NCBI RefSeq assembly: GCF_001895145.1 | Contig: NZ_BDIR01000004.1 | Coordinates: 1 to 64,000, forward strand | Length of the DNA: 64,000 bases | From: Arcobacter sp. LA11 | Lineage (GTDB): Bacteria > Campylobacterota > Campylobacteria > Campylobacterales > Arcobacteraceae | Direction of reading: 5' to 3' | Translations under genes and position numbers: made by a program | The notes under the pieces: generated by a model | Told to the model about the DNA's origin: nothing | Databases searched by the model: none | The model's input: the letters and a program-made list of their open reading frames with translations, nothing else | Shown here: positions 1 to 64,000 of the stretch, one piece after another | Position numbering within the stretch: position 1 is the first letter of the stretch | Layout of the letters: the number at the start of each line of letters is the position of its first letter

Positions 1-1
1 T

Positions 2-3000
2 AATAATATAACATTAACAGTAGATGAAACTGAAGGAGTGGATTCTCCAGCAGATGATAATGGAGATAGATCTTCAAAAGCAGATTTCTCAAGCCTATTC
101 TCAACAGTTTTAGTTGGTGGAGTATCAACAGCAAACTATGGAACAGATGGAGCAGGAAGTGTATCTTATTCATTAAGCTTAACTAACTCAGCAGGAACAA
201 TTTTAACACTTGGGTCAGGATTATATGCACTAGATGCAACTGATACAGTTACTACAGATGGTGATGAAATCGGACAAGGTGATGAAATCATTATGTCTGT
301 AAATGCATCAGGAGTTATCGAAGGTAAAGCAAATGGTGAAGTTTATTTTACAATCAGTACAGATGCAAATGGAGTAGTAACATTTACTCAAACTAAAAAT
401 ATTTGGCATGATGATACAAGTGATCATAATGATGCAGAAGGTATTGCATTATCTAAATTAGCTAATGAAGATGTATCAATAGTATTAACACAAACAGTAA
501 CAGATGCAGATGGAGATACAGATACAGCATCAGTTAAATTAGTGTCAAGTGAAGATACAGAAGATGTAGCACAATTTAATATCTTAGATGATGGACCAAG
601 TGCAAATATGTTAAAAGGTGATGACTCAAAAGTTATTTTAAAAACAGATGATATAGATACAAAAGGTGCTGCTTCTGATACAGATGTAACAACAGCTAGC
701 TTTAGTGGAGTATTCAGTGTTTCTCCAACTTCTGGTTATGGAACAGATGGGGCAGGTAAAACTGAGATAGAATATAAATTAGAAGCTGTAGACGGAACAG
801 ATTCAGGATTAACAAGTCAAGGTGTAGCAATTACTCTTAGTCTTGTAAATGGGGAAGTAGTAGGAACTGCTGGTTCAATAGAAGTATTTACAGTTTCTGT
901 AAATAAAACTACAGGACAAGTAACACTTACTCAAAATGAACCAATTGATCATGTAGATGAAAATGCAGATGGTGATGCAACAAACAACGATGCGAATCTT
1001 GCAACATTAACTGATAACTTAATTAAACTTAGTGCAACAGTTGAAATTACAGATGCAGATGGAGATACTGCAAGTGATACAGAAACAGTAAATATTGGAT
1101 CAAATCTTAAATTTACAGATGATACACCAAGTGCGAGTGACACTGATTTAGATGTGAAATTAGATGTAGATCCAGTAATTACAAACTTAACAATCGTACT
1201 TGATATTTCAGGAAGTATGTCAGGACAAAAACTTGAGATTCAAAAAACAGCTGCACAAAATTTAATTGAAGAGTATTCAAAACTTGGACAAGTAAATGTT
1301 AAAATTGTAACATTTAATGCAGGTTCTTCAAGTGAAGCTTGGATAACAAATGATGTTCAAGGTGCAAAAGATGCAATCACAAATATTACAACTGCAAGTG
1401 GAAATACAAACTATGAAGCAGCTTTAGATGAAGTAATGACTAGTTATGATACGGTAGGCGATCCAGAGCCATCTTCAACTCAAGATGTATTCTACTTCTT
1501 ATCAGATGGAGTACCAACAGTAGGTGATGCTGATAATAATATTAATGCTTGGAAAGATTTTGCAAATGCAGAGTTTGATGATGTATTTGTAATTGGAATG
1601 GGTGCAAATGCTGATTTAGATGGAAATGATAGAGGGAGTTTAGAAGATATTACAAATGTAGTTGGTGATGCAGATACTACAGGACATCCAGCTGTAAAAG
1701 TAATTGACTTCTCTGATTTATCAGATACATTAATTTCAACAGTAAATACAAATGTAACAGTTATTCACACTGGTGGAACAAATACATTAGATTATGATTT
1801 TGGAGCTGATGGACCAGCTGATGGAACAGGAATTAATCCAGATGCAGATAAGTTATCATTTGTATGGGGAACAGCAACTGGAACAGATTCAAATGGAGCT
1901 GCTTTAACATTAACATGGGAAGTTTCTTCAGATGGTAAAACATTAATTGGTAAAGATGGAACAGATACAGTTATTAAGATAGAAGCAAACTTAAGTACTA
2001 AAACTTATGATATTGTAGAGATTTCTCCTACTTTAGATATTGCGACATTAGAGATTCCATTTACTGTAACAGATGCAGATGGAGATAGTACTACTTCAAA
2101 AGTTACTATTGATATCGTACCTGATGGTAATCCAGAAATTATTGGAGATAAAAATACAGTATATGAAAAAGGATTAGATGATCCAATTGATAATAGTGAA
2201 AAAGATACAGGAGTAGTTAAAGTTAAATCTCCAGATGGTATTGCAACTATTACAATCGGTGGAGTTGTATTCACAGAAGCAGAACTTCTTGCTACAAATA
2301 CAACGCCATCAAGTCCAATTGATACTGTTGAAGGTCTAATGGTTATTACTGGTTATGACAAAGCATTAGGTGAAGTTTCTTATGAATATACATTAAAAGA
2401 TAATTTACCTCATACAACTGCACCAGGACAAATAATTGTAGATACTATTAGTTTAGAAATAAAAGATCCAGATGGAGATACAAGTACTGGAACAGTTATT
2501 GTTGATATTATAGATGATGTACCTACAGTAGATGTGACTAAAACAAATGCAATAGAGCCAACATTAACAGTAGATGAGACAGACTTAACAGTAGATGCTA
2601 AAGCAAGTTTTGCAGGAATGTTTACTTCAACAGAAGATGCAGGAGCAGATGGAAAAGATGCTTCAAAATCAAGTACTGAATATACATTAGATGTAAAAGC
2701 AGTAAATGCAGATACAGGATTAGTAGATATTGCAACAGGTGAAAAAGTTGTATTAACAGAAAATGCATCAGGAGTAGTAGAAGGTAGAACAGAAACTACA
2801 GGTGAATTAGTATTTACAGTATCTGTAAATGAAACAACTGGTGAAGTTACACTTGATCAAAAAAGAGCATTAACTCATCCAGATGCAACAAATCCAGATG
2901 ATGAAGTAAGTTTAACAGCAGATGATTTAGTTACATTAACAAGAACAGATGTATTAACAGATAATGATGGTGATAAAGCTACAGATTCTGAAAGTATTGA

Positions 3001-6000
3001 TATTGGTAAGAACTTATTATTTAAAGATGATGGACCAGCAGTAGATGTGACTAAAACAAATGCAATAGAGCCAACATTAACAGTAGATGAGACAGACTTA
3101 ACAGTAGATGCTAAAGCTAATTTTGCAGCAATGTTTACTTCAACAGAAGATGCAGGAGCAGATGGAAAAGATGCTTCAAAATCAAGTACTGAATATACAT
3201 TAGATGTAAAAGCAGCAAATGCAGATACAGGATTAGTAGATATTGCAACAGGTGAAAAAGTATTATTAACTGAAACAGTATCAGGAGTAGTAGAAGGAAG
3301 AACAGAAACTACAGGTGAATTAGTATTTACAGTGTCTGTAGATGCTACAACTGGTGAAGTAACACTTGATCAAAAAAGAGCATTAACTCATCCAGATGCA
3401 ACAAATCCAGATGATGAAGTAAGTTTAACAGCAGATGATTTAGTTACATTAACAAGAACAGATGTATTAACAGATAATGATGGTGATAAAGCTACAGATT
3501 CTGAAAGTATTGATATTGGTAAGAACTTATTATTTAAAGATGATGGACCAGCAGTAGATGTTAAGAAAACAAATATTACTGAACCAACATTAACAGTAGA
3601 TGAGACAAACTTAACAGTAGATGCTAAAGCTAATTTTGCAGGAATGTTTACTGTAATGAGTTCTGATGCAGGAGCTGATGGTGAAGATACATCAAAATCA
3701 AGTACTAAATATACACTAGATGTTAAAGCAAATGGAGCAGATAGTGGATTAGTCGATGTTGCAACAGGTGAAAAAGTTGTATTAACAGAAAATGCATCAG
3801 GAGTAATTGAAGGTAGAACAGAAACTGGTGGTGTATTAGTATTTACTGTATCTGTAAATGAAACTACAGCAGAAGTAACACTTGATCAACAAAGAGCATT
3901 AAAACATCCAGATGCAACAAATCCAGATGATGAAGTAAGTTTACAAGCAGATGATTTAGTAACATTAACTAGAACAGATGTATTAACAGATAATGATGGT
4001 GATAAAGCAGAAGATAGTGCTACATTAGACATTGGTAAAAATCTAGTATTTAAAGATGATGGACCAACAGTAGATATTTATTCTAAAAATGAAGAACAAG
4101 TTATTTTAAGAACAGATGATGTAGATACTAAAGGTACTGCTTCTGATACTGCTTCATCAACATATAATTTTGGTGCAACGTTTATCCAAACTTTACCTTC
4201 AGGTCAAACTGCGGGAGAAGATGGATTAGCAAAAGCAGAAACAGAATATAAATTAGAAGCTGTAAATGGAACAGATTCAGGATTAACAAGTCAAGGTGTA
4301 GCAATTACTCTTAGTCTTGTGAATGGTGAAGTAATAGGAACTGCTGGTTCAACAGAAGTATTTAAAGTATCTGTTGATGCAAATGGTGTTGTAACACTTA
4401 AACAAAGTGAAACAATTGACCATGTAGATGAAAATGCAGATGGTGATGCAACAAACAATGATGCGAATCTTGCAACATTAGTTGATGACTTAATTAAATT
4501 AAGTGCGACAGTAACTATTACAGATAAAGATGGTGATACAGCTAGTGATACAGAAACAATAAATATAGGTAGTAATCTTCAATTTACTGATGATACACCT
4601 GATGCAAGTTCTACAGATTTAGATGTTAAAGTAAATGTAGATCCAATTATTACAAACTTAACAGTAGTATTAGATATTTCAGGAAGTATGCAGGGGCAAA
4701 ATCTTGAAATCCAAAAAACTGCAGCACAAAATTTAATAGAAGAGTATTCGAAACTTGGACAAGTAAATGTTAAAATTGTAACATTTAATGCAGGTTCATC
4801 AAGTGAAGCTTGGATTTCAAACGATGTTCAAGGTGCTAAAGATGCAATTGATAATATTACAACTGCAAGTGGAAGTACAAACTATGAAGCAGCATTACAA
4901 GAAGTAATGGATACATATGATACAGCAGGTGATCCAGAGCCATCATCAACTCAAGATGTATTCTATTTCTTATCTGATGGAGTTCCAACTTCAGGAGATG
5001 CTGATAATAATATCAATGCTTGGAAAGATTTTGCAAATGCAGAATTTGATGATGTATTTGTAATTGGAATGGGAGCAAATGCAGATCTAGATGGAAATGA
5101 TAGAGGAAGTTTAGAAGATATTACAAATGTAGTTGGTGATGCTGATACTACAGGACATCCAGCTCAAAAAGTGATTGACTTCTCTGATTTATCAGATACA
5201 TTGATTTCAACAGTAAATACAAATGTAACGGTAACACATACTGGTGGAACAAATACACTAGATTATGACTTTGGTGCAGATGGTCCAGCTGATGGAACGG
5301 GCATTAACCCAGATGCAGATAAATTATCATTTGTATGGGGAACAGCAACTGGTACAGATTCAAATGGAGCTGCTTTAACTTTAACTTGGGAAGTTTCTTC
5401 TGATGGTAAAACATTAATTGGTAAAGATGGAACAGATGTAGTCATTAAAATAGAAGCGGATTTAACTACTAAAACTTATGATATCACTGAGATTTCTCCT
5501 ACTTTAGATGTAGCAACATTGGATATTCCATTTACTGTAACTGATGCAGATGGAGATAGTACTTCTTCAAATGTTACTATTGATATTACAACAGATAGTA
5601 ACCCAACAGTTCTTGGTGATACAAACACTGTATATGAAAAAGGTTTAGATAATCCAAGTGATGATAGTGAAATTGCAATAGGTAAGTTTAAAGTTACTTC
5701 TCCTGATGGTATAGCAACTGTTACAATAGGTACAGTTGTATTTACAGAAGCAGAACTTCTTGCTACAAATACAACACCATCAAGCCCAATAGATACAGTT
5801 GAAGGTAATCTTGTAATTACAGGATATGATCAAACAACAGGTGAGGTAAGTTATGAATATACATTAAAAGATAACTTAGATCATACAACGGCACCAGGTG
5901 TTGAAATCATTGATAATATTAATTTAGAATTGAAAGATTCTGATGGAGATATTACTAATGGTTCATTAAAAATTAAAATTATTGATGATACGCCAGATGC

Positions 6001-9000
6001 TAAAGCAGATGAAAATTCTATAGATGAAAATAGCTTAACTGTAAGTGGTAATGTAGTTACTGGTGGTTCTGCAAATGATGTTGCAGATGACAGTGGTGCT
6101 GATAAACATGGTGTAAATGATACTGTGGTTGTTGGTGTAGAATTTGGAGGTACTGCTGGTACAGTTGGAAGTGAAATTCAAGGTTTATATGGAAAGCTTA
6201 TCTTAAATGATGATGGTAGTTATACATATGAATTAGATAATACGAACCCAACTGTGGATGCATTAACTGATGGAGATAAACTAGAAGAAGTATTTAACTA
6301 TACAATTGAAGATAAAGATGGAGACCAAGATAGTACAACTTTAAAAATTACTATTAATGGTAAAACAGATGCTTTATCTATTGATGTTGAGAATACACAA
6401 GTAGATGAAGACTTTATCCCTAATGTAGGAAATCAAACTGACCCAGATACTGATGCTGTAGCAAATCAAAATGTTGATACAGGAGATATTACTACTGTAG
6501 GTGCAGATACTATTACATTTAAAGACGGACAAACTACGACTTTAACTTCTGAAGGTGATTCAATAGATTTAGTTTATAGTAACTCTGACAAAACTATAAC
6601 TGGTATGGCAAATGGTGAAGCAGTATTTGTAGCAACAATCGCTGCTGATGGGAAATCTTATACTTTTGAACTAAAAGGACAAGTTGATCATCCAGTAATG
6701 AACTCAGAAGATACAGTTAATCTTCCATTAGTAATTGAAGTATCAAATTCTGAAAAAACAATTACTGATACATTGAATGTAACAATTGCAGATGATATTC
6801 CTTCTGCAGCTGATGCTTCTGCAACTATTGATTTAAACCCAGATCCTGTAAATCTTGTATTTACATTAGATGTATCTGGAAGTATGGGTGAAGAAGTAAG
6901 TGGTACTGGTAAAGATAGATTAACTATAGCAAAAGAAGCAATGGAAGATCTAGTTGCTGAATATAAAAACTTAGGACATGATGTTTTAGTTCAAGTTAAT
7001 ACATTTAGTACGACTGCAAGTGGAACTGGTGCTTGGATGACTGCATCTGAATTAGAAACATTCTTAAATACATTATCTGATGGTGGATGGACAAACTATG
7101 AAGATGCTCTTCAAACAACAGAAGCAAACTATAGTGTTTCTCCAAATGGTGGAAAAACTTATGCATACTTCTTATCTGATGGAAACCCAACAGTAGAAAT
7201 GGATGATTCAACTACAACTCCTGATGATGTAACAGCTGGTGATACGCAAGATGGCATTGATGACTTTATTGATACTTCATATGAAAATAGTTGGAATGCA
7301 TTTGTTAATAATCCAACAAATAACATTGCAGGTACATATGCTGTAGGAATTGGTACAAATGTAAGTACAACTTATCTTTCACAAGTTTCTTCAAATGTAA
7401 TTGAAGTTGATAATCCAGCAGATCTTTCTGCTACATTACAAAATACAGTTGTATTTGAAACTGGAAGTTTAGACTTTGACTTTGGTGCAGATGGAGCAGC
7501 AGATGGAACTAATGTAAAACTTGATGGTGATAAATTAGCATTTACTTGGGAAACTCCAACAGCAACTGATGCAAACGGTGCTACAGTAGCTGTAGTATGG
7601 GTAGTTTCTTCAAATGGTAAAGTATTAACAGGTACGATTGCAGGTGAAACAGTAGTTAAACTAGAAGCAAAAGATATCTTATCAGATAATCCAAAATATG
7701 AAATTACACAATTAGATAAAGATAGTGGAATTGAAGATATTAAAGTACCATATACTGTAACTGATGGTGATGGTGATAGTGTAACAGCAAATCTAAATAT
7801 TGATGTAGTTGTTCCTGTAAATGATACTCCAACAATTGATATTGCTGGACCAGTAGAAGTTGATGAAGATAAATTAATTGATACAGCTGATACTGATGGA
7901 TATGCAAATAATGAAGTTGTTACTAAATCTTTAAATGTAGACTTTGGTAATGATGGAGCTGGAACTGTAGAATTTGTTTCAGGTCAAACAACTGATTTAA
8001 CATCTCAAGGTAAAGATATAACTATCGAGTTAAGTAACAATGGTCAAACTATGACAGGTGTTTCTTCTGATGGTAGAGATGTATTTACTATTGAATTAGA
8101 TGTTGCAAATGATACATATACTTATACATTACTAGATGTAGTTGATCATCCTCAAATGGATGTTGAAGATAGAATTGACAATAACACATTTGATATGCAT
8201 TATGAAGTAAAAGTAACAGATTCAAATGGTGATTTTGAAACTGATTCTATAAAAGTTAAAATTGCTGATGATATTGCCGAATCTGATGATACTTGTTTAA
8301 CTATTCATACAACTGCACTTGAAAATCCAGTTAATCTTGTATTTACAATAGATGTATCAGGAAGTATGGATAGCAATGTATCTAATGGAAATAGTAGATT
8401 AGATATTGCAACAGATGCAACTATAGATTTAATTAACGAATATGTAAATAACAACCAAGATGTTATGGTTCAAATTAACACATTTAGCACATCAGCAGAA
8501 AGTATCAATATTGCAGGTAATGCTGATGGTTGGATGACAGCTTCTCAAGCAATTACTTATTTAAATAGTTTAAATGATGGAGATGGATATACAAACTTTG
8601 AACATGCATTAGCTATTACAGAAGATAACTATGAAACAGGAACTGTTCCAAATCCAGGTGCAGAATCGTATATGTACTTCTTAACAGATGGTAATCCAAA
8701 TAGAGGTATTAATCTAAATGGTGACGATGTAGAAGTTGATAGTAATGGAAATCCTGTTATTGTTAATCAAGGACCAATTGATGCAGCATCTCAAGCTAAA
8801 TGGGAAGCATTTGCATCAACATTTGATGATGTATATGCAATTGATATTGGTGGAAGCATTGATACTGATAAGTTATCGCCAATAACATTAACTGATGATG
8901 CAGACCATATTTTAGATGTATCAGATATTAATAACTTACCTCAAGTTTTAGTTAATACTGCAACTCCAAAAGTATTTGAAGGTCAATTAGACTTTACATT

Positions 9001-10717
9001 TGGTGCAGATGGAGCAGCTGATGGTACAGGTGTAAAACTTGATGGCGATAAATTAGCATTTACTTGGAATACAAATGATATCAAAGTAAATGGTGTAACA
9101 AATGCAGCAATTATTTGGACTGTATCTGCAAATGGATTAGAAATTGTTGGTAAAGATGCATCAAATAAAGTTGTTGCTAAATTAGAAGCTCAAGATATTG
9201 AGACTAATAATCCAACTTATGAGATTAGTAAGTTAGCACCAAATTCAGGAATTGATAGTATTGAATTACCATTTACAGTAAGTGATGCTGATGGAGATAC
9301 TGCAACTTCAAATGTAAAAGTTGTAATAGTAGAAACTGATTCATTATCTATTGATATTGAAATTGGTAATCCAACAGTTTGCCCTTCAAATTGTCCAGAT
9401 CCATTAGGTATTTGGAAACTTGGAGATACAGTTGGCTCTACTAAATTAGATGACATCTCTACAAATGATAATGATGGTACATATTATGGTGGTTATAAAT
9501 TAAATCAAGCGGGAATAGATGGAAGTAGTACAGCTACTCACTTCTGGAAATCAGGACAAGGGTATGGTGTAATTGACCATGATAATGCTTATGAAGTAGA
9601 TAATGGTACTGTTTCATTTTGGTTTAGAGATACAGGACATATTGGTGATGCTGGATTGTTCTCAAAAGATTCATCAGGATATGATGATGGTGGACATTTA
9701 AATATTAAAACTTTAAGTGATGGAAGAATTGAAGTAAGATTACAAAGTGATAATAATGAATACTATGTAAGAACTGATGCAAATTCATTCCAATTAAATG
9801 AATGGCACCATGTATCATTTAGTTTTGGTTCAGAAGGAATGAAATTATACTTTGATGGTGTTTTAGTTGATACTAACTCTTATACTGGTGGTATTGCAAA
9901 TAATGAAGAACCTATTACTTTAGGAATTGCACAAAATCAAAGTGGAGATCAAGTTGCAAATAACTTAACAAATCCATATTCTGGTGATATGGATGATGTA
10001 TCATTATATGGTTGTGAATTAAGTGCAGATCAAATCCATACAATGTACACAACTAAAAATGATATCATTCAAAATACTGGTTCAACAGGATATACGTACC
10101 CTGTTACTATTGACGTTGATTTAATTGATACTGACAATAGTAGTGCAAATACTGTTTCTGATATTACATTATCAAATGTACCAAATGATGGTATTTTAAG
10201 TGCAGGTACTAAAAATGTAGATGGAACTTGGACATTAGATGATACACAGTTAACGGATTTAACATTAACTATGCCAGATGCAACTACGCCAGACTTTGAT
10301 ATTACTGCAACAGTTTCATTTACTAATAGTACAACAGGTGAAGATGTTATCGCTGTTGATAATTCAATTATCGAAAACTATGCAGCATCTGATGATGATA
10401 CTATTGATTTAACATCTGCAATTAACAATAACAAAGCGGATGTAATTGATATGACAAACGGTGAATCAAATACACTTAAACTTGATCTTCAAGATATTGT
10501 AGATTTAGATGATAGTGCAAATGCAGAGAAAGAATTAAAAATCTTCGGTGAAGATGGAGATGAAATTGTTCTTGAAGGTGGAGATGCAGCTTGGGATAAA
10601 GCTGGAACAGAAACTATAAATGGTGAAACATTTAATGTTTACAAAGGTGGAACAGCTGGAACTTCAAATATCAAGGTATTAATTGATGAAGATGTTTCTG
10701 TAGACCCAGACCTTTAA
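2..10717 (+). CDS. Giant type I-secreted adhesin with VWA repeats (5' end missing)
   Basis: The frame is open from the window edge, so the start lies upstream and more than 3570 residues are visible. The protein is very acidic and made of DUF5801/T1SS-143-like modules, recognised by recurrent D-x-DGD-T and DDGP/DDTP junctions. Counting from the codon at position 38, four von Willebrand A domains carry MIDAS DxSGSM motifs near residues 389, 1546, 2278 and 2772. A LamG/concanavalin-like domain lies at about 3120-3335, and the last 100 residues (DVIDMTNGES onward) resemble a type I secretion C-terminal module. Classic GGxGxD RTX nonapeptides were not seen. The family role is surface adhesion and biofilm; the ligand is unknown. 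The calls of repeat type and secretion route are by pattern, not alignment. Confidence 0.85.
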   Translation, partial: NNITLTVDETEGVDSPADDNGDRSSKADFSSLFSTVLVGGVSTANYGTDGAGSVSYSLSLTNSAGTILTLGSGLYALDATDTVTTDGDEIGQGDEIIMSVNASGVIEGKANGEVYFTISTDANGVVTFTQTKNIWHDDTSDHNDAEGIALSKLANEDVSIVLTQTVTDADGDTDTASVKLVSSEDTEDVAQFNILDDGPSANMLKGDDSKVILKTDDIDTKGAASDTDVTTASFSGVFSVSPTSGYGTDGAGKTEIEYKLEAVDGTDSGLTSQGVAITLSLVNGEVVGTAGSIEVFTVSVNKTTGQVTLTQNEPIDHVDENADGDATNNDANLATLTDNLIKLSATVEITDADGDTASDTETVNIGSNLKFTDDTPSASDTDLDVKLDVDPVITNLTIVLDISGSMSGQKLEIQKTAAQNLIEEYSKLGQVNVKIVTFNAGSSSEAWITNDVQGAKDAITNITTASGNTNYEAALDEVMTSYDTVGDPEPSSTQDVFYFLSDGVPTVGDADNNINAWKDFANAEFDDVFVIGMGANADLDGNDRGSLEDITNVVGDADTTGHPAVKVIDFSDLSDTLISTVNTNVTVIHTGGTNTLDYDFGADGPADGTGINPDADKLSFVWGTATGTDSNGAALTLTWEVSSDGKTLIGKDGTDTVIKIEANLSTKTYDIVEISPTLDIATLEIPFTVTDADGDSTTSKVTIDIVPDGNPEIIGDKNTVYEKGLDDPIDNSEKDTGVVKVKSPDGIATITIGGVVFTEAELLATNTTPSSPIDTVEGLMVITGYDKALGEVSYEYTLKDNLPHTTAPGQIIVDTISLEIKDPDGDTSTGTVIVDIIDDVPTVDVTKTNAIEPTLTVDETDLTVDAKASFAGMFTSTEDAGADGKDASKSSTEYTLDVKAVNADTGLVDIATGEKVVLTENASGVVEGRTETTGELVFTVSVNETTGEVTLDQKRALTHPDATNPDDEVSLTADDLVTLTRTDVLTDNDGDKATDSESIDIGKNLLFKDDGPAVDVTKTNAIEPTLTVDETDLTVDAKANFAAMFTSTEDAGADGKDASKSSTEYTLDVKAANADTGLVDIATGEKVLLTETVSGVVEGRTETTGELVFTVSVDATTGEVTLDQKRALTHPDATNPDDEVSLTADDLVTLTRTDVLTDNDGDKATDSESIDIGKNLLFKDDGPAVDVKKTNITEPTLTVDETNLTVDAKANFAGMFTVMSSDAGADGEDTSKSSTKYTLDVKANGADSGLVDVATGEKVVLTENASGVIEGRTETGGVLVFTVSVNETTAEVTLDQQRALKHPDATNPDDEVSLQADDLVTLTRTDVLTDNDGDKAEDSATLDIGKNLVFKDDGPTVDIYSKNEEQVILRTDDVDTKGTASDTASSTYNFGATFIQTLPSGQTAGEDGLAKAETEYKLEAVNGTDSGLTSQGVAITLSLVNGEVIGTAGSTEVFKVSVDANGVVTLKQSETIDHVDENADGDATNNDANLATLVDDLIKLSATVTITDKDGDTASDTETINIGSNLQFTDDTPDASSTDLDVKVNVDPIITNLTVVLDISGSMQGQNLEIQKTAAQNLIEEYSKLGQVNVKIVTFNAGSSSEAWISNDVQGAKDAIDNITTASGSTNYEAALQEVMDTYDTAGDPEPSSTQDVFYFLSDGVPTSGDADNNINAWKDFANAEFDDVFVIGMGANADLDGNDRGSLEDITNVVGDADTTGHPAQKVIDFSDLSDTLISTVNTNVTVTHTGGTNTLDYDFGADGPADGTGINPDADKLSFVWGTATGTDSNGAALTLTWEVSSDGKTLIGKDGTDVVIKIEADLTTKTYDITEISPTLDVATLDIPFTVTDADGDSTSSNVTIDITTDSNPTVLGDTNTVYEKGLDNPSDDSEIAIGKFKVTSPDGIATVTIGTVVFTEAELLATNTTPSSPIDTVEGNLVITGYDQTTGEVSYEYTLKDNLDHTTAPGVEIIDNINLELKDSDGDITNGSLKIKIIDDTPDAKADENSIDENSLTVSGNVVTGGSANDVADDSGADKHGVNDTVVVGVEFGGTAGTVGSEIQGLYGKLILNDDGSYTYELDNTNPTVDALTDGDKLEEVFNYTIEDKDGDQDSTTLKITINGKTDALSIDVENTQVDEDFIPNVGNQTDPDTDAVANQNVDTGDITTVGADTITFKDGQTTTLTSEGDSIDLVYSNSDKTITGMANGEAVFVATIAADGKSYTFELKGQVDHPVMNSEDTVNLPLVIEVSNSEKTITDTLNVTIADDIPSAADASATIDLNPDPVNLVFTLDVSGSMGEEVSGTGKDRLTIAKEAMEDLVAEYKNLGHDVLVQVNTFSTTASGTGAWMTASELETFLNTLSDGGWTNYEDALQTTEANYSVSPNGGKTYAYFLSDGNPTVEMDDSTTTPDDVTAGDTQDGIDDFIDTSYENSWNAFVNNPTNNIAGTYAVGIGTNVSTTYLSQVSSNVIEVDNPADLSATLQNTVVFETGSLDFDFGADGAADGTNVKLDGDKLAFTWETPTATDANGATVAVVWVVSSNGKVLTGTIAGETVVKLEAKDILSDNPKYEITQLDKDSGIEDIKVPYTVTDGDGDSVTANLNIDVVVPVNDTPTIDIAGPVEVDEDKLIDTADTDGYANNEVVTKSLNVDFGNDGAGTVEFVSGQTTDLTSQGKDITIELSNNGQTMTGVSSDGRDVFTIELDVANDTYTYTLLDVVDHPQMDVEDRIDNNTFDMHYEVKVTDSNGDFETDSIKVKIADDIAESDDTCLTIHTTALENPVNLVFTIDVSGSMDSNVSNGNSRLDIATDATIDLINEYVNNNQDVMVQINTFSTSAESINIAGNADGWMTASQAITYLNSLNDGDGYTNFEHALAITEDNYETGTVPNPGAESYMYFLTDGNPNRGINLNGDDVEVDSNGNPVIVNQGPIDAASQAKWEAFASTFDDVYAIDIGGSIDTDKLSPITLTDDADHILDVSDINNLPQVLVNTATPKVFEGQLDFTFGADGAADGTGVKLDGDKLAFTWNTNDIKVNGVTNAAIIWTVSANGLEIVGKDASNKVVAKLEAQDIETNNPTYEISKLAPNSGIDSIELPFTVSDADGDTATSNVKVVIVETDSLSIDIEIGNPTVCPSNCPDPLGIWKLGDTVGSTKLDDISTNDNDGTYYGGYKLNQAGIDGSSTATHFWKSGQGYGVIDHDNAYEVDNGTVSFWFRDTGHIGDAGLFSKDSSGYDDGGHLNIKTLSDGRIEVRLQSDNNEYYVRTDANSFQLNEWHHVSFSFGSEGMKLYFDGVLVDTNSYTGGIANNEEPITLGIAQNQSGDQVANNLTNPYSGDMDDVSLYGCELSADQIHTMYTTKNDIIQNTGSTGYTYPVTIDVDLIDTDNSSANTVSDITLSNVPNDGILSAGTKNVDGTWTLDDTQLTDLTLTMPDATTPDFDITATVSFTNSTTGEDVIAVDNSIIENYAASDDDTIDLTSAINNNKADVIDMTNGESNTLKLDLQDIVDLDDSANAEKELKIFGEDGDEIVLEGGDAAWDKAGTETINGETFNVYKGGTAGTSNIKVLIDEDVSVDPDL
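632..2520 (+). repeat. ~1.9-kb duplicated block, copy 1 (contains VWA domain 1)
   Basis: From the sequence coding VILKTDDIDTKG to the end of IIDDVP, this block reappears at 4100-5991 with an offset of 3468-3471 bases. Long stretches of identical DNA cover the VWA domain and its flanks. It lies upstream of the three tandem 513-bp units. Confidence 0.85.
2528..4069 (+). repeat. Three tandem ~513-bp repeats inside the adhesin gene
   Basis: Each unit begins GTAGATGT and encodes a module of about 171 residues running from VDVTKTN/VDVKKTN to LFKDDGP. Units start at 2528, 3041 and 3554 (periods 513, 513 and 516). Units 1 and 2 are nearly identical at DNA level, while unit 3 is more diverged. This is a likely site of recombination and copy-number change. 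Confidence 0.9.
4100..5991 (+). repeat. ~1.9-kb duplicated block, copy 2 (contains VWA domain 2)
   Basis: Second copy of the block at 632-2520, coding VILRTDDVDTKG through IIDDTP. The two copies bracket the three tandem 513-bp units, so homologous recombination between them would remove or multiply about 3.47 kb in frame. Confidence 0.85.
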
Positions 10718-10725
10718 TATTTAAT

Positions 10726-10759
10726 TTAAGAAGAAAAGGAGTTTTTCCTTTTCTCTTAA
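10726..10759 (+). terminator. Stem-loop after the adhesin gene
   Basis: Arms TTAAG plus AGAAAAGGA and TCCTTTTCT plus CTTAA, with a one-base bulge and a GTTTT loop, start nine bases after the stop codon. A T-rich tail follows. Confidence 0.7.
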
Positions 10760-10802
10760 AATCTTTCTAATTTACTTCAAAAACTATTTAACAATTTTTA
10801 GC

Positions 10803-10808
10803 TATAAT
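10803..10808 (+). promoter_or_regulatory. -10 box of the transketolase promoter
   Basis: TATAAT in an AT-rich gap, about 45 bases before the tkt start. No clear -35 box is present, which is common in this phylum. Confidence 0.5.
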
Positions 10809-10853
10809 CGCAACAATATATAACACACACAATCCACAATAATTAGGAAAATT

Positions 10854-12764
10854 ATGTCAAAACAACTTCTTCAAAAACAAGCAGATACAATTAGGTTTCT
10901 AGCTGCTGATATGGTTCAAAAAGCAAACTCAGGACATCCGGGTGCACCAATGGGAATGGCTGATATTGCAACAGTATTAAGTTCTCATTTAAACTTAAAC
11001 CCTGCAAATGAAAAATGGCTAAATAGAGATAGACTTGTATTTAGTGGTGGACATGCTACTGGTTTAGTTTATTCTTTATTACATCTTTGGGGATTTAATG
11101 TAAGTTTACCTGATATGAGAGAATTTAGACAATTAAATTCTAAAACTCCAGGTCATCCTGAATATGGACATACTCATGGTATTGAAATTACAACTGGACC
11201 TTTAGGTCAAGGTATCTCAAATGCAGTTGGTTTTGCAATGGCTGCAAAATATGCACAAAACACTTTAGGTAAAGATGTTATCAATCACAAGGTATATTGT
11301 TTATGTGGAGATGGAGATTTACAAGAGGGAATCTCATATGAAGCTTGTGCAACAGCAGGGCATTTAAAATTAGATAACTTAGTAGTAATTTATGATTCTA
11401 ATAATATTACAATTGAAGGTGATACATCTATTGCATGGAGCGAAAATGTTAAGAAAAGATTCCAAGCAATTGATTTTGAAGTATTTGAAATTGATGGACA
11501 TAATTTTGATCAAATTGATAAAGCAATAGTTGCAGCAAAAGCTTCTTCTAAACCAGCACTAATTATTGCAAATACTGCAATTGGAAAAGGTGCTGCAAGT
11601 ATGGAAGGAAGTCATCATACTCATGGTGCGCCATTAGGTGAAGATGAAATTAAAGCTTCGAAAATCAAAGCTGGTTTTGACCCTGAAGAAACATTTGCAG
11701 TTCCTTATGACATAAAAGGTGCATTTGATAAATTAATCAAAGGTGTTGAAGCAGAAAATGCATGGACAAATTCTTTAAGTGCTGAGTCAAAAGCAAAAAT
11801 TGAAGAGTTACAAAACCCTGATTTTGACTCTATTGTTTATCCAGAGTTTGAAGCAGATTCATCTGTTGCAACAAGAGATTCAAATCATAAAATCTTAAAT
11901 GCAATTGCAACTGCAATTCCTGGTTTCTTAGGTGGTTCAGCGGACCTTGCTCCATCAAATAAAACAGAACTAAAAGGTATGGGTGATTTTCCAAATGGAA
12001 AAAATATCCATTTTGGTATCAAAGAGCATGCAATGGCAGCAATGACAAATGCGATGAACTTATATGGACTATATAGAGTATTCTCTGCTACATTTTTTGT
12101 ATTCTCAGATTATTTAAAACCAAGTGCAAGAATTGCAGCCTTAGCTTCTATTCCACAACATTTTGTTTGGACACATGATTCTATTGGTGTTGGTGAAGAT
12201 GGACCAACTCATCAACCAATTGAACACTTATCTCAATTTAGAGCATTACCAAATTTCTATACATTTAGACCAGCTGATGCGACTGAAAATGTAGAGTCAT
12301 GGAAAGTTGCATTAAAATTAAATGCTCCTTCTGCTTTTGTATGTTCTAGACAAGGTCTTAGAGTATTAAAAGATACTAAAGAAGTAGGAACTGTTGCAAA
12401 TGGTGGATATTTAATTAAGAAAAGAGAAGGTGCTACAGTTACAATTATGGCATCTGGTTCTGAACTTATGTTAGCTATGCAATCAGCTTGTAAATTAGAA
12501 GATGCAGGAATTAAAGCAAATATTGTTTCTGTTCCTTGTTTTGACTTACTTGTTGAACAAGATAGAGAGTATATTGATTCTATTATTGATCCAAATACAA
12601 AAGTATTTGCAGTTGAAGCAGCACGTGGTATGGAATATTATAAATTTGCAGATGTAGTTTATGGTATGGATACATTTGGAGCTTCAGGTCCTGCTGGAGA
12701 CTTATTTAAAGAGTTTGGATTTACTATTGAATCATTAGTAGAAAGAATTAAAAACGATTTATAG
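10854..12764 (+). CDS. tkt: Transketolase
   Basis: A thiamine-diphosphate enzyme of the non-oxidative pentose phosphate pathway that moves two-carbon ketol units between sugar phosphates in the cytosol. At 636 residues it has full family length. The N-terminal GHPGAPMG segment, the GDGDLQEG cofactor motif near residue 155 and the later HDSIGVGEDGPTHQP segment are all present. An AGGA ribosome site precedes the ATG. It is flanked by terminators and so probably monocistronic. The partner enzyme transaldolase is about 39 kb downstream. Confidence 0.97.
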   Translation: MSKQLLQKQADTIRFLAADMVQKANSGHPGAPMGMADIATVLSSHLNLNPANEKWLNRDRLVFSGGHATGLVYSLLHLWGFNVSLPDMREFRQLNSKTPGHPEYGHTHGIEITTGPLGQGISNAVGFAMAAKYAQNTLGKDVINHKVYCLCGDGDLQEGISYEACATAGHLKLDNLVVIYDSNNITIEGDTSIAWSENVKKRFQAIDFEVFEIDGHNFDQIDKAIVAAKASSKPALIIANTAIGKGAASMEGSHHTHGAPLGEDEIKASKIKAGFDPEETFAVPYDIKGAFDKLIKGVEAENAWTNSLSAESKAKIEELQNPDFDSIVYPEFEADSSVATRDSNHKILNAIATAIPGFLGGSADLAPSNKTELKGMGDFPNGKNIHFGIKEHAMAAMTNAMNLYGLYRVFSATFFVFSDYLKPSARIAALASIPQHFVWTHDSIGVGEDGPTHQPIEHLSQFRALPNFYTFRPADATENVESWKVALKLNAPSAFVCSRQGLRVLKDTKEVGTVANGGYLIKKREGATVTIMASGSELMLAMQSACKLEDAGIKANIVSVPCFDLLVEQDREYIDSIIDPNTKVFAVEAARGMEYYKFADVVYGMDTFGASGPAGDLFKEFGFTIESLVERIKNDL

Positions 12765-12774
12765 AATTAAAAAT

Positions 12775-12813
12775 AAAAAAAGTAGAATAGAGTTTTCTTA
12801 TTCTACTTTTTTT
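12775..12813. terminator. Strong bidirectional-type terminator after tkt
   Basis: A perfect 15-bp stem (seven A, then GTAGAATA, paired with TATTCTAC and seven T) closes a nine-base loop. The T run makes it a good intrinsic terminator for tkt. Confidence 0.88.
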
Positions 12814-12820
12814 ATAAATT

Positions 12821-12864
12821 ATATATCAATATATCTTGATATATAAAAAGTATTCTGCTATACT
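12821..12864 (+). promoter_or_regulatory. arsR promoter with overlapping ArsR operator candidate
   Basis: A perfect inverted repeat, ATATATCAA-N6-TTGATATAT, occupies 12821-12844. Its right arm contains TTGATA (12836-12841), which is 17 bp from TATACT (12859-12864), so a bound repressor would cover the -35 box. The 20-mer ATATATCAATATATCTTGAT recurs exactly before arsB. The fit to autoregulated ArsR control is inference from position. Confidence 0.7.
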
Positions 12865-12886
12865 TTTAAAAATCAAAGGAAAAATT

Positions 12887-13198
12887 ATGGATATTTTTTT
12901 AAAATCTGTTTCTGCATTGAATGATGAGACTAGAGTAAAATTACTAAAATTTATAAATATTCATGGTAAATGTTGTGTATGTGATTTAGAACACTCTTTT
13001 GATATGATTCAATCAAGATTATCTAGACATCTAAAGATTTTAAAAGAAGCTGGGTTTTTAAGAGTTGATAGGGAAGGTCGTTGGGCTTATTATTCTGTTA
13101 GAACTCCTCTTGATGAATTTAGAACAGTATCAATTAAAGAAATTATGACTCTTGATATAGAGTTACCAAATATAATAAAGGCTTGTACTACAAAATGA
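12887..13198 (+). CDS. arsR: ArsR-family arsenic-responsive repressor
   Basis: A 103-residue winged-helix repressor that releases DNA when trivalent arsenic binds. The metal site lies in the recognition helix region: CCVCDLE at residues 29-35, the equivalent of the classic ELCVCDL motif, followed by the helix-turn-helix MIQSRLSRHLKILKEAG. The ATG at 12887 is preferred to an upstream TTG because AAAGGA precedes it and the shorter protein has normal family length; the TTG lies inside the operator. The stop codon overlaps the next start (ATGA), indicating translational coupling. It likely controls the genes up to 16526. Confidence 0.92.
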   Translation: MDIFLKSVSALNDETRVKLLKFINIHGKCCVCDLEHSFDMIQSRLSRHLKILKEAGFLRVDREGRWAYYSVRTPLDEFRTVSIKEIMTLDIELPNIIKACTTK

Positions 13199-13542
13199 CA
13201 GAAACACTTTTTGTTTATGGAACATTAATGCCAAATTGTCCAAATGGACATGTTTTGGAAGAGGTTGTAGGTAAATTTGTACCAGCAACAGTAAAAGGAA
13301 AGCTTGTTCCAGTAGGTTGGTCAGCTTCTATGGGATATCCTGGAATAAAACTTGATGGAGAAGATACTGTACATGGTTATCTTTTTTATTCATCAAATTT
13401 GATAAATCATTGGGATAGATTAGATGAATTTGAAGGTGCTGAATTTCAACGATATCCAGTTACAGTAGAGCGTTATGATGAGCTTGATGTTGATACTTAT
13501 ATATATGTATTAAAAGCAAGTGTAGAAGAAGTAGAAGAGTAA
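13195..13542 (+). CDS. Gamma-glutamylcyclotransferase-like (AIG2/YtfP) protein
   Basis: A 115-residue small beta-barrel protein with the family signature LFVYGTLMP at the N-terminus, plus the GYPG turn and the LDEFEG segment with its conserved acidic residue. Relatives cleave gamma-glutamyl peptides or amines to 5-oxoproline. The start overlaps the arsR stop (ATGA), so it belongs to the arsenic transcript. A role in glutathione or gamma-glutamyl turnover during arsenic stress is inference from this position. The exact substrate cannot be read from sequence. Confidence 0.8.
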   Translation: MTETLFVYGTLMPNCPNGHVLEEVVGKFVPATVKGKLVPVGWSASMGYPGIKLDGEDTVHGYLFYSSNLINHWDRLDEFEGAEFQRYPVTVERYDELDVDTYIYVLKASVEEVEE

Positions 13543-13568
13543 GCAATAGCTTTCTCTTTTTTTGAAAG

Positions 13569-13588
13569 ATATATCAATATATCTTGAT
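13569..13588 (+). promoter_or_regulatory. Second copy of the 20-bp ArsR operator, before arsB
   Basis: ATATATCAATATATCTTGAT is identical to the operator before arsR, although the outer right arm is weaker here. It sits 28 bases before the arsB start. A TTGATT (13584-13589) is present, but no well-spaced -10 box leaves room for a leader. It may mark a second start site or an internal control point. Confidence 0.6.
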
Positions 13589-13616
13589 TTATTAAAATGT
13601 AAAAGGAAAATATAGA

Positions 13617-14876
13617 ATGATTTTAGCAAGTGGAATTTTTATTATTACACTTATTTTTGTGATTTGGCAACCACGAGATTTACAAATAGGAACAACAGCA
13701 GTAATTGGAGCAATTGTTGCGCTAATTGCTGGAGTTGTAAGTTTTTCAGATGTCCTGATTGTAACAGATATAGTTTGGGATGCAACTCTATCTTTTATAG
13801 GAATTATTATTTTATCTATGGTTTTAGATGAAATAGGCTTTTTTGAATGGGCAGCTCTTAAAATGGCAAAGTTCTCAAATGGTGATGGTTTGAGGATGTT
13901 TGTTTATTCTATTTTATTAGGAGCGTTTGTTTCAGCTTTATTTGCAAATGATGGTGCAGCACTAATATTAACACCAATTTTACTTGCTAAAATGAGAATA
14001 TTAAATTTAAATATGAAGTCAATTATTGCTTTTTTATTAGCAGGTGGTTTTATTTCTGATAGTGCATCTTTACCACTTGTATTTTCAAATCTTACAAATA
14101 TTGTAACTGCAAACTATTTTAATATAGGATTTGCAGATTATATTTCAAATATGATTATTCCATATATTGTTAGTGTATTTGCATCAATTGTTTTTTTATG
14201 GCTAATATTAAGAAAAGACATTCCAAAAAAAGTTGATATTTCTTTATTAAAAGAGCCAGAAAGTGCAATTAAAAATAAAACACTGTTTAATATATCTTGG
14301 GTATTTTTAGCTGTACTACTTGCCGGATATTTTGTAGGAGATGCATATGATTTACCTGTTGCTGTATTTGCACTTGGTGGTGGAGTTTTATTTTTAGTTA
14401 TTGCAACACTATTTAAAACAGTAGAGCCTGTACATATTATAAAAGAGGCACCTTGGCAAGTTGTTTGGTTTAGTATTGGATTATATATAGTTGTATATGG
14501 ATTAAAAAATGCAGGACTTACAGACTATTTAACAATTATATTAAAAGATCTAGCTACACGTGGGGATACAGTTGCAATAATTGGAACAGGATTCTTATCA
14601 GCCTTTTTATCAGCAATTATGAATAATATGCCAACAGTTATGATTATGGATATTGCTCTTGATAATATGGGTGATATACCAAATCAAACCTTAGCTTATG
14701 CAAATATTATTGGATGTAACTTAGGTCCTAAAATGACGCCATTTGGTTCTTTAGCAACTCTTCTATGGCTTCATGTTTTAGCTAAGAAAGGTGTAAATAT
14801 TTCATTTGCACAATATAGTAAATTTGGTTTAATTATAACACCGCCTGTGTTATTAATTGTGTTATTAGCATTATAA
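13617..14876 (+). CDS. arsB: Arsenite efflux permease ArsB
   Basis: A polytopic inner-membrane protein of 419 residues in the ion transporter superfamily (ArsB/NhaD type), with about 11-12 hydrophobic helices. The conserved loop segments FANDGAALILTPILL and the C-terminal NNMPTVMIM/GCNLGPKMTPFGSLATL are present. The family exports As(OH)3 or antimonite using the proton gradient. An AAAAGGAAAA ribosome site precedes the ATG. It is followed by arsC after 22 bases. Assignment to ArsB rather than another family member rests on the flanking arsR and arsC. Confidence 0.9.
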   Translation: MILASGIFIITLIFVIWQPRDLQIGTTAVIGAIVALIAGVVSFSDVLIVTDIVWDATLSFIGIIILSMVLDEIGFFEWAALKMAKFSNGDGLRMFVYSILLGAFVSALFANDGAALILTPILLAKMRILNLNMKSIIAFLLAGGFISDSASLPLVFSNLTNIVTANYFNIGFADYISNMIIPYIVSVFASIVFLWLILRKDIPKKVDISLLKEPESAIKNKTLFNISWVFLAVLLAGYFVGDAYDLPVAVFALGGGVLFLVIATLFKTVEPVHIIKEAPWQVVWFSIGLYIVVYGLKNAGLTDYLTIILKDLATRGDTVAIIGTGFLSAFLSAIMNNMPTVMIMDIALDNMGDIPNQTLAYANIIGCNLGPKMTPFGSLATLLWLHVLAKKGVNISFAQYSKFGLIITPPVLLIVLLAL

Positions 14877-14898
14877 AAAATTAAAAAGGAAAAAAATT

Positions 14899-15327
14899 AT
14901 GAATGAAAATGGAATTTTACCTGAAGATAAAAAAGTTTTAATTTTATGTACAGGGAATAGTTGTAGAAGTATTATCGCTGAAGCTCAAATCAATGCTTTT
15001 ATTGATGGTGTAAGTAGCCATAGTAGTGGTGTAAAAGCTAGTGGAAGAGTAAATTTAAATGCTAAAAAACTATTAGAACAAAAAAAGATTTGGAAAGATG
15101 AATATCATTCAAAAACTATTGATAAAGTAATAGATAATGAATATGATTTAGTAATAACAGTTTGTGATAATGCTAATGAAACTTGTCCAATGTTTCCTAA
15201 AGCTACAAAGGTTATTCACGTAGGTTTTGAAGATCCTGATGGAAAAGAGTTTGATGCATTTTTAAATACATATGATGAAATATATGAAACTTTATTACCA
15301 AGAGTTAAAGAAGAATTAGGTTTATAA
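14899..15327 (+). CDS. arsC: Arsenate reductase, thioredoxin-coupled LMW-phosphatase type
   Basis: A 142-residue enzyme reducing arsenate to arsenite for export. The P-loop C-x5-R is CTGNSCR (C17 to R23). The relay cysteines are C89 and C96 in the segment TVCDNANETCP. This is the Staphylococcus/Bacillus type, unrelated in fold to the glutaredoxin-type ArsC family at 52751-53092. Its stop shares one base with the next start (TAATG). The mini-thioredoxin at 16299 in the same operon could be an electron donor; that is inference. Confidence 0.94.
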   Translation: MNENGILPEDKKVLILCTGNSCRSIIAEAQINAFIDGVSSHSSGVKASGRVNLNAKKLLEQKKIWKDEYHSKTIDKVIDNEYDLVITVCDNANETCPMFPKATKVIHVGFEDPDGKEFDAFLNTYDEIYETLLPRVKEELGL

Positions 15328-16286
15328 TGTTTATCTATTGGGAAAAATTTGTTGACTATTTGATTTACAGTTTAATAGGGCTAGATAAAACAACTCACTT
15401 AGCACAATCAATTCATTTTTTTATTTATGACACTGTAAAAATCTTTATTTTACTTATTGGTATTATTTATTTAGTAACATTTTTAAGAAGTTATTTCCCT
15501 GTTGAAAAAATAAGAGATTACTTGCAAGGGAAACATAAACTTTTAGGACATATCTTTGCGGCATTTTTTGGTATTCTAACACCTTTTTGTTCATGTAGTG
15601 CTATTCCACTTTTCTTAGGGTTTTTACAAGCTAGAATTCCTTTAGGAGTAACTTTTTCTTATTTAATATCTGCACCTTTAAGTGATGCAGTTGTAATTGC
15701 ACTTCTTTTTTCTCTTTTTGGATATAAAATTACTTTATTATACATAGGGTGTACATTATTAATAGCAATTGTTGCAGGTTTAATAATAGGAAGTTTAGAT
15801 CTAGAAAAAGAAGTATTAATAGATATAAAACCATCTTCTTGTTGTGGAAATAATACAAATGAAAAGAATAGTTTTAAAAATCATTTAAACGAAGCGTGGG
15901 AAGGAACAAAAGATATCTTTAATAAGATTTACCTTTATGTAATTGTAGGTATTGCAATAGGTGCATTTATTCATGGATATGTCCCTGCTGAAACGATTGC
16001 ACATTATGCAGGAGGTAACTCTTGGTATGCACCTTTAATCGGTGTAGTTATGGGAATACCAATGTATTCAAGTGCCGCAGGAATGATTCCTCTTATAGAA
16101 GTACTTACTTCAAAAGGAATGTTATTAGGAACTGCTTTATCATTTATGATGGCAGTAGTAGCCCTAAGTTTACCAGAAGCTATGATTTTAAAAAGGGTAA
16201 TGTCTTTAAAATTAATAAGTATATTTTTTGGTATAGTAGGAAGTGCTATTTTATTAGTAGGTTATATTTTTAACGCAATTTTATAA
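15327..16286 (+). CDS. ArsP-type permease (DUF318)
   Basis: A 319-residue membrane protein with about eight helices in two halves separated by a hydrophilic loop. The signature TPFCSCSAIP carries C88 and C90, and the second half has GIPMYSSAAGMIPL. Members include Campylobacter ArsP, which exports trivalent organoarsenicals, but other members have other or unknown cargo. The central loop has an extra SSCCG cysteine pair near residue 172 that could bind metalloid. Translational coupling to arsC supports an arsenic role. The gene name arsP is not assigned because the cargo is unproven. Confidence 0.82.
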   Translation: MFIYWEKFVDYLIYSLIGLDKTTHLAQSIHFFIYDTVKIFILLIGIIYLVTFLRSYFPVEKIRDYLQGKHKLLGHIFAAFFGILTPFCSCSAIPLFLGFLQARIPLGVTFSYLISAPLSDAVVIALLFSLFGYKITLLYIGCTLLIAIVAGLIIGSLDLEKEVLIDIKPSSCCGNNTNEKNSFKNHLNEAWEGTKDIFNKIYLYVIVGIAIGAFIHGYVPAETIAHYAGGNSWYAPLIGVVMGIPMYSSAAGMIPLIEVLTSKGMLLGTALSFMMAVVALSLPEAMILKRVMSLKLISIFFGIVGSAILLVGYIFNAIL

Positions 16287-16298
16287 AAGGGTAAATTT

Positions 16299-16526
16299 AT
16301 GAAAATAGAGATTTTAGGAACAGGTTGTAAAAAATGTGAAGCATTAACTGCAAATGCAAAAAAAGCTGTTGCCAATGCGGGTGTTTTTGCACAAGTTGAA
16401 AAAGTAGAAGATATGGTAAAGATTATGGAATATGGTGTTATGAATACTCCTGGTTTGGTAATAAATGGAGAAGTAAAATCTACAGGAAAACTTTTAAATA
16501 GTGAAGAAATAAAAGCATTTTTTTAA
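16299..16526 (+). CDS. Small redox-active thioredoxin-fold protein
   Basis: A 75-residue mini-thioredoxin (thioredoxin_3 type) with CKKC at residues 10-13 and the cis-proline segment NTPGLVING. Such proteins often sit beside DUF318 permeases. It follows the permease by 12 bases and is probably the last gene of the arsenic operon. It may reduce ArsC or pass metalloid to the permease; neither is shown by sequence. No export signal is present, so it should be cytosolic. Confidence 0.88.
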   Translation: MKIEILGTGCKKCEALTANAKKAVANAGVFAQVEKVEDMVKIMEYGVMNTPGLVINGEVKSTGKLLNSEEIKAFF

Positions 16527-16601
16527 TTTTAAAAAAGTAATTTTATTGCTCAAATTTTGCTACTTTTAGATATAGTTCGAGAAACATTATAAAGAGAAAA
16601 T

Positions 16602-17483
16602 TTGAGTGAAAATAGATTAGGCCAAATATACGCAGTTTTAGCATTTTTATTTTGGGGAGCAATTGCCCCAATATATTTCAAACAAGTAGCATCAGTTGAT
16701 CCTGTTGAAGTGTTGATTCATAGAATTATTTGGTCATGTATAATTTTAATACCACTTGTATTTATTACAAAACAATTTGATATTTTTAAGACTCTTATAA
16801 AAGATAGTAAAAAACTAAAATATTTAGCACTTTCAACTTTTTTTATCTCTATAAATTGGCTCGTATTTATCTGGGCTGTTGCAAATAATAGGATTATGGA
16901 AACTGCACTTGGATATTATATAAATCCCTTAGTAAATGTATTACTAGGATTTTTATTTTTTAGTGAAAGAATGACTAAAAACCAATATCTAGCTATTTTT
17001 ATAGCTTTTCTAGCAGTTTTTTATCAGCTTATAACAATTGGTTCGATTCCTATTATTTCACTTATTTTGGCTTTTTCATTTGGTTTTTACGGAATGATTA
17101 GAAAAAAAATAAATGTAGGTTCAATTGTAGGCTTATTTGTAGAAACACTAATCTTGCTTCCTTTTGGATTAATCTATTTATATTATATTGTTTCAAATAA
17201 TACAATCTCATTTTTAAACTCTACAGAATATATAAGTATTATGTTAAGTCTTGGTGGATTAATAACTATTATTCCTCTTCTTTTATTTAATGGTGCTGCA
17301 ACTAGGATGAAACTAACTACTTTAGGCTTTTTCCAGTATATTGGACCTACTTGTGCTTTTTTACTAGCAGTGTTTATTTATAATGAAGAGTTTAATATGG
17401 ACAAATTAATTACATTTTCGCTTATATGGATTGCTTTAGTGATTTTTTCACTTGATTCTTTACGAAAAAAAACTTCTAAATAA
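16602..17483 (+). CDS. rarD: RarD-family EamA transporter
   Basis: A 293-residue inner-membrane protein with ten hydrophobic helices, typical of the drug/metabolite transporter superfamily. The N-terminal GAIAPIYFKQVASVDPVEVLIHR and the YYINPLVNVLLG segment are RarD hallmarks. The first codon is probably TTG after AAAGAGA, with a GTG immediately behind it as alternative. RarD was linked to chloramphenicol sensitivity, but its natural substrate is not settled. It lies alone between the arsenic operon and the MerR unit. Confidence 0.85.
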   Translation: MSENRLGQIYAVLAFLFWGAIAPIYFKQVASVDPVEVLIHRIIWSCIILIPLVFITKQFDIFKTLIKDSKKLKYLALSTFFISINWLVFIWAVANNRIMETALGYYINPLVNVLLGFLFFSERMTKNQYLAIFIAFLAVFYQLITIGSIPIISLILAFSFGFYGMIRKKINVGSIVGLFVETLILLPFGLIYLYYIVSNNTISFLNSTEYISIMLSLGGLITIIPLLLFNGAATRMKLTTLGFFQYIGPTCAFLLAVFIYNEEFNMDKLITFSLIWIALVIFSLDSLRKKTSK

Positions 17484-17505
17484 TTACCAAATAGTTACAA
17501 AATTA

Positions 17506-17586
17506 AAAAGTAAAGAGTTGTACTCTTGACTTTTATTTATTTTTATTCTATAATTTCAAAAGTAAAGAGTTTGACTCTGTACTTTT
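17506..17586 (+). promoter_or_regulatory. merR-unit promoter flanked by two 29-bp palindromes
   Basis: Palindrome 1 (17506-17534) and palindrome 2 (17558-17586) share the pattern AAAAGTA-A-AGAGT-N3-ACTCT-N-(T/G)ACTTTT. The promoter is TTGACT (17526-17531), a 17-bp spacer, then TATAAT (17549-17554). Site 1 covers the -35 box and site 2 covers the expected transcription start. Centres are 52 bp apart, close to five helical turns. This layout fits looping repression by the MerR-like product encoded just downstream. Confidence 0.78.
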
Positions 17587-17607
17587 AGTAAAAATTAGGA
17601 ATTAAAA

Positions 17608-18246
17608 ATGAAAATTATTGATGAAAAACCATATTATAAAATGAGTGAGTTAGTAGAAGAAACACAACTAAGTAACCACACAATTTCTTTTTATCATAAA
17701 AAAGGCTTACTTCCAAATACAGTAAATACTTCAAGAAATATGAAGTATTATCCAGAGATTACAATTACTGTATTAAATCTTATTAAATATTTCAAAGACA
17801 ATCTTAGCTTTTCAATTGATTATATAAAAGAACTTTTTGATTATTATAAAATTGATTTTGATGATAGAGCTGAGCTTATTTTACAATCAATTCAAATGAT
17901 TTCAAGTGAAATAAAAAATCCAGTATTTAAAAAAGATTTAGAAAAAGAACTTTTAGATGAAGCAATTAGACTTGATTTAGTAGATGATAGAGAAATATAT
18001 TTTAAAACTGAAGTTGAAGTTTTAAAGGTATATAAAGAACTTAGAGCTTATGAAATTTCATCACAATTAATTGAAGAGTATGTACAAACAAGTAAAAAGC
18101 TTGCTTTATTAGAAAGAGAATTAAGTACAAAGGTTATTGAAAAAACTGGATACTTACCAGAAGTTTTAGTTCTTGATATTTTAAATTCTTTTAAACCTTA
18201 TATTTTCAATCGTCATACGATTGAAGAATTTAAGAAGGATATATAA
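17608..18246 (+). CDS. MerR-family transcriptional regulator
   Basis: A 212-residue regulator with a winged helix at residues 6-75: the motif YKMSELVEETQLSNHTISFYHKKGLLP matches the MerR helix-turn-helix and wing, with Tyr/His at the usual positions. The remaining part is helical and longer than in metal-sensing members, with no cysteine metal loop, so the ligand is probably not a metal. It is the first gene of a three-gene unit and its stop overlaps the next start (TAATG). The operon content (amidohydrolase, lipid acyltransferase) suggests a lipid-related or organic inducer; this is inference. Confidence 0.85.
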   Translation: MKIIDEKPYYKMSELVEETQLSNHTISFYHKKGLLPNTVNTSRNMKYYPEITITVLNLIKYFKDNLSFSIDYIKELFDYYKIDFDDRAELILQSIQMISSEIKNPVFKKDLEKELLDEAIRLDLVDDREIYFKTEVEVLKVYKELRAYEISSQLIEEYVQTSKKLALLERELSTKVIEKTGYLPEVLVLDILNSFKPYIFNRHTIEEFKKDI

Positions 18247-19244
18247 TGCAAACTATAGATTTTCACTCTCATTTATTAAGTCCAAATGTCTCTTTTTCAA
18301 GACTATATGACAAAGTGGCACTTTCAATTTTTGCAAAAAAACTTGGGGTTGATAAAGATGATTTATTAAATAGAAAATACGATGCTTTTGTTGATGCTTA
18401 TATAAATAATATTAAAACATCTAATTATGTAAAAAAATCTGTTGTTCTTCCTGTTGATGCAAAAATTGACTTAAGAGGAAAAGAGATTTCAAGAGATAAA
18501 ACTGTTTGTTCTTCAAATGAAGATGTTTTAAGAGAGTACAAAAAATATCCAAATGAAATTATTCCATTTTTTTCAGTTAACCCAAATAGAGAGGATGCTT
18601 TAGATTTAATTGATAAATATGCACAAGAAGGTTTTAAAGGCGCAAAATTTTTACAAAACTATTGGGATATTGATATAAATGATAAAAGATATGTTCCTTA
18701 TTTTGAGAAAATAAAATCTTATGATTTACCTATTATTATCCATACAGGAGGAGAACATGCTATTGAATCAAATCCAATGTATGAAAAAGTTGAAGTTGCA
18801 AATGGTGCAATAGAAGTTGGATGTAAAGTTGTTCTTGCACATTTTGGTGTAAATATGATTATGAATCAAGAGTTATCAAAACTTCATCATAATTTCTCTT
18901 TTGAAACTTCAAAGTTTGGAGAGGATTATTTCAAAACTATTGAGTATTTAGAAAAACACGAAAATGTATATGCTGACCTTTCAGCAATTGTTGCATTTTT
19001 TAGAACAAAGGTTGTAGAGGATTTAGCCAAAAATCAAAAACATATACATGATAAACTTTTGTTTGGTACAGATTATCCTGTTCCCTTTTCAATTATGTTT
19101 TCATACAATTCTTTAGGGTTAAAGAAAAGATTAGAGTTAGAAAAAATAGAAAACCCACTTGATAGATATATTGCCTTCTTTAATGAATACTTTGAAGAAG
19201 ATTCACCTATTTATACAAACTGGCAAAAATTAATAAAGGAATAA
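18246..19244 (+). CDS. Metal-dependent amidohydrolase (amidohydrolase_2 type)
   Basis: A 332-residue TIM-barrel hydrolase. Metal ligands are visible as DFHSH (H7, H9) on strand 1, the later IIIHTGGEH and VLAHFG histidines, and the C-terminal LLFGTDYP aspartate. Such proteins hydrolyse amides or decarboxylate ring acids; the substrate here is unknown. It is translationally coupled to the MerR gene and followed after three bases by the LplT/PlsC/synthetase fusion, so it is likely co-induced with lipid repair. Confidence 0.8.
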   Translation: MQTIDFHSHLLSPNVSFSRLYDKVALSIFAKKLGVDKDDLLNRKYDAFVDAYINNIKTSNYVKKSVVLPVDAKIDLRGKEISRDKTVCSSNEDVLREYKKYPNEIIPFFSVNPNREDALDLIDKYAQEGFKGAKFLQNYWDIDINDKRYVPYFEKIKSYDLPIIIHTGGEHAIESNPMYEKVEVANGAIEVGCKVVLAHFGVNMIMNQELSKLHHNFSFETSKFGEDYFKTIEYLEKHENVYADLSAIVAFFRTKVVEDLAKNQKHIHDKLLFGTDYPVPFSIMFSYNSLGLKKRLELEKIENPLDRYIAFFNEYFEEDSPIYTNWQKLIKE

Positions 19245-19247
19245 AAG

Positions 19248-22200
19248 ATGGAAAAGTTATCAAATTTATTAGTAATAAAATTAGCATTTTTATTTGTAGT
19301 GTTTTGTAATGCAGTTGTAGATGTATCTCATAAAGTACTTTTACAAAATATTGCATTTAAAATTTTTGATGGAAGTGAACAAGTAGTATGGATATCTATT
19401 ATCAATGCAATGATAATTATTCCTTTTTTACTGTTATTTACTGTAAGTGGATATTTATCAGATAAATATAATAAAAAAGATATTTTAGTTTATGGTGCTG
19501 TGTCATCATTTATTTTATCTGTTCTTATGATATTTTCATATCTTTCTGGAAACTTCTATTTAACAATGTTTAACTTAATATTACTTGCTGTTCAAAGTGC
19601 TATATATTCTCCTGCAAAATTTGGAATTATTTTAGATGTTTGGGGGAAAAAGAATTTAGCAAAGGGAAATTCAGCACTTCAATCCGTATCTATTATTGCA
19701 ATTTTATTTGCAATTGCAAGTGGATCTTTAATTTTTGAAAATTTTTATGATGCAAATAATTTAAGTGTTTTAACTACAAAAGAGGCTTTACTTGATGCAA
19801 TATTACCTTTGACATATTATATTGTTCCTGTGGCATTTTTAGAAATGTTAGTTTCTATTTTTGTTTTAAAGAAATTAAAAACTTCATATAACTCAAACGA
19901 TAAGCTTGAATTAGATAAAAAAGAATTAATGAAAGGAAAACTTTTAGGTAAAAATATTAAAACAATTTATTCAAATAATATCATCTTTTTATCTGTAATT
20001 GGCTTATCAGTTTTTTGGGCAATATCTCAAGGTCTTATGGCAGTTTTTCCATCTTTTGCAAAACAGTATTTAGGAATAAATGATGTCTTTGTTATAAATG
20101 GTGTGATTGCAGCTTCAGGTATTGGTATTGCTATTGGTTCAATTATTTATTCAAGAATATCAAAACACTATATAGAAATAGGAACTATTCCTTTAGCAGC
20201 TATTGGTATGGCAGTTATGATTTATATCTCGACAGTAGTACAGAGTGCATTTTTACTTGGAGCTACATTTTTAGTCTTTGGTATTTTTGGTGGTTTATTT
20301 GTAGTTCCCTTGAATTCACTTATTCAATTTAATGCAAAGAAAAAGATACTAGGTACAGTTTTAGCAGGAAATAATTGGTTTCATTCTTTAGCAATGTTTG
20401 CTATGCTAATGCTTACAACTGTTGTTTCTCTTTTAAACTTAGACCCACAAAATACAATTTATTTAATTTTGTTAATAACTCTTGGAGGAACTTTATATAC
20501 GATTTATAAACTTCCTCAATCTTTGATTTTATTATTTTTAAAGTTTGTTGTTGGAATGAAATATAATTTAGAAGTTCAAGGAGTAAAAAATATCCCAACT
20601 TCTGGCGGAGTGTTATTACTTGGGAATCACGTATCTTGGATTGATTGGGCAGTAATTTTAATGAGTAGTCCCAGAGAAGTTAAATTTGTAATGCATAAAC
20701 CAATATATGATAAATGGTTTTTAACTTGGATTTTAAAAATATTTAAAGCAATTCCCATATCAAATGCTTCAAGTAAGTCAACACTTCAAACTATTGCTAA
20801 AGAGTTGGATGAAGGTAATATGGTTGTATTATTTCCAGAAGGAAGTATTACAAGAAATGGTCATATGGGTGAGTTTAAAAAAGGTTTTGAGAAGATTTTA
20901 GAACTTACTAACAATGATGTTAAAGTTGTATCTTTTTATATCAGAGGCTTATGGGAATCTATGTTTAGCAGGGCTAATAAAAAATTTAAACAATCGTATA
21001 GAACAAACAGTGTTACTGTATCTTTTTCAAAACCGATTAATAAACAAAAAGCAAATACATTTGTTGTGAAAAATGAAGTAGTAAGATTATCAACCGAGTC
21101 TTGGAATGAACATATTAAAAATTTAGATACATTGAGTAATACAATTTTTGATAGACTAAAAGAGGTTGGTACAAATTTTATATTTGCAGATTCAACAGGT
21201 TTAGAACTATCAGGAAATAAGTTTTTAACAGTATCTATTTTATTTAAAAATTTATTGAAATCAAGGGTTAAGGGTCAAAATGTAGGATTGTTACTTCCTT
21301 CAACCGCAGCAGGAGCTTTTATAAATTATTCAGTACTTATGATGGGAAAAACAGCTGTAAATTTAAATTATACAGCTGAGATAAACTCTTTAAAAATGGC
21401 AGTAGAAAAGGCTGAAATAAAAACGATTGTAGCTTCTAAAAAATTTATTGATAAACTTGAAGGAAAAGGAATAAATATAGATGAACTTTTACAAAAAGTT
21501 GATGTGATATATGTGGAAGACTTAAAACCACTTATATCAAAAGTATCAGGGTTATTAACTTTATTAAGTGTTAAATTTATTCCTAGTTTTTTATTAAAAA
21601 CTATTCATATAAAGAAAATAAAAAAAGATGATACAGTGCTTATTTTATTTTCTTCTGGAAGTGAAGGGACTCCTAAAGGTGTGGAACTTACAAGTGATAA
21701 TATCTTAGGAAACACTCAACAAATAGCAGGTGTTTTAAATGCTAATGAAAATGATATTATAGTTGGTTCTCTTCCTATTTTTCATGCTTTTGGTATTACT
21801 GTTACTACTTTTTTACCTTTAATTGAAGGAATTAAATGTGTTGCTCATCCAGACCCAACTGATGGAGTTGGACTTGGGAAACTTGTTTCAAAATATAAAG
21901 CGACTATTATGTGTGGGACATCTACATTTTTTAGACTGTATACAAAAAATTCTAAGGTTCACCCTTTGATGTTTGAATCACTTAGATTTACAGTTGCAGG
22001 GGCTGAAAAATTAAGAGAAGATGTAAGAGCAGAATTTAAAAAGAAGTTTGGAAAAGATATTTTAGAAGGGTATGGAGTTACTGAGACTACTCCTGTTGCT
22101 TCTTGTAATTTACCAAATATGCTAGCTCCTGATTTTACAGTTCAAGTTGGAAGCAAGCAAGGTACAATTGGTATGCCTCTTCCTGGAACTATTGTAAAGA

Positions 22201-22730
22201 TTGTAGACCCTGAAACTTTTGATGAACTTGAATCAGGACAAGAAGGAATGATAGTTGTTTCGGGAATTCAAGTTATGAAAGGTTACTTAAAAGATGACGA
22301 AAAGACTAAATCTGTTTTAAAAGAGATTGATGGACATACTTTTTATATAACAGGAGATAAAGGAAGAGTTGATAGTGATGGTTTTATTACTATTGTAGAT
22401 AGATATTCAAGATTTGCAAAACTTGGTGGAGAAATGGTGAGTCTTGGTGCAATTGAAGAGAAGATTACGAAACTTATTTTAAATGATGAAGAGAGTGAAG
22501 TCGATTTTGTAGCTACATCATTACCTGATGAAAAAAAAGGTGAAAAAGTAATTTTACTTATTTCTGGAGCAAATGAAGAGTTTATTGAAAATCTAAAAAA
22601 TGAGATGGTAAAAACTTTTGATAATAAATTGATGATTCCAAGTTTAATTAAAATAGTTGATGAGGTTCCCAAACTTGGAACTGGTAAAAAGGATTTTAAA
22701 GGAGCTAAAGCTTTAGCTCAAAGTTTATAG
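19248..22730 (+). CDS. Fused LplT transporter, PlsC acyltransferase and acyl-ACP synthetase
   Basis: A 1160-residue protein with three parts. Residues 1-415 are a 12-helix major facilitator like lysophospholipid flippase LplT. Residues about 430-600 are a PlsC acyltransferase with HVSWID (H461) and FPEG (529-532). Residues about 640-1150 are an AMP-forming synthetase with SSGSEGTPKG (near 802), YGVTETTP and a TGDKG motif. In E. coli LplT and Aas are separate proteins that import and re-acylate lysophospholipids; here both jobs are joined. It should act at the inner membrane. It is the last gene of the MerR unit and faces glnD. Confidence 0.9.
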   Translation: MEKLSNLLVIKLAFLFVVFCNAVVDVSHKVLLQNIAFKIFDGSEQVVWISIINAMIIIPFLLLFTVSGYLSDKYNKKDILVYGAVSSFILSVLMIFSYLSGNFYLTMFNLILLAVQSAIYSPAKFGIILDVWGKKNLAKGNSALQSVSIIAILFAIASGSLIFENFYDANNLSVLTTKEALLDAILPLTYYIVPVAFLEMLVSIFVLKKLKTSYNSNDKLELDKKELMKGKLLGKNIKTIYSNNIIFLSVIGLSVFWAISQGLMAVFPSFAKQYLGINDVFVINGVIAASGIGIAIGSIIYSRISKHYIEIGTIPLAAIGMAVMIYISTVVQSAFLLGATFLVFGIFGGLFVVPLNSLIQFNAKKKILGTVLAGNNWFHSLAMFAMLMLTTVVSLLNLDPQNTIYLILLITLGGTLYTIYKLPQSLILLFLKFVVGMKYNLEVQGVKNIPTSGGVLLLGNHVSWIDWAVILMSSPREVKFVMHKPIYDKWFLTWILKIFKAIPISNASSKSTLQTIAKELDEGNMVVLFPEGSITRNGHMGEFKKGFEKILELTNNDVKVVSFYIRGLWESMFSRANKKFKQSYRTNSVTVSFSKPINKQKANTFVVKNEVVRLSTESWNEHIKNLDTLSNTIFDRLKEVGTNFIFADSTGLELSGNKFLTVSILFKNLLKSRVKGQNVGLLLPSTAAGAFINYSVLMMGKTAVNLNYTAEINSLKMAVEKAEIKTIVASKKFIDKLEGKGINIDELLQKVDVIYVEDLKPLISKVSGLLTLLSVKFIPSFLLKTIHIKKIKKDDTVLILFSSGSEGTPKGVELTSDNILGNTQQIAGVLNANENDIIVGSLPIFHAFGITVTTFLPLIEGIKCVAHPDPTDGVGLGKLVSKYKATIMCGTSTFFRLYTKNSKVHPLMFESLRFTVAGAEKLREDVRAEFKKKFGKDILEGYGVTETTPVASCNLPNMLAPDFTVQVGSKQGTIGMPLPGTIVKIVDPETFDELESGQEGMIVVSGIQVMKGYLKDDEKTKSVLKEIDGHTFYITGDKGRVDSDGFITIVDRYSRFAKLGGEMVSLGAIEEKITKLILNDEESEVDFVATSLPDEKKGEKVILLISGANEEFIENLKNEMVKTFDNKLMIPSLIKIVDEVPKLGTGKKDFKGAKALAQSL

Positions 22731-22733
22731 AAG

Positions 22734-22757
22734 AGAAAGCAGAGTTATTCTGCTTCT
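22734..22757. terminator. Possible shared terminator between convergent units
   Basis: AGAAAGCAGA pairs with TCTGCTTCT across a short GTTAT loop with one bulged A. It lies between the fusion gene and glnD and overlaps the glnD 3' end. The stem is modest and T runs are broken. Confidence 0.4.
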
Positions 22758-25285
22758 TCTTGTACACATAGTAAATTTGTTACTTCTTCTTGATTTATAC
22801 AAAAGTTTCCATTTTTCTCAATTAGAATTAAATCTTTTGCAATTCCTTTTTTTACAGTAAGTTTTGCACTCTCAACTTCAACGCCAAAATCATCAAATAC
22901 TTTTGCTATATGTGCAAATAAACCTTTTTGATCTTTTGCTGTAATATGCATAGAAGCTAGATATGCAGTATGGTTACAGTTAATCTCAATATTTTCTTTT
23001 TTGATAATTGGAGTTTTAACTTTTGTTGTTTTAGTCATATCAAAAGAGTTATGAATCACTTCTTCTATATATGGAATATCTTCTTCATGAACTTTTTCAG
23101 AAAAAGAGATATAAAATGCCTTTTTATCGTCATATAGTTTAAAGATATTCATAGAGGCAATGTTTAAAAACTCTAATTTTCCAAGTAAAAAACCAAGATT
23201 TAGAGGGGCTTTTCTAATAATTCTAATTGTTAAATGCGTTTCATTTACAATTTTATAAATGTAATTATTTACATTTTTTGCATGAATTGCAATGTCTAAA
23301 ATATCTTCTGCTTTTAATTGTAAGAACATTTGATTTGAAGAAATATACATAATTTTTTTCTTCAATAAATTAGGTATTTCTTTATATCTTTTTAATTTTT
23401 TTATTGCTTCTTGTTTTGCAAGTCTTCGTGAGTTTTCATTTAAAAGTTCTTTGTGCTCAAATGCTGGACGAGATTGATTGAAAAGAGTTTTAAGTAATTG
23501 TGCGGTTGAACTTTTGTAAACGGTTTCTCCTACAGCAGAAATATCTGCATATGTTACAACGTAAAGCATTTTTAAATTTAGTTCATCTTTTACTAATGCC
23601 GTAAATTTCAATATAACTTTTTCAGAATAGATATCTTCGTTACTAGCAACAATACTCATTTTATTGTGATTTCTTACAAGTAAAGAACCTCTTTGAATGT
23701 GATTTTCATCAAATCCGAAAGATACAGCCATATTTTTGAATAGTTTTTCTCCTGAAATATGATGATCTACTATTCTTCCTTTTCCTACATCGTGGAAAAG
23801 AGATACAAGTCTTACTAGTGCTTTATCTTTTTCTTCTAAATTATCATAAACAGCTTTTACACTTTCATCTTTTATATCATTAACTTTTTTTAATGTTTTT
23901 ATTGAATGTATATCAACTGGATGTTGATGATAGCCATCAAATTGAGGCTGATTTAAAATTTTTTTAGTAATAGGAAGTACTGCTTGAAATAGTCCTGCAT
24001 TATATAAAAGTTTCATAACTGGATGTAAACTCTTTTTGTATAAAAGTGATTTTATTGATTTTTTTAGTTCTTTAGTTTGTTTGTTTGGTAATTTAGCTCT
24101 ATTTGCAAAGTAAACATATGACCTATCAAAATATTTTGCCTCTTTAGGAAGTTCTATAAGTTCCTTTAATAGGCTATTTAAAGGTAAAGGTTTTCTATTA
24201 AAAGATGTAAATACTTTATCTTCACAGATATATAAATTTTTCTTAATTCTATGTTGTCTAAGTAAAGATATATTCTCTTTTTGGAAAATTGTAGATCTTG
24301 TAAATTTTTTCACCATAGAAGAAGAGAAAAAATGCACATTGTGCAATGACTCTAATAATTTAGCCATACATTGTCTCTCTTTGGTATGTCTTGGTTTATG
24401 TTTAAATCCAAGTTTTGAACTAACTTCAGGAAGAATATCAAAATTAAGAATATCAAGTTTTTTCTTTGCAGTATTATGTAGAGCATTTCTTACTTGAAAA
24501 ATATATTCTAAGGAACCTCTATATTTTTTATATTCTTCTTCTGTAAACTCTTTTCCCATAAGATGTTTAATATCAGAGACCCCATAAATAACAGTTGCCA
24601 TCCAAAAAATCATATTTGATTCTCTCATCCCTCCATAGCCATCTTTTATATTTGGTTCCATTTTAAGTGGGTTTTTTAAAAGTCTTTGTTTGTGTTCTTC
24701 TAGTTTTTCATAAATGAATTCTTTTTGATTTGTTTTTCTAATTTTATGAAGAACATTTTGATATCCATACCATAAATGTTTTGACCCATAAATCATTCTA
24801 GATTCTAAAATTGATGACTTAATTGTGATATCTTCTTTTACTTCTTCTTCAATTTCTTTAAGTTCATGTACTCTTGAACCAAGTTTTAAGCCACAATCCC
24901 ATGCAAGAGTAATGAACTCTTCCATAATTTCTTTTAAGTTATAGCCTTTAATATCTTCAAATAAAATCATTAAATCAACATCTGAATAGATACATAATTG
25001 TTCTCTTCCATAAGACCCTAGTGCAATAAGTGTAATGGGAATTGAAGTACTCATAGGTTGATAATCTCCAAAATGTTTACGTAAAATATATTTATATAGA
25101 GATATTAGAAACTTATCAGTATGTTTGGTATGTTTTACAAAAAAATCTTTTCCTATTGTCGTATCAAGCGTTTCATCAATTGATTTTACGTAATCTTTAA
25201 AAGAGTTTCTAAATACTTTTGATATTTCAAAATCTTTTGCATTATTTGAAATAAGTTCTTCAACCTTTAGATTTACTTCAGTCAT
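22745..25285 (-). CDS. glnD: PII uridylyltransferase/uridylyl-removing enzyme GlnD
   Basis: An 846-residue nitrogen sensor that adds UMP to PII proteins when glutamine is low and removes it when high. The nucleotidyltransferase motif is GSYGREQL (90-97) with catalytic SDVD (D102, D104). The HD domain SLFHDVGKG lies near residue 495, and two ACT domains occupy about 690-846. It overlaps the preceding gene by eight bases, so it is co-transcribed with the two proteins upstream. Both PII proteins in this window keep the target tyrosine 51. Confidence 0.94.
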   Translation of the reverse strand: MTEVNLKVEELISNNAKDFEISKVFRNSFKDYVKSIDETLDTTIGKDFFVKHTKHTDKFLISLYKYILRKHFGDYQPMSTSIPITLIALGSYGREQLCIYSDVDLMILFEDIKGYNLKEIMEEFITLAWDCGLKLGSRVHELKEIEEEVKEDITIKSSILESRMIYGSKHLWYGYQNVLHKIRKTNQKEFIYEKLEEHKQRLLKNPLKMEPNIKDGYGGMRESNMIFWMATVIYGVSDIKHLMGKEFTEEEYKKYRGSLEYIFQVRNALHNTAKKKLDILNFDILPEVSSKLGFKHKPRHTKERQCMAKLLESLHNVHFFSSSMVKKFTRSTIFQKENISLLRQHRIKKNLYICEDKVFTSFNRKPLPLNSLLKELIELPKEAKYFDRSYVYFANRAKLPNKQTKELKKSIKSLLYKKSLHPVMKLLYNAGLFQAVLPITKKILNQPQFDGYHQHPVDIHSIKTLKKVNDIKDESVKAVYDNLEEKDKALVRLVSLFHDVGKGRIVDHHISGEKLFKNMAVSFGFDENHIQRGSLLVRNHNKMSIVASNEDIYSEKVILKFTALVKDELNLKMLYVVTYADISAVGETVYKSSTAQLLKTLFNQSRPAFEHKELLNENSRRLAKQEAIKKLKRYKEIPNLLKKKIMYISSNQMFLQLKAEDILDIAIHAKNVNNYIYKIVNETHLTIRIIRKAPLNLGFLLGKLEFLNIASMNIFKLYDDKKAFYISFSEKVHEEDIPYIEEVIHNSFDMTKTTKVKTPIIKKENIEINCNHTAYLASMHITAKDQKGLFAHIAKVFDDFGVEVESAKLTVKKGIAKDLILIEKNGNFCINQEEVTNLLCVQEEAE

Positions 25286-26036
25286 TTAAGAAGTCCTTAT
25301 GCAAGTCAAGTTTTTTTCTAAGTGTTATTCTATTTAATCCTAAATGTTTAGCCATTTGTACTTGTGATTTATATTTTTTTGATGCAGCTTTTAAAATAGG
25401 TACTTCAAGAAGATATAAAAAATCTTTATAAGAATCTTCTCCTTGCATATTTGAGAACATATAATTTTCCATAAACATTAATATTTCATCTTCTCCAATT
25501 GTTTCGAAAAGATATGAAAAGTATATCGATTTTCTTAAACTATGTGCATTATTAGATATATTAATCATTAATTTAGAAGGTATAATTTGCTCTAAATCTA
25601 AAGTTGTACTAGCTTCTTTTGAGAATTTAGCAGTTAATGCTTTTACATCTTCTTCCCTATCTTTTAGTGGAGGAAGTTCTATTGTAATAGAGAATTGTTC
25701 ACCTATTTTTGAATTTAGCTCTTCTTTTAATGTTGTTGCAATTACTCTAATTGAGTTTTCATTTATCCAATTTATAAGTAAATCAATATTTGTAATATTT
25801 TCTATTTTATCAATAATAATTGAACAGTCTTTTAAATCTATTACATTATCTATAATATCTTGTTGTAAACTTTTTGCTTTAAATACGGGTGCATTTGGAA
25901 CAATATATTGTGATAATGATTTTTTACCAACTCCTGCTTCTCCAGATATTAATGCATTAACTTCAACACTTTGTAAAAGATGTGCAGAGTTTAAAATCTC
26001 TTTAGAGTTTTTTGAAATAGCTATGTAATCTTTCAT
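25278..26036 (-). CDS. Degenerate NtrC-like AAA+ protein with Fis-type DNA-binding end
   Basis: A 252-residue protein with a Walker A-like GEAGVGKK (32-39), an IIIDKIENI Walker B-like segment and a C-terminal Fis helix-turn-helix (AKHLGLNRITLRKKL, about 225-245). Compared with true sigma-54 activators it lacks the GAFTGA loop and much of the region around it, and has no receiver domain. It therefore should bind DNA without activating sigma-54. It sits between the sensor-like gene and glnD, with a one-base gap and an eight-base overlap. It is a candidate regulator of the neighbouring amt genes; this is inference. Confidence 0.75.
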   Translation of the reverse strand: MKDYIAISKNSKEILNSAHLLQSVEVNALISGEAGVGKKSLSQYIVPNAPVFKAKSLQQDIIDNVIDLKDCSIIIDKIENITNIDLLINWINENSIRVIATTLKEELNSKIGEQFSITIELPPLKDREEDVKALTAKFSKEASTTLDLEQIIPSKLMINISNNAHSLRKSIYFSYLFETIGEDEILMFMENYMFSNMQGEDSYKDFLYLLEVPILKAASKKYKSQVQMAKHLGLNRITLRKKLDLHKDFLND

Positions 26037-26037
26037 T

Positions 26038-26898
26038 TTATACCTTGTTTTTAGTTAGTTTGATAAATACTGCTAGTGCAATAAGTATTAAAGAAATACC
26101 TGTAATTAAATATAAAGCATTTATCATTTTGTCGTAATCGTTTATGGCAATTTTAAATACAACAATAAGTGCTTCAATAGATAGAGCAATTATAATTGTA
26201 ATTAAAAATTTTGTAATCATTTTTGTTTCAACTCTTGAATTTTTAGAATATGATTTAAAAAATACTTCTTGTTCTAAAATAGTTTTTGCTAAATCAAATA
26301 TGGCTATACCTAGGGTTAACGCGATAATTGGTTTAAATATTATTTCTAATTCTATGCCGTCTTTAAATAGAACAAAAATTATAAAGTCATATAAAGAGTA
26401 AAGAATAATAAAAGTTGATAAAGCAATCATAGAAAATCCAGCTAACATATAAAAAAGCTTGGTAGCTTTATGGAAGGGTTTATGCAATTCTATAAGATTT
26501 AGTCTTTCAAGTAAAACATCAATTCTAAAATCTAAAAATATGATTGAATCATTTTCTTTTATTGTAACAGTTATACAGTTACTTCTAGTAGCACTACTAA
26601 TATATGGAGTTGAAAAGGCTATATTAGTATCTTTAAACTCCAGTTTAGAGATTAGATGACTTCTATCTTTATTTTTAGCTTTATCATCTATTTTATTTTT
26701 ATAAATATTAGGGGATATTTGATTTTTTGTAGTTTTATTCACTAAATATACAAGCTCAAGTGAAGGGAAAATATCAAATACTTCAGCAAATTTATTTTTT
26801 TCATAAATACTAATACTTCCAATATTCTTTAAACTTTCTTGTATAAAAAATTCAATTTTATCACGATTTTGGTCATAAATTTCCAAAAATTCTTTCAT
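26038..26898 (-). CDS. Membrane protein with PDC/Cache-like sensor region
   Basis: A 286-residue protein of no family I can name firmly. Residues 1-145 look like a PDC/Cache sensor module: a VYLVNKTTKNQISPN strand, TPYISSATRSNCITVTI and an acidic strand IIFLDFRIDVLLERL. Four hydrophobic helices follow at about 150-285. There is no signal peptide or leading helix, so the sensor part would be cytosolic unless the topology is inverted. AGGAG precedes the ATG. It heads the operon with the AAA+ protein and glnD and is divergent from amt, suggesting a nitrogen-signal role. Confidence 0.6.
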   Translation of the reverse strand: MKEFLEIYDQNRDKIEFFIQESLKNIGSISIYEKNKFAEVFDIFPSLELVYLVNKTTKNQISPNIYKNKIDDKAKNKDRSHLISKLEFKDTNIAFSTPYISSATRSNCITVTIKENDSIIFLDFRIDVLLERLNLIELHKPFHKATKLFYMLAGFSMIALSTFIILYSLYDFIIFVLFKDGIELEIIFKPIIALTLGIAIFDLAKTILEQEVFFKSYSKNSRVETKMITKFLITIIIALSIEALIVVFKIAINDYDKMINALYLITGISLILIALAVFIKLTKNKV

Positions 26899-26916
26899 CT
26901 TATCTCCTAAAATTTT

Positions 26917-26959
26917 ATTATATCACACTGTATATAAAATGTATGTATAAAAAATATAC
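26917..26959 (-). promoter_or_regulatory. Promoter of the glnD operon with GTATA-N5-TATAC site
   Basis: On the minus strand TATAAT (26922 to 26917) lies 24 bases before the first gene. The palindrome GTATA-AAAAA-TATAC (26945-26959) is centred 30 bp upstream of that box, which is 11 bp (one turn) closer than at the two amt promoters. The surrounding 23 bases (26942-26964) recur exactly at 27090-27112. Confidence 0.5.
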
Positions 26960-27092
26960 AAATAGTTAAAAAATAAAAATTTGTAAAATAAATATAAAAA
27001 TAGGTAAAAATTAGAACATTTAAGCAAATAGCTTTAAAGTACTATATAATCGAAAGTAAAGATCTTTTAAAAATAAAAATAATAAAAAATAT

Positions 27093-27146
27093 GTATAAAA
27101 AATATACAAATAAATAGAGCATTTAGTTTCTTATTTCTGATAAAAT
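27093..27146 (+). promoter_or_regulatory. amt-1 promoter with GTATA-N5-TATAC activator-like site
   Basis: The palindrome GTATA-AAAAA-TATAC (27093-27107) is centred at 27100, exactly 41 bp before the -10 box TAAAAT (27141-27146). No -35 box is recognisable, which fits activator-dependent transcription. The rest of the 26899-27176 gap is AT-rich and shows no other feature. Confidence 0.6.
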
Positions 27147-27176
27147 TTCACCATAATTATTTTTAAAAGGAAAAAT

Positions 27177-28391
27177 ATGGAAAATTTTAATGACTTAAAA
27201 TACATATTAGATGGATTCTTATTTGTATTTTCTGGTGTATTAGTAATGTGGATGGCAGCAGGGTTTGCCATGTTAGAAGCTGGTCTTACAAGATCAAAAA
27301 ATAATGCTACTGTATTAACAAAAAATATTGCACTATTTGCAATCTCTTGTATTATGTATTACTTTGTAGGTTATAACTTAATGTATGGTGATGGTTCATC
27401 TTTTATGGGTTCATTTTCAACTATTAGTATGGAAAGTGCAGCTGATGCAGCTTATCCTGCTGCTGCTGATTTCTTCTTCCAGGTTATGTTTGTTGCAACT
27501 GCAGCATCTGTAATCTCTGGAACAATTGCAGAGAGAATGAAATTATGGCCATTTTTAATATTTGTTGTTTTATTAAGTGGTGTTATTTATCCAATTCAAG
27601 GTCATTGGACTTGGGGTGGAACTGAACTTGGTGGTTTAATTGCAGGTTTCTCTGATTTTGCTGGTTCGACAATTGTTCACTCTGTTGGTGGATGGGCTGC
27701 ATTAGCTGGTGTATTAATTCTAGGAGCTAGAAAAGGTAAATATACTAAAGATGGTAAAGTAAGACCAATCCCTGGTTCTAACTTAACTCTTGCAACACTT
27801 GGTACATTCATTTTATGGATGGGTTGGTTTGGATTTAATGGTGGTTCTCAATTAGCATTAGGTTCTAAAGCTGATATTGATGGAATTGCTTTAGTTGTTG
27901 CTGATACAAATATGGCAGCTTGTGCAGGTGCAATTATGGCAGCTTTATTAACTCAACTTTTATATAAGAAAGTGGATTTAACGATGGTTCTAAATGGTGC
28001 TTTAGCTGGTCTAGTATCTGTAACAGCAGGTCCTGATTTAGGAATGGTTGTTTCATTTATTGAAGGTTTAGTTGGTGGTGCATTAGTTGTATTTGCAGTT
28101 CCTTTATGGGATAAGTTAAAAATTGATGATCCTGTTGGTGCTTTATCTGTTCACTTAGTTGCAGGTATCTGGGGAACGATTGCTGTTGGTATCTTCAATC
28201 CAGAAGTTACAATCTTAGCACAACTTAAAGGTATAGTTGTAATTGGTGCATTTGTATTTATTACTTCATTTATCATTTGGAAAGTTCTTGATTTAATTAT
28301 TGGATTAAGAGTTGATGAAGAAACAGAAATTACTGGTCTTGATATTCATGAAACTGGTCTTGAATGTTACCCAGAATTCAAAAAAGCATAA
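27177..28391 (+). CDS. amt: Ammonium transporter, copy 1
   Basis: A 404-residue Amt/MEP/Rh channel of 11 membrane helices importing ammonium across the inner membrane. The twin pore histidines are present in TIVHSVGGW and ALSVHLVAGIWG, as is the signature FGFNGGSQLALG. There is no cleavable signal. AAAAGGAAAA precedes the ATG. A PII gene follows after 12 bases, the usual amtB-glnK pairing in which unmodified PII blocks the channel. Confidence 0.95.
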   Translation: MENFNDLKYILDGFLFVFSGVLVMWMAAGFAMLEAGLTRSKNNATVLTKNIALFAISCIMYYFVGYNLMYGDGSSFMGSFSTISMESAADAAYPAAADFFFQVMFVATAASVISGTIAERMKLWPFLIFVVLLSGVIYPIQGHWTWGGTELGGLIAGFSDFAGSTIVHSVGGWAALAGVLILGARKGKYTKDGKVRPIPGSNLTLATLGTFILWMGWFGFNGGSQLALGSKADIDGIALVVADTNMAACAGAIMAALLTQLLYKKVDLTMVLNGALAGLVSVTAGPDLGMVVSFIEGLVGGALVVFAVPLWDKLKIDDPVGALSVHLVAGIWGTIAVGIFNPEVTILAQLKGIVVIGAFVFITSFIIWKVLDLIIGLRVDEETEITGLDIHETGLECYPEFKKA

Positions 28392-28394
28392 TAG

Positions 28395-28742
<348 letters not shown>

Positions 28743-28752
28743 CCGTACTTCC

Positions 28753-28779
28753 ATTGAAGGAGAATTTTTCTCCTTCAAT
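28753..28779 (+). terminator. Terminator after glnK copy 1
   Basis: A perfect 12-bp stem, ATTGAAGGAGAA with TTCTCCTTCAAT, closes a TTT loop. It separates the first amt-PII cassette from the second. There is little T-run after it. Confidence 0.8.
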
Positions 28780-28794
28780 ATAAAATTTATCATT

Positions 28795-28850
28795 CTGTAT
28801 ATTTTATATACAGATGAATACTATCTTAAACTCTCAAAAGAATATATAAT
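28795..28850 (+). promoter_or_regulatory. amt-2 promoter with CTGTATA-N5-TATACAG site
   Basis: The perfect palindrome CTGTATA-TTTTA-TATACAG (28795-28813) is centred at 28804, 41 bp before the -10 box TATAAT (28845-28850). This is the same spacing as at amt-1. No -35 box is visible. Confidence 0.65.
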
Positions 28851-28882
28851 GCTCGTTAATTAAAAAAGGCGAGGGTTTAAAT

Positions 28883-30070
28883 ATGGATTTACAATCAGTT
28901 AGTTATGTAATAGATACGTTTTTTGCAATATTTGCAATGACGTTAATTATTTTTATGGTACCAGGTTTTGCTATGTTAGAAGCAGGACTTGTTAGAACTA
29001 AAAATGTTTCTGCAGTATTAATGGTTAATACAATGATTTATGCAGTTGCATCAATTTCATTTTTATTAATGGGATACTCAATTGCATTTGGTGATTTTGG
29101 AAGTGATACAATGTCTGGATGGGCAGCATTTTTATTCCAAATGGCATTTGTTGGTAAAGTAATTAATATCATGTCTGGTGGTGTATCAGAAAGAGCAAAA
29201 GTTTTACCTTTAGCATTCTTTACAGTTATTATGGGTGGAATTCTTTATCCAACAGTTGTTAACTGGTCTTGGGGAGCTGATATGCTTGATGGAACAATGT
29301 TTGATATTTCAATGTATGATTTAGCAGGTTCAACAGTTATTCACTCAACAGGTGGTTGGGCTTTATTAGCAGCTATTTTAATTATTGGTGCGAGACGTGG
29401 AAGATATACAAAAGATGGTGGAGTTAGAGTAATTCCTGCTTCAAATATTCCTTTAGTTACACTTGGTGCTTTTCTTTTATGGATTGGTTGGTTTGGATTT
29501 AATGGTGGTTCAGTAGGATCAATTGCATCTAAAGAGTCAGCAGATGCTGTTGCTTTAACTATTATGAATACAAATACAGCTGGACTTGCTGGAGCTATTT
29601 GTGTGGGTGCATTTATGTATTTCAGATATAAAAAACTGGATATAACTATGGTACTAAATGGTGCCTTAGGTGGATTAGTTGCAATTACTGCAGGACCAGA
29701 TTTATATGATATTTATACTCCAATTTTAATTGGTGCGATTGGTGGTGCATTAGTTGTATTTGGTGTATCTTTCTTTGATAAATTAAAACTTGATGATCCT
29801 GTAGGGGCTTTATCTGTACACCTATTAAATGGTATTTGGGGAACATTAGCAGTTGGAATATTTGCTGCAAATGGTGAAGATATAACATTTATGGGACAAT
29901 TAAAAGGTGTAGTTGTTGTTGGAATGTTTGCTTTTGTTACTTCATATGTAGTTTTATTTATTATCAATAAAGTAGCACCTTTAAGAGCTGACAAAGATGA
30001 AGAGATGCAAGGTTTAGATGTAGAAGAGTGTGGTTTAGAAGCATACCCAGAGTTCAAAAGAGCTTTTTAA
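28883..30070 (+). CDS. amt: Ammonium transporter, copy 2
   Basis: A 395-residue Amt channel, paralogous to the gene at 27177 but clearly diverged. Both pore histidines remain (STVIHSTGGW, ALSVHLLNGIWG) and the GFNGGSVGS turn replaces GFNGGSQLA. The segment after helix 4 reads VNWSWGADML in place of GHWTWGGTEL, so the pore entrance may differ in affinity or speed. Followed after 66 bases by a second PII gene. Confidence 0.94.
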   Translation: MDLQSVSYVIDTFFAIFAMTLIIFMVPGFAMLEAGLVRTKNVSAVLMVNTMIYAVASISFLLMGYSIAFGDFGSDTMSGWAAFLFQMAFVGKVINIMSGGVSERAKVLPLAFFTVIMGGILYPTVVNWSWGADMLDGTMFDISMYDLAGSTVIHSTGGWALLAAILIIGARRGRYTKDGGVRVIPASNIPLVTLGAFLLWIGWFGFNGGSVGSIASKESADAVALTIMNTNTAGLAGAICVGAFMYFRYKKLDITMVLNGALGGLVAITAGPDLYDIYTPILIGAIGGALVVFGVSFFDKLKLDDPVGALSVHLLNGIWGTLAVGIFAANGEDITFMGQLKGVVVVGMFAFVTSYVVLFIINKVAPLRADKDEEMQGLDVEECGLEAYPEFKRAF

Positions 30071-30133
30071 TATAGCGTATAAACTAAATAATAAAAAAAA
30101 TTAGATAGAATAAAATACTTAAAAAAAGGATGA

Positions 30134-30475
<342 letters not shown>

Positions 30476-30476
30476 T

Positions 30477-31493
30477 ATGCAAAACTTCATCATTAACTCA
30501 GCTTTAGACATGCATCTTCATTTACGTGATGATGACATGCTAAAGCTTGTAGGTCCACTAACGTCAAATACTTTTTCTGGTGCTTTAATTATGCCAAATT
30601 TAGTTCCTCCTATTACTACAAAAGAGGCACTATTAGGATATAAAGAAAGAATAAAAGAAGCATGTAAAGAAGATGAATTTGATGCTTACGTAACTTTATT
30701 CTTTAAAAATGATTATTCATATGAATTTTTAGAAGATATAAAAGATGAGATTATTGCTATAAAACTTTATCCAGCAGGAATTACAACAAATTCTGAAACA
30801 GGTGTTGCATCTATGGATGTGGAAGTTTTAAGACCTACTTTAGAGTCTATGAGTAAATTAGGTATCCCTCTTTGTATCCATGGTGAAACAAATGGTTTTG
30901 TTATGGATAGAGAAGCAGAGTTTATGCCAATTTACGAATCAATTGCTAAGGCTTTCCCTGATTTAAAAATCATAATGGAGCATATTACAACAAAAGAGGC
31001 TATTGAGTTATTAGATAAGTATGATAATCTTCATGCAACTGTAACTTTACATCATTTATTAATTACTTTAGATGATGTTGCAGGTGGTATGCTAAATCCA
31101 CATCTATTTTGTAAACCTATTGCAAAAAGACCTAGAGATAGAAAAGCCTTATTAAAAGCAGCATTAAAAGCTCATCCTAAATTAATGTTTGGAAGTGATT
31201 CTGCTCCTCATCCTAAACATAAAAAAGAATCTTGTGGTTGTGCAGCTGGTGTATTTACATCACCTATTGCACTACAAGTGTTAACTCAACTTTTTGAAGA
31301 ACATAATTGTTTAGATAATTTAAATGCATTTGTATCATTAAATGCACAAAGAGTTTATAATATTCATCCTAAACCAAAGACTATTAAATTAGTAAAAAAA
31401 GATTTTGTAGTTCCTTCAATATATAAATATAAAAATGAAAATGTAGTTCCTATGTATGCGGGAGAAACAATTTCATGGAGTATTGAAGACTAA
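30477..31493 (+). CDS. pyrC: Dihydroorotase
   Basis: A 338-residue zinc enzyme of the third step of pyrimidine synthesis, interconverting carbamoyl-aspartate and dihydroorotate. Metal ligands appear as MHLHLRDD near residue 12, LYPAG with the lysine to be carboxylated, the ICIHGE-like CIHGE segment, and LMFGSDSAPH. Length and order match the E. coli PyrC (type II) class. Its tight link to glnB suggests coupling of nitrogen status to pyrimidine synthesis. Confidence 0.94.
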   Translation: MQNFIINSALDMHLHLRDDDMLKLVGPLTSNTFSGALIMPNLVPPITTKEALLGYKERIKEACKEDEFDAYVTLFFKNDYSYEFLEDIKDEIIAIKLYPAGITTNSETGVASMDVEVLRPTLESMSKLGIPLCIHGETNGFVMDREAEFMPIYESIAKAFPDLKIIMEHITTKEAIELLDKYDNLHATVTLHHLLITLDDVAGGMLNPHLFCKPIAKRPRDRKALLKAALKAHPKLMFGSDSAPHPKHKKESCGCAAGVFTSPIALQVLTQLFEEHNCLDNLNAFVSLNAQRVYNIHPKPKTIKLVKKDFVVPSIYKYKNENVVPMYAGETISWSIED

Positions 31494-31501
31494 AAAACGA
31501 A

Positions 31502-31534
31502 AGAAGAGATGACTTAGTAGTTATCTCTTTCTTG
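31502..31534. terminator. Possible shared terminator of pyrC and fliM
   Basis: AAGAAGAGAT pairs with ATCTCTTTCTT with one bulge, overlapping the 3' end of the convergent fliM gene. No strong T run follows on either strand. Confidence 0.35.
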
Positions 31535-32611
31535 AAGTAGTCTTTTGATATTTTCGTTAGACTCTTTAGCTTTAACAATTCTTTCTTCTCTCATAACTCT
31601 TAATGTTTCAAGTGTTTCTTGTTTTTCATGGTCAATATTAGATTTAACTTGAATAGCTTTTCTATTATTAGATATTCCAGATACTCCAACAAATTTTTCA
31701 GTATTGTTAACGTATATTTTTGAAGAAGATGAGGTAGCATTTTTATTAAATACAATGATATCATCTTTATTTAGTTTAAGAAGGTCTGCAACTGATAGTT
31801 CAGTTTCCGCCATAATTGCTTCAATATTCATTTTTGCACCAGAAATAAGAGCTGAAATGTCTCTTTTTCTACTTGCTTTTTTGTTTTTTCCTTCATTAAA
31901 CATTTTTTCAACAATTTTATTTAAAAGTGTCTCTATGTATGAAATAGGATAACAAATTGATAAAAACCCAGATTCTTCGTCGATAGTAATTTCAAGAACT
32001 ACAAGTAGTACAATTTCATGATCAGAAATAATTTGAATTGCATTTGCATTTGTATCTCTTGATTCTATTTTGAAGTTTAAAGTTGTTACTTCATCCCAAG
32101 CTTTAAATAAATGTTTAACAAACATTTTATAAAAATGGTCAAATATTTCAACTTCAATTTCAGTTAATTCTCTATCTAAATTATCACTTGCAGCAACGGC
32201 TCCACTTCCTAAAAGTTCAGCAATAATTTTATGTGAAATTCCAGGGTTACATTCTATTACAATTCTTCCTTCTAAAGGTTTAATTGATAAGGTATTTAAT
32301 GATGTAAGTTGTGGAATAGAAAGAATAAATTCTCCATATGTCATTTGTTCAATAGAGTATAATTTAATATCAACAATCTTTCTAAGCATTGCTGAAAGGT
32401 CAGTAATTAAATCCCTTAACATTTTGTCATGCAATGTAGAAAATGCTTTAAATTGTTCGTTTGAAATTCTATTAGGTTTTTTAAAGTCATATATAGAGTA
32501 GTTTTTTTCTTTTGATATTATCTGCTCTTCTGCAGAAGTTTCAATTTCTTCTCCTGCTTCTGCTATATCTAATAAAGCATCGATTTCATCTTGACTTAAA
32601 AATTCTGCCAT
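31514..32611 (-). CDS. fliM: Flagellar motor switch protein FliM
   Basis: A 365-residue C-ring protein that binds phosphorylated CheY and sets rotation direction. The N-terminal CheY-binding peptide LSQDEIDALL is intact, the middle CheC-like domain contains LLGSGAVA, and a SpoA domain lies at about 250-325. The charged C-terminal tail of about 40 residues is longer than usual. It follows flgI after one base on the same strand. Confidence 0.95.
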   Translation of the reverse strand: MAEFLSQDEIDALLDIAEAGEEIETSAEEQIISKEKNYSIYDFKKPNRISNEQFKAFSTLHDKMLRDLITDLSAMLRKIVDIKLYSIEQMTYGEFILSIPQLTSLNTLSIKPLEGRIVIECNPGISHKIIAELLGSGAVAASDNLDRELTEIEVEIFDHFYKMFVKHLFKAWDEVTTLNFKIESRDTNANAIQIISDHEIVLLVVLEITIDEESGFLSICYPISYIETLLNKIVEKMFNEGKNKKASRKRDISALISGAKMNIEAIMAETELSVADLLKLNKDDIIVFNKNATSSSSKIYVNNTEKFVGVSGISNNRKAIQVKSNIDHEKQETLETLRVMREERIVKAKESNENIKRLLQERDNY

Positions 32612-32612
32612 A

Positions 32613-33665
32613 TTATCCTCTTATTTCCAATTCAACATCTAAAGCACCCATGTCTTTTATCATTTTAATAGTATCAATAATATCTGTCATTGGTAACTTC
32701 ATAACTTTCATAGCTCTCACTAAATCAGAAACTGTTGGCGTCTCTTTGCTGTTCATTAAAGTATTATCAATATTTACTGCAACTGGTTTATTTTCAAGTT
32801 TAACATTGTCACCAATATCTTTGCCTTTATTGATTCTTTTATCATCCCATTCAAAATCACTAAGAGTAGATTTTTTAATTCTTATAGTAAAATTATCTCT
32901 TGCAACTGTTATTGGCTCAATTGGGATATCAGCTCCTGCAACTATAGCCTCTCGATTTATATCAATTATTATTTTCTTCTTAAAACTAGAGTCAAGTTCT
33001 ATATCTTGTATATCTGAAATAAATTTTACAATAGAGATGTTATTAGGTTTTCTGATTTCTACAGTTCTTGTATCCATTGCTGTTGCAAGCTTTACTCCAA
33101 AGTGTTCATTTATTTTTTTCTCTATTAAATAAGCTTGCTTTGCATCATTTTTAAATAAGCTAAGCTTTACTGAATCTTCATTTTTAAGTGAATAATCTAC
33201 TTCATTTTCAATAGTAGCACCCTCATAAATAAAACCAGTTGTAGCATTTTTACTATCTGCAACGATAGTTCCTTGTGCTAAAGCGTAAACTTCTCCATCT
33301 ACTGCTTTTAATTGTGTTAATAAGAGTTGACCATGGTCAATAGATTTTGAATCACCAATTGCTGATATTTTAATTTGTATTTTATCACCTTGTCTAGAAA
33401 ATGCTGGAAGCTCTGCTGTTACCATAACTGCAGCAATATTTTTTGACTTTATCGATGATGTAGGGATTTTAATATATGAATTTCTTAATAAGTTTTGTAA
33501 GCTTTGCATAGTAAACTCTGATTTATCACCAGTACCTGCTAATCCTACAACTAATCCGTATCCTATTAATTGGTTATCTCTTATTCCAACAATATTGGAA
33601 ATATCTTTTATAGTTTGAGCATATATTGAATAACATACAAAAAAAAGAAGTAATAAAAATCTCAA
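32613..33665 (-). CDS. flgI: Flagellar P-ring protein FlgI
   Basis: A 350-residue periplasmic ring protein around the flagellar rod. It has a signal peptide (MRFLLLLFFVCYSIYAQ) and the conserved segment NQLIGYGLVVGLAGTGDKS. The C-terminal GALDVELEIRG ending is typical. First gene of the flgI-fliM pair, divergent from the large flagellar operon. Confidence 0.96.
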   Translation of the reverse strand: MRFLLLLFFVCYSIYAQTIKDISNIVGIRDNQLIGYGLVVGLAGTGDKSEFTMQSLQNLLRNSYIKIPTSSIKSKNIAAVMVTAELPAFSRQGDKIQIKISAIGDSKSIDHGQLLLTQLKAVDGEVYALAQGTIVADSKNATTGFIYEGATIENEVDYSLKNEDSVKLSLFKNDAKQAYLIEKKINEHFGVKLATAMDTRTVEIRKPNNISIVKFISDIQDIELDSSFKKKIIIDINREAIVAGADIPIEPITVARDNFTIRIKKSTLSDFEWDDKRINKGKDIGDNVKLENKPVAVNIDNTLMNSKETPTVSDLVRAMKVMKLPMTDIIDTIKMIKDMGALDVELEIRG

Positions 33666-33721
33666 TAGAACACCTTATGCTTAATTGCAGATATTTTATC
33701 TAAAATTTTATAAAAAAAAGG

Positions 33722-33727
33722 TATAAT
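33722..33727 (+). promoter_or_regulatory. -10 box of the flagellar operon
   Basis: TATAAT lies 30 bases before the first gene of the long flagellar operon. No sigma-54 (GG-N10-GC) or sigma-28 pattern is evident, so ordinary sigma-70 use is likely. Confidence 0.5.
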
Positions 33728-33757
33728 CTTTGTAAAAAATAATTTTAAGGTTATCTT

Positions 33758-34672
33758 TTGATTATATATATTTATGGAAGCGATAGTTTTAAAAAAGATA
33801 TTCATGATGTTTTAAATCACTCAAATATCAAGTTTAGATTAGATGAGCATGGTGAGATAATTGATTTAAAAACATTAGGTGAATTAAAAAATGCTATTGA
33901 AGCTAATCCAAATAACATTTATTTAATTGATGATTCAAAAATTATAAAAAAGAATGCATTAAATCAAAAAATAAAGTTTTTAAAACCAAAAGATGGAATT
34001 GAACAAGAGTATTTATTAGATAATGGTATTGGTGATATTTCTGTAGATTCTATTGATGAATTATCTAAACATATTATTAAGAGATTAGAAGCTGTAATAG
34101 ATGATAAAGAATCGGATGAGATTCAAGAATCAATTATAGAAATTGTTGAAGATGCTTATGAAAATAATGATGAAAAAGAGGAAAAAGAATATATTCAATT
34201 GGATGATGAATTAAGTTCCCTTTTAGCTCATGTTGAAGAAAAAGATATTGATGTATTTGAAAAAGATAATTCTTTAGAAATAGATTTGATAGTGGATGAT
34301 AAAGAAGAAAAATCACCTTTAGAAGATTTGAGTTTTGAAGAAGATTTTGATAAGATAGAGATAGATAAAGAAAAAATAGATATAAATTTAGATGAATTAA
34401 ATAAAAATATTGAAGAAAGTATTCAAGGAGACGAAATGGCAGATGAATTCTCAGAATTTGATACCTTAAATGAGGATGAAATTTTAGCAGCCTTAGATGG
34501 TGTAGGTAGTGATGTATCAACTACAACTAGTAATAAAGTTTCTTCAATAACTTCAAATGACAATGAGAGTATAAATATTTCTGGTGCTTCTAATGTTGAT
34601 GAAATAGCTCAATTAATTTCTAAACTACTTAATAATAAGACGTTGGAGATAACAGTTAAAGTAAAAGATTAG
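33758..34672 (+). CDS. Uncharacterised acidic protein heading the flagellar operon
   Basis: A 304-residue protein I do not recognise. It starts at TTG with AAGG six bases upstream. Residues 1-110 look like a compact alpha/beta domain (IIYIYGSDS, IYLIDDS, KFLKPKDG). Residues 115-230 are a low-complexity stretch dominated by Glu, Asp and Lys, followed by a short DELNEDEILAALDG-like acidic helix and a conserved-looking C-terminal helix and strand (VDEIAQLISKLLNNKTLEITVKVKD). There is no signal or membrane helix. One base separates it from fliQ, so a flagellar assembly or scaffold role is likely but unproven. Confidence 0.75.
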   Translation: MIIYIYGSDSFKKDIHDVLNHSNIKFRLDEHGEIIDLKTLGELKNAIEANPNNIYLIDDSKIIKKNALNQKIKFLKPKDGIEQEYLLDNGIGDISVDSIDELSKHIIKRLEAVIDDKESDEIQESIIEIVEDAYENNDEKEEKEYIQLDDELSSLLAHVEEKDIDVFEKDNSLEIDLIVDDKEEKSPLEDLSFEEDFDKIEIDKEKIDINLDELNKNIEESIQGDEMADEFSEFDTLNEDEILAALDGVGSDVSTTTSNKVSSITSNDNESINISGASNVDEIAQLISKLLNNKTLEITVKVKD

Positions 34673-34673
34673 T

Positions 34674-34937
34674 ATGGATTTAATTGGAATTGCTGAAAAT
34701 ACAGTAAAAATCATTTTAATCTTAGGTTTACCATCTTTAATGGTAAGTATGGTAATTGGTCTTATTATCTCTGTGTTTCAAGCTGTGACACAAGTAAGTG
34801 ATGCTTCCTTATCTTTTGTACCTAAAGTAATCTTTGTTTCTGTATTTGTTTTAATATCATTACCGTGGATTGGTGATAATATAGAGACTTATACAAAAGA
34901 TTTATGGGATATGATTTTAATTTTTGGTCAACAGTAA
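34674..34937 (+). CDS. fliQ: Flagellar export apparatus protein FliQ
   Basis: An 87-residue membrane protein of the flagellar type III export gate with two hydrophobic helices (about 13-38 and 50-72). The segment SLMVSMVIGLIISVFQAVTQ is the family hallmark. Its stop shares a base with the following start. Confidence 0.95.
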   Translation: MDLIGIAENTVKIILILGLPSLMVSMVIGLIISVFQAVTQVSDASLSFVPKVIFVSVFVLISLPWIGDNIETYTKDLWDMILIFGQQ

Positions 34938-35341
34938 TGATTGAAAAACTACATAAATTAAAAAAAAGTCAAACGGATCAAAAACTTATGCAAAAAGGCC
35001 AAATAATGGCTAGAATAAATCATATAGATACAGAAATTTTATTTACAGAAGAGAAAATTAATACAACAAGTGTGGAAAAACATGGGGCAATATCAGATTT
35101 TGCTGTTTTGGCAATACACAGAAATACAATGAAAATGCATATATCTAAACTTGAAGTTGAAAAAAACAGTTTAAATACACAATTAGAAGTTATAATTGAA
35201 GAGATTATAGAATTACAAAAAGAGACAGAACAATTTGCTTATATGTTAGAAGAACAAAAGCAAGAAGAGATTAAAAGATTGTTATTAGTTGATGAAGAAG
35301 CATCAAGTGAATATATTCAAAGTAGATATATAAATGGATAA
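34937..35341 (+). CDS. FliJ-like coiled-coil protein
   Basis: A 134-residue, almost wholly helical and charged protein, with the length and heptad pattern of FliJ, the export-ATPase stalk/chaperone escort. The start at 34937 (TAATG with fliQ) is preferred over an ATG 33 bases upstream inside fliQ. Sequence conservation in FliJ is weak, so the call rests on size, coiled-coil character and position. Confidence 0.65.
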   Translation: MIEKLHKLKKSQTDQKLMQKGQIMARINHIDTEILFTEEKINTTSVEKHGAISDFAVLAIHRNTMKMHISKLEVEKNSLNTQLEVIIEEIIELQKETEQFAYMLEEQKQEEIKRLLLVDEEASSEYIQSRYING

Positions 35342-35351
35342 AGGGGATTTT

Positions 35352-35849
35352 TTGATAAAATTTATATTAATGTTTTTTTTATTTTTTAGCTTTTTGGAAG
35401 CACAAGAAGAACGTGTTAGTAGTGCAGCTTTAATAAAACAGAAAATAGAAATAAAAGAGCTAAAAAAAGATTTAAATATTTTTTATAATAAAAAAGAAAA
35501 AGAGTATCAAAAAAGAAAAAAAGAGTTAGAAACTATTTTAACAAAAATAGAAAAAGAAAAAAAAGACATTCAATCTTTACATGAAAGTAATGAACAAATG
35601 TTATTAGATATAAAAGGAGCAGTTGATAGTAAAACTGCCAAAATTTATAATAAAATGAAACCTAAAATTGCTGCTAGTATATTTAATCAAATGATTAATG
35701 AGGGTAAAGTTGAAGATGTTTTTGATATAATCTTAAAATTAAAAGAGAATAATGTCACGTCGTTGATGAAGTTTCTAAGTCCAAAAAACGCATCTATGTT
35801 AACACAAATGCTAATAGACTATAAAATAGATAATCAAAATGAAGGGTAA
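35352..35849 (+). CDS. MotE-like secreted coiled-coil protein (MgtE-N type)
   Basis: A signal peptide (IKFILMFFLFFSFLEAQ) is followed by a coiled coil (about 25-85) and a small helical domain containing KIYNKMKPKIAASIFNQM and FLSPKNASMLTQML, which resembles the MgtE-N/FliG-N-like fold of MotE proteins. The TTG at 35352 is preferred because AAAGGGGA lies six bases before it; an ATG at 35334 without a ribosome site is the alternative. Related proteins support stator assembly in the periplasm. The role here is inferred. Confidence 0.7.
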   Translation: MIKFILMFFLFFSFLEAQEERVSSAALIKQKIEIKELKKDLNIFYNKKEKEYQKRKKELETILTKIEKEKKDIQSLHESNEQMLLDIKGAVDSKTAKIYNKMKPKIAASIFNQMINEGKVEDVFDIILKLKENNVTSLMKFLSPKNASMLTQMLIDYKIDNQNEG

Positions 35850-35851
35850 TC

Positions 35852-36394
35852 ATGGCTGAAGAAGAAAATAATGAAGAAGTAAAACAATCAAGTGGTGGTG
35901 GAAAAGCGATGATGATAGTCCTTATCGCATTAATAGTTATATTATTGTTAGTTGTTGGTGGACTTGGTTATTTCCTTTACGCAAAAGGTATTTTTTCTGA
36001 TCAACCAATGGGTGGGAACCAAGAGCAAATGCAAAAAGAAGAAGCAAGTGACTCTAAACAAACATATAAAGCAGCAATAAATGATTTAGTATTAAATATT
36101 ACAAATGCAAAAGGTCGAGAAAAATTAATGAAATTATCATTTTCATTAAAAAGCACAGAACCTACAATTGAAGGGATTGTTGAAGAGTATAAACCAGAAA
36201 TTGTAGATGTTGTTATTGCTCAAATTAGTTCAAGAAGCTCAGAAGAGTTATTAACTGTTGGTGGAAAAGCATTATTAAAAGAAGAATTACTAGAAGATAT
36301 AAATAGTATAATAAATGAAGTAACATCTAGTAATGAAGATATAAAAGAAAATAATGTTAAAAAGATTTTATTCACTACTTTTGTAATTAAGTAA
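35852..36394 (+). CDS. fliL: Flagellar basal-body protein FliL
   Basis: A 180-residue inner-membrane protein with one helix (about 20-43) and a periplasmic stomatin-like domain that surrounds the stator. The conserved KLMKLSFSLK strand and the C-terminal VKKILFTTFVIK ending are typical. Two bases separate it from the MotE-like gene, which supports joint work at the stator. Confidence 0.93.
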   Translation: MAEEENNEEVKQSSGGGKAMMIVLIALIVILLLVVGGLGYFLYAKGIFSDQPMGGNQEQMQKEEASDSKQTYKAAINDLVLNITNAKGREKLMKLSFSLKSTEPTIEGIVEEYKPEIVDVVIAQISSRSSEELLTVGGKALLKEELLEDINSIINEVTSSNEDIKENNVKKILFTTFVIK

Positions 36395-36395
36395 A

Positions 36396-36824
36396 ATGAT
36401 AGTTGCAGTTAAAACTAATAGTAAGAAAAAACTTTTTATTAGAATAGCATCATTGCTAGCAGTAGTAGTGATGTTTGTTTTTTATTATTTTTATATGAGT
36501 AATGAATTTACATCTAAACAAGATACTGATGCAAATGAAAAGATTCAAGCAATAAATAAAAATGCAAAACTAGAGAAAAGTAAAAAATTAGAAAGAATTA
36601 TTTACCGTGAGATTGAAACTGCAGTAGATTTAATAGATCAAAGAAATATTTTGAATGTTAAAATTATTTCAAATAGGGCATTGATTGTTGTTGACCCTGA
36701 TACAAACTTAGATGCATTGAAAGTTAGATATGGAAGTATGGCTTTAATAAAAAAAGGTATTAAAGATATTAAAATAGCTATTGATTTAAAATATATAATA
36801 GAAAGTAAATATAATGAAAAATAG
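36396..36824 (+). CDS. Uncharacterised single-helix membrane protein in the flagellar operon
   Basis: A 142-residue protein not recognised. One hydrophobic helix (about 14-32) is followed by a charged linker and a small alpha/beta domain (IIYREIETAVDLIDQRNILNVK, ALIVVDPDTNLDALKVRYG). This topology matches a periplasmic accessory protein. It sits one base after fliL and overlaps flgH by 11 bases, so it is made with basal-body parts. Confidence 0.7.
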   Translation: MIVAVKTNSKKKLFIRIASLLAVVVMFVFYYFYMSNEFTSKQDTDANEKIQAINKNAKLEKSKKLERIIYREIETAVDLIDQRNILNVKIISNRALIVVDPDTNLDALKVRYGSMALIKKGIKDIKIAIDLKYIIESKYNEK

Positions 36825-37518
36825 TTTTCTTTTATTAATTATTATTCCTATAATTTTTACAGCTTGCGTAAATGAACAAAATATAGAGTTTAAAAAACCT
36901 GAACTTCAAGTTCCAAAACCAATACCAGTTGTAAAAAAGAAAAAAGGCTCTTTATATTCATTAAAAGGTCCTTCATTATTTGCAGATAAAAAAGACTTAC
37001 AAGTTGGAGATATTATTCAAGTACAAATTAGTGAATCTTTATCTTCAAATACAAATAACAAAAGAGAAGTGAGTGCAGATAGAACTAATAGTTTAGGAGG
37101 AGGGTTATTAACTCCTACAACAGGTAATACTCTTGGTGGTATAACAAAAAATGCAGCTAATAAACTTAATCCATTATTAGGTGTAAATTTTGGTTCAACT
37201 ACAAATACTGCAAATAATGGAGAGGTAAAAACTAAGTTAAGTGAAACTTTTTCTACGAATGTATCTGCAATTATAGAAGAGACTTACCAAAATGGTAATT
37301 ATTATATCAAAGGTTTCAAAGAGATGTTAATTGATGGACAGAAACAATCTTTGATGTTAACAGGGGTAATTAGACCTTATGATATTACGTCAGATAACGC
37401 TATTTCATCATCTCAAATTGCTAATTTAAAAATAATGTATAGAAAAGATGGAGAGGAACAAGATGTAATGCATGTCCCTTGGGGATTAAGTATTATACAG
37501 AAGTTTTGGCCTTTTTAA
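36814..37518 (+). CDS. flgH: Flagellar L-ring lipoprotein FlgH
   Basis: A 234-residue outer-membrane lipoprotein forming the L-ring. The lipobox FTAC places the lipidated cysteine at residue 18. The conserved SLFADKKDLQVGDIIQVQI and the C-terminal NLKIMYRKDGEEQ segment are present. Works with FlgI, encoded 3 kb away on the other strand. Confidence 0.95.
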   Translation: MKNSFLLLIIIPIIFTACVNEQNIEFKKPELQVPKPIPVVKKKKGSLYSLKGPSLFADKKDLQVGDIIQVQISESLSSNTNNKREVSADRTNSLGGGLLTPTTGNTLGGITKNAANKLNPLLGVNFGSTTNTANNGEVKTKLSETFSTNVSAIIEETYQNGNYYIKGFKEMLIDGQKQSLMLTGVIRPYDITSDNAISSSQIANLKIMYRKDGEEQDVMHVPWGLSIIQKFWPF

Positions 37519-37575
37519 TCTAATTTTAAGAATTGTAATGTAATAATTAGTCATATTATATCCAAAGGAGTGCAT

Positions 37576-39447
37576 ATGCTAAAGTCATTAAATGTAGCAC
37601 AAAGTGGTCTTAATGCAGCAAAAATAGCTGTTGAAAATGTTTCAAACAATATAGCAAATGAAAATACTCCTGGGTACAAAAAAAGAGTAGTTCAATTAAG
37701 TGAATTAGCTTTAACAGATTCTAGGTTTACTGGACGTGGTGTACGTGCTGATGAAGCCTATAGAATAACCTCTCAATACATGTATGATAACATGATGAAT
37801 GAGAATACTAAATCAAATTATTTTAATGAAGTATCTTCAATGGTTGGTAATATTGAAGCTATGTTTCAAGAGACTGATTCTAGTGGATTTTCAACTGATT
37901 TAGATAGATATTTTCAAGCAGTTGAAAACTTAAGATCTAATCCAAATTCAGAAATTTATAGAACAACTTATAAAACACAAGGAAAGGTTGTTGTAGATTC
38001 TTTACAGAATCTATATTCAAATATTGAAAAACAAGAAGAATTAACACGAAAATCTTTAGAAGATAATGTTGAAAAAGTTAATAGTTTAATTAATGAAATA
38101 GGCTCAATTAATCAACAGTTAGGTCAACATAAAGTTGCCTCAAATGATTTACTTGATAAAAGAGATCAATTAGAAAATGAATTATCTGAATATGTAGATA
38201 TAGAAGTAAATAGAAGTAATGATGAATATGAATTAAAAATTGGTGGTGCAATTGCTGTTCGATACAATACTAATATTCGTGAAGTAGAACTTGTAGAGGA
38301 TGATAGTAGTCAAATTGATAGATTTGCAACAACTGACGCTTTAGGAAATCCAATTGATAATATTACAGATAAAGTTGCTTTAGATGCTGATGATGTAATT
38401 ACTTATAAACTTAATAATGAATTTGAAGTATCAGTTACTATAGGGCAACAAATCTTTGAAGCAGATGGAGTAACTCCTGTAGATTTTGATCCAAGTACTC
38501 CTGGTGCAGATACTGTAGATAGTACTAATTATCTTCGAGCTTTAACATACAAGATTAATCATGATGCAAATATTTCTCAGACAGTAGATGCCTATAATGG
38601 TAATTATGCAGTTGATGCAAATGGAAATAAAGTTGATAGTACTACTGAAGATAAGTTTTTAGTAATAGAAAGTAGAGTCTCGGGAGAAGAAGGTTCTTTT
38701 CAAGGAAGAATTTCTGTTACAAAAATGACAGGAACTACAGTTGATAGTCGTGACGTTTTATTTAAAGATGAGTATCAAAGTGCAGAGGCTAAAAATAATG
38801 TTTATCTTTCAGTATTTGATAGTGAAGTTAAAATTAGTTCTGGAATTATAAAAGCGCAAACAGAAAATCTTACAACAGATTCAGTTAATAATAAAATTGT
38901 TGATTACAAAAATAAGTTAGATAATTTTGCTAGGTCATTAAGTGATTTATATGATAAGTATGTAAAAACAGGTGAAGAAGAGTATTTATATGGACATGTT
39001 GCGACTGATGACTATGATGGAACAGCGAACATAAAAGAAATAAATTTATTTAGTGGAACAGATGTAAAAACTCTTAAGTTTGACCAAGATGCTGTAAATG
39101 ATTTACTTCAAAGTGATTTAGATTATATGGCTACAATTCAATGGAAAAAAGATGTAGAATTTGATGGATTTGCACAAGATGGATCTAGTGTTTATGCAAC
39201 ATCATTTTCTGAGTTTTATCAAGAGATAAGAGTAAATATTTCATCTGATAAAGAAAATAATGATTTTTTACTTGAAGCGCAAGAGGCTGTCGAACAATCG
39301 CTTCAATTTAGTTATGATCAATTAACAAAAGTTGATAATGACGAAGAAATGGTAAATTTAATTAAATTTCAAGCAGCATATACAGCAAATGCTAAAATTA
39401 TTACAGTTGTAGATGAAATGCTACAAACAATCCTAGGTATTAGGTAA
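37576..39447 (+). CDS. flgK: Hook-associated protein 1, FlgK
   Basis: A 623-residue hook-filament junction protein exported by the flagellar system. The N-terminal LNVAQSGLNAAKIAVENVSNNIANENTPGYKK and the C-terminal EEMVNLIKFQAAYTANAKII helices are the coiled-coil ends shared by rod/hook proteins. AAGGAG lies seven bases before the ATG at 37576; a GTG two codons earlier is less likely. It is longer than the enteric protein, with extra surface domains in the middle. Confidence 0.95.
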   Translation: MLKSLNVAQSGLNAAKIAVENVSNNIANENTPGYKKRVVQLSELALTDSRFTGRGVRADEAYRITSQYMYDNMMNENTKSNYFNEVSSMVGNIEAMFQETDSSGFSTDLDRYFQAVENLRSNPNSEIYRTTYKTQGKVVVDSLQNLYSNIEKQEELTRKSLEDNVEKVNSLINEIGSINQQLGQHKVASNDLLDKRDQLENELSEYVDIEVNRSNDEYELKIGGAIAVRYNTNIREVELVEDDSSQIDRFATTDALGNPIDNITDKVALDADDVITYKLNNEFEVSVTIGQQIFEADGVTPVDFDPSTPGADTVDSTNYLRALTYKINHDANISQTVDAYNGNYAVDANGNKVDSTTEDKFLVIESRVSGEEGSFQGRISVTKMTGTTVDSRDVLFKDEYQSAEAKNNVYLSVFDSEVKISSGIIKAQTENLTTDSVNNKIVDYKNKLDNFARSLSDLYDKYVKTGEEEYLYGHVATDDYDGTANIKEINLFSGTDVKTLKFDQDAVNDLLQSDLDYMATIQWKKDVEFDGFAQDGSSVYATSFSEFYQEIRVNISSDKENNDFLLEAQEAVEQSLQFSYDQLTKVDNDEEMVNLIKFQAAYTANAKIITVVDEMLQTILGIR

Positions 39448-39460
39448 TTAGGAGGCTATT

Positions 39461-41332
39461 ATGGCTGAAGGCGTATTAGGTTTAGGAGCAGGAGCTTCAT
39501 CTCTAAATAATGAACTAATTGAAAAATTAAAAGAAGCAGAACGAGCTTCAACTGTTGCTCCTTTAGAAACTTATATTGAAGATATAAGTGGAGAAGGTGG
39601 TGAATCAGAAAAGATAAAAGAAATTATTGCAAAAGCAAATGAACTTCTTGAGACAATTAAACCTTTTGATCTTTTTGTAACAGGTGGACAAACTGCATTT
39701 GATAATAAAACTGCAAATGTAACAGGTACTTCTGTAATTTTTGATGCTGTAGATGCAGCTTCAATTAATGAAGGTTCAACAAAAGTTAATATATCGCAAT
39801 TAGCTCAAAGAGATGTTTTCCAAACAAATACTTTTTCTGATTCAAGTGAAAAAATTCGTTCAAGTATAGTTCTTGATGGACAAACTTATACAACTTCGGG
39901 TGAAGACTTTTCATTACTTGCAACTGAAATTGATAATGGAACATTTACTGCATCTTACGACTCAGTAAATAATGAAATAACTATTAATAATAATACAGGT
40001 AGTGGAGATAAAGTTTTTTCTACGGATGGAAAATCTTATGCAGACTTAATAACTGATATTACAGCAGATGCTACTTTTACAGCTTCTGCTCTAAGCGAGC
40101 CAGATTCTGAAGGTATTATAACATTAGCTCAATCAGGAAGACCTGTTTATCAAAGTGATATTACTGTTACAGCAGATGAGGTTGTTGATGCTTCTGGTAC
40201 AGGAACAATAACTATAAATGCTGGAGGAACAGATAAAATATTTACGGTTACTGATACTATGACATATTCAGAGTTGGTTGACTTGATTAGTGCAGATGAT
40301 GATTTAAATGCAAAATTAACAACAGCTGGAAGATTATCAATTACTCATGCTGATGAAAAAACTTCTCTAACTATAACTGAGTCATTAACTACAAGTTCTG
40401 GCTTATCATTAGGTGAAAAATATTCAACAGAAGGACAAACTTATGCTGAACTAGCAGAAAGTATAAATGCTAATAGTAATTATACTGCTAGTATTGAAAC
40501 TGTTGGTACTGATACAAATCGAATTGTAATTAAAAGTGTTGAAACAGGATTAGACAATGCTATTAATATTACTCAAAATGGAGTAGATTTAGGTTTAGGT
40601 GATGTGGGAAACCACACAGTAACAGCGCAAAATTTATTGGCTGAAGTAGATGGTATAGATTATAATGTTTCTTCAAATATTTTAATTGTAGATGGTGGAT
40701 TAAAAATTACCGCAGTAGAAGAGAATGAAGTAGGAGAATATTCTTCAATATCTGTAAATAAAGATACTACTACTATTGAACCTGCATTACAAAACTTTGT
40801 AACAATTTATAACGAGCTAGTTTCTTTAGTTGAAGAAGAATTATATTCATCAGAAAGTAAAATTGAAGATAAATCTACTTTAAGAAGTATGATGACTGAT
40901 ATAAAAGATAAATTATTTGGATCTTATGGAACTGATGATGATTTAAATATTTTTAATTTTGGTTTTGAGATTGATAAGAGTGGTCTTTTATCTTTAGATT
41001 CGACAAAATTTAATGAAGCAACAGAAACAGATATTGAAAGTCTAAAATCTTTATTCGTAGGTGTTGCAGAAGATAGAGGTCTTGGAACACAATTAAAAGA
41101 TTATGTAGATTCTTTAGATGGATTTGAAGGATTATTAAGTACATATGAAGCTAATATGGATTCTAGAAAAGAGTCTTTAGAAGAAGAAAAAGATAAAGCT
41201 ATTGAAACTTTAGATAATAAATATGCTTTATTAGCTCAACAGTTTGCTGCATATAATGCGATAATAAATCAATTTGAAACACAATTTTCAGGTTTAAAAT
41301 TAATGATTGATCAGTCTGTAGCTTCAGGCTAA
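39461..41332 (+). CDS. fliD: Flagellar filament cap protein FliD
   Basis: A 623-residue cap protein that folds flagellin at the tip. The N-terminal leg (LGAGASSLNNELIEKLKEAERAS), repeated Ser/Thr-rich middle domains and the C-terminal coiled coil ending YALLAQQFAAYNAIINQFETQFSGLKLMIDQ match the family. GGAGG lies eight bases upstream. Thirteen bases after flgK. Larger than enteric FliD (about 470 residues). Confidence 0.95.
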   Translation: MAEGVLGLGAGASSLNNELIEKLKEAERASTVAPLETYIEDISGEGGESEKIKEIIAKANELLETIKPFDLFVTGGQTAFDNKTANVTGTSVIFDAVDAASINEGSTKVNISQLAQRDVFQTNTFSDSSEKIRSSIVLDGQTYTTSGEDFSLLATEIDNGTFTASYDSVNNEITINNNTGSGDKVFSTDGKSYADLITDITADATFTASALSEPDSEGIITLAQSGRPVYQSDITVTADEVVDASGTGTITINAGGTDKIFTVTDTMTYSELVDLISADDDLNAKLTTAGRLSITHADEKTSLTITESLTTSSGLSLGEKYSTEGQTYAELAESINANSNYTASIETVGTDTNRIVIKSVETGLDNAINITQNGVDLGLGDVGNHTVTAQNLLAEVDGIDYNVSSNILIVDGGLKITAVEENEVGEYSSISVNKDTTTIEPALQNFVTIYNELVSLVEEELYSSESKIEDKSTLRSMMTDIKDKLFGSYGTDDDLNIFNFGFEIDKSGLLSLDSTKFNEATETDIESLKSLFVGVAEDRGLGTQLKDYVDSLDGFEGLLSTYEANMDSRKESLEEEKDKAIETLDNKYALLAQQFAAYNAIINQFETQFSGLKLMIDQSVASG

Positions 41333-41341
41333 AATTATAAA

Positions 41342-41366
41342 GGTAATATAGTTAAATAATATTGCC
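41342..41366 (+). terminator. Weak hairpin after fliD
   Basis: GGTAATAT pairs with ATATTGCC (one G-U pair) across a nine-base loop shortly after the fliD stop. No T run follows at once. Confidence 0.35.
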
Positions 41367-41397
41367 AACTACTTTAATAACTTTTTTTAAGTAAATA

Positions 41398-41403
41398 TAT
41401 AAT
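41398..41403 (+). promoter_or_regulatory. -10 box of the fliS promoter
   Basis: TATAAT, 36 bases before the fliS start, in a gap of 107 bases. This suggests fliS has its own promoter besides read-through from fliD. Confidence 0.45.
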
Positions 41404-41439
41404 ATACTTTACTCCTAATAAGAATTTTGGAGTAAATGT

Positions 41440-41796
41440 ATGGGAATTGAAGCATACCAACAACAAAATGCGGTCTCTGATGATCCGTATTTATTGATAC
41501 TTAAACTTTACGAAGGTTTATTAAAATATCTTTCTTTTGTTAAAAGTGCAATGGAAAATGGTGATGTAGAAGAAAAGTTTACATATATAAATAAATCTGT
41601 TGCAATCTTCGATGAATTAAGAAATGTTCTTGATTTTGATGGTGGTGATGTATCTTATTATTTAGATGGTTTATATCTATACCAAATTGAAATACTATTT
41701 TCATCAGGAATTGATGATAATGTAAATTCTATTAACCAAGTTATGAAAGTTGTTCAAGGTTTAATTGACGCATGGAAAGACGAGACAGGTCTTTAA
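41440..41796 (+). CDS. fliS: Flagellin export chaperone FliS
   Basis: A 118-residue four-helix chaperone that binds the C-terminus of flagellin and prevents early polymerisation. The N-terminal YQQNAVSDDPYLLILKLYEGLLKYL and the LRNVLDFDGGDVSYYLDGLYLY segments are diagnostic. TTTGGAG precedes the ATG. Its 3' end overlaps the next gene by 25 bases. Confidence 0.93.
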   Translation: MGIEAYQQQNAVSDDPYLLILKLYEGLLKYLSFVKSAMENGDVEEKFTYINKSVAIFDELRNVLDFDGGDVSYYLDGLYLYQIEILFSSGIDDNVNSINQVMKVVQGLIDAWKDETGL

Positions 41797-42041
41797 AAGC
41801 CCTAGAGGAATTAATTTATATTGATTCTCTAGATTCTTATGAGAGAGCAGATGCCCTTGTAAGATGGTATAATAAATATCTCTCATCTGCAGATATAACT
41901 GAGTTTGATTTAGAAAAAAATGACTTAGAAAGACTTCTTGAACTATTTTACAAAAATATTAGCTTTCTAAAAGAACATAAAGAACAAACTAGAAAAGACA
42001 TGGTTGATAACAAAAAAATGCAAAGATTTCTAGGTAATTAA
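41772..42041 (+). CDS. Small helical FliT-like protein after fliS
   Basis: An 89-residue, charged, all-helical protein with no membrane segment. Position directly after fliS and size fit a FliT-type chaperone for FliD, but similarity is too weak to name it. The ATG lies inside fliS; no strong ribosome site is seen, so translational coupling is likely. Its stop overlaps the stop of convergent tilS by four bases. Confidence 0.65.
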   Translation: MERRDRSLKALEELIYIDSLDSYERADALVRWYNKYLSSADITEFDLEKNDLERLLELFYKNISFLKEHKEQTRKDMVDNKKMQRFLGN

Positions 42042-43027
42042 TTCTTTATTATTTTATAAGTATCTTCAAATAAATTTTCATTAAAAATATATGGTCTTAT
42101 ATTTTTAGGTAATTTAATTACTCTACATTTTTCTTTAAACTTTTTCGTCATAGTAGTATTTATAAAAGGTGAAATAAAAATATATTTTTTAGTTAGGTTT
42201 ATACAAATTTTATGAGAAATTACAATTTCTTTTTGTTTTAAAATCTCATCTCTTTGAAGTTTAGAGAGTAAAATACCTCTTTTTTTTAGATTTTTATCTA
42301 TTATTCTAAGGTTTAAATTATTATCCTCAAAACTATTGAAAATAGTTAATTCTTTTTTTTCTAAGATTGGCGATTGATTAATACTTAAAGAGTTTAAATC
42401 TTTTTGTAAATAATCAAAACTGTTTTTAACTCCAAGTTCAAATTCATCTAAAAACTTATTGGCATAATTTTTTCTAAAATAGTTTCTTTTATATTTTCCC
42501 TCAAAGTTACTTTGATCTGTAAAATATTTTATATTATTTTCATCTAAATATTTTAAAAGAACATTTTTAGAAGTATTTACTAGAGGTTTGAATATATTGT
42601 ACGAACCGTTATTTTTATACTCTTCAAAAGAGATAAGTTCAGCTAGCCCAGCTCCTTTTGATAACTGCATAAAAAACCATTCTAATTTATCATTTAATTG
42701 ATGAGCAGTAATGAGTGTTTCATATGAAAACTGTTCAATAATTTCTTCAAAAAAATCATATCTAATATCTCTAGCTTTTTTTTCAAAGTTTGATAAATTT
42801 TCAAGTTGAACATTTTTTATGTAGATTTCTTTATTATATTTCTTTGCTAATTTTTCTGCATATTGTATTTCTTCTTGTGATTGTTCTCTAATATTATAGT
42901 TAACAATTGCCATATCAAAAGGGATATTATTTTCTAAGAGAATAAAAAAAAGTGCAGTAGAATCAACACCAGCTGAAAATGCTAAAAGATTTTTATTGGT
43001 ATTAATTCTAGTAATTTGTGGAGTCAT
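42038..43027 (-). CDS. tilS: tRNA(Ile)-lysidine synthase
   Basis: A 329-residue enzyme that converts C34 of the CAU-anticodon isoleucine tRNA to lysidine using ATP, so that AUA is read as Ile. The PP-loop is SAGVDS (18-23), and the ITAHQLNDKLEWFFMQLSKG segment is the substrate loop. AUA codons are frequent in this AT-rich window, so the enzyme is essential here. It starts one base after rimO ends. Confidence 0.93.
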   Translation of the reverse strand: MTPQITRINTNKNLLAFSAGVDSTALFFILLENNIPFDMAIVNYNIREQSQEEIQYAEKLAKKYNKEIYIKNVQLENLSNFEKKARDIRYDFFEEIIEQFSYETLITAHQLNDKLEWFFMQLSKGAGLAELISFEEYKNNGSYNIFKPLVNTSKNVLLKYLDENNIKYFTDQSNFEGKYKRNYFRKNYANKFLDEFELGVKNSFDYLQKDLNSLSINQSPILEKKELTIFNSFEDNNLNLRIIDKNLKKRGILLSKLQRDEILKQKEIVISHKICINLTKKYIFISPFINTTMTKKFKEKCRVIKLPKNIRPYIFNENLFEDTYKIIKN

Positions 43028-43028
43028 T

Positions 43029-44378
43029 TTATTTTATTACTGTTGCAAGAAGCTTATCTCCCACAACTTCAGTAACCTTTACTGTATAAATTTGCCCAAA
43101 TTTTAGTTGTTCTGGATTATTTTCATCATATAGTTCATTGTCATTAATATAAATTTCTCCATCAATATCTGGAGCCCAAGTAGTTTTTCTAGCACTTAGT
43201 AAATATTCATGTTCATCACTTTCACCATCTATATAAACTTCAAAAGTCTTTCCTCTTTCATTTTCTAAAGAGATTTGTGTTGTTTCTGAGATAATTTCTC
43301 CTAAAATTTCTGCTCTTGCATCAATAATTTCTTGAGGAACTTTATCTAATCTATCAAAAGCAGTTGTACCTTCTTCATCTGAATAAGAGAATACATTTGC
43401 CCTATCAAATTTATACTCTTTTAAATAGTCACATAATTCATCAAAATCATCTTGTGTTTCACCTGGATGTCCTACTATAAATGTAGATCTAACAAAAGAA
43501 TTTGGAACATTTCTCATTGCATCCATAAGTTCTTTTAGTTTTTCTACTCCTTTTCCTCTTTTCATAATTTTTAAAAGGTTAGAAGAGATATGTTGAAGAG
43601 GCATATCAAAGTAGTTTTCAAATATATTTGAGTTTTTGATTTTTTCAATTAAAAATAACTCTGTTGTTGATGGGTATAGATATAAAATTCTAGCAGTTTT
43701 AATTCCATCAATCTTCTCTACTTCTTCTACAAGTTTTTCTAAACCATTTTTAATATCTAAGTCTCTTAAATATGAAGATGAATCTTGCGATACAAATGAA
43801 AAATCTGTATATCCATTTTTTACAAGATTGGTAACTTCTTTAACTAATGATTCTAAAGTACGAGAATGAAGCTTACCTTTAAAAGCTGGAATTGCACAGA
43901 AAGAACAAACTTGATTACATCCTTCGCTTAATTTGATATATGCATGATAAGATGAACCTGTGATAACTCTATCATTTTGTTCACTTAATAAAAATACTTC
44001 ATTTGTAAAAGCACTTCTTTTTTCATTTACAAGAGTATCAATCTTGTCATAATCCCCAACACCAGTAAAAATATCAATTTCAGGTAACTCTTTTTGAAGT
44101 TCCTCTTGATATCGTTCACTTAAACAACCAGCCATTACAAGTACCGATTCTTCTTTTCTTTCATCATGGAGATTTAAAATAGTATTGATACTTTCTTCTT
44201 TAGCACTATCAATAAATCCACAGGTATTCACAATGATTACATCTGCAATTTCTGGATTATCAATAATCTCGTAATCTTTTAATTTTCCTAACATAATCTC
44301 TGAATCAACAAGGTTTTTTGTACAACCAAGACTTACTAGGTGTAAAGATTTTGTAGGTTTATTTTCACTAAATTTCAT
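43029..44378 (-). CDS. rimO: Ribosomal protein S12 methylthiotransferase RimO
   Basis: A 449-residue radical SAM enzyme adding a methylthio group to Asp of S12. It has an N-terminal UPF0004 domain (LVSLGCTKNLVDSE, C19), a radical SAM cluster motif CNQVCSFC near residue 153 and a C-terminal TRAM domain. The LGCTKN start and the PAFKGKLHSR stretch separate RimO from the tRNA enzyme MiaB. Confidence 0.94.
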   Translation of the reverse strand: MKFSENKPTKSLHLVSLGCTKNLVDSEIMLGKLKDYEIIDNPEIADVIIVNTCGFIDSAKEESINTILNLHDERKEESVLVMAGCLSERYQEELQKELPEIDIFTGVGDYDKIDTLVNEKRSAFTNEVFLLSEQNDRVITGSSYHAYIKLSEGCNQVCSFCAIPAFKGKLHSRTLESLVKEVTNLVKNGYTDFSFVSQDSSSYLRDLDIKNGLEKLVEEVEKIDGIKTARILYLYPSTTELFLIEKIKNSNIFENYFDMPLQHISSNLLKIMKRGKGVEKLKELMDAMRNVPNSFVRSTFIVGHPGETQDDFDELCDYLKEYKFDRANVFSYSDEEGTTAFDRLDKVPQEIIDARAEILGEIISETTQISLENERGKTFEVYIDGESDEHEYLLSARKTTWAPDIDGEIYINDNELYDENNPEQLKFGQIYTVKVTEVVGDKLLATVIK

Positions 44379-44458
44379 TTATATCTTATCTTTCTATTCT
44401 ATTTTTGCGAATTCTAGCATAATCTACTAGAATTGTAAAACAGTTTTTTAAATTAATT

Positions 44459-45277
44459 TTATAACCAAATGTTATCAAGAAGCCTTGTTTGTCCAAACTT
44501 TGCAACTACTAGAATAATAGTATTATTTAATTCAATTTTTTTAATCTCATTAAATTCCCTATCCACAATAGCAACATATTCTAGATCAAGAGTTTGCATC
44601 ACTTCATGGATTTTTTCTTTTATCACTTTTACATCTTTTTCTTCTTTTGCTACAAGTGTTGCTGCTGCATAAAGAGATTTTGAGATGAGTAAAGAGTCTT
44701 TTCTTTGTTTCTCATCTAAATAGATATTTCTTGAACTTAAAGCTAGACCATCAGATTCTCTTATTATTTCACATGCAACTATATTTATTGGTAAGAAAAA
44801 GTCTTTTACCATCTGAGTTATAAGTGATAATTGTTGAGCATCTTTTTTCCCAAAGTAAGCGTTTGTAGGTTGTGTTATTCCAAAAAGTTTCAATACAACT
44901 TGTAATACTCCATCAAAATGTCCAGGTCTTGTTTTCCCTTCTAATATATAGCTTTTATTAGGAGCTTTTAGTAAAACTTCTTCTTTTGTATACATAGTCT
45001 TTATTTCTGGCATAAATAGATAATCAACTTGGCACATTTCACATATTTTTTTATCTGCTTCATCTTTTCTTGGATAAGCATCTAAATCTTCCCCTGGTAA
45101 GAACTGTGTAGGGTTTACGAAAATAGAAACAATAACTACATCGTTTTCAATTCTAGCTTTTTTTATAAGAGAAATATGTCCATCGTGTAATGCACCCATT
45201 GTTGGTACAAAACCTACATTTGAAGTTATATTTTTTCTTATATTTTGTAGTTCTTCAATAGTTTTTAATATTTTCAA
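44459..45277 (-). CDS. panC: Pantothenate synthetase
   Basis: A 272-residue ATP-dependent ligase joining pantoate and beta-alanine. The HIGH-type motif is [10 protein letters not shown], and [10 protein letters not shown] and LSSRN complete the active site. Twenty-seven bases downstream of the OppB-like gene on the same strand. Confidence 0.96.
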
Positions 45278-45304
45278 ATATTTTCCTTATTCAAATCTTA
45301 TATT

Positions 45305-46264
45305 TTATTTTGCATCATAGTTTGGATTTAGTTTGAGTAGAATTAAATCGGCAAGTAAGTTACCAATTAATGTCAACATTGCACCTATAATAAGTATTCC
45401 CATAATAACTGGATAATCATGGCTTAATGCACTATGAAAAAAAAGTAATCCCATTCCATCAATTGAAAATATTTTCTCTAAGATAACTGAACCACCGATT
45501 ATCCCAGGTAGTGAAAGTCCAAGCATTGTTATAATAGGTGGATATAAATTAGGTAAAATATAATATCTTAGAATTTTTTTATCATCCAATCCACGAGAAC
45601 GTGCAAAGAATATATAATCGGATTTCAGTATTTCAATTGTAAGCGATCTTATATATAAAGTTAAACTACCAATACCTAGAAAAGTCATTACGGTAATTGG
45701 CAAAATTAAATGCCAAGCAAAATCTAAATAGTAAGCTAAACTTCCATCATCAGGAACAGAATGTAGTCCAGCAATTGGAAGTATATTTAAGTTCATTGAA
45801 AATATAAGTACAAGTAAAAGTGCTAAATAAAATGAGGGCATCGAAAAACTTAAAAGGGATAATTGTCCTGTAAATCTATCAAAAAATGAATTTTTATTTA
45901 AAGCTGCTTTTATACCTAAATATAAAGAAATTACAAAAATTAAAAACATAGAAATAATATTTATTGTAAGTGTAATTGGTATTCTATCAAGGATTTCATT
46001 TTTAACCATTTCTCCACTTGCAAAAGAGATTCCAAAGTCAAGTTGAATAATAGCTGTAACCCAAGAAAAAAACTGTATATATAATGGTCTATCTAAACCA
46101 TAAATAGCTTTTAATTGTGCAATAGATTCTTCAGTGATATTAGGATTTAATTCTCCACTTGCAAAAAAAGAATTAGGTGCAGCATTTATTGCTATAAAAG
46201 AGATAAGGCTTATAATAAATAACATGATAATAAGATATAATACTTTATTCAAAAATAATTTCAT
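45305..46264 (-). CDS. OppB/DppB-type ABC transporter permease
   Basis: A 319-residue inner-membrane permease with six helices. The N-terminal INAAPNSFFASGELNPNITEESIAQLKAIYGLDRPLYIQ pattern and the EAA-like loop ARSRGLDDKKILRYYILPN are typical of peptide/nickel importers. No ATPase, second permease or binding protein is nearby, so its partners must be encoded elsewhere. Substrate unknown. Confidence 0.88.
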   Translation of the reverse strand: MKLFLNKVLYLIIMLFIISLISFIAINAAPNSFFASGELNPNITEESIAQLKAIYGLDRPLYIQFFSWVTAIIQLDFGISFASGEMVKNEILDRIPITLTINIISMFLIFVISLYLGIKAALNKNSFFDRFTGQLSLLSFSMPSFYLALLLVLIFSMNLNILPIAGLHSVPDDGSLAYYLDFAWHLILPITVMTFLGIGSLTLYIRSLTIEILKSDYIFFARSRGLDDKKILRYYILPNLYPPIITMLGLSLPGIIGGSVILEKIFSIDGMGLLFFHSALSHDYPVIMGILIIGAMLTLIGNLLADLILLKLNPNYDAK

Positions 46265-46296
46265 GGTTGGAATTATACACTAATTAGGTTTTAAAA

Positions 46297-46647
46297 ATGA
46301 TAGGTATAGATGTAACATCAGTAAATAGAATAAAAAATATGTATGAAAAATTTGGAAGACGTGCTTATGAACGTTTTTTAGATGATGAAGAAATAGCCTT
46401 AATTAAGCGCCCTGAGACTGCTGCAGGATTCTGGGCAGCAAAAGAAGCTGCGAGTAAAGCAATTGGTACAGGTATTGGAAAAGAGTGTTCTTTTCATGAT
46501 TTAAAGATTAAAAAAAGTAAAAAAGGTGCTCCTAAATTAAAATATTCAAAATCTATACGTAAAAAATATAAAATTGATAAGACATTACTTTCTATAACTC
46601 ATGACCAAGGAGTTGCTATTGCAGTTGTTCACAATATTCAAAAATAG
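46297..46647 (+). CDS. acpS: Holo-[acyl-carrier-protein] synthase
   Basis: A 116-residue enzyme that moves phosphopantetheine from CoA to acyl carrier protein. Magnesium ligands appear in IGIDVTSVNRI (D5) and FWAAKEAASKAIG (Glu). Divergent from the OppB-like gene with only 32 bases between. Confidence 0.95.
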   Translation: MIGIDVTSVNRIKNMYEKFGRRAYERFLDDEEIALIKRPETAAGFWAAKEAASKAIGTGIGKECSFHDLKIKKSKKGAPKLKYSKSIRKKYKIDKTLLSITHDQGVAIAVVHNIQK

Positions 46648-46657
46648 AACTTGTAAT

Positions 46658-47734
46658 ATGTCTAACAATGAGAGTTATTTAAGAATAGTACTCTCTTTAT
46701 TATTGTTAGTTTTAGCATTTATAAATAGCTGGATGCTTTTATTTATGATGTCTTTGATGCTTTTTTATACTGGTATTTCAAAAGTTTGTTTTTTATATCA
46801 ATTATTTGATATTAATAAAATGATTAAGTTAGAAACACTATATTTAAGATATTTGCCAAAATATAATCCTGACCCAGTTTTTATTTTAGATGAAGAGGGA
46901 AAAGCAGTTTTTAAAAACGAACCTGCAAAAGAAAAACTTACTATTGATGATTTTCAAACTATCTTAGGTAAAGATACTCCTAAGGAGATTATAGAAGAAG
47001 AAAAGCTTATATCTATTCAATATGAGTGTGATGTAAGTAGAGTTTATCTGATAAATTTTAAAGGGGTTAAAAGTATTAATTTTATTTTAGCTTACACTAC
47101 AGATATTACAGCTGCAATTGAAGCTGAACAAGAGATAATTAATACTCAAAAAGATGTTGTTTATACTATGGGTGCTATTGGTGAAACAAGAAGTAAAGAG
47201 ACAGGAAATCATGTAAAAAGAGTTGCTATTTATTCTGAAATACTTGCATTAAAATATGGTTTGCCAAAAGAAGAGGCTGAACTTTTAAAGTTAGCAAGTC
47301 CTATGCATGATATTGGAAAAGTTGGGATAAAAGATGAAATATTAAATAAACCTGGAAAACTAACTGATGATGAGTTTAAGATTATGAAAACACACTCAAC
47401 TCTTGGATATAATATGCTTAAAAATTCTGATAAACCTATTTTAAAAGCAGCTGCAATTGTAGCACAACAACATCATGAAAAATGGGATGGTACAGGTTAT
47501 CCAAAAAAACTAAGTGGAGAGAATATTCATATTTTTGGTAGGATTACTGCTGTTGCAGATGTTTTTGATGCACTTGGTAGCAATAGGGTTTATAAAAAAG
47601 CTTGGGAGCTTGATAGAATTTTTGAACTATTTAAAGAAGAGAGAGGGAAACATTTTGATCCAAAGTTAGTGGATCTTTTTTTTGAACATTTTGAAGAAAT
47701 AAATAAGATTAGAATAAAATATAAAGATAAATAG
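46658..47734 (+). CDS. Membrane-anchored HD-GYP phosphodiesterase
   Basis: A 358-residue protein with two hydrophobic helices near the N-terminus, a PAS-like domain (about 60-165) and an HD-GYP domain with HDIGKVGIKDEILNKPGKL (His217) and QQHHEKWDGTGYP. The family degrades cyclic di-GMP, lowering biofilm and raising motility. The start at 46658 is used because the longer frame begins inside acpS. A link to the adhesin at the window start is possible but not shown. Confidence 0.85.
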   Translation: MSNNESYLRIVLSLLLLVLAFINSWMLLFMMSLMLFYTGISKVCFLYQLFDINKMIKLETLYLRYLPKYNPDPVFILDEEGKAVFKNEPAKEKLTIDDFQTILGKDTPKEIIEEEKLISIQYECDVSRVYLINFKGVKSINFILAYTTDITAAIEAEQEIINTQKDVVYTMGAIGETRSKETGNHVKRVAIYSEILALKYGLPKEEAELLKLASPMHDIGKVGIKDEILNKPGKLTDDEFKIMKTHSTLGYNMLKNSDKPILKAAAIVAQQHHEKWDGTGYPKKLSGENIHIFGRITAVADVFDALGSNRVYKKAWELDRIFELFKEERGKHFDPKLVDLFFEHFEEINKIRIKYKDK

Positions 47735-47735
47735 A

Positions 47736-47761
47736 ACTAAATAGATTTTACTCTATTTAGT
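47736..47761. terminator. Shared terminator of HD-GYP and transducer genes
   Basis: A perfect 10-bp stem ACTAAATAGA/TCTATTTAGT with a TTTTAC loop lies between the two convergent stop codons. Confidence 0.65.
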
Positions 47762-48619
47762 CTCTAGGTTTGTTATTAGAGTTTGCCCTAAGTTTATATT
47801 TGTTTGAGAACCTTCAATTGCTTTTCTTGTATCCTCAACTACACCATTAATTTTATTTTTAATTGTATCAGAACTTTCAAGTTGTCTATTTACATTACAA
47901 GAGATGCTATTTGAATTCTCACTATTTTGATTAGATACTTCAATTAAATTCTTTAATTTTTCTATAGCTTCTTTAGATATTTCTACACTATTTTTTACTA
48001 ATGATTGAACAGCTTCATTTTTACTTGTAACTGAACTTGTCATTTGGCTAATTGTATCAATTTCACTACCAATATTTAAAGTAGATTGTTTTGATGAAGC
48101 TGCAAGTTTTTTTACTTCAGATGCAACAATAGCAAAGCCTCTACCATATTCTTTTGCTTTTGAAGCTTCGATTGCGGCATTTATTGCAAGTAAGTTTGTC
48201 TGCATAGATATTTTATCATTTACTTGAACTAATTCTGTTATAGAACTATTTTTTTCATTTAGTTCAGAGATAGTTTTTGAAAATTCATCTATTGCATCTG
48301 ACATATTGTTTATTAAATCAAATAATTTTTGAACTAATTCAATAACATTTGTACTTTCATTTGATGCAAGTTTTGCAGAATTTAGAGAGTCACTTGACAT
48401 AGCTTGTATTTCATTTGAGTGATTTATAAAATTATTAACTAGTTTTTCAATGTTTTCAATTTCTGTTAATCTGGTTTTTGAGGCGCTATTTACATTTATT
48501 GCATTGTTAGTAATATTTTGTGCTATATTCAATGAATCATTTAGATTTAATTTATCAAAAAGTGTTGCTTTTTGTTTTAAAATTTCTAGCTCATTTGAGT
48601 CTATTTCTTGTGTTGACAC
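47753..48619 (-). CDS. Soluble methyl-accepting chemotaxis transducer
   Basis: A 288-residue protein with no membrane helix or ligand domain of known type. Residues about 60-285 form the signalling coiled coil; the hairpin tip reads [28 protein letters not shown], which binds CheA and CheW. No CheR-docking pentapeptide is present. It overlaps the NrtS-like gene by 19 bases and is probably controlled together with it, suggesting the small membrane protein provides input. Confidence 0.88.
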
Positions 48620-48993
48620 TTTTTATCCTTAATTGATGATATTTTCCATTGAGTTTTTTCATTACAATTATCACAAAATGGTATAACTTGCTCTTTTTTT
48701 ACTTCTAAACAGCTATTACAACTAGTACATCTTAGTATTGCATTATCAACTGCTTTCTCACCTACATGGAATTTTAATTTCATAGTAATTGCTGTATACA
48801 TTGAAACACAAAAGGGCACTGTAAATGTTAGAAAAAATTTAAAAAGATTTATATTTTGAAAATCTAATATAATTAGTTTTTCACCTTGGTTGATAAAATT
48901 AAGTATTATACCTACAACTAAAGCAATTTTTAATGCTCTAATAATAAGTTGTTTAGTACTTGCAATGGATAAAATAAGTTGTAGGTTTTGCAA
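48601..48993 (-). CDS. NrtS-like two-helix membrane protein with zinc-ribbon end
   Basis: A 130-residue protein. Residues 15-72 match the NrtS pattern ([20 protein letters not shown] and [14 protein letters not shown]), two short helices of a family linked to nitrate/nitrite passage in some bacteria. The tail carries a zinc ribbon with C89, C92, C95, C107 and C110. The start is TTG with AAGGA about five bases upstream. Overlap with the soluble transducer gene suggests a two-part sensor. The NrtS assignment is by pattern and not verified. Confidence 0.65.
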
Positions 48994-49043
48994 TGTTTTC
49001 CTTCTTATATATCAATGAAAAAACATTGTATCATATAATTTGT

Positions 49044-49424
49044 TTATTGTCTGTTTATATATCTTTCCAAAATTATTTTTGCAGCTAAGGAGTCAATCCT
49101 TCCATCTCTCTTGTATTTTATTTCACCTTTTATTAAATCTTCCGCTTCAATAGAACTCATATTTTCTTCTTGAAATACAACTTCTTTTTCAAAATCAAGT
49201 AGTTTTACAAAATGATTAATTCTTTTTTGCATATCATCACTTGCACTAGGAAATCCAACAACAAGTTTTTCTATTTCCCATTCTTTTAAAACTGTTAAGA
49301 CATCATTTGAAGCTTGGTTTCTATTTTTGCGTAAAATTGCCGGAAGAGGCGTTACTATGTCACTTTGTAAGGATATTGCCATTCCTATTCTTTTTAGACC
49401 AATATCAATGCAAGCTAATTTCAA
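49044..49424 (-). CDS. ruvX: Putative pre-16S rRNA nuclease/Holliday resolvase YqgF
   Basis: A 126-residue RNase H-fold protein. The first catalytic Asp is in ACIDIGLKRIGMA, a Glu in VFQEENMSS, and the last Asp in DGRIDSLAAKIILE. Family members process the 5' end of 16S rRNA. Single gene with short gaps on both sides. Confidence 0.93.
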   Translation of the reverse strand: MKLACIDIGLKRIGMAISLQSDIVTPLPAILRKNRNQASNDVLTVLKEWEIEKLVVGFPSASDDMQKRINHFVKLLDFEKEVVFQEENMSSIEAEDLIKGEIKYKRDGRIDSLAAKIILERYINRQ

Positions 49425-49490
49425 TCAGTTTCCTTTAGTATATTTTAGATACTATTATATCCTTAAAAGAATAAAACTAGGAAAATATAA

Positions 49491-50111
49491 ATGAAATTAG
49501 CTGTTTTTGATTTTGATTCAACACTTATGGATGGTGAGACTATTGACTTTTTAGCCAAGCCTCTAGGTTTAGAAGAAAAAGTTGCAGGAATTACTGAAAA
49601 AGCTATGGCTGGAGAGCTTGATTTTTTTGAATCTTTAGTAGAGAGAGTATCTTTGTTAAAAGGTTTAGAGTATTCAAAAGCTGTTGAGATCTGTAAAGAT
49701 TTACCACTTATGCCGGGTGCTTATGAATTAATAAGTGAACTAAAAAAACAAGATTATAAAGTAGTGTGTTTTTCAGGTGGATTTAGAATTGGAACAACTC
49801 CTGCAAAGGAAAAACTTGGGCTTGATGCAGATTTTTCAAATATTTTACATGAAAAAGATGGGGTTTTAACAGGTCTTGTTGGTGGTGATATGATGTTTGG
49901 ATTTTCAAAAGGTGATATGATTCAAAGAGTTCAGTCAATGCTTGGAGTTTCGAAAGAGAATACTTTAGTTGCAGGAGATGGAGCAAATGACGTTTCTATG
50001 TTTCCCTATGCAGGTAAAAGAGTTGCATTTTGTGCAAGAGATATTCTAAAAAAAGAGGCTAATATTATTGTTGATACAAAAGATTTAACAAAAATATTAG
50101 ACCATATATAA
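49491..50111 (+). CDS. serB: Phosphoserine phosphatase
   Basis: A 206-residue HAD-superfamily enzyme for the last step of serine synthesis. The nucleophile motif is DFDSTLMDGETID, motif II is CFSGGF, and motif III/IV is AGDGANDVSM. AGGAAAAT precedes the ATG. It is shorter than E. coli SerB because it lacks the N-terminal regulatory domain. Confidence 0.93.
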   Translation: MKLAVFDFDSTLMDGETIDFLAKPLGLEEKVAGITEKAMAGELDFFESLVERVSLLKGLEYSKAVEICKDLPLMPGAYELISELKKQDYKVVCFSGGFRIGTTPAKEKLGLDADFSNILHEKDGVLTGLVGGDMMFGFSKGDMIQRVQSMLGVSKENTLVAGDGANDVSMFPYAGKRVAFCARDILKKEANIIVDTKDLTKILDHI

Positions 50112-50115
50112 AATA

Positions 50116-50133
50116 AGAAACATTCTTGTTTCT
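50116..50133 (+). terminator. Small hairpin after serB
   Basis: AGAAACA pairs with TGTTTCT across a TTCT loop just after the serB stop, with a T-rich tail. Confidence 0.45.
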
Positions 50134-50145
50134 CTTTAGAGTTTG

Positions 50146-50183
50146 TTTCTTTAACAATTTTTTATAAATTGTGTTAAAAGAAA
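50146..50183 (+). other. Long imperfect hairpin in the tal leader region
   Basis: TTTCTTTAACAATTT (50146-50160) pairs with AAATTGTGTTAAAAGAAA (50166-50183) with small bulges. It could be a second serB terminator or an operator upstream of tal. Confidence 0.4.
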
Positions 50184-50195
50184 TTTAAAAATAAT

Positions 50196-50222
50196 AGGTA
50201 CCTAAAAAAAGGAACCTTTTTT
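50196..50222 (+). other. Terminator-like hairpin before the tal ribosome site
   Basis: AGGTACC and GGAACCT pair with one mismatch across an A-rich loop, followed by six T, and end directly before the AAGG ribosome site of tal. The layout resembles a leader attenuator, but the stem is short. Confidence 0.35.
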
Positions 50223-50234
50223 AAGGAATAAATA

Positions 50235-51230
50235 ATGAGTTTAAAAGAAGATATTAATTTTTCATTGTGGTGTGATTTTATTGAAAGAGATTTTTTAGAA
50301 AATAAGTTTCAAGATATCATAAAGGATGAAATAATTCATGGAGCTACTTCAAACCCAGCAATTTTTGAATCATCAATTTCTAACTCAGTTGCATATGCAC
50401 AACAACTTCAAATGTTACAAGCAAATGAAGCAAAGACTATTTATGAAGAATTAGCAATTACAGATATAAAAAGAGCTGCAGAACTTTTAGATGATTTACA
50501 TCTTGAAGATTTAAATGATGGATTTATCTCTATTGAAGTTGACCCTTTATTATGTGATGATACGCAAGGGACTATTGAAGAGGGTATTAGATTAAATTCA
50601 CAAATTGGTTCAGATAATGTTATGATTAAAGTACCTGCAACAGAGGCAGGATACGAAGCTATGAAAGAGCTTACTTCAAATGGTATTCATGTAAATGCAA
50701 CTTTAATTTTCTCTCCTGAGCAGGCTATAAAATGTGCAAAAGCATTAGATGAAGGAATAAAAGCATCAAATAAAGATATTAAAGCAGTAGTTTCTGTATT
50801 TGTTTCAAGATTTGATAGAATGTGTGATTTAGAATTTAAAGAAAAAGGTCTAGAAACTGGTAAACTTGGAATTATGAATGCTACAAAATGTTACCATGAA
50901 GTTGAAAAAATAGCTAACAAAAATATTAGAACACTTTTTGCAAGTACTGGCGTAAAAGGTGATGACTTACCTCAAAGTTATTATGTAGATACACTAATTT
51001 ATCCAAACTCTGTAAATACTGCACCTTTAGCTACTATAGAAGACTGGTTAGAAAATGGTAAAAAAGAAGAATCAGAAATCATTTCAGAAGTAGATTGTGA
51101 CAAATATTTTGAAATATTAATGTCAAATAAAATAGATGTAAATAGAGTGTACGATGAGCTTTTAAATGATGGATTGGAGTCTTTTAAAGATTCATTTAAA
51201 GTACTTCTTTCAAAATTACAAAAAAATTAA
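50235..51230 (+). CDS. tal: Transaldolase
   Basis: A 331-residue class I aldolase of the pentose phosphate pathway moving a three-carbon dihydroxyacetone unit. The Schiff-base lysine is in NVMIKVPATEAG, with GATSNPAIF at the N-terminus and VSVFVSRFDR later. It has the longer form found in many Campylobacterota and actinobacteria. It sits between serB and aroF; its product erythrose-4-phosphate is a substrate of the next enzyme. Confidence 0.94.
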   Translation: MSLKEDINFSLWCDFIERDFLENKFQDIIKDEIIHGATSNPAIFESSISNSVAYAQQLQMLQANEAKTIYEELAITDIKRAAELLDDLHLEDLNDGFISIEVDPLLCDDTQGTIEEGIRLNSQIGSDNVMIKVPATEAGYEAMKELTSNGIHVNATLIFSPEQAIKCAKALDEGIKASNKDIKAVVSVFVSRFDRMCDLEFKEKGLETGKLGIMNATKCYHEVEKIANKNIRTLFASTGVKGDDLPQSYYVDTLIYPNSVNTAPLATIEDWLENGKKEESEIISEVDCDKYFEILMSNKIDVNRVYDELLNDGLESFKDSFKVLLSKLQKN

Positions 51231-51243
51231 ATTTATAAAAAAG

Positions 51244-51269
51244 TAACCTAGAAGTAACTTTCTAGGTTA
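51244..51269 (+). terminator. Hairpin after tal
   Basis: A perfect 10-bp stem TAACCTAGAA/TTCTAGGTTA with a six-base loop lies 14 bases after the stop. It has no T run, so it may be a weak terminator or an mRNA 3' end. Confidence 0.5.
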
Positions 51270-51332
51270 TATATAAACTACTTAAGTCAAATTTCGATAA
51301 AATCCCTAACTATTTAAAAACAAGGTAAGATT

Positions 51333-52685
51333 ATGAATAACTGGAATCCTAGTAGTTGGAGAGATTTTCCAATAAAACAACAACCAACATACACAGATTT
51401 AGAAAAATTAAAAAAAGTAGAGAAAGAATTATCATCTTATCCTCCTTTGATTTTTGCAGGTGAAGCAGAAAGATTAAAAGGACAATTAGCAAATGTAGCA
51501 GCAGGGAAAGCTTTCCTTTTACAAGGTGGAGATTGTGCTGAGTCATTTGATGCTTTTAATGCAAATAATATTAAAGACTTATTTAAAGTAATGATGCAAA
51601 TGGCAGTAGTTTTAACTTTTTCAGGTGGATGTCCTGTTGTAAAAGTTGGACGAGTTGCTGGACAGTTTGCAAAGCCAAGATCTGCTGATTTTGAAGAAGT
51701 AAATGGAATTTCATTGCCTTCTTATAGAGGTGATATTATTAATACTGCTGGTTTTTCAGAAAAAGAGAGAACACCAAAAGCAAAAAGACTTTTAAAAGCT
51801 TATAACCAAAGTGCATCAACTCTAAACTTACTTAGAGCATTTGCTAGAGGTGGAATGGCAGATTTACATCAAGTTCACGCATGGAATTTAGATTTTGTTA
51901 AAGACAATGCTTTAGGTGAAAAATATGATCAACTAGCAGCAAAAATTTCTGAAACAATGAAGTTTATGGAAGCCTGTGGAATTACTGGTGATAATACAGT
52001 ACAACTTAAAGAAACAGTACTTTATACTTCACATGAAGCACTATTACTTAATTATGAAGAAGCTTTAACTAGACAAGATTCGTTAAGTGGAAAATGGTAT
52101 GACTGTTCTGCTCATATGTTATGGATTGGTGATAGAACTAGAGATTTAGATGGTGCACACTTAGAGTATTTTAGAGGTATTAATAACCCAATTGGTTGTA
52201 AAGTTGGACCTTCTATGAAAGAAGATGAATTACTTAAACTTATTGATGCTTTAAATCCAGAAAATGAAGCTGGTAGACTTAACTTAATAGTTAGAATGGG
52301 ACATGATAAAGTATCTGATATTTTCCCTAAGCTTTTAAAAAGAGTTGAGAGTGAAGGAAAAAATATCGTATGGTCTTGTGATCCTATGCATGGAAATGTA
52401 GAAAAAGCTCCAAATGGATATAAAACAAGAGATTTTGCAAATATTTTATCTGAGGTAAAACAGTTCTTCCAAATCCATAAAGCACAAGGAAGTGTTGCAG
52501 GTGGTATTCACTTAGAAATGACTGGACAAAATGTAACAGAATGTACAGGAAGTACAAGTTCAGCAATTACAGCTGATGGACTTGCAAGTAGATATCATAC
52601 TCAATGTGATCCACGATTAAATGCAGACCAATCTTTAGAGCTAGCATTTATGATTGCTGATACTTTAAAAGAGGCTAGAAATTAA
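51333..52685 (+). CDS. aroF: Class II 3-deoxy-7-phosphoheptulonate synthase
   Basis: A 450-residue plant-type DAHP synthase, the first step of aromatic amino acid synthesis, joining phosphoenolpyruvate and erythrose-4-phosphate. The metal-binding [11 protein letters not shown] motif, [13 protein letters not shown], and the C-terminal [15 protein letters not shown] segment are all present. A TAAAAT-type -10 box lies near 51298. A strong terminator follows. The symbol is used for the activity; species names differ. Confidence 0.94.
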
Positions 52686-52703
52686 TTTTAATTTATAGGC
52701 ATA

Positions 52704-52740
52704 AAAAAAGGGAGAATAGAAAATCTATTCTCCCTTTTTT
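52704..52740. terminator. Strong bidirectional terminator between aroF and the selenoprotein-like gene
   Basis: A perfect 17-bp stem with an AAA loop: the left arm is six A then GGGAGAATAGA and the right arm ends in six T. It can stop transcription from both sides. Confidence 0.92.
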
Positions 52741-52750
52741 ATTTTAAACT

Positions 52751-53092
52751 TTATAAAAAAGTCTCTTTATAAATCTCTTCTTTAAATCCTACAAGAACTT
52801 TATCATCATATTCAACAATTGGTCTTTTAAGAAGCATTGGCTCTTTACAAAGCCATTCAAATTTACCATTATCATCTAAGTTTAGTTCTTTTAGTTTTAA
52901 ACTTCTGTATTTTGTTCCACGAGAATTAAATACTACGTCAATACCTGCTTTTTCAATCCAAGACTTGATAGAAGTTGAAGCTGGTGTCTCTTTTTTTAAA
53001 TCAAAAAAGTCAGCTTCTATATTGTTATCCTTAAAAAACCTTAAGGCTTTTCTAACAGAGTCTCAGGTTTTTATTCCAATTACCTGAATCAT
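52751..53092 (-). CDS. ArsC/Spx-family (YffB-like) oxidoreductase, probable selenoprotein with in-frame TGA
   Basis: Read on the minus strand from ATG 53092 this is 113 codons with one internal stop, TGA at 53065-53063 (codon 10). The start reads MIQVIGIKT-TGA-DSVRKALRFF, aligning the TGA with the catalytic Cys of the family pattern YGIKNCDTVKKAL. The rest is intact and conserved-looking: FNSRGTKYR, LLKRPIVEY and VGFKEE. No other stop or frameshift occurs. AAGGA lies six bases upstream of this ATG; an ATG one codon earlier is possible. The best reading is selenocysteine at the active site, supported by a hairpin just downstream. The alternative is a recent nonsense mutation or sequencing error. 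This is distinct from the arsC at 14899. Exact reaction unknown. Confidence 0.8.
53023..53057 (-). promoter_or_regulatory. Candidate bacterial SECIS hairpin
   Basis: In the mRNA, starting 16 bases after the TGA, CCUUAA pairs with UUAAGG and closes the loop GGUUUU, so the loop begins 22 bases after the stop. A lower helix UGUUA/UAACA adds five pairs below an internal loop (GAAAAG opposite A). Known bacterial elements have a short stem about 16-37 bases after UGA and G among the first loop bases, as in the GGUCU loop of E. coli fdhF. Confidence 0.6.
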
Positions 53093-53192
53093 CATTATTC
53101 CTTAAAAATGTCCCATTTTGAAGGGATCTATTCATATTTGTCTACTTTTTAACAGAATTTATAAAAAATCCTTAAAAGTAGGAAAACTCTAA

Positions 53193-53213
53193 AGGACTTT
53201 ACGCGTAAAGCCT
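53193..53213 (-). terminator. Palindromic hairpin at the gatC stop codon
   Basis: The perfect palindrome CTTTACGCGTAAAG is extended by AGG and CCT with one bulged A. It overlaps the gatC stop and is followed on the minus strand by a moderately T-rich stretch. Confidence 0.5.
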
Positions 53214-53502
53214 ATTCTATAATTTTTGGTACGATAAAGTACCCTTCTTCACTTTTTGGAGCGTGTTTTAAAATATGATTTGAAAGCTCTAAGTCTTGAC
53301 TTGCCACATCTTCTCTTAAAGGTGTTCCACCTTCAATAGTACTAAATGTTGCTTCAATATTAGATACATCAATTTCATTTAAATTTTCAACAAAGTTAAT
53401 AATATCAGCAAGCTCAGACTTTAAGTTTTCTTTTTTTGCATCTTCAATCTCTAAAGAAGAAAGCTTTGCTAACTTATTAATTAGTTTATCATCAACTGTC
53501 AT
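53212..53502 (-). CDS. gatC: Asp-tRNA(Asn)/Glu-tRNA(Gln) amidotransferase subunit C
   Basis: A 96-residue subunit of GatCAB, which converts Glu-tRNA(Gln) and Asp-tRNA(Asn) to the amidated forms. The helical N-terminus LINKLAKLSSLEIED, the NEIDVSNIEATF segment and the terminal SEEGYFIVPKIIE are typical. gatA and gatB are not in this window. Its start overlaps the upstream gene by 11 bases. Confidence 0.94.
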   Translation of the reverse strand: MTVDDKLINKLAKLSSLEIEDAKKENLKSELADIINFVENLNEIDVSNIEATFSTIEGGTPLREDVASQDLELSNHILKHAPKSEEGYFIVPKIIE

Positions 53503-54076
53503 TTTTTTCCTTCATACATTTTATGTGAGTATTTACCTCTTTTGTATAATCTTTTAACCAAAGATTTACAACAGTTCCTTTTAGTGGAGTCGAGTCTCCT
53601 TTAACTCCATAAATAAATACTGACATTGTAAAATAGGTATTATTATACCTAAAAAGAGTTTGTTCTGGAGTTAACTGCATTTCATATGCATCTTCTAAAT
53701 AATCATTCCAAAAATTTTCAAAGTCATCATTTATTGTGTTTGCAATATCTGTATCTGCAAACCTATAAATTTCAGCACGTGCAAGATTTACTTCATCAAT
53801 TTTATTGTTCATTTTTTTATATTTCCAAAAGCCTGATTTTATAGGATATATATACTCTTTATCTTTTACAAAATAATCTTTTTTTAATACTTTATCATTT
53901 ATTTTAATTTCATTATCAAACTTTGTATCTATAAAAATTCCATTTGGAAAGTTTTCATCCAAAAGTTCTGATAATGCTTCTGGTGTTTCATAGAATTTTT
54001 CAGGGTTAAAATATGGGCTACATTCATTTGCATTTAAAATATTAAAGCAGAGAAGAAAAAGTAATACTTTTATCAA
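53492..54076 (-). CDS. Uncharacterised exported protein
   Basis: A 194-residue protein not recognised. The TTG at 54076 is preferred: AGGA lies about seven bases upstream and the product then starts with a clear signal peptide (IKVLLFLLCFNILNAN). An ATG 48 bases earlier would add a charged tail inside tgt. The mature part is rich in aromatic and acidic residues, with few cysteines, and has no membrane helix, so it should be periplasmic. Sandwiched between tgt and gatC, probably in one transcript. Confidence 0.75.
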   Translation of the reverse strand: MIKVLLFLLCFNILNANECSPYFNPEKFYETPEALSELLDENFPNGIFIDTKFDNEIKINDKVLKKDYFVKDKEYIYPIKSGFWKYKKMNNKIDEVNLARAEIYRFADTDIANTINDDFENFWNDYLEDAYEMQLTPEQTLFRYNNTYFTMSVFIYGVKGDSTPLKGTVVNLWLKDYTKEVNTHIKCMKEKNDS

Positions 54077-54086
54077 AATAACAATC

Positions 54087-55208
<1,122 letters not shown>

Positions 55209-55306
55209 TTATTTTTCATTTCCTTTTACTAAAATAAGATTATATCTAAGAAATGATTGATATATAATTTCACAAGCATAAAATAATTAAATAAAGTTAT
55301 TTATTT

Positions 55307-55344
55307 TTGACTTTATAAATCTAATATATAAAAAGTGTTACAAT
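55307..55344 (+). promoter_or_regulatory. Possible promoter elements before the TolC operon
   Basis: TTGACT (55307-55312) and TACAAT (55339-55344) are present but 26 bp apart; TATATA at 55325-55330 is too close. The gap of 155 bases before the operon is AT-rich and shows no operator or hairpin. Confidence 0.3.
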
Positions 55345-55363
55345 TTCAGTTAAGGATTAATAA

Positions 55364-56839
55364 ATGAAAAGAATATTATTTGTTATTTTTATACTATCTT
55401 CAACTGTCTTTTCTAGAGAGTTAGTACTTACCTTAGATGAAGCCATAGACTTAGCTCTAAAAAATAATGCTTTAAATAGAATCTCAAAACTTAATTTAGA
55501 AATTGCAAATGCTCAATATCAACAAGCTCTTAGTTCAAATTATCCAAGTTTAGATGCAGTTTTTTATGCTTCAAGAGATAAAAATGATACAATTTTTCAA
55601 CAAAGAGGAGTTTTTACTTTATCTTCTGATTTGACAAAAACTTTGGCTTTAGCAAATACTTTAAATATTCCAGAAGATGCTCCCGGTATATTGACTACTA
55701 GAACAGCTACTCAGGCTGTAATTTCAGGAACACCATCTAGTTCTTTTCCTAGTGGTGAAATCAGTGCAGATATTGATACCAAAGCAAAAGGCCGAGATAC
55801 TGCAAGAGGTCAATTAGAATTAAATTATCCTATTTACACAGGTGGAAAGTTATCTGCAATAATTGAGCAAGCTAGATTAAACAAAAGCATTATGAAACAA
55901 TCAATTGTAAGAGATGAAAATAGTATAGTATTTGATGTTAAAAAGTATTATTATGGGTATGTTTTAACAAGTGAATTATCAAAATTAGTAAATAAAATTT
56001 ATGATAATATGAAATTTAGTACTGAACTAGCAAAAGAATTTTTAGAAAATGGTAGTGATTTGAAAATCAATAAAACAGATTATTTAAATGCAAAATTAAC
56101 TACTTCTCTTATTCAATCTACATTAGCCAAGATTGAATTAAATAAAAAAATGCTTGAAGGTGCAATTTCAAATTTAGTAGGTTTAAAATATAGTGATAAT
56201 TTGAAAATAGTTTATGATAATCAAAGTATTTTAAAGCAAAATAAGTCATTGCAAGAGTTAATTAAAAAGTCATATGATTTAAACCCTGATATGAATAGTA
56301 TAAATCTTGCATTAAAAATTAAAAAGCAACAAATCAAAGAGGCAGATTCAAATAACTATCCTATGGTAAATTTATTTGGAAATGTAAGTAAGACTTATAA
56401 TTCATATGAGTATGGATACTTAAATGAAGACAATGAAAACTCGTGGAGTATCGGTGTCGCATTGAAATTGTCTCTTTTTGATGGTTTTAAAACGAAAAAT
56501 AAAGTTATAGAGAAAAAGATAGATAAAAAAATTGTTGAAGAGCAAAAGGTTCTTTTAGAAGAGGGATTAGCTCTACAGCTTAAAAATGAGTTTATAAAAA
56601 GTTCAATTGGATATAAACAAATTGAAATATTAAAAGATGCAGTTAAAACAGCTAGTGAAAATAGTAGAATGAATTTTAAAGGATTTCAGTATGAAATGAT
56701 TGAAGCAAAAGAGTTAATTCAATCACAACTTATTGAAGTATATGTGAAAGCAGATCATTTAAAATATATTCATGATTATTTAGTATCTTTAGCTACCATT
56801 GATAAATTAGTTGGTACCAAAATAGATGAGAAATTTTAA
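55364..56839 (+). CDS. TolC-family outer-membrane channel protein
   Basis: A 491-residue outer-membrane efflux protein with signal peptide (MKRILFVIFILSSTVFS) and two long helical repeats: LTLDEAIDLALKNNALNR near residue 23 and a second repeat from about residue 300 (LIKKSYDLNPDMNSINLAL). The family forms trimeric channels for type I secretion or drug efflux. No inner-membrane pump or adaptor follows; instead it heads an operon of binding proteins and a kinase. Its end overlaps the next gene by 14 bases. Confidence 0.88.
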   Translation: MKRILFVIFILSSTVFSRELVLTLDEAIDLALKNNALNRISKLNLEIANAQYQQALSSNYPSLDAVFYASRDKNDTIFQQRGVFTLSSDLTKTLALANTLNIPEDAPGILTTRTATQAVISGTPSSSFPSGEISADIDTKAKGRDTARGQLELNYPIYTGGKLSAIIEQARLNKSIMKQSIVRDENSIVFDVKKYYYGYVLTSELSKLVNKIYDNMKFSTELAKEFLENGSDLKINKTDYLNAKLTTSLIQSTLAKIELNKKMLEGAISNLVGLKYSDNLKIVYDNQSILKQNKSLQELIKKSYDLNPDMNSINLALKIKKQQIKEADSNNYPMVNLFGNVSKTYNSYEYGYLNEDNENSWSIGVALKLSLFDGFKTKNKVIEKKIDKKIVEEQKVLLEEGLALQLKNEFIKSSIGYKQIEILKDAVKTASENSRMNFKGFQYEMIEAKELIQSQLIEVYVKADHLKYIHDYLVSLATIDKLVGTKIDEKF

Positions 56840-57716
56840 ATATTTATATATCATATTATTTTTAGCTCTTTCTTTAAATGCCGTGAATAAGGATTTAACA
56901 AAAGAGTATTACTTTGGTGTAGCAATAAATAAATTTAATAAAGCCAATCAAAATCGAATAAAATATTTACTTCTTAGACTTACGAATGAAATGCAAAGTT
57001 TGTATAAAGCAAAGATAAACATTGTATTTATAGAAAATGACAAGGATTTGTTAAAAGATTTTCAATCATTTAATAAAATGAATGCAATGGTAGTTTATAC
57101 AAACTTTTATTTACAAAATAAAGAAGAGTTAAAAAAAGTATCAATGAATCCATTTTTATTTAATAGTGCTAGCCAAGAGAAAAACCAATACTATTTAATA
57201 GCAAATAAAGAATCAAATATAAAAACAGTAAAAGATTTAAAAAATAAGACCTATGCAGGCTATGTTGCAGATGATGGATATGAGGTATGGTTAGATTATA
57301 TAGTTAGAAAAGAATTAAACACTTCTATTGAAAATATTATTAAAGAAAAAAATATAAAACAAAAAAACAAAAAGCTACTTTTAGATGTCTACTTTAATAA
57401 ATCAGATTTTACAGTTGTATCAAAAGTAGTATATAACGATATGCTTTTATTAAATCCTGCAATAGAAAAAAATACAGTAATAATAGAAAAGTCAGAACCA
57501 ATTTTCTTTTTTGGTTTAGGTTTATTTCATAAAAATACTCCTAAAGAGCTTGTTGAAGACTTCTTTAAAATAGTAGATAATGGGGATTTTAATAGAAAGT
57601 TTAAAGAATTATTTCTAATATTAAATTTATACGGCTTACAAAAAACATCTTTTGAAGATTTAAGAAGTTTAGATACTTACTATGATGAATATAATAGATT
57701 AAAAAAGAGTAACTAA
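56826..57716 (+). CDS. PhnD-like periplasmic binding protein, paralog 1
   Basis: A 296-residue protein with signal peptide (MRNFKYLYIILFLALSLNA) and a type 2 periplasmic-binding fold: YYFGVAINKFNK strand, YYLIANKESNIKTVKDLKNKTYAG hinge region and DVYFNKSDFTVVSK. Related to phosphonate-binding PhnD proteins. It shares the tail motif KSEPIFFFGLGLFHK with the three later paralogs but is the most diverged of the four. Next to the kinase by one base. Ligand unknown. Confidence 0.75.
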   Translation: MRNFKYLYIILFLALSLNAVNKDLTKEYYFGVAINKFNKANQNRIKYLLLRLTNEMQSLYKAKINIVFIENDKDLLKDFQSFNKMNAMVVYTNFYLQNKEELKKVSMNPFLFNSASQEKNQYYLIANKESNIKTVKDLKNKTYAGYVADDGYEVWLDYIVRKELNTSIENIIKEKNIKQKNKKLLLDVYFNKSDFTVVSKVVYNDMLLLNPAIEKNTVIIEKSEPIFFFGLGLFHKNTPKELVEDFFKIVDNGDFNRKFKELFLILNLYGLQKTSFEDLRSLDTYYDEYNRLKKSN

Positions 57717-57717
57717 A

Positions 57718-59319
57718 ATGTTTTTTAATAGGGATACGATTTTTGGGAAAATATTTAAAGTTTTATTTCTTGCGATAATCTCATTCTCAACAATATTTGC
57801 AGTCTATTTTATCTCTAATCAAAAAGATCAGATTTTAAGATCTCTTAAATTAGAAGCCCATAGTATTGCAAAAATGCTTACATATGCTTCTTCTGATGCT
57901 ATTGTTTTAGATGATGGTGCTTTTTTAGTGGAATTTAATTATGAGTTTATGAAAGAAAATGATAGTTTAAAAGCTTTAATTATTTCTAAGCTTGATAAAA
58001 CCAGTTACATAATAAGAAAAGATGGTTGGGCTTTTGAAAATAAGATAGATAAAATATTTTTAAATGGAGAAAAAAAAGAGGTTACGTCACGAATAATTTT
58101 ATCTCCAATTAGTAATGAAAATATTTTTCATTATGTTTTCCCTATTGAGTTTTCTGGAACACATTGGGGTTGGCTACATTTAAATATGTCTTTAGATAAT
58201 TATAATAAAAAGATTTCTAATATGTATCTAGAGTTTTTTACATTTTTTATAATTTTATTATTGTTATCTATGATTGTATCTTATATTGTTGCGAAGAATT
58301 TTTCAAATCCTATTATAAGATTGAATAAAGTTGCAAATAGGATATCAAGAGGACATTTAGAATTAAGAAGTGATTACAAAAGTAGTGATGAAATAGGTCA
58401 ACTTTCGGACTCTTTTAATAAAATGATTTCTAAAATTGAAGAATCTCAAGCTGAGTTAAGAACTTCCCATGAAGACCTTGAACAAAGAGTTAAAGAGAGA
58501 ACTTTAGAATTATATGAAGCAAATAGAAAATTACAAGATAATAGTGTTGAGTTAGAAGAATTGAATATAAATCTTGATAAAAAGGTTAAAGACGAAGTAG
58601 AGAAAAGAACTAAACAAGAAGGGCTTTTAATTCAACAATCAAGACTTGCAGCCATGGGTGAAATGCTTGGAAATATTGCACATCAATGGAGACAACCACT
58701 TTCTGTAGTAACAACAGCTGCCACAGGTATAAAAGTAGAAAAAGAGTTTGGCTTATCAAATGAAAAAGCTGAGGTTGAAAAATTAGATACTATTATTAAA
58801 ACATCTAACTTTTTATCAAATACTATAGAAGATTTTAGTAACTTTTTTAAACCAAATAAAAATAAAGTTGATTTTAGTATAGAAGAGAGAGTTGAACAAT
58901 CTTTAGAATTAGTAAGTGCAAGTTTAAATTTCAATCATATATGTGTAAAAAGAGAATATAGTGAAATTGATAAAGTTTATGGTTTTCCAAATGAATATTC
59001 ACAAGCAATTTTAAATATTTTAACAAATGCAAAAGATGTAATTGTTGAAAATAGAATTAAAGAACCTCTAATAAAAATAAAAACATATAAAAAGAACAAA
59101 AAAGGCTATTTAGAGATTGAAGATAATGCAGGTGGAATAAAAAGTAAAGTTTTAGAAAAAATATTTGATCCTTATTTTACAACAAAACATCAAAGTCAAG
59201 GTACAGGGATTGGTTTATATATGTCAAAGATGATTATTGAACAAAATATGAATGGAAAACTAGAAGCTAAAAACGGAAAAAATGGAGCGATATTTATTAT
59301 ATCTATTCCTATTATTTAA
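57718..59319 (+). CDS. Sensor histidine kinase with HAMP domain
   Basis: A 533-residue kinase. Helix 1 lies near 12-32, a periplasmic domain at 33-165, helix 2 at about 170-192, HAMP at 190-245, a coiled coil to about 310, then the phosphoacceptor segment GEMLGNIAHQWRQPLSVV (His322) and an ATPase domain with NAKDVI, EDNAGGI and GTGIGLYMSK. No receiver domain or response regulator is encoded next to it. Placement among four binding proteins suggests they bring ligands to its periplasmic domain. Confidence 0.88.
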   Translation: MFFNRDTIFGKIFKVLFLAIISFSTIFAVYFISNQKDQILRSLKLEAHSIAKMLTYASSDAIVLDDGAFLVEFNYEFMKENDSLKALIISKLDKTSYIIRKDGWAFENKIDKIFLNGEKKEVTSRIILSPISNENIFHYVFPIEFSGTHWGWLHLNMSLDNYNKKISNMYLEFFTFFIILLLLSMIVSYIVAKNFSNPIIRLNKVANRISRGHLELRSDYKSSDEIGQLSDSFNKMISKIEESQAELRTSHEDLEQRVKERTLELYEANRKLQDNSVELEELNINLDKKVKDEVEKRTKQEGLLIQQSRLAAMGEMLGNIAHQWRQPLSVVTTAATGIKVEKEFGLSNEKAEVEKLDTIIKTSNFLSNTIEDFSNFFKPNKNKVDFSIEERVEQSLELVSASLNFNHICVKREYSEIDKVYGFPNEYSQAILNILTNAKDVIVENRIKEPLIKIKTYKKNKKGYLEIEDNAGGIKSKVLEKIFDPYFTTKHQSQGTGIGLYMSKMIIEQNMNGKLEAKNGKNGAIFIISIPII

Positions 59320-59327
59320 GAAGAGAA

Positions 59328-60209
59328 ATGAATTATAAATTATTTTTTATTGTATTTTTATTTACTGTTAGTGTTTTTGCTGATGACAAAAAAGTAAATA
59401 TTGGTGTTTTATATGAAAAAATATTTACTACAAAAAAAGAAGCTCAAATAGGGGCAAAAATTTGGCTTAAATATATGGAAAAAAAGCCTTACTTTGAAGG
59501 TGTAAATGTAATACTCTATGAAGATGAAAAACTTATTATTGATGATTATATTAATAATAAAATAGGAGGAATGATATCAAATCTTACTCTTTATTTTAAA
59601 AATAAAAATGATTTAGATAAAGCAAGTAGAAGAAGATGGATTCCTTCAACTACAAAAGAGATATATGAACAGTATTATTTAATAAAACATAAAGATTCAT
59701 CTGTAACTTTAGATAATCTAGAACAAAAAAGTGTTTTTTATAAAAATGATATAGGTAAAGTATGGCTAGAGTCTGTAATCTTAAAAAAATATAAGAAACC
59801 CTTAGAAAAAGTTTTTAAAAAAGTTCTTGAGATAAAAAAGCCTCAACAGTTAATTTTTAATGTGTTTTTTAATAAAAATGAGTTGTCTGTAATTCCTAAA
59901 AAACTTTATGATTCTATGCTTGAGTTAAATCCTCAAATAAGACAAAAAATCAAAATAATATCAAAATCAGAACCTATATTTTTTTCTGGAATAGGTTTTA
60001 CACATAATAAACTAGATGAAAAATATTTTTTAATGTTAGATGAAATGACAAATGATATTAATAGTTCAGAAAACGGTTTAGAACTGATTTCTCTTATTGA
60101 TTTAGTTAGGGTTAAAGTTGTCAATAATAAGGATTTTGAAGATTTAACAATTTTTTATGAAGAGTATTTTAGATTAAAAGAACTATATGGTAAAAAGGAA
60201 CAAAAATGA
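59328..60209 (+). CDS. PhnD-like periplasmic binding protein, paralog 2
   Basis: A 293-residue exported protein (signal MNYKLFFIVFLFTVSVFA). Shared motifs with paralogs 3 and 4: KIFTTKKEAQIGAKIWLKYM near the N-terminus, FNVFFNKNELSVIPKKLYDSML, and LNPQIRQKIKIISKSEP then FFSGIGFTH. These lie where binding proteins have hinge strands and the ligand pocket. Ends with a four-base ATGA overlap with the next gene. Confidence 0.75.
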   Translation: MNYKLFFIVFLFTVSVFADDKKVNIGVLYEKIFTTKKEAQIGAKIWLKYMEKKPYFEGVNVILYEDEKLIIDDYINNKIGGMISNLTLYFKNKNDLDKASRRRWIPSTTKEIYEQYYLIKHKDSSVTLDNLEQKSVFYKNDIGKVWLESVILKKYKKPLEKVFKKVLEIKKPQQLIFNVFFNKNELSVIPKKLYDSMLELNPQIRQKIKIISKSEPIFFSGIGFTHNKLDEKYFLMLDEMTNDINSSENGLELISLIDLVRVKVVNNKDFEDLTIFYEEYFRLKELYGKKEQK

Positions 60210-61066
60210 AACTATTTATAGTATTTATTCTTTTTATTGTTTCTTCAATATCTTTATTTGCAAATGAAGAGAAATTAAAAATTGGGATTATGTATGAAAA
60301 GTTGTTTACAACAAAAAAAGAGGCAAAAATAGGCTCAGAACTTTGGTTGAAACAAATGCAAGAAAAAGATAAAAACTTTAAACTAGAGATGATATTTTAT
60401 AAAGATGAGAAGAGATTGCTTGATGATTATATAAATAAAAAGATTTCTGTTATAGTTTCTAATGCTATTTCATATTATGAAAATAAAAAAATTATAGATA
60501 GTTTTTCAAATCATAAATGGGTAATGAGCCTATCTGAAGGAATATTTGATAAGTTTTATTTAATAAAAAATAGAGAGTTGAAATTTGATTTAGAAAGTTT
60601 GAAAAACAAAAAAATATATTATAAAAATGAAATGGCTAAAATTTGGCTTGATTCTTTGATATTTAAAGAAAAAAAGAAATCTATTATTAAAAAGTATACA
60701 AAAATTGAAAAAGCAAATAAGTTGATTTTCAATATATTCTTTAATAAAAATGAGTTATCTATAATTTCAAAAGATACTTATGAATCAATGCTAGAATTAA
60801 ATCCCCAAATTAAACAAAAAATTGAAATAGTGAGTGAATCTGAAGCAATGTTTTTTGATGGCATTGGATTTACGAGAAAAGATATATGTTCTGAGTTTGA
60901 AAAGATGTTAGAATTAATGAGAATAAAACTTGTAAAAAAAGAGAAAGAGTTTGATGTATTATCTTTTGTAGATATTCAAAAAGTGTATATTTTAAAAAAT
61001 AATGATTTAGATAAATTAGATAGATTTTATAAAGATTATTCTAATCTTAAAAAGATTTACAAATAA
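60206..61066 (+). CDS. PhnD-like periplasmic binding protein, paralog 3
   Basis: A 286-residue exported protein (signal MKLFIVFILFIVSSISLFA). It keeps KLFTTKKEAKIGSELWLKQM, FNIFFNKNELSIISKDTYESML and SEAMFFDGIGFTRK, with Ala-Met in place of Pro-Ile in the last motif, a change likely at or near the pocket. Translationally coupled to paralog 2. Confidence 0.75.
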   Translation: MKLFIVFILFIVSSISLFANEEKLKIGIMYEKLFTTKKEAKIGSELWLKQMQEKDKNFKLEMIFYKDEKRLLDDYINKKISVIVSNAISYYENKKIIDSFSNHKWVMSLSEGIFDKFYLIKNRELKFDLESLKNKKIYYKNEMAKIWLDSLIFKEKKKSIIKKYTKIEKANKLIFNIFFNKNELSIISKDTYESMLELNPQIKQKIEIVSESEAMFFDGIGFTRKDICSEFEKMLELMRIKLVKKEKEFDVLSFVDIQKVYILKNNDLDKLDRFYKDYSNLKKIYK

Positions 61067-61076
61067 GGAGGAAAAT

Positions 61077-61940
61077 ATGAGGTTATTAAATATTATTATC
61101 ATTTTTTTCCTTTTTTCTAATATTTTAAATGCAAAAGAAAATAGTAGTTATATAGGAATACTATCTGAAAAAATTTTTACTACTCAAAAAGAAGCTAAGA
61201 TTGCTGCAAAAATTTGGACAAAGTATATGTCTGAAATAGGTTATGAAAATGTTTTTATCAAATTTTATGATGATGAAAATGTATTGATTGCTGACTACCT
61301 TAACAATAAAGTAAGCACAATATTAGGTACATATCAAATGTATTATAAAAATAAAAGTATTATAGATAATGTTTCAAAAAGGAGATGGATACCAACTATT
61401 TCTAAAAATACATTTGAGCAATTTTATTTGATTAAAAATGTAGATTCTGAAATAACTATTAATAATTTAAATAATAAGATATTAAATTACAAAGATAATA
61501 TTGGAAAAATTTGGCTTGATTCTATTATTATGAGTAAATATAAGAAAAGTGTATCTAAGGTATTTAGCGAAATTATTGATATAAAGAAACCCCAGAAACT
61601 TATATTTAATGTATTTTTTAATAAAAATCAACTCTCTGTAGTCTCTAAAAAACTTTATGATGATATGATTGAATTGAATCCTCAAATAAAAAATAAAATA
61701 GAGATATTAGAAAAATCTAAAATTACATTTATTTCAGGAATAGGTTTTACTAGTAAAAAAATTAATCCATACTATGATGATATGCTTAAAAATATAAGAA
61801 AAGATATAGACAAAAAAGGGATTATTAAACTATCTCCTTCTATAAATATTTATGAGTTTTATGATATATCAAATGAAGAGTTAAAACCACTAGATAGTTT
61901 TTTTAGTTTCTATTTAAATTTAAAAAGAAAATATAATTAA
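61077..61940 (+). CDS. PhnD-like periplasmic binding protein, paralog 4
   Basis: A 287-residue exported protein (signal MRLLNIIIIFFLFSNILNA). It keeps KIFTTQKEAKIAAKIWTKYM, FNVFFNKNQLSVVSKKLYDDM and FISGIGFTSK; Lys-Ile-Thr replaces Glu-Pro-Ile in the last motif. AAGGAGG lies before the ATG, the strongest ribosome site in the operon. Last gene of the unit. Confidence 0.75.
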   Translation: MRLLNIIIIFFLFSNILNAKENSSYIGILSEKIFTTQKEAKIAAKIWTKYMSEIGYENVFIKFYDDENVLIADYLNNKVSTILGTYQMYYKNKSIIDNVSKRRWIPTISKNTFEQFYLIKNVDSEITINNLNNKILNYKDNIGKIWLDSIIMSKYKKSVSKVFSEIIDIKKPQKLIFNVFFNKNQLSVVSKKLYDDMIELNPQIKNKIEILEKSKITFISGIGFTSKKINPYYDDMLKNIRKDIDKKGIIKLSPSINIYEFYDISNEELKPLDSFFSFYLNLKRKYN

Positions 61941-61979
61941 TGTAATTTTTTAGTGAATATAAAATTTAGTACTTTTAGA

Positions 61980-61985
61980 TATAAT
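61980..61985 (+). promoter_or_regulatory. -10 box directly before the COG3400 gene
   Basis: TATAAT ends five bases before the ATG, and no ribosome site lies between. If used, the mRNA would begin at or near the start codon (leaderless). Confidence 0.4.
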
Positions 61986-61990
61986 ACCCT

Positions 61991-63418
61991 ATGAAAAAAA
62001 TATTAGTTATTCTTGATGGTATAGTTGCAAAAAAACTAATGCAGAGAATTGTTGAATCAAATACAAGAGAAAACAATTACGATGTAGTTTATATGAATGA
62101 TGTAGTTTTACCTGAACAAAAAGCATCAAACTTTACATTTTATAAATTTGACCCAACTTCTGAATCTAAACTTGGTATGGTTTTGGATAAAAATGTTCAC
62201 TCTGAAGTATTAATTGCTTTAAACTCAAAAGATGAGATGTTAAATGTAATTAAGAACATAAAAGAGAGAAAGAAAAATCTACAAATTACAATATTAGATT
62301 ATTGGGGAATTGAGTTAGAAGACCCTTATGTAAATATATATAAAGGTATTGAAGTTCTGGCAAATGGTATGGTAGAAAGACTACCAAATATACCAGTAAT
62401 GGCTCAAAATATTGGACTAAAACAAGGTGAAATTATGGAAATCCATATACCTTTTGGAAGTTCATATGCATATAGATATATTGGTTCAATTGAGCAAACA
62501 GAGTGGAAAATTTTTGGTTTGTATAGAAATCAACAACTTATAAATATAAAACCTTCTTTGATTTTAAAACCAAATGATGTGATATTAGTTATTGGAAAAC
62601 CAACAGTACTAATGCAAGTTTACAATGCTATTGGTAAATCACAAGGGCAATTTCCTATGCCTTTTGGACACAATATTTATTTATATTTAGACCTTTATTT
62701 ACAAAATAAAAAAAGAGTTCAAGATGTAATTGAAGAGGTTAAATATTTAAATAAGAAGTTTAAAAACCAAAAATTAATTGTAAGAGTTACAAGACCAACT
62801 ACAGTTGGGCTTATGAACTTGATAAAACAGAGTTTTGAAGAAGATGAAACCGTAGAAATAAAAATGGATTATCATAATTTAGGAATGATTAAACTTCTAA
62901 AAAATGATACAAAAGCTTTTGATATAGGAATGGTTATCTTAACAAATGAGATGTTTAGAAATAAAAAACATATTAAAGATATTTTAGATTTAAGAGTACC
63001 TATTTTTAAACTAGGTGATGAATTAACAGGTGGTATTAAAAAGACAGTAGTTTTAATCAATGATGTTAACTCTTATGAACAAATATCTCCAGTTGTTTTT
63101 GATGTTTCAAGTCAATTAAGAACCAAAACTAGAATTTTTGATATGGATCCAATTGGTGAACATGAAGATAAAACTAGATTACTTGATCATTTTGAAAATT
63201 TAGCAAAAATATTTAATCAAAAAATTGAAATTATATCAAATGAAAAAAATCCAATTAGAGAGTTGAAAAAGCAGACAAATACGCTACAAATACTACCTTT
63301 AAAAGAAGATATGTTTAATCAAAGATTCTCATGGAAGTTTTTATATACGAATCCAGATTTAATATCTTTTGATATGAAAAAATATAGCCAATTATTAATA
63401 CCTGTAATAGAAGAATAA
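61991..63418 (+). CDS. COG3400-family protein with TrkA/RCK-like domains
   Basis: A 475-residue cytosolic protein typical of Campylobacterota. Residues 1-125 form a Rossmann-like domain (KKILVILDGIVAKKLMQRIVE). An RCK-C/TrkA-C-like domain follows at about 135-215, with the pattern IPVMAQNIGLKQGEIMEIHIPFGSSYAYR and LILKPNDVILVIGKP. The C-terminal half is another alpha/beta region. Such domains gate potassium channels or transporters by binding nucleotides, but no channel gene is adjacent. Function unproven. Confidence 0.75.
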   Translation: MKKILVILDGIVAKKLMQRIVESNTRENNYDVVYMNDVVLPEQKASNFTFYKFDPTSESKLGMVLDKNVHSEVLIALNSKDEMLNVIKNIKERKKNLQITILDYWGIELEDPYVNIYKGIEVLANGMVERLPNIPVMAQNIGLKQGEIMEIHIPFGSSYAYRYIGSIEQTEWKIFGLYRNQQLINIKPSLILKPNDVILVIGKPTVLMQVYNAIGKSQGQFPMPFGHNIYLYLDLYLQNKKRVQDVIEEVKYLNKKFKNQKLIVRVTRPTTVGLMNLIKQSFEEDETVEIKMDYHNLGMIKLLKNDTKAFDIGMVILTNEMFRNKKHIKDILDLRVPIFKLGDELTGGIKKTVVLINDVNSYEQISPVVFDVSSQLRTKTRIFDMDPIGEHEDKTRLLDHFENLAKIFNQKIEIISNEKNPIRELKKQTNTLQILPLKEDMFNQRFSWKFLYTNPDLISFDMKKYSQLLIPVIEE

Positions 63419-63426
63419 GGAAGAGA

Positions 63427-64000
63427 ATGAATTTTGAAAAATATCCATTTGAAAAATTAAATGAATTATTAGTAAATGTAAAACCAAATGAAAAATATGA
63501 ATTATCAGCTTTAACAATAGGTGAGCCAAAATTTGAAACACCTGAGTTTATACAAAAAAGTTTAAAAGAAAATACATCTTTTTTACAAAAATATCCAGCT
63601 AGTGCAGGTTTGCCTGAGCTTAAAGAGTCTATGATAAATTTTGTACAAAAAAGATTTAGTGTTACACTAGAAATGGAACAAATTATTCCTACTTTTGGAA
63701 CAAGAGAAGCTCTTTTCAACTTTCCTCAATTTGCACTATTTGAGAAAGAAAACCCAACTATTGCTTTTACTAATCCTTTTTATCAAATTTATGAAGGTGC
63801 AGCACGTGCAAGTAGAGCTGAAGTTATTCATATTGATTTAACGAAAGAGAATGATTTTAAAGCAAAGTTATCTAATGAAGAGATGAAAAAATGTGACCTA
63901 GTGATTTTAAATTATCCTAATAATCCTACATCAGCAGAAATGACAAAATCAGAATTAGGTGATTGGGTTAAAAAAGCTTTAGAGTTTAATTTTATATTAG
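63427..64000 (+). CDS. Class I/II aminotransferase (3' end missing)
   Basis: The first 191 residues of a pyridoxal-phosphate aminotransferase; the gene runs off the window. Recognisable parts are ALTIGEPKFETPEFI, YPASAGLPELKESM, the cofactor-contact FGTREALFNF and VILNYPNNPTSAEMT. In Campylobacterota a close relative serves as succinyldiaminopimelate aminotransferase (DapC) in lysine synthesis, but the substrate cannot be fixed from this part. AAGAGA precedes the ATG and the gene lies eight bases after the COG3400 gene, so they are co-transcribed. Confidence 0.88.
   Translation, partial: MNFEKYPFEKLNELLVNVKPNEKYELSALTIGEPKFETPEFIQKSLKENTSFLQKYPASAGLPELKESMINFVQKRFSVTLEMEQIIPTFGTREALFNFPQFALFEKENPTIAFTNPFYQIYEGAARASRAEVIHIDLTKENDFKAKLSNEEMKKCDLVILNYPNNPTSAEMTKSELGDWVKKALEFNFIL

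Follow-up and report, generated by a model that had tools for sequence, protein, structure and literature searches.

Campylobacter jejuni has a bipartite energy-taxis receptor, CetA/CetB, encoded by two adjacent genes (PMC2628428), and Magnetospirillum has a split receptor, CetBA2, whose genes overlap (PMC12442639). In CetA/CetB, the transducer CetA holds membrane helices and a HAMP domain, and CetB is a PAS protein. Direct chemotaxis to nitrate also exists, through a different domain: McpN of Pseudomonas aeruginosa is a nitrate chemoreceptor whose own periplasmic PilJ domain binds the ligand (PMC6381276), and the same report describes nitrate taxis by energy taxis as common.

The window analysed here (the whole stretch of 64,000 nucleotides from Arcobacter sp. 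LA11, contig NZ_BDIR01000004.1) holds two genes on the minus strand that may encode a receptor of comparable construction. The first, nrtS-ZnR (48601..48993), encodes a 130-aa protein from a TTG start preceded by AGAAGGA, and the second (47753..48619) encodes a soluble MCP of 288 aa from a GTG start preceded by AAGGA. Both frames, and their overlap of 19 bases, are present as the earlier note had described them; the overlap (48601..48619, minus strand) joins the stop and last codons of nrtS with the MCP start, and the AAGGA ribosome-binding site of the MCP lies inside the 3' end of nrtS. The same 19-base overlap is found at L041, L042, L044 and L045, and five genomes of the window's type have it; it measures 20 bases in G076, and elsewhere there is none, or a short gap. 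Scans of the locus for promoters and terminators did no better than on shuffles. A third gene (46601..47734, plus strand) converges on the pair and encodes a YgaP-type transmembrane part, a PAS-like region and an HD-GYP domain.

Set beside CetA/CetB and CetBA2, the pair is alike in that a presumed chemoreceptor is divided between two neighbouring genes that are co-transcribed or overlap, and in that one of the two products is membrane-bound. Unlike in CetAB, the transducer in the window is soluble, and the membrane protein paired with it belongs to the NrtS family and has no PAS; the features of CetA/CetB (a transducer with TM, HAMP and HCD and a PAS partner) were not found in the window pair. 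By analogy, the two genes may work like a split receptor with the CetAB layout turned round, and they are not a member of CetAB. With McpN the pair would share the output, taxis to nitrate, but unlike in McpN no PilJ domain was found in NrtS or MCP at E ≤ 1. We consider the best reading to be a bipartite chemoreceptor, with NrtS as its membrane half and the MCP as its soluble half, at a probability of about 52%. No report of an NrtS-MCP pair was found in the open-access papers searched.

Proteins of the NrtS family have two helices and function in the membrane as dimers or larger assemblies. The 130-aa protein scored 30.5 bits against the NCBIfam model NF038050, for which the curated cut-off is 25, so that the NrtS identity proposed in the earlier note was accepted, and not rejected, by the profile search. 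The cut-off was passed by all 10 further proteins scored (nine NrtS and one fusion), with relatives at 35-48.5 bits. The window protein resembles NrtS of NF038050 in its putative two-helix core and has the core residues V27, G28, L31, N35, V59, P60 and V63 in common with Nostoc NrtS. Its structure model, of low confidence (pLDDT 63.7), has helices at 14-35 and 50-72 followed by a beta ribbon, and only the first helix exceeds the hydropathy threshold of 1.6. A structure search started from this model returned nothing at E ≤ 0.001 and otherwise only weak matches to MCM ribbons, and when the NrtS alignment was run as a profile against the PDB, the best E was 0.24. Read by the positive-inside rule, the charge pattern at both ends favours a topology with both termini inside, and the ribbon would therefore be cytosolic. 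Unlike known NrtS, most Campylobacterota members carry this ribbon and are placed by a chemoreceptor or c-di-GMP gene, and transport is for them a prediction.

The 288-aa partner matches the MCPsignal domain at 95.5 bits (cut-off 34.6). No other Pfam domain was found over its cut-off in this protein, HAMP included, nor any hydrophobic stretch, the maximum 19-residue Kyte-Doolittle mean being 0.74, which agrees with the earlier description of a transducer without a sensor domain of its own. The model (pLDDT 73.1) consists of a helix at 8-23, a long helix at 26-153, a turn and a returning helix at 158-286, and contains a signalling hairpin only. The best matches among solved structures are PDB 2ch7 and 3g67, presumably from Thermotoga, which are cytoplasmic chemoreceptors with the same bare hairpin. 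We know of no NrtS partner for hairpins of this type; to our knowledge, cytoplasmic chemoreceptors that consist of the bare hairpin and lack a sensor domain are common, and an input is known for few of them.

Conservation along the hairpin of NrtS-linked MCPs has two maxima, at the tip and at the base. In a gap-free alignment anchored at the tip, comprising 13 NrtS-linked MCPs from which near-duplicates were left out, base conservation reached 0.74 both at -106..-98 and at +119..127. The same positions gave 0.22 and 0.27 in 30 ordinary MCPs taken from three genomes with NrtS, and 0.54 and 0.41 in the remaining 19 MCPs encoded by the window's genome. The conserved base is no more than suggestive of a docking patch, because the first of these control sets spans a wider diversity than the NrtS-linked set.

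Searches of the family, phylum and order, combined, yielded 24 genomes with NrtS or a remnant of it. NrtS was found in 14/104 genomes of the family, in 8/397 genomes drawn from the phylum (NCBIfam profile), and in 16/398 drawn from the order (alignment search), 14 of which were kept. One of the two dropped, G037, had the only long open frame of the order scan (386 aa); it encodes a 382-aa transporter-like protein, by eye an inorganic phosphate (PiT-type) permease, and is a false match. The other, G550, has a 39-residue match with no open frame and weak matches to several NrtS rows, and may be a remnant. An intact MCP of the subfamily lies directly downstream of nrtS in 17 of the 24 genomes (G000, G056, G065, G066, G035, G074, G076, G094, G096, G290, G375, G407, G471, G512, G574, G584 and G261), is decayed in four (G086, G087, G092 and G564) and is absent in three (G091, G095 and G409). 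The co-occurrence thus extends well beyond the source species, and the case named in the earlier note as speaking against the pair, a restriction to this species, was not observed; the natural NrtS-MCP fusions that it had suggested looking for did not turn up among the loci and genomes searched.

Approached from the other side, a profile of the N-terminal 85-95 residues of the MCP detected 12/398 genomes of the order; nrtS is present in 11 of them and its remnant in the twelfth, G261. In a hypergeometric test this overlap has a probability of 3e-21 counted over genomes and of 2e-12 counted over genera; both values are uncorrected for kinship, use the 14 NrtS-positive genomes left after G037 and G550 had been dropped, and have to be read in the knowledge that adjacency alone makes nrtS and MCP travel together. 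Within the family, a close MCP relative occurs in 9/104 genomes, eight of them with NrtS; in the ninth, G093, the MCP is cut by a contig end and is uninformative on nrtS. In Campylobacterota, at least nine genera have inherited nrtS and MCP together, and the pair occupies several unrelated contexts (the L041 type, L043/L046, L053, L037 and L038). Because pN is far below pS between species for both nrtS and MCP, and because the layout recurs in many genomes, the arrangement is not due to chance. NrtS and MCP probably form one functional unit, and we lean slightly towards the two proteins touching.

The pattern of gain and loss bears on what kind of unit this would be. In G574 and G584 (L071/L072) the order is c-di-GMP protein, nrtS, MCP and amidase-like gene; in G553 (L187) the amidase-like gene comes immediately after that for the c-di-GMP protein, nrtS and MCP being missing together. 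Both genes are remnants in G564, as is the YgaP gene, judged by eye. Five genomes (G086, G087, G092, G091 and G095) have an intact NrtS with the MCP broken or gone, and G261 is the converse case, with an intact MCP and a decayed nrtS. In the two pairs tested of NrtS without MCP, pS was 0.394 and pN 0.042, and pS 0.192 and pN 0.031, respectively; NrtS is kept under purifying selection after loss of the MCP and therefore has some function without it, which counts against an obligate pairing of the two proteins. This survival speaks for independent uptake and sensing, in which NrtS would only move nitrate or nitrite and the MCP would sense a cytosolic consequence (redox, nitrite or NO) or nothing specific, the two sharing a substrate without contact. 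Core residues in common with Nostoc and Vibrio NrtS have also been retained, and energy taxis to nitrate is common according to the McpN report (PMC6381276). However, the MCP has no Pfam sensor domain and yet a conserved hairpin base, and its subfamily occurred in no genome of the 398-genome draw that lacks nrtS or a remnant; we therefore hold separate uptake and sensing to be unlikely. For the bipartite receptor, as the earlier note had put it forward, the operon and the pattern of gain and loss fit, and the part that is not supported in the form given there is the ribbon as point of contact, discussed below.

Outside Campylobacterota, tblastn of 72,556 plasmid records matched two with the window NrtS as query (Vibrio and Ciceribacter) and four with Vibrio NrtS, which added two Nostoc plasmids. 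The plasmid of Vibrio sp. THAF190c carries an nrtS-MCP-EAL operon with nrtS and MCP in the same order as in Campylobacterota: an 80-aa NrtS without ribbon (48.5 bits to NF038050) overlaps by one base a 305-aa MCP that has MCPsignal only, and the EAL protein is next. Among the plasmid records searched, the pair outside Campylobacterota rests on this one operon, and a scan of viral contigs with the Vibrio MCP gave no match. In the Ciceribacter thiooxidans plasmid NZ_CP059897.1 (L080:6891-8231), NrtS is the C-terminus of a 446-aa TIGR03169-type pyridine nucleotide-disulphide oxidoreductase, a fusion that suggests a redox link for NrtS. The Nostoc plasmids (L081 and L082) have nrtS without MCP, near genes for a GMC oxidoreductase, a globin and an alternative oxidase, with a nitroreductase nearby in L081; this neighbourhood looks like a stress or NO-related island.

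The NrtS tail in the window contains six cysteines (89, 92, 95, 107, 110 and 126), and not five as first counted, of which only C89, C92, C107 and C110 recur in relatives. They make up two pairs of putative metal ligands, in the form CxxC..CxxC in 18/24 genomes and CxxH..CxxC in G512, where the exchange of C for H keeps a zinc ligand. The ribbon is absent from the NrtS of G094, G409 and G471 among the 24 genomes, and the two remnants, G564 and G261, are uninformative; the ribbon stays below every Pfam cut-off (DUF1451 20.8 against 26.1 bits, NOB1 15.6 against 24.9). The earlier note had the ribbon touching the transducer, which the comparison does not support: NrtS without ribbon adjoins an intact subfamily MCP in Vibrio (L079), G471 (L075) and G094 (L043), and for this reason the ribbon cannot be an indispensable contact. 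We discarded it as the core of an essential NrtS-MCP contact. The same three cases, together with its absence in G409 and the scores below the Pfam cut-offs, make it very improbable that the zinc ribbon is itself the sensor, responding to metal, redox or NO through its thiols, with the membrane part merely anchoring it beside the MCP. What would favour such a sensor are the four cysteines in 18/24 genomes, with one more genome showing the C-to-H swap, and the position of Nostoc nrtS near globin and alternative oxidase genes. For a bipartite receptor, the ribbon would rather have been added in particular lineages, where it may stabilise or tune docking.

In the mechanism that we propose for the bipartite receptor, NrtS would be the signal input, binding or passing nitrate or nitrite. 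The MCP would pick up the state of NrtS at its conserved hairpin base (approximately residues 37-72 against 244-279) and at the extra N-terminal helix 8-23, and the MCP tip would in turn act on CheA/CheW. Nitrate or nitrite as the cue is tentative, a little short of an even chance, and draws on the name of the NrtS family and on the nitrate/nitrite transport work on NrtS reportedly done by Maeda et al. 2019. NapA is over cut-off in 17/24 NrtS genomes, twice in the window's genome, and was not found in G375, G261, G574 and G584, of which G375 and G261 are rated 99-100% complete. The pair therefore does not need a periplasmic nitrate reductase, and NapA, considered as a correlate of the pair, was set aside as not universal.

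We infer a nitrate/nitrite chemoreceptor, a good reading and one that is testable. It would give one subfamily of bare chemoreceptors a concrete membrane partner, predict nitrate or nitrite as its cue and tie that partner to c-di-GMP, and it points to a part in signalling for NrtS, whose annotation is that of a transporter only. In a broader version, somewhat unlikely in our estimation, NrtS would be a transceptor, a membrane module of general use for signal input that connects, as a protein in its own right, to two outputs: a soluble chemoreceptor of the bare type and a YgaP-anchored c-di-GMP enzyme. If it were true, passage or binding of nitrate or nitrite by a two-helix transporter would be read directly by a chemotaxis hairpin, and the sensing half of a split receptor would be a protein of a transporter family.

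The product of the third gene (46601..47734) matches YgaP-like_TM at 39.6 bits and HD_5 at 113.4 bits, both over cut-off, with PAS below the Pfam cut-off, and is a probable c-di-GMP phosphodiesterase. This recurring neighbour, like the retention of NrtS after MCP loss, had been overlooked in the earlier note. A relative (HD-GYP or GGDEF-EAL) adjoins NrtS in 15/24 neighbourhoods, counting G095, where the gene is split in two frames, and G512, where it is cut by a contig end. The relatives in L038-L050, L071, L072 and L075 share the N-terminal half (YgaP-like and PAS-like), which is followed by HD-GYP in some and by GGDEF-EAL in others. This N-terminal part occurs in 32/398 genomes of the order, namely in 10/14 with NrtS and in 22/384 others, so the third gene also exists without NrtS. 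As part of the bipartite receptor, it may provide an optional second output, coupling the same input to c-di-GMP.

The frequency of this neighbour, and the EAL protein of the Vibrio operon, could also mean that taxis is not the role of the MCP-like protein, or not its main one, and that it acts together with NrtS to regulate the c-di-GMP enzyme encoded next to them. In Arcobacteraceae the tip of the NrtS-linked MCP is unlike that of every one of the 19 other MCPs in the window's genome, which has three CheW-domain proteins, one CheA-like, one CheW-like and one CheV-like as assigned by length; this too would suit such a regulator. Against it, the tip resembles that of ordinary local MCPs in three genomes of two other families (30/55 matches examined), and the pair stands without a c-di-GMP neighbour in G074, G094, G096 and G407, which leaves a mainly regulatory role quite improbable beside the bipartite chemoreceptor. 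The tips of the 19/19 other MCPs (L125-L143) of the window's genome are nearly identical to each other, and those in the three genomes of two other families are of another type. In G409 (L040:6520-6759), an NrtS without ribbon directly follows a YgaP-TM GGDEF-EAL protein, with no MCP, as a c-di-GMP-only version of the arrangement.

Follow-up and report, generated by a model that had tools for sequence, protein, structure and literature searches.

Binding proteins of the PhnD fold are mostly parts of ABC importers, and channels of the TolC family normally have pumps as their partners. Histidine kinases (HKs) that are fed by periplasmic binding proteins (SBPs) are, as such, already known. ArrX and AioX are kinase-associated sensors that act with histidine kinases, and the oxyanion pocket of the AioX type is made up of Ser161, Ser163, His192 and Cys106 (PMC5908839). 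In these systems of arsenic oxyanion sensing (AioX-AioS-AioR, ArrX and ArxX), a stand-alone sensor protein of the PhnD fold is found beside an HK. In Xanthomonas citri, the PhnD-fold receptor XAC2383 likewise has a membrane signalling partner, XAC2382, rather than a transporter, but it acts on a diguanylate cyclase instead of a kinase, and TolC does not appear in the part of the description available to us (Teixeira et al., 2018; 5ub3, 5ub7). For the kinases AgtS and AruS of Pseudomonas aeruginosa, activation by SBPs from adjacent genes has been proposed (PMC11113362); the accessible part of that account contains neither several paralogous PhnD-like SBPs in tandem for one kinase nor a TolC protein.

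Here, we describe an operon in a 64,000-nucleotide stretch of DNA from Arcobacter sp. LA11 (hereafter the window). As in the AioX-type systems, a stand-alone PhnD-fold SBP lies beside a sensor HK without a transporter, both in the window and in its relatives. However, whereas the AioX type has one SBP per kinase, a linked regulator and an oxyanion pocket, the window operon has several SBPs, no linked regulator, SBPs that apparently do not keep those pocket residues and, in addition, a TolC partner. Its genes are as follows:

55364..56839, + strand: TolC-family outer-membrane protein, 491 aa, from a subfamily specific to the module (PF02321, OEP, 2.7e-35)
56826..57716, + strand: SBP1, PhnD-like periplasmic binding protein, conserved as the copy 5′ of the kinase and directly before it in most relatives at locus A (PF12974, 1.2e-9; SBP1 clade in the tree)
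57718..59319, + strand: HK, membrane sensor histidine kinase with an A-type core (Pfam HAMP, HisKA and HATPase_c)
59328..60209, + strand: SBP2, PhnD-like binding protein (PF12974, 7.6e-8; AF2 model with the ArrX/AioX fold)
60206..61066, + strand: SBP3, paralogue of SBP2 (44%), placed by paralogy and tree (PF12974 below the cut-off, E 0.039)
61077..61940, + strand: SBP4, paralogue of SBP2 (47%), placed by paralogy and tree (no Pfam match)

A sequence-only reading of the window had described these genes as a near-touching or overlapping six-gene operon of a TolC protein, a kinase and four paralogous binding proteins that flank the kinase. This description holds: all six ORFs are on the + strand between 55364 and 61940, the intergenic gaps are -14, 1, 8, -4 and 10 bases, and one SBP lies upstream of the HK and three downstream. 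As had also been noted, the operon contains neither a permease nor an ATPase, adaptor or response regulator. The adjoining genes encode none of these either; they are tgt (- strand) upstream and genes for a TrkA_C-domain protein and then an aminotransferase downstream. Since the same arrangement is kept in relatives, the composition of the operon is not due to chance. The six-gene operon is genuine, and its reading as a reduced transporter is rejected. We consider that it probably encodes a sensory system and not a transporter, namely an SBP-fed sensor kinase whose TolC-family partner is obligate and whose output can be exchanged.

The surroundings of SBP2 relatives, which occur in 30 of 104 Arcobacteraceae genomes, were surveyed up to 20 kb with their ORFs labelled. 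The SBPs never sit with a permease and an ATPase of their own, contrary to the neighbourhoods that would have refuted the initial reading; an SBP adjoins an HK in about 30 loci, and an ABC permease or ATPase belonging to the SBP-HK set was found in none of them. The linked permease and ATPase of a PhnD-type ABC importer are absent from the window and from its relatives. At the window's own site, locus A, which lies between tgt and the TrkA_C gene, the genes run TolC-SBP1-HK, followed by no further SBP in L074, L080, L082 and L085, by one in L053, L054 and L055, by two in L057 and by three in the window; the exceptions are L056, which has no SBP1, and G066, which has two SBPs before the HK. At a second common site, locus B, which is flanked by ftsH and leuA (both genes named from their sequences), an SBP and an HK are followed by a gene for a REC-PAS-GGDEF protein and often also by one for a REC-PAS-HD-GYP protein. 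Solitary SBPs are encoded near tctCBA, hut genes or sucCD, another near acnB, and one after an ABC operon (L060). Such neighbours are suggestive, but guessing a ligand from them was abandoned, because gyrB adjoins one of the other copies and ftsH and leuA flank another, which makes the neighbourhood alone a weak guide to ligands. Among the nearest kin of SBP2-4 are single SBPs from genus g18, a genus with one kinase, at scattered chromosomal positions. Orphan SBPs may have diverged to serve other functions.

The association extends from gene order to the contents of whole genomes. By profile search, the TolC subfamily is present in 27 of the 104 Arcobacteraceae genomes, all 27 of which also have the SBP subfamily, and 74 genomes have neither (Fisher 6e-22 over 104 genomes, a value that ignores kinship). 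Three genomes have the SBP subfamily only (G065, G096 and G098), as short pieces or pieces with stops. The profile of the HK sensor domain matches in 26 of the 27 TolC genomes, the exception being a fragmented assembly (G088). The complement per genome is one TolC, one or two HKs and one to five SBPs, the single TolC copy being in two pieces in G083 and accompanied by an extra fragment in G095. Within each of the genera g1, g2 and g15, the presence and absence of the parts vary jointly. Among 397 genomes of the class, strong matches to TolC, SBP and HK sensor fall in the same 11 genomes, including one of another family (G453), and the next-best scores are 148 bits or less for TolC and 43 bits or less for SBP. 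These counts ignore kinship, and the profiles behind them were made from module members, two of them (A4 and A5) from sequences near SBPs; an SBP-independent scan of 84,980 genomes with a TolC pattern found no TolC relative from a genome shown to be without SBPs (L208 left out). Physical linkage does not explain the co-occurrence, since the parts lie at two or more sites in ten genomes (G036, G041, G042, G083, G090, G091, G092, G093, G094 and G099) and each of the pairs TolC-SBP, TolC-HK and SBP-HK is seen linked in such split genomes. In G083, identical insertion sequences interrupt the TolC gene and the HK gene, which are unlinked and 1.8 Mb apart; full copies of this element number about 27 in the G083 genome, and the probability of the double interruption by chance is roughly estimated to be of the order of 1 in 1000 to 1 in 4000. 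The TolC, SBP and sensor-domain subfamilies are a conserved transporter-free unit (the module).

The module TolC protein shares its fold family and length with the TolC/outer-membrane efflux family, retaining both OEP repeats at the ordinary TolC length. Unlike the usual TolC, it has no adaptor or pump nearby, neither an adaptor nor an inner-membrane pump being found next to it in those loci of relatives that were read, and it forms a private subfamily tied to the SBP and the HK. Its relatives at SBP-HK loci elsewhere show 30-75% identity, and the TolC proteins of locus A, L088, L094, L070/L086 and L181 (another family) are mutual nearest relatives; the other TolC-like proteins of the same genome that were compared score about 60 bits or less against module TolCs. 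The sequence-only reading had linked the TolC protein to the sensing genes and suggested that the sensing array perhaps controls export through it. The link proved stronger than claimed, as it holds at the genome level even where the genes are unlinked, but control of export is unproven and no pump is linked. The module TolC may serve entry or sensing rather than export. The window also encodes a giant adhesin (38-10717), and no link to the TolC protein as its secretion partner was found.

SBP1 shares about 30% identity with the other SBPs, and SBP2-4 are 44-47% identical among themselves, so that the family assignment of SBP3 and SBP4 is safe through their identity to SBP2. In the tree, the SBP1 clade, which lies upstream of the HK at locus A, stands apart from the SBP2-4 clade. 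A genome search with the subfamily found four copies, all in the operon; the genome also encodes other PF12974 proteins outside the subfamily. The shared motif reported earlier, NVFFNKNELSV, is exact in SBP2 and appears as NIFFNKNELSI, NVFFNKNQLSV and DVYFNKSDFTV in the other SBPs, and the stretches quoted as variable are present as well: SEPIFF in SBP1 and SBP2, SEAMFF in SBP3 and SKITFI in SBP4. Alignment places these stretches near the cleft of PtxB, and the role in the pocket once suggested for them is a reasonable possibility. An AF2 model of SBP2 (pLDDT 82.5, built from 10 sequences) has the PhnD fold, and the closest solved folds are those of ArrX (Z 20.4) and AioX (Z 18.6), nearly tied with HtxB, PtxB, PhnD and XAC2383. 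The match thus fits the transporter SBPs PtxB and PhnD too, with nearly equal Z. The Ser and His that line the oxyanion pocket in AioX, PhnD and PtxB are not kept, non-Ser and non-His residues being found at STSS and GAH in a weak alignment to the PtxB profile (E 0.015). We therefore hold with moderate confidence, from sequence, that the subfamily lacks the Ser and His residues through which oxyanion binders coordinate their ligand.

The number of SBPs per kinase is 4:1 in the window and in G089, 3:1 in G087 and 2:1 in G059 and G086. SBPs outnumber kinases in about a dozen genomes of the Arcobacteraceae set, in which no genome with fewer SBPs than kinases was found. Distances among SBPs correlate with those among HK sensor domains (r 0.71, permutation p 0.0002, Mantel test on 28 neighbouring pairs, which ignores kinship), and a partial correlation of 0.46 is left when the kinase core is taken into account; this correlation fits co-inheritance as well as contact. 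In the earlier proposal, several binding proteins present different ligands to one kinase. The SBPs do sit with the HK and outnumber the kinases, as would be expected if several of them report to one kinase; distinct ligands for each SBP are only suggested, by the variation of residues near the cleft. It is likely that several SBPs sense via the module, and we have fair confidence that ligand-bound SBPs act on the HK, with several SBPs per kinase; for a change in kinase activity through the periplasmic domain, the co-occurrence and the distance correlation are indirect indications.

The HK has the layout TM, periplasmic domain (~60-158), TM, HAMP, DHp (His322) and HATPase. Its periplasmic region is an alpha/beta domain between two long helices taken as TM segments; a fold search with this sensor domain returned a list filled by kinase cores. 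Two kinds of DHp occur among module kinases, the B-type, HQWRQPLNALGL, and the A-type, HQWRQPLS.ITTAASGIK, to which the window HK belongs. By hand count, regulators of c-di-GMP metabolism adjoin the kinase at about 20 of 22 loci with the B-type core, and a private regulator beside the kinase was found at none of 13 loci with the A-type core, the window included. Thus the absence of a response regulator, as originally pointed out, applies to the window but is not general, since relatives have REC-GGDEF or REC-HD-GYP proteins next to a kinase with the different core. In the window there is neither the GGDEF or HD-GYP regulator that lies beside the kinase in a c-di-GMP two-component system nor a linked response regulator of the Aio type; the relatives' regulators are of the GGDEF/HD-GYP kind. 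The split between A and B occurs once in the tree of kinase cores and needs two changes in the tree of sensor domains, which indicates at least two occasions on which the sensor domain acquired a different core. Because of this exchange, it is not straightforward to ascribe a c-di-GMP output to the window HK, and carrying it over from relatives is unsafe as the DHp type differs. A search of the same genome by similarity to the relatives' regulators found no clear orthologue, the best matches being 44-47% over REC only. A sigma54-type regulator occurs only beside a different SBP-HK (L184/L185). In G011/G010, a distant kinase with a similar DHp is accompanied by an ordinary PhnD protein, and an OmpR-type regulator lies about 2.4 kb away, which is only a hint. 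A natural SBP-HK fusion in G449 (L178) was set aside, as it is an ordinary PhnD-PAS-kinase hybrid outside the SBP subfamily.

An outline of the proposed mechanism is as follows: SBP1-4, with their PhnD fold, would catch periplasmic ligands, and the ligand-bound SBPs would dock on the HK through its small periplasmic domain, by analogy with what is thought for AioX/ArrX-type proteins. Docking would set autophosphorylation of the HK at His322, from which phosphate would pass to a response regulator encoded elsewhere. Several paralogous SBPs would feed one HK, which would thus add up several chemicals. The TolC-family protein would be a fixed third component, either a port through which the sensed compounds pass in or out or a member of the sensing complex itself. 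On the input side, the unit of SBP, sensor domain and TolC is conserved; on the output side, kinase core and regulator are exchangeable, with c-di-GMP enzymes in some relatives. More tentatively, the whole could be a trans-envelope sensor in which the TolC-family protein is an integral, non-efflux element that admits or presents outside chemicals to exchangeable SBPs acting on one HK, with outputs swapped in evolution.

Several other explanations have to be weighed against this sensory reading. That the SBPs supply an ABC transporter encoded elsewhere, with the HK and the TolC as passengers, is quite improbable: PhnD-fold SBPs are usually importer parts, the genome has further PF12974 proteins and the solitary relative in L060 follows an ABC operon, but that operon already has its own binding protein, about 30 SBP-HK loci have no permease or ATPase of their own, and the subfamily tracks the module TolC and the HK sensor while missing from most Arcobacteraceae genomes. 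The four paralogues might be redundant copies for a single ligand, as they fall in one clade and conserve the positions of the family motif. We regard this as unlikely, since SBP2-4 are only 44-47% identical and residues near the cleft differ, and their split is not recent, a copy in G059 matching SBP3 with a better score than it does SBP2 or SBP4.

The remaining alternatives concern the TolC protein. Together with a pump encoded elsewhere it might form an exporter under feedback control, the SBPs gauging either the compound exported or a signal made by the cell itself, with the HK tuning export or behaviour. Pump pairing is usual for channels of this family, the TolC co-occurs with the SBPs, and pairing in trans is conceivable because the other TolCs of the genome adjoin large, transporter-sized ORFs; against this, an adaptor or pump is linked in no locus read and the module subfamily is distinct from all other TolCs of the genome, and we regard feedback-controlled export as possible but not favoured. 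Somewhat more doubtful is that the TolC-family protein itself acts in the outer membrane as a sensor, or as a docking point, for an SBP-HK complex that spans the envelope, without transport. Its obligate single-copy co-occurrence with the other parts, even when unlinked, and the absence of adaptor genes would agree with such a role, for which we know of no precedent, but both OEP repeats and the ordinary length have been retained.

No description of the combination of TolC, SBP and HK was found in the open-access literature, which is weak evidence of its being new, as most subscription papers fall outside it. To our knowledge, neither a kinase served by several paralogous SBPs nor one tied so closely to a TolC-family protein throughout a bacterial family has been described. 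If the SBP-fed sensory reading is true, TolC-family proteins would gain a role in signal input, and the module would be a case of integration from many receptors to one kinase. It would also explain the lack of a transporter behind many "phosphonate-binding" annotations in relatives of Arcobacter.

Periplasmic binding proteins (SBPs) are also found together with other signalling proteins. In another family of Campylobacterota, one diguanylate cyclase, a GGDEF protein, has a PhnD-like SBP on either side, in the order SBP, GGDEF protein, SBP (L182 5481-8599; L186 4899-8020). Two further loci carry a set of SBP, histidine kinase and sigma54-type response regulator (L184 7088-11033; L185 7294-10987), whose layout resembles that of the arsenic-oxyanion sensing system AioXSR. 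Elsewhere, members of the SBP family of the operon stand alone (coordinates within each locus):

L060 9262-10125, lone SBP-family member
L066 9116-9976, lone SBP-family member
L069 9092-9988, lone SBP-family member
L072 7907-8668, lone SBP-family member
L076 9477-10364, lone SBP-family member

Next to them lie, depending on the locus, a tungstate-like ABC operon, tctCBA, sucCD, hut genes or acnB.

In the Arcobacteraceae genome G083, the kinase and TolC genes, which lie at separate sites, are both broken by an identical 454-aa transposase (L092 11350-12714; L209 5393-6757), of which about 27 full copies are spread across that genome. In L064, a REC protein whose C-terminal half matches no Pfam family (13464-14366) has the HD-GYP regulator on one side and a second large kinase on the other, and a similar arrangement is seen in L068 and L094.

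The window also encodes the following:

38-10717, at the contig start, giant protein of 3559 aa (seven DUF5801 repeats, VWA, Laminin_G_3), probably a secreted adhesin
13617-14876, ArsB
15327-16286, ArsP_1 permease
19248-22730, three-part fusion protein of 1160 aa (MFS, acyltransferase, AMP-binding)
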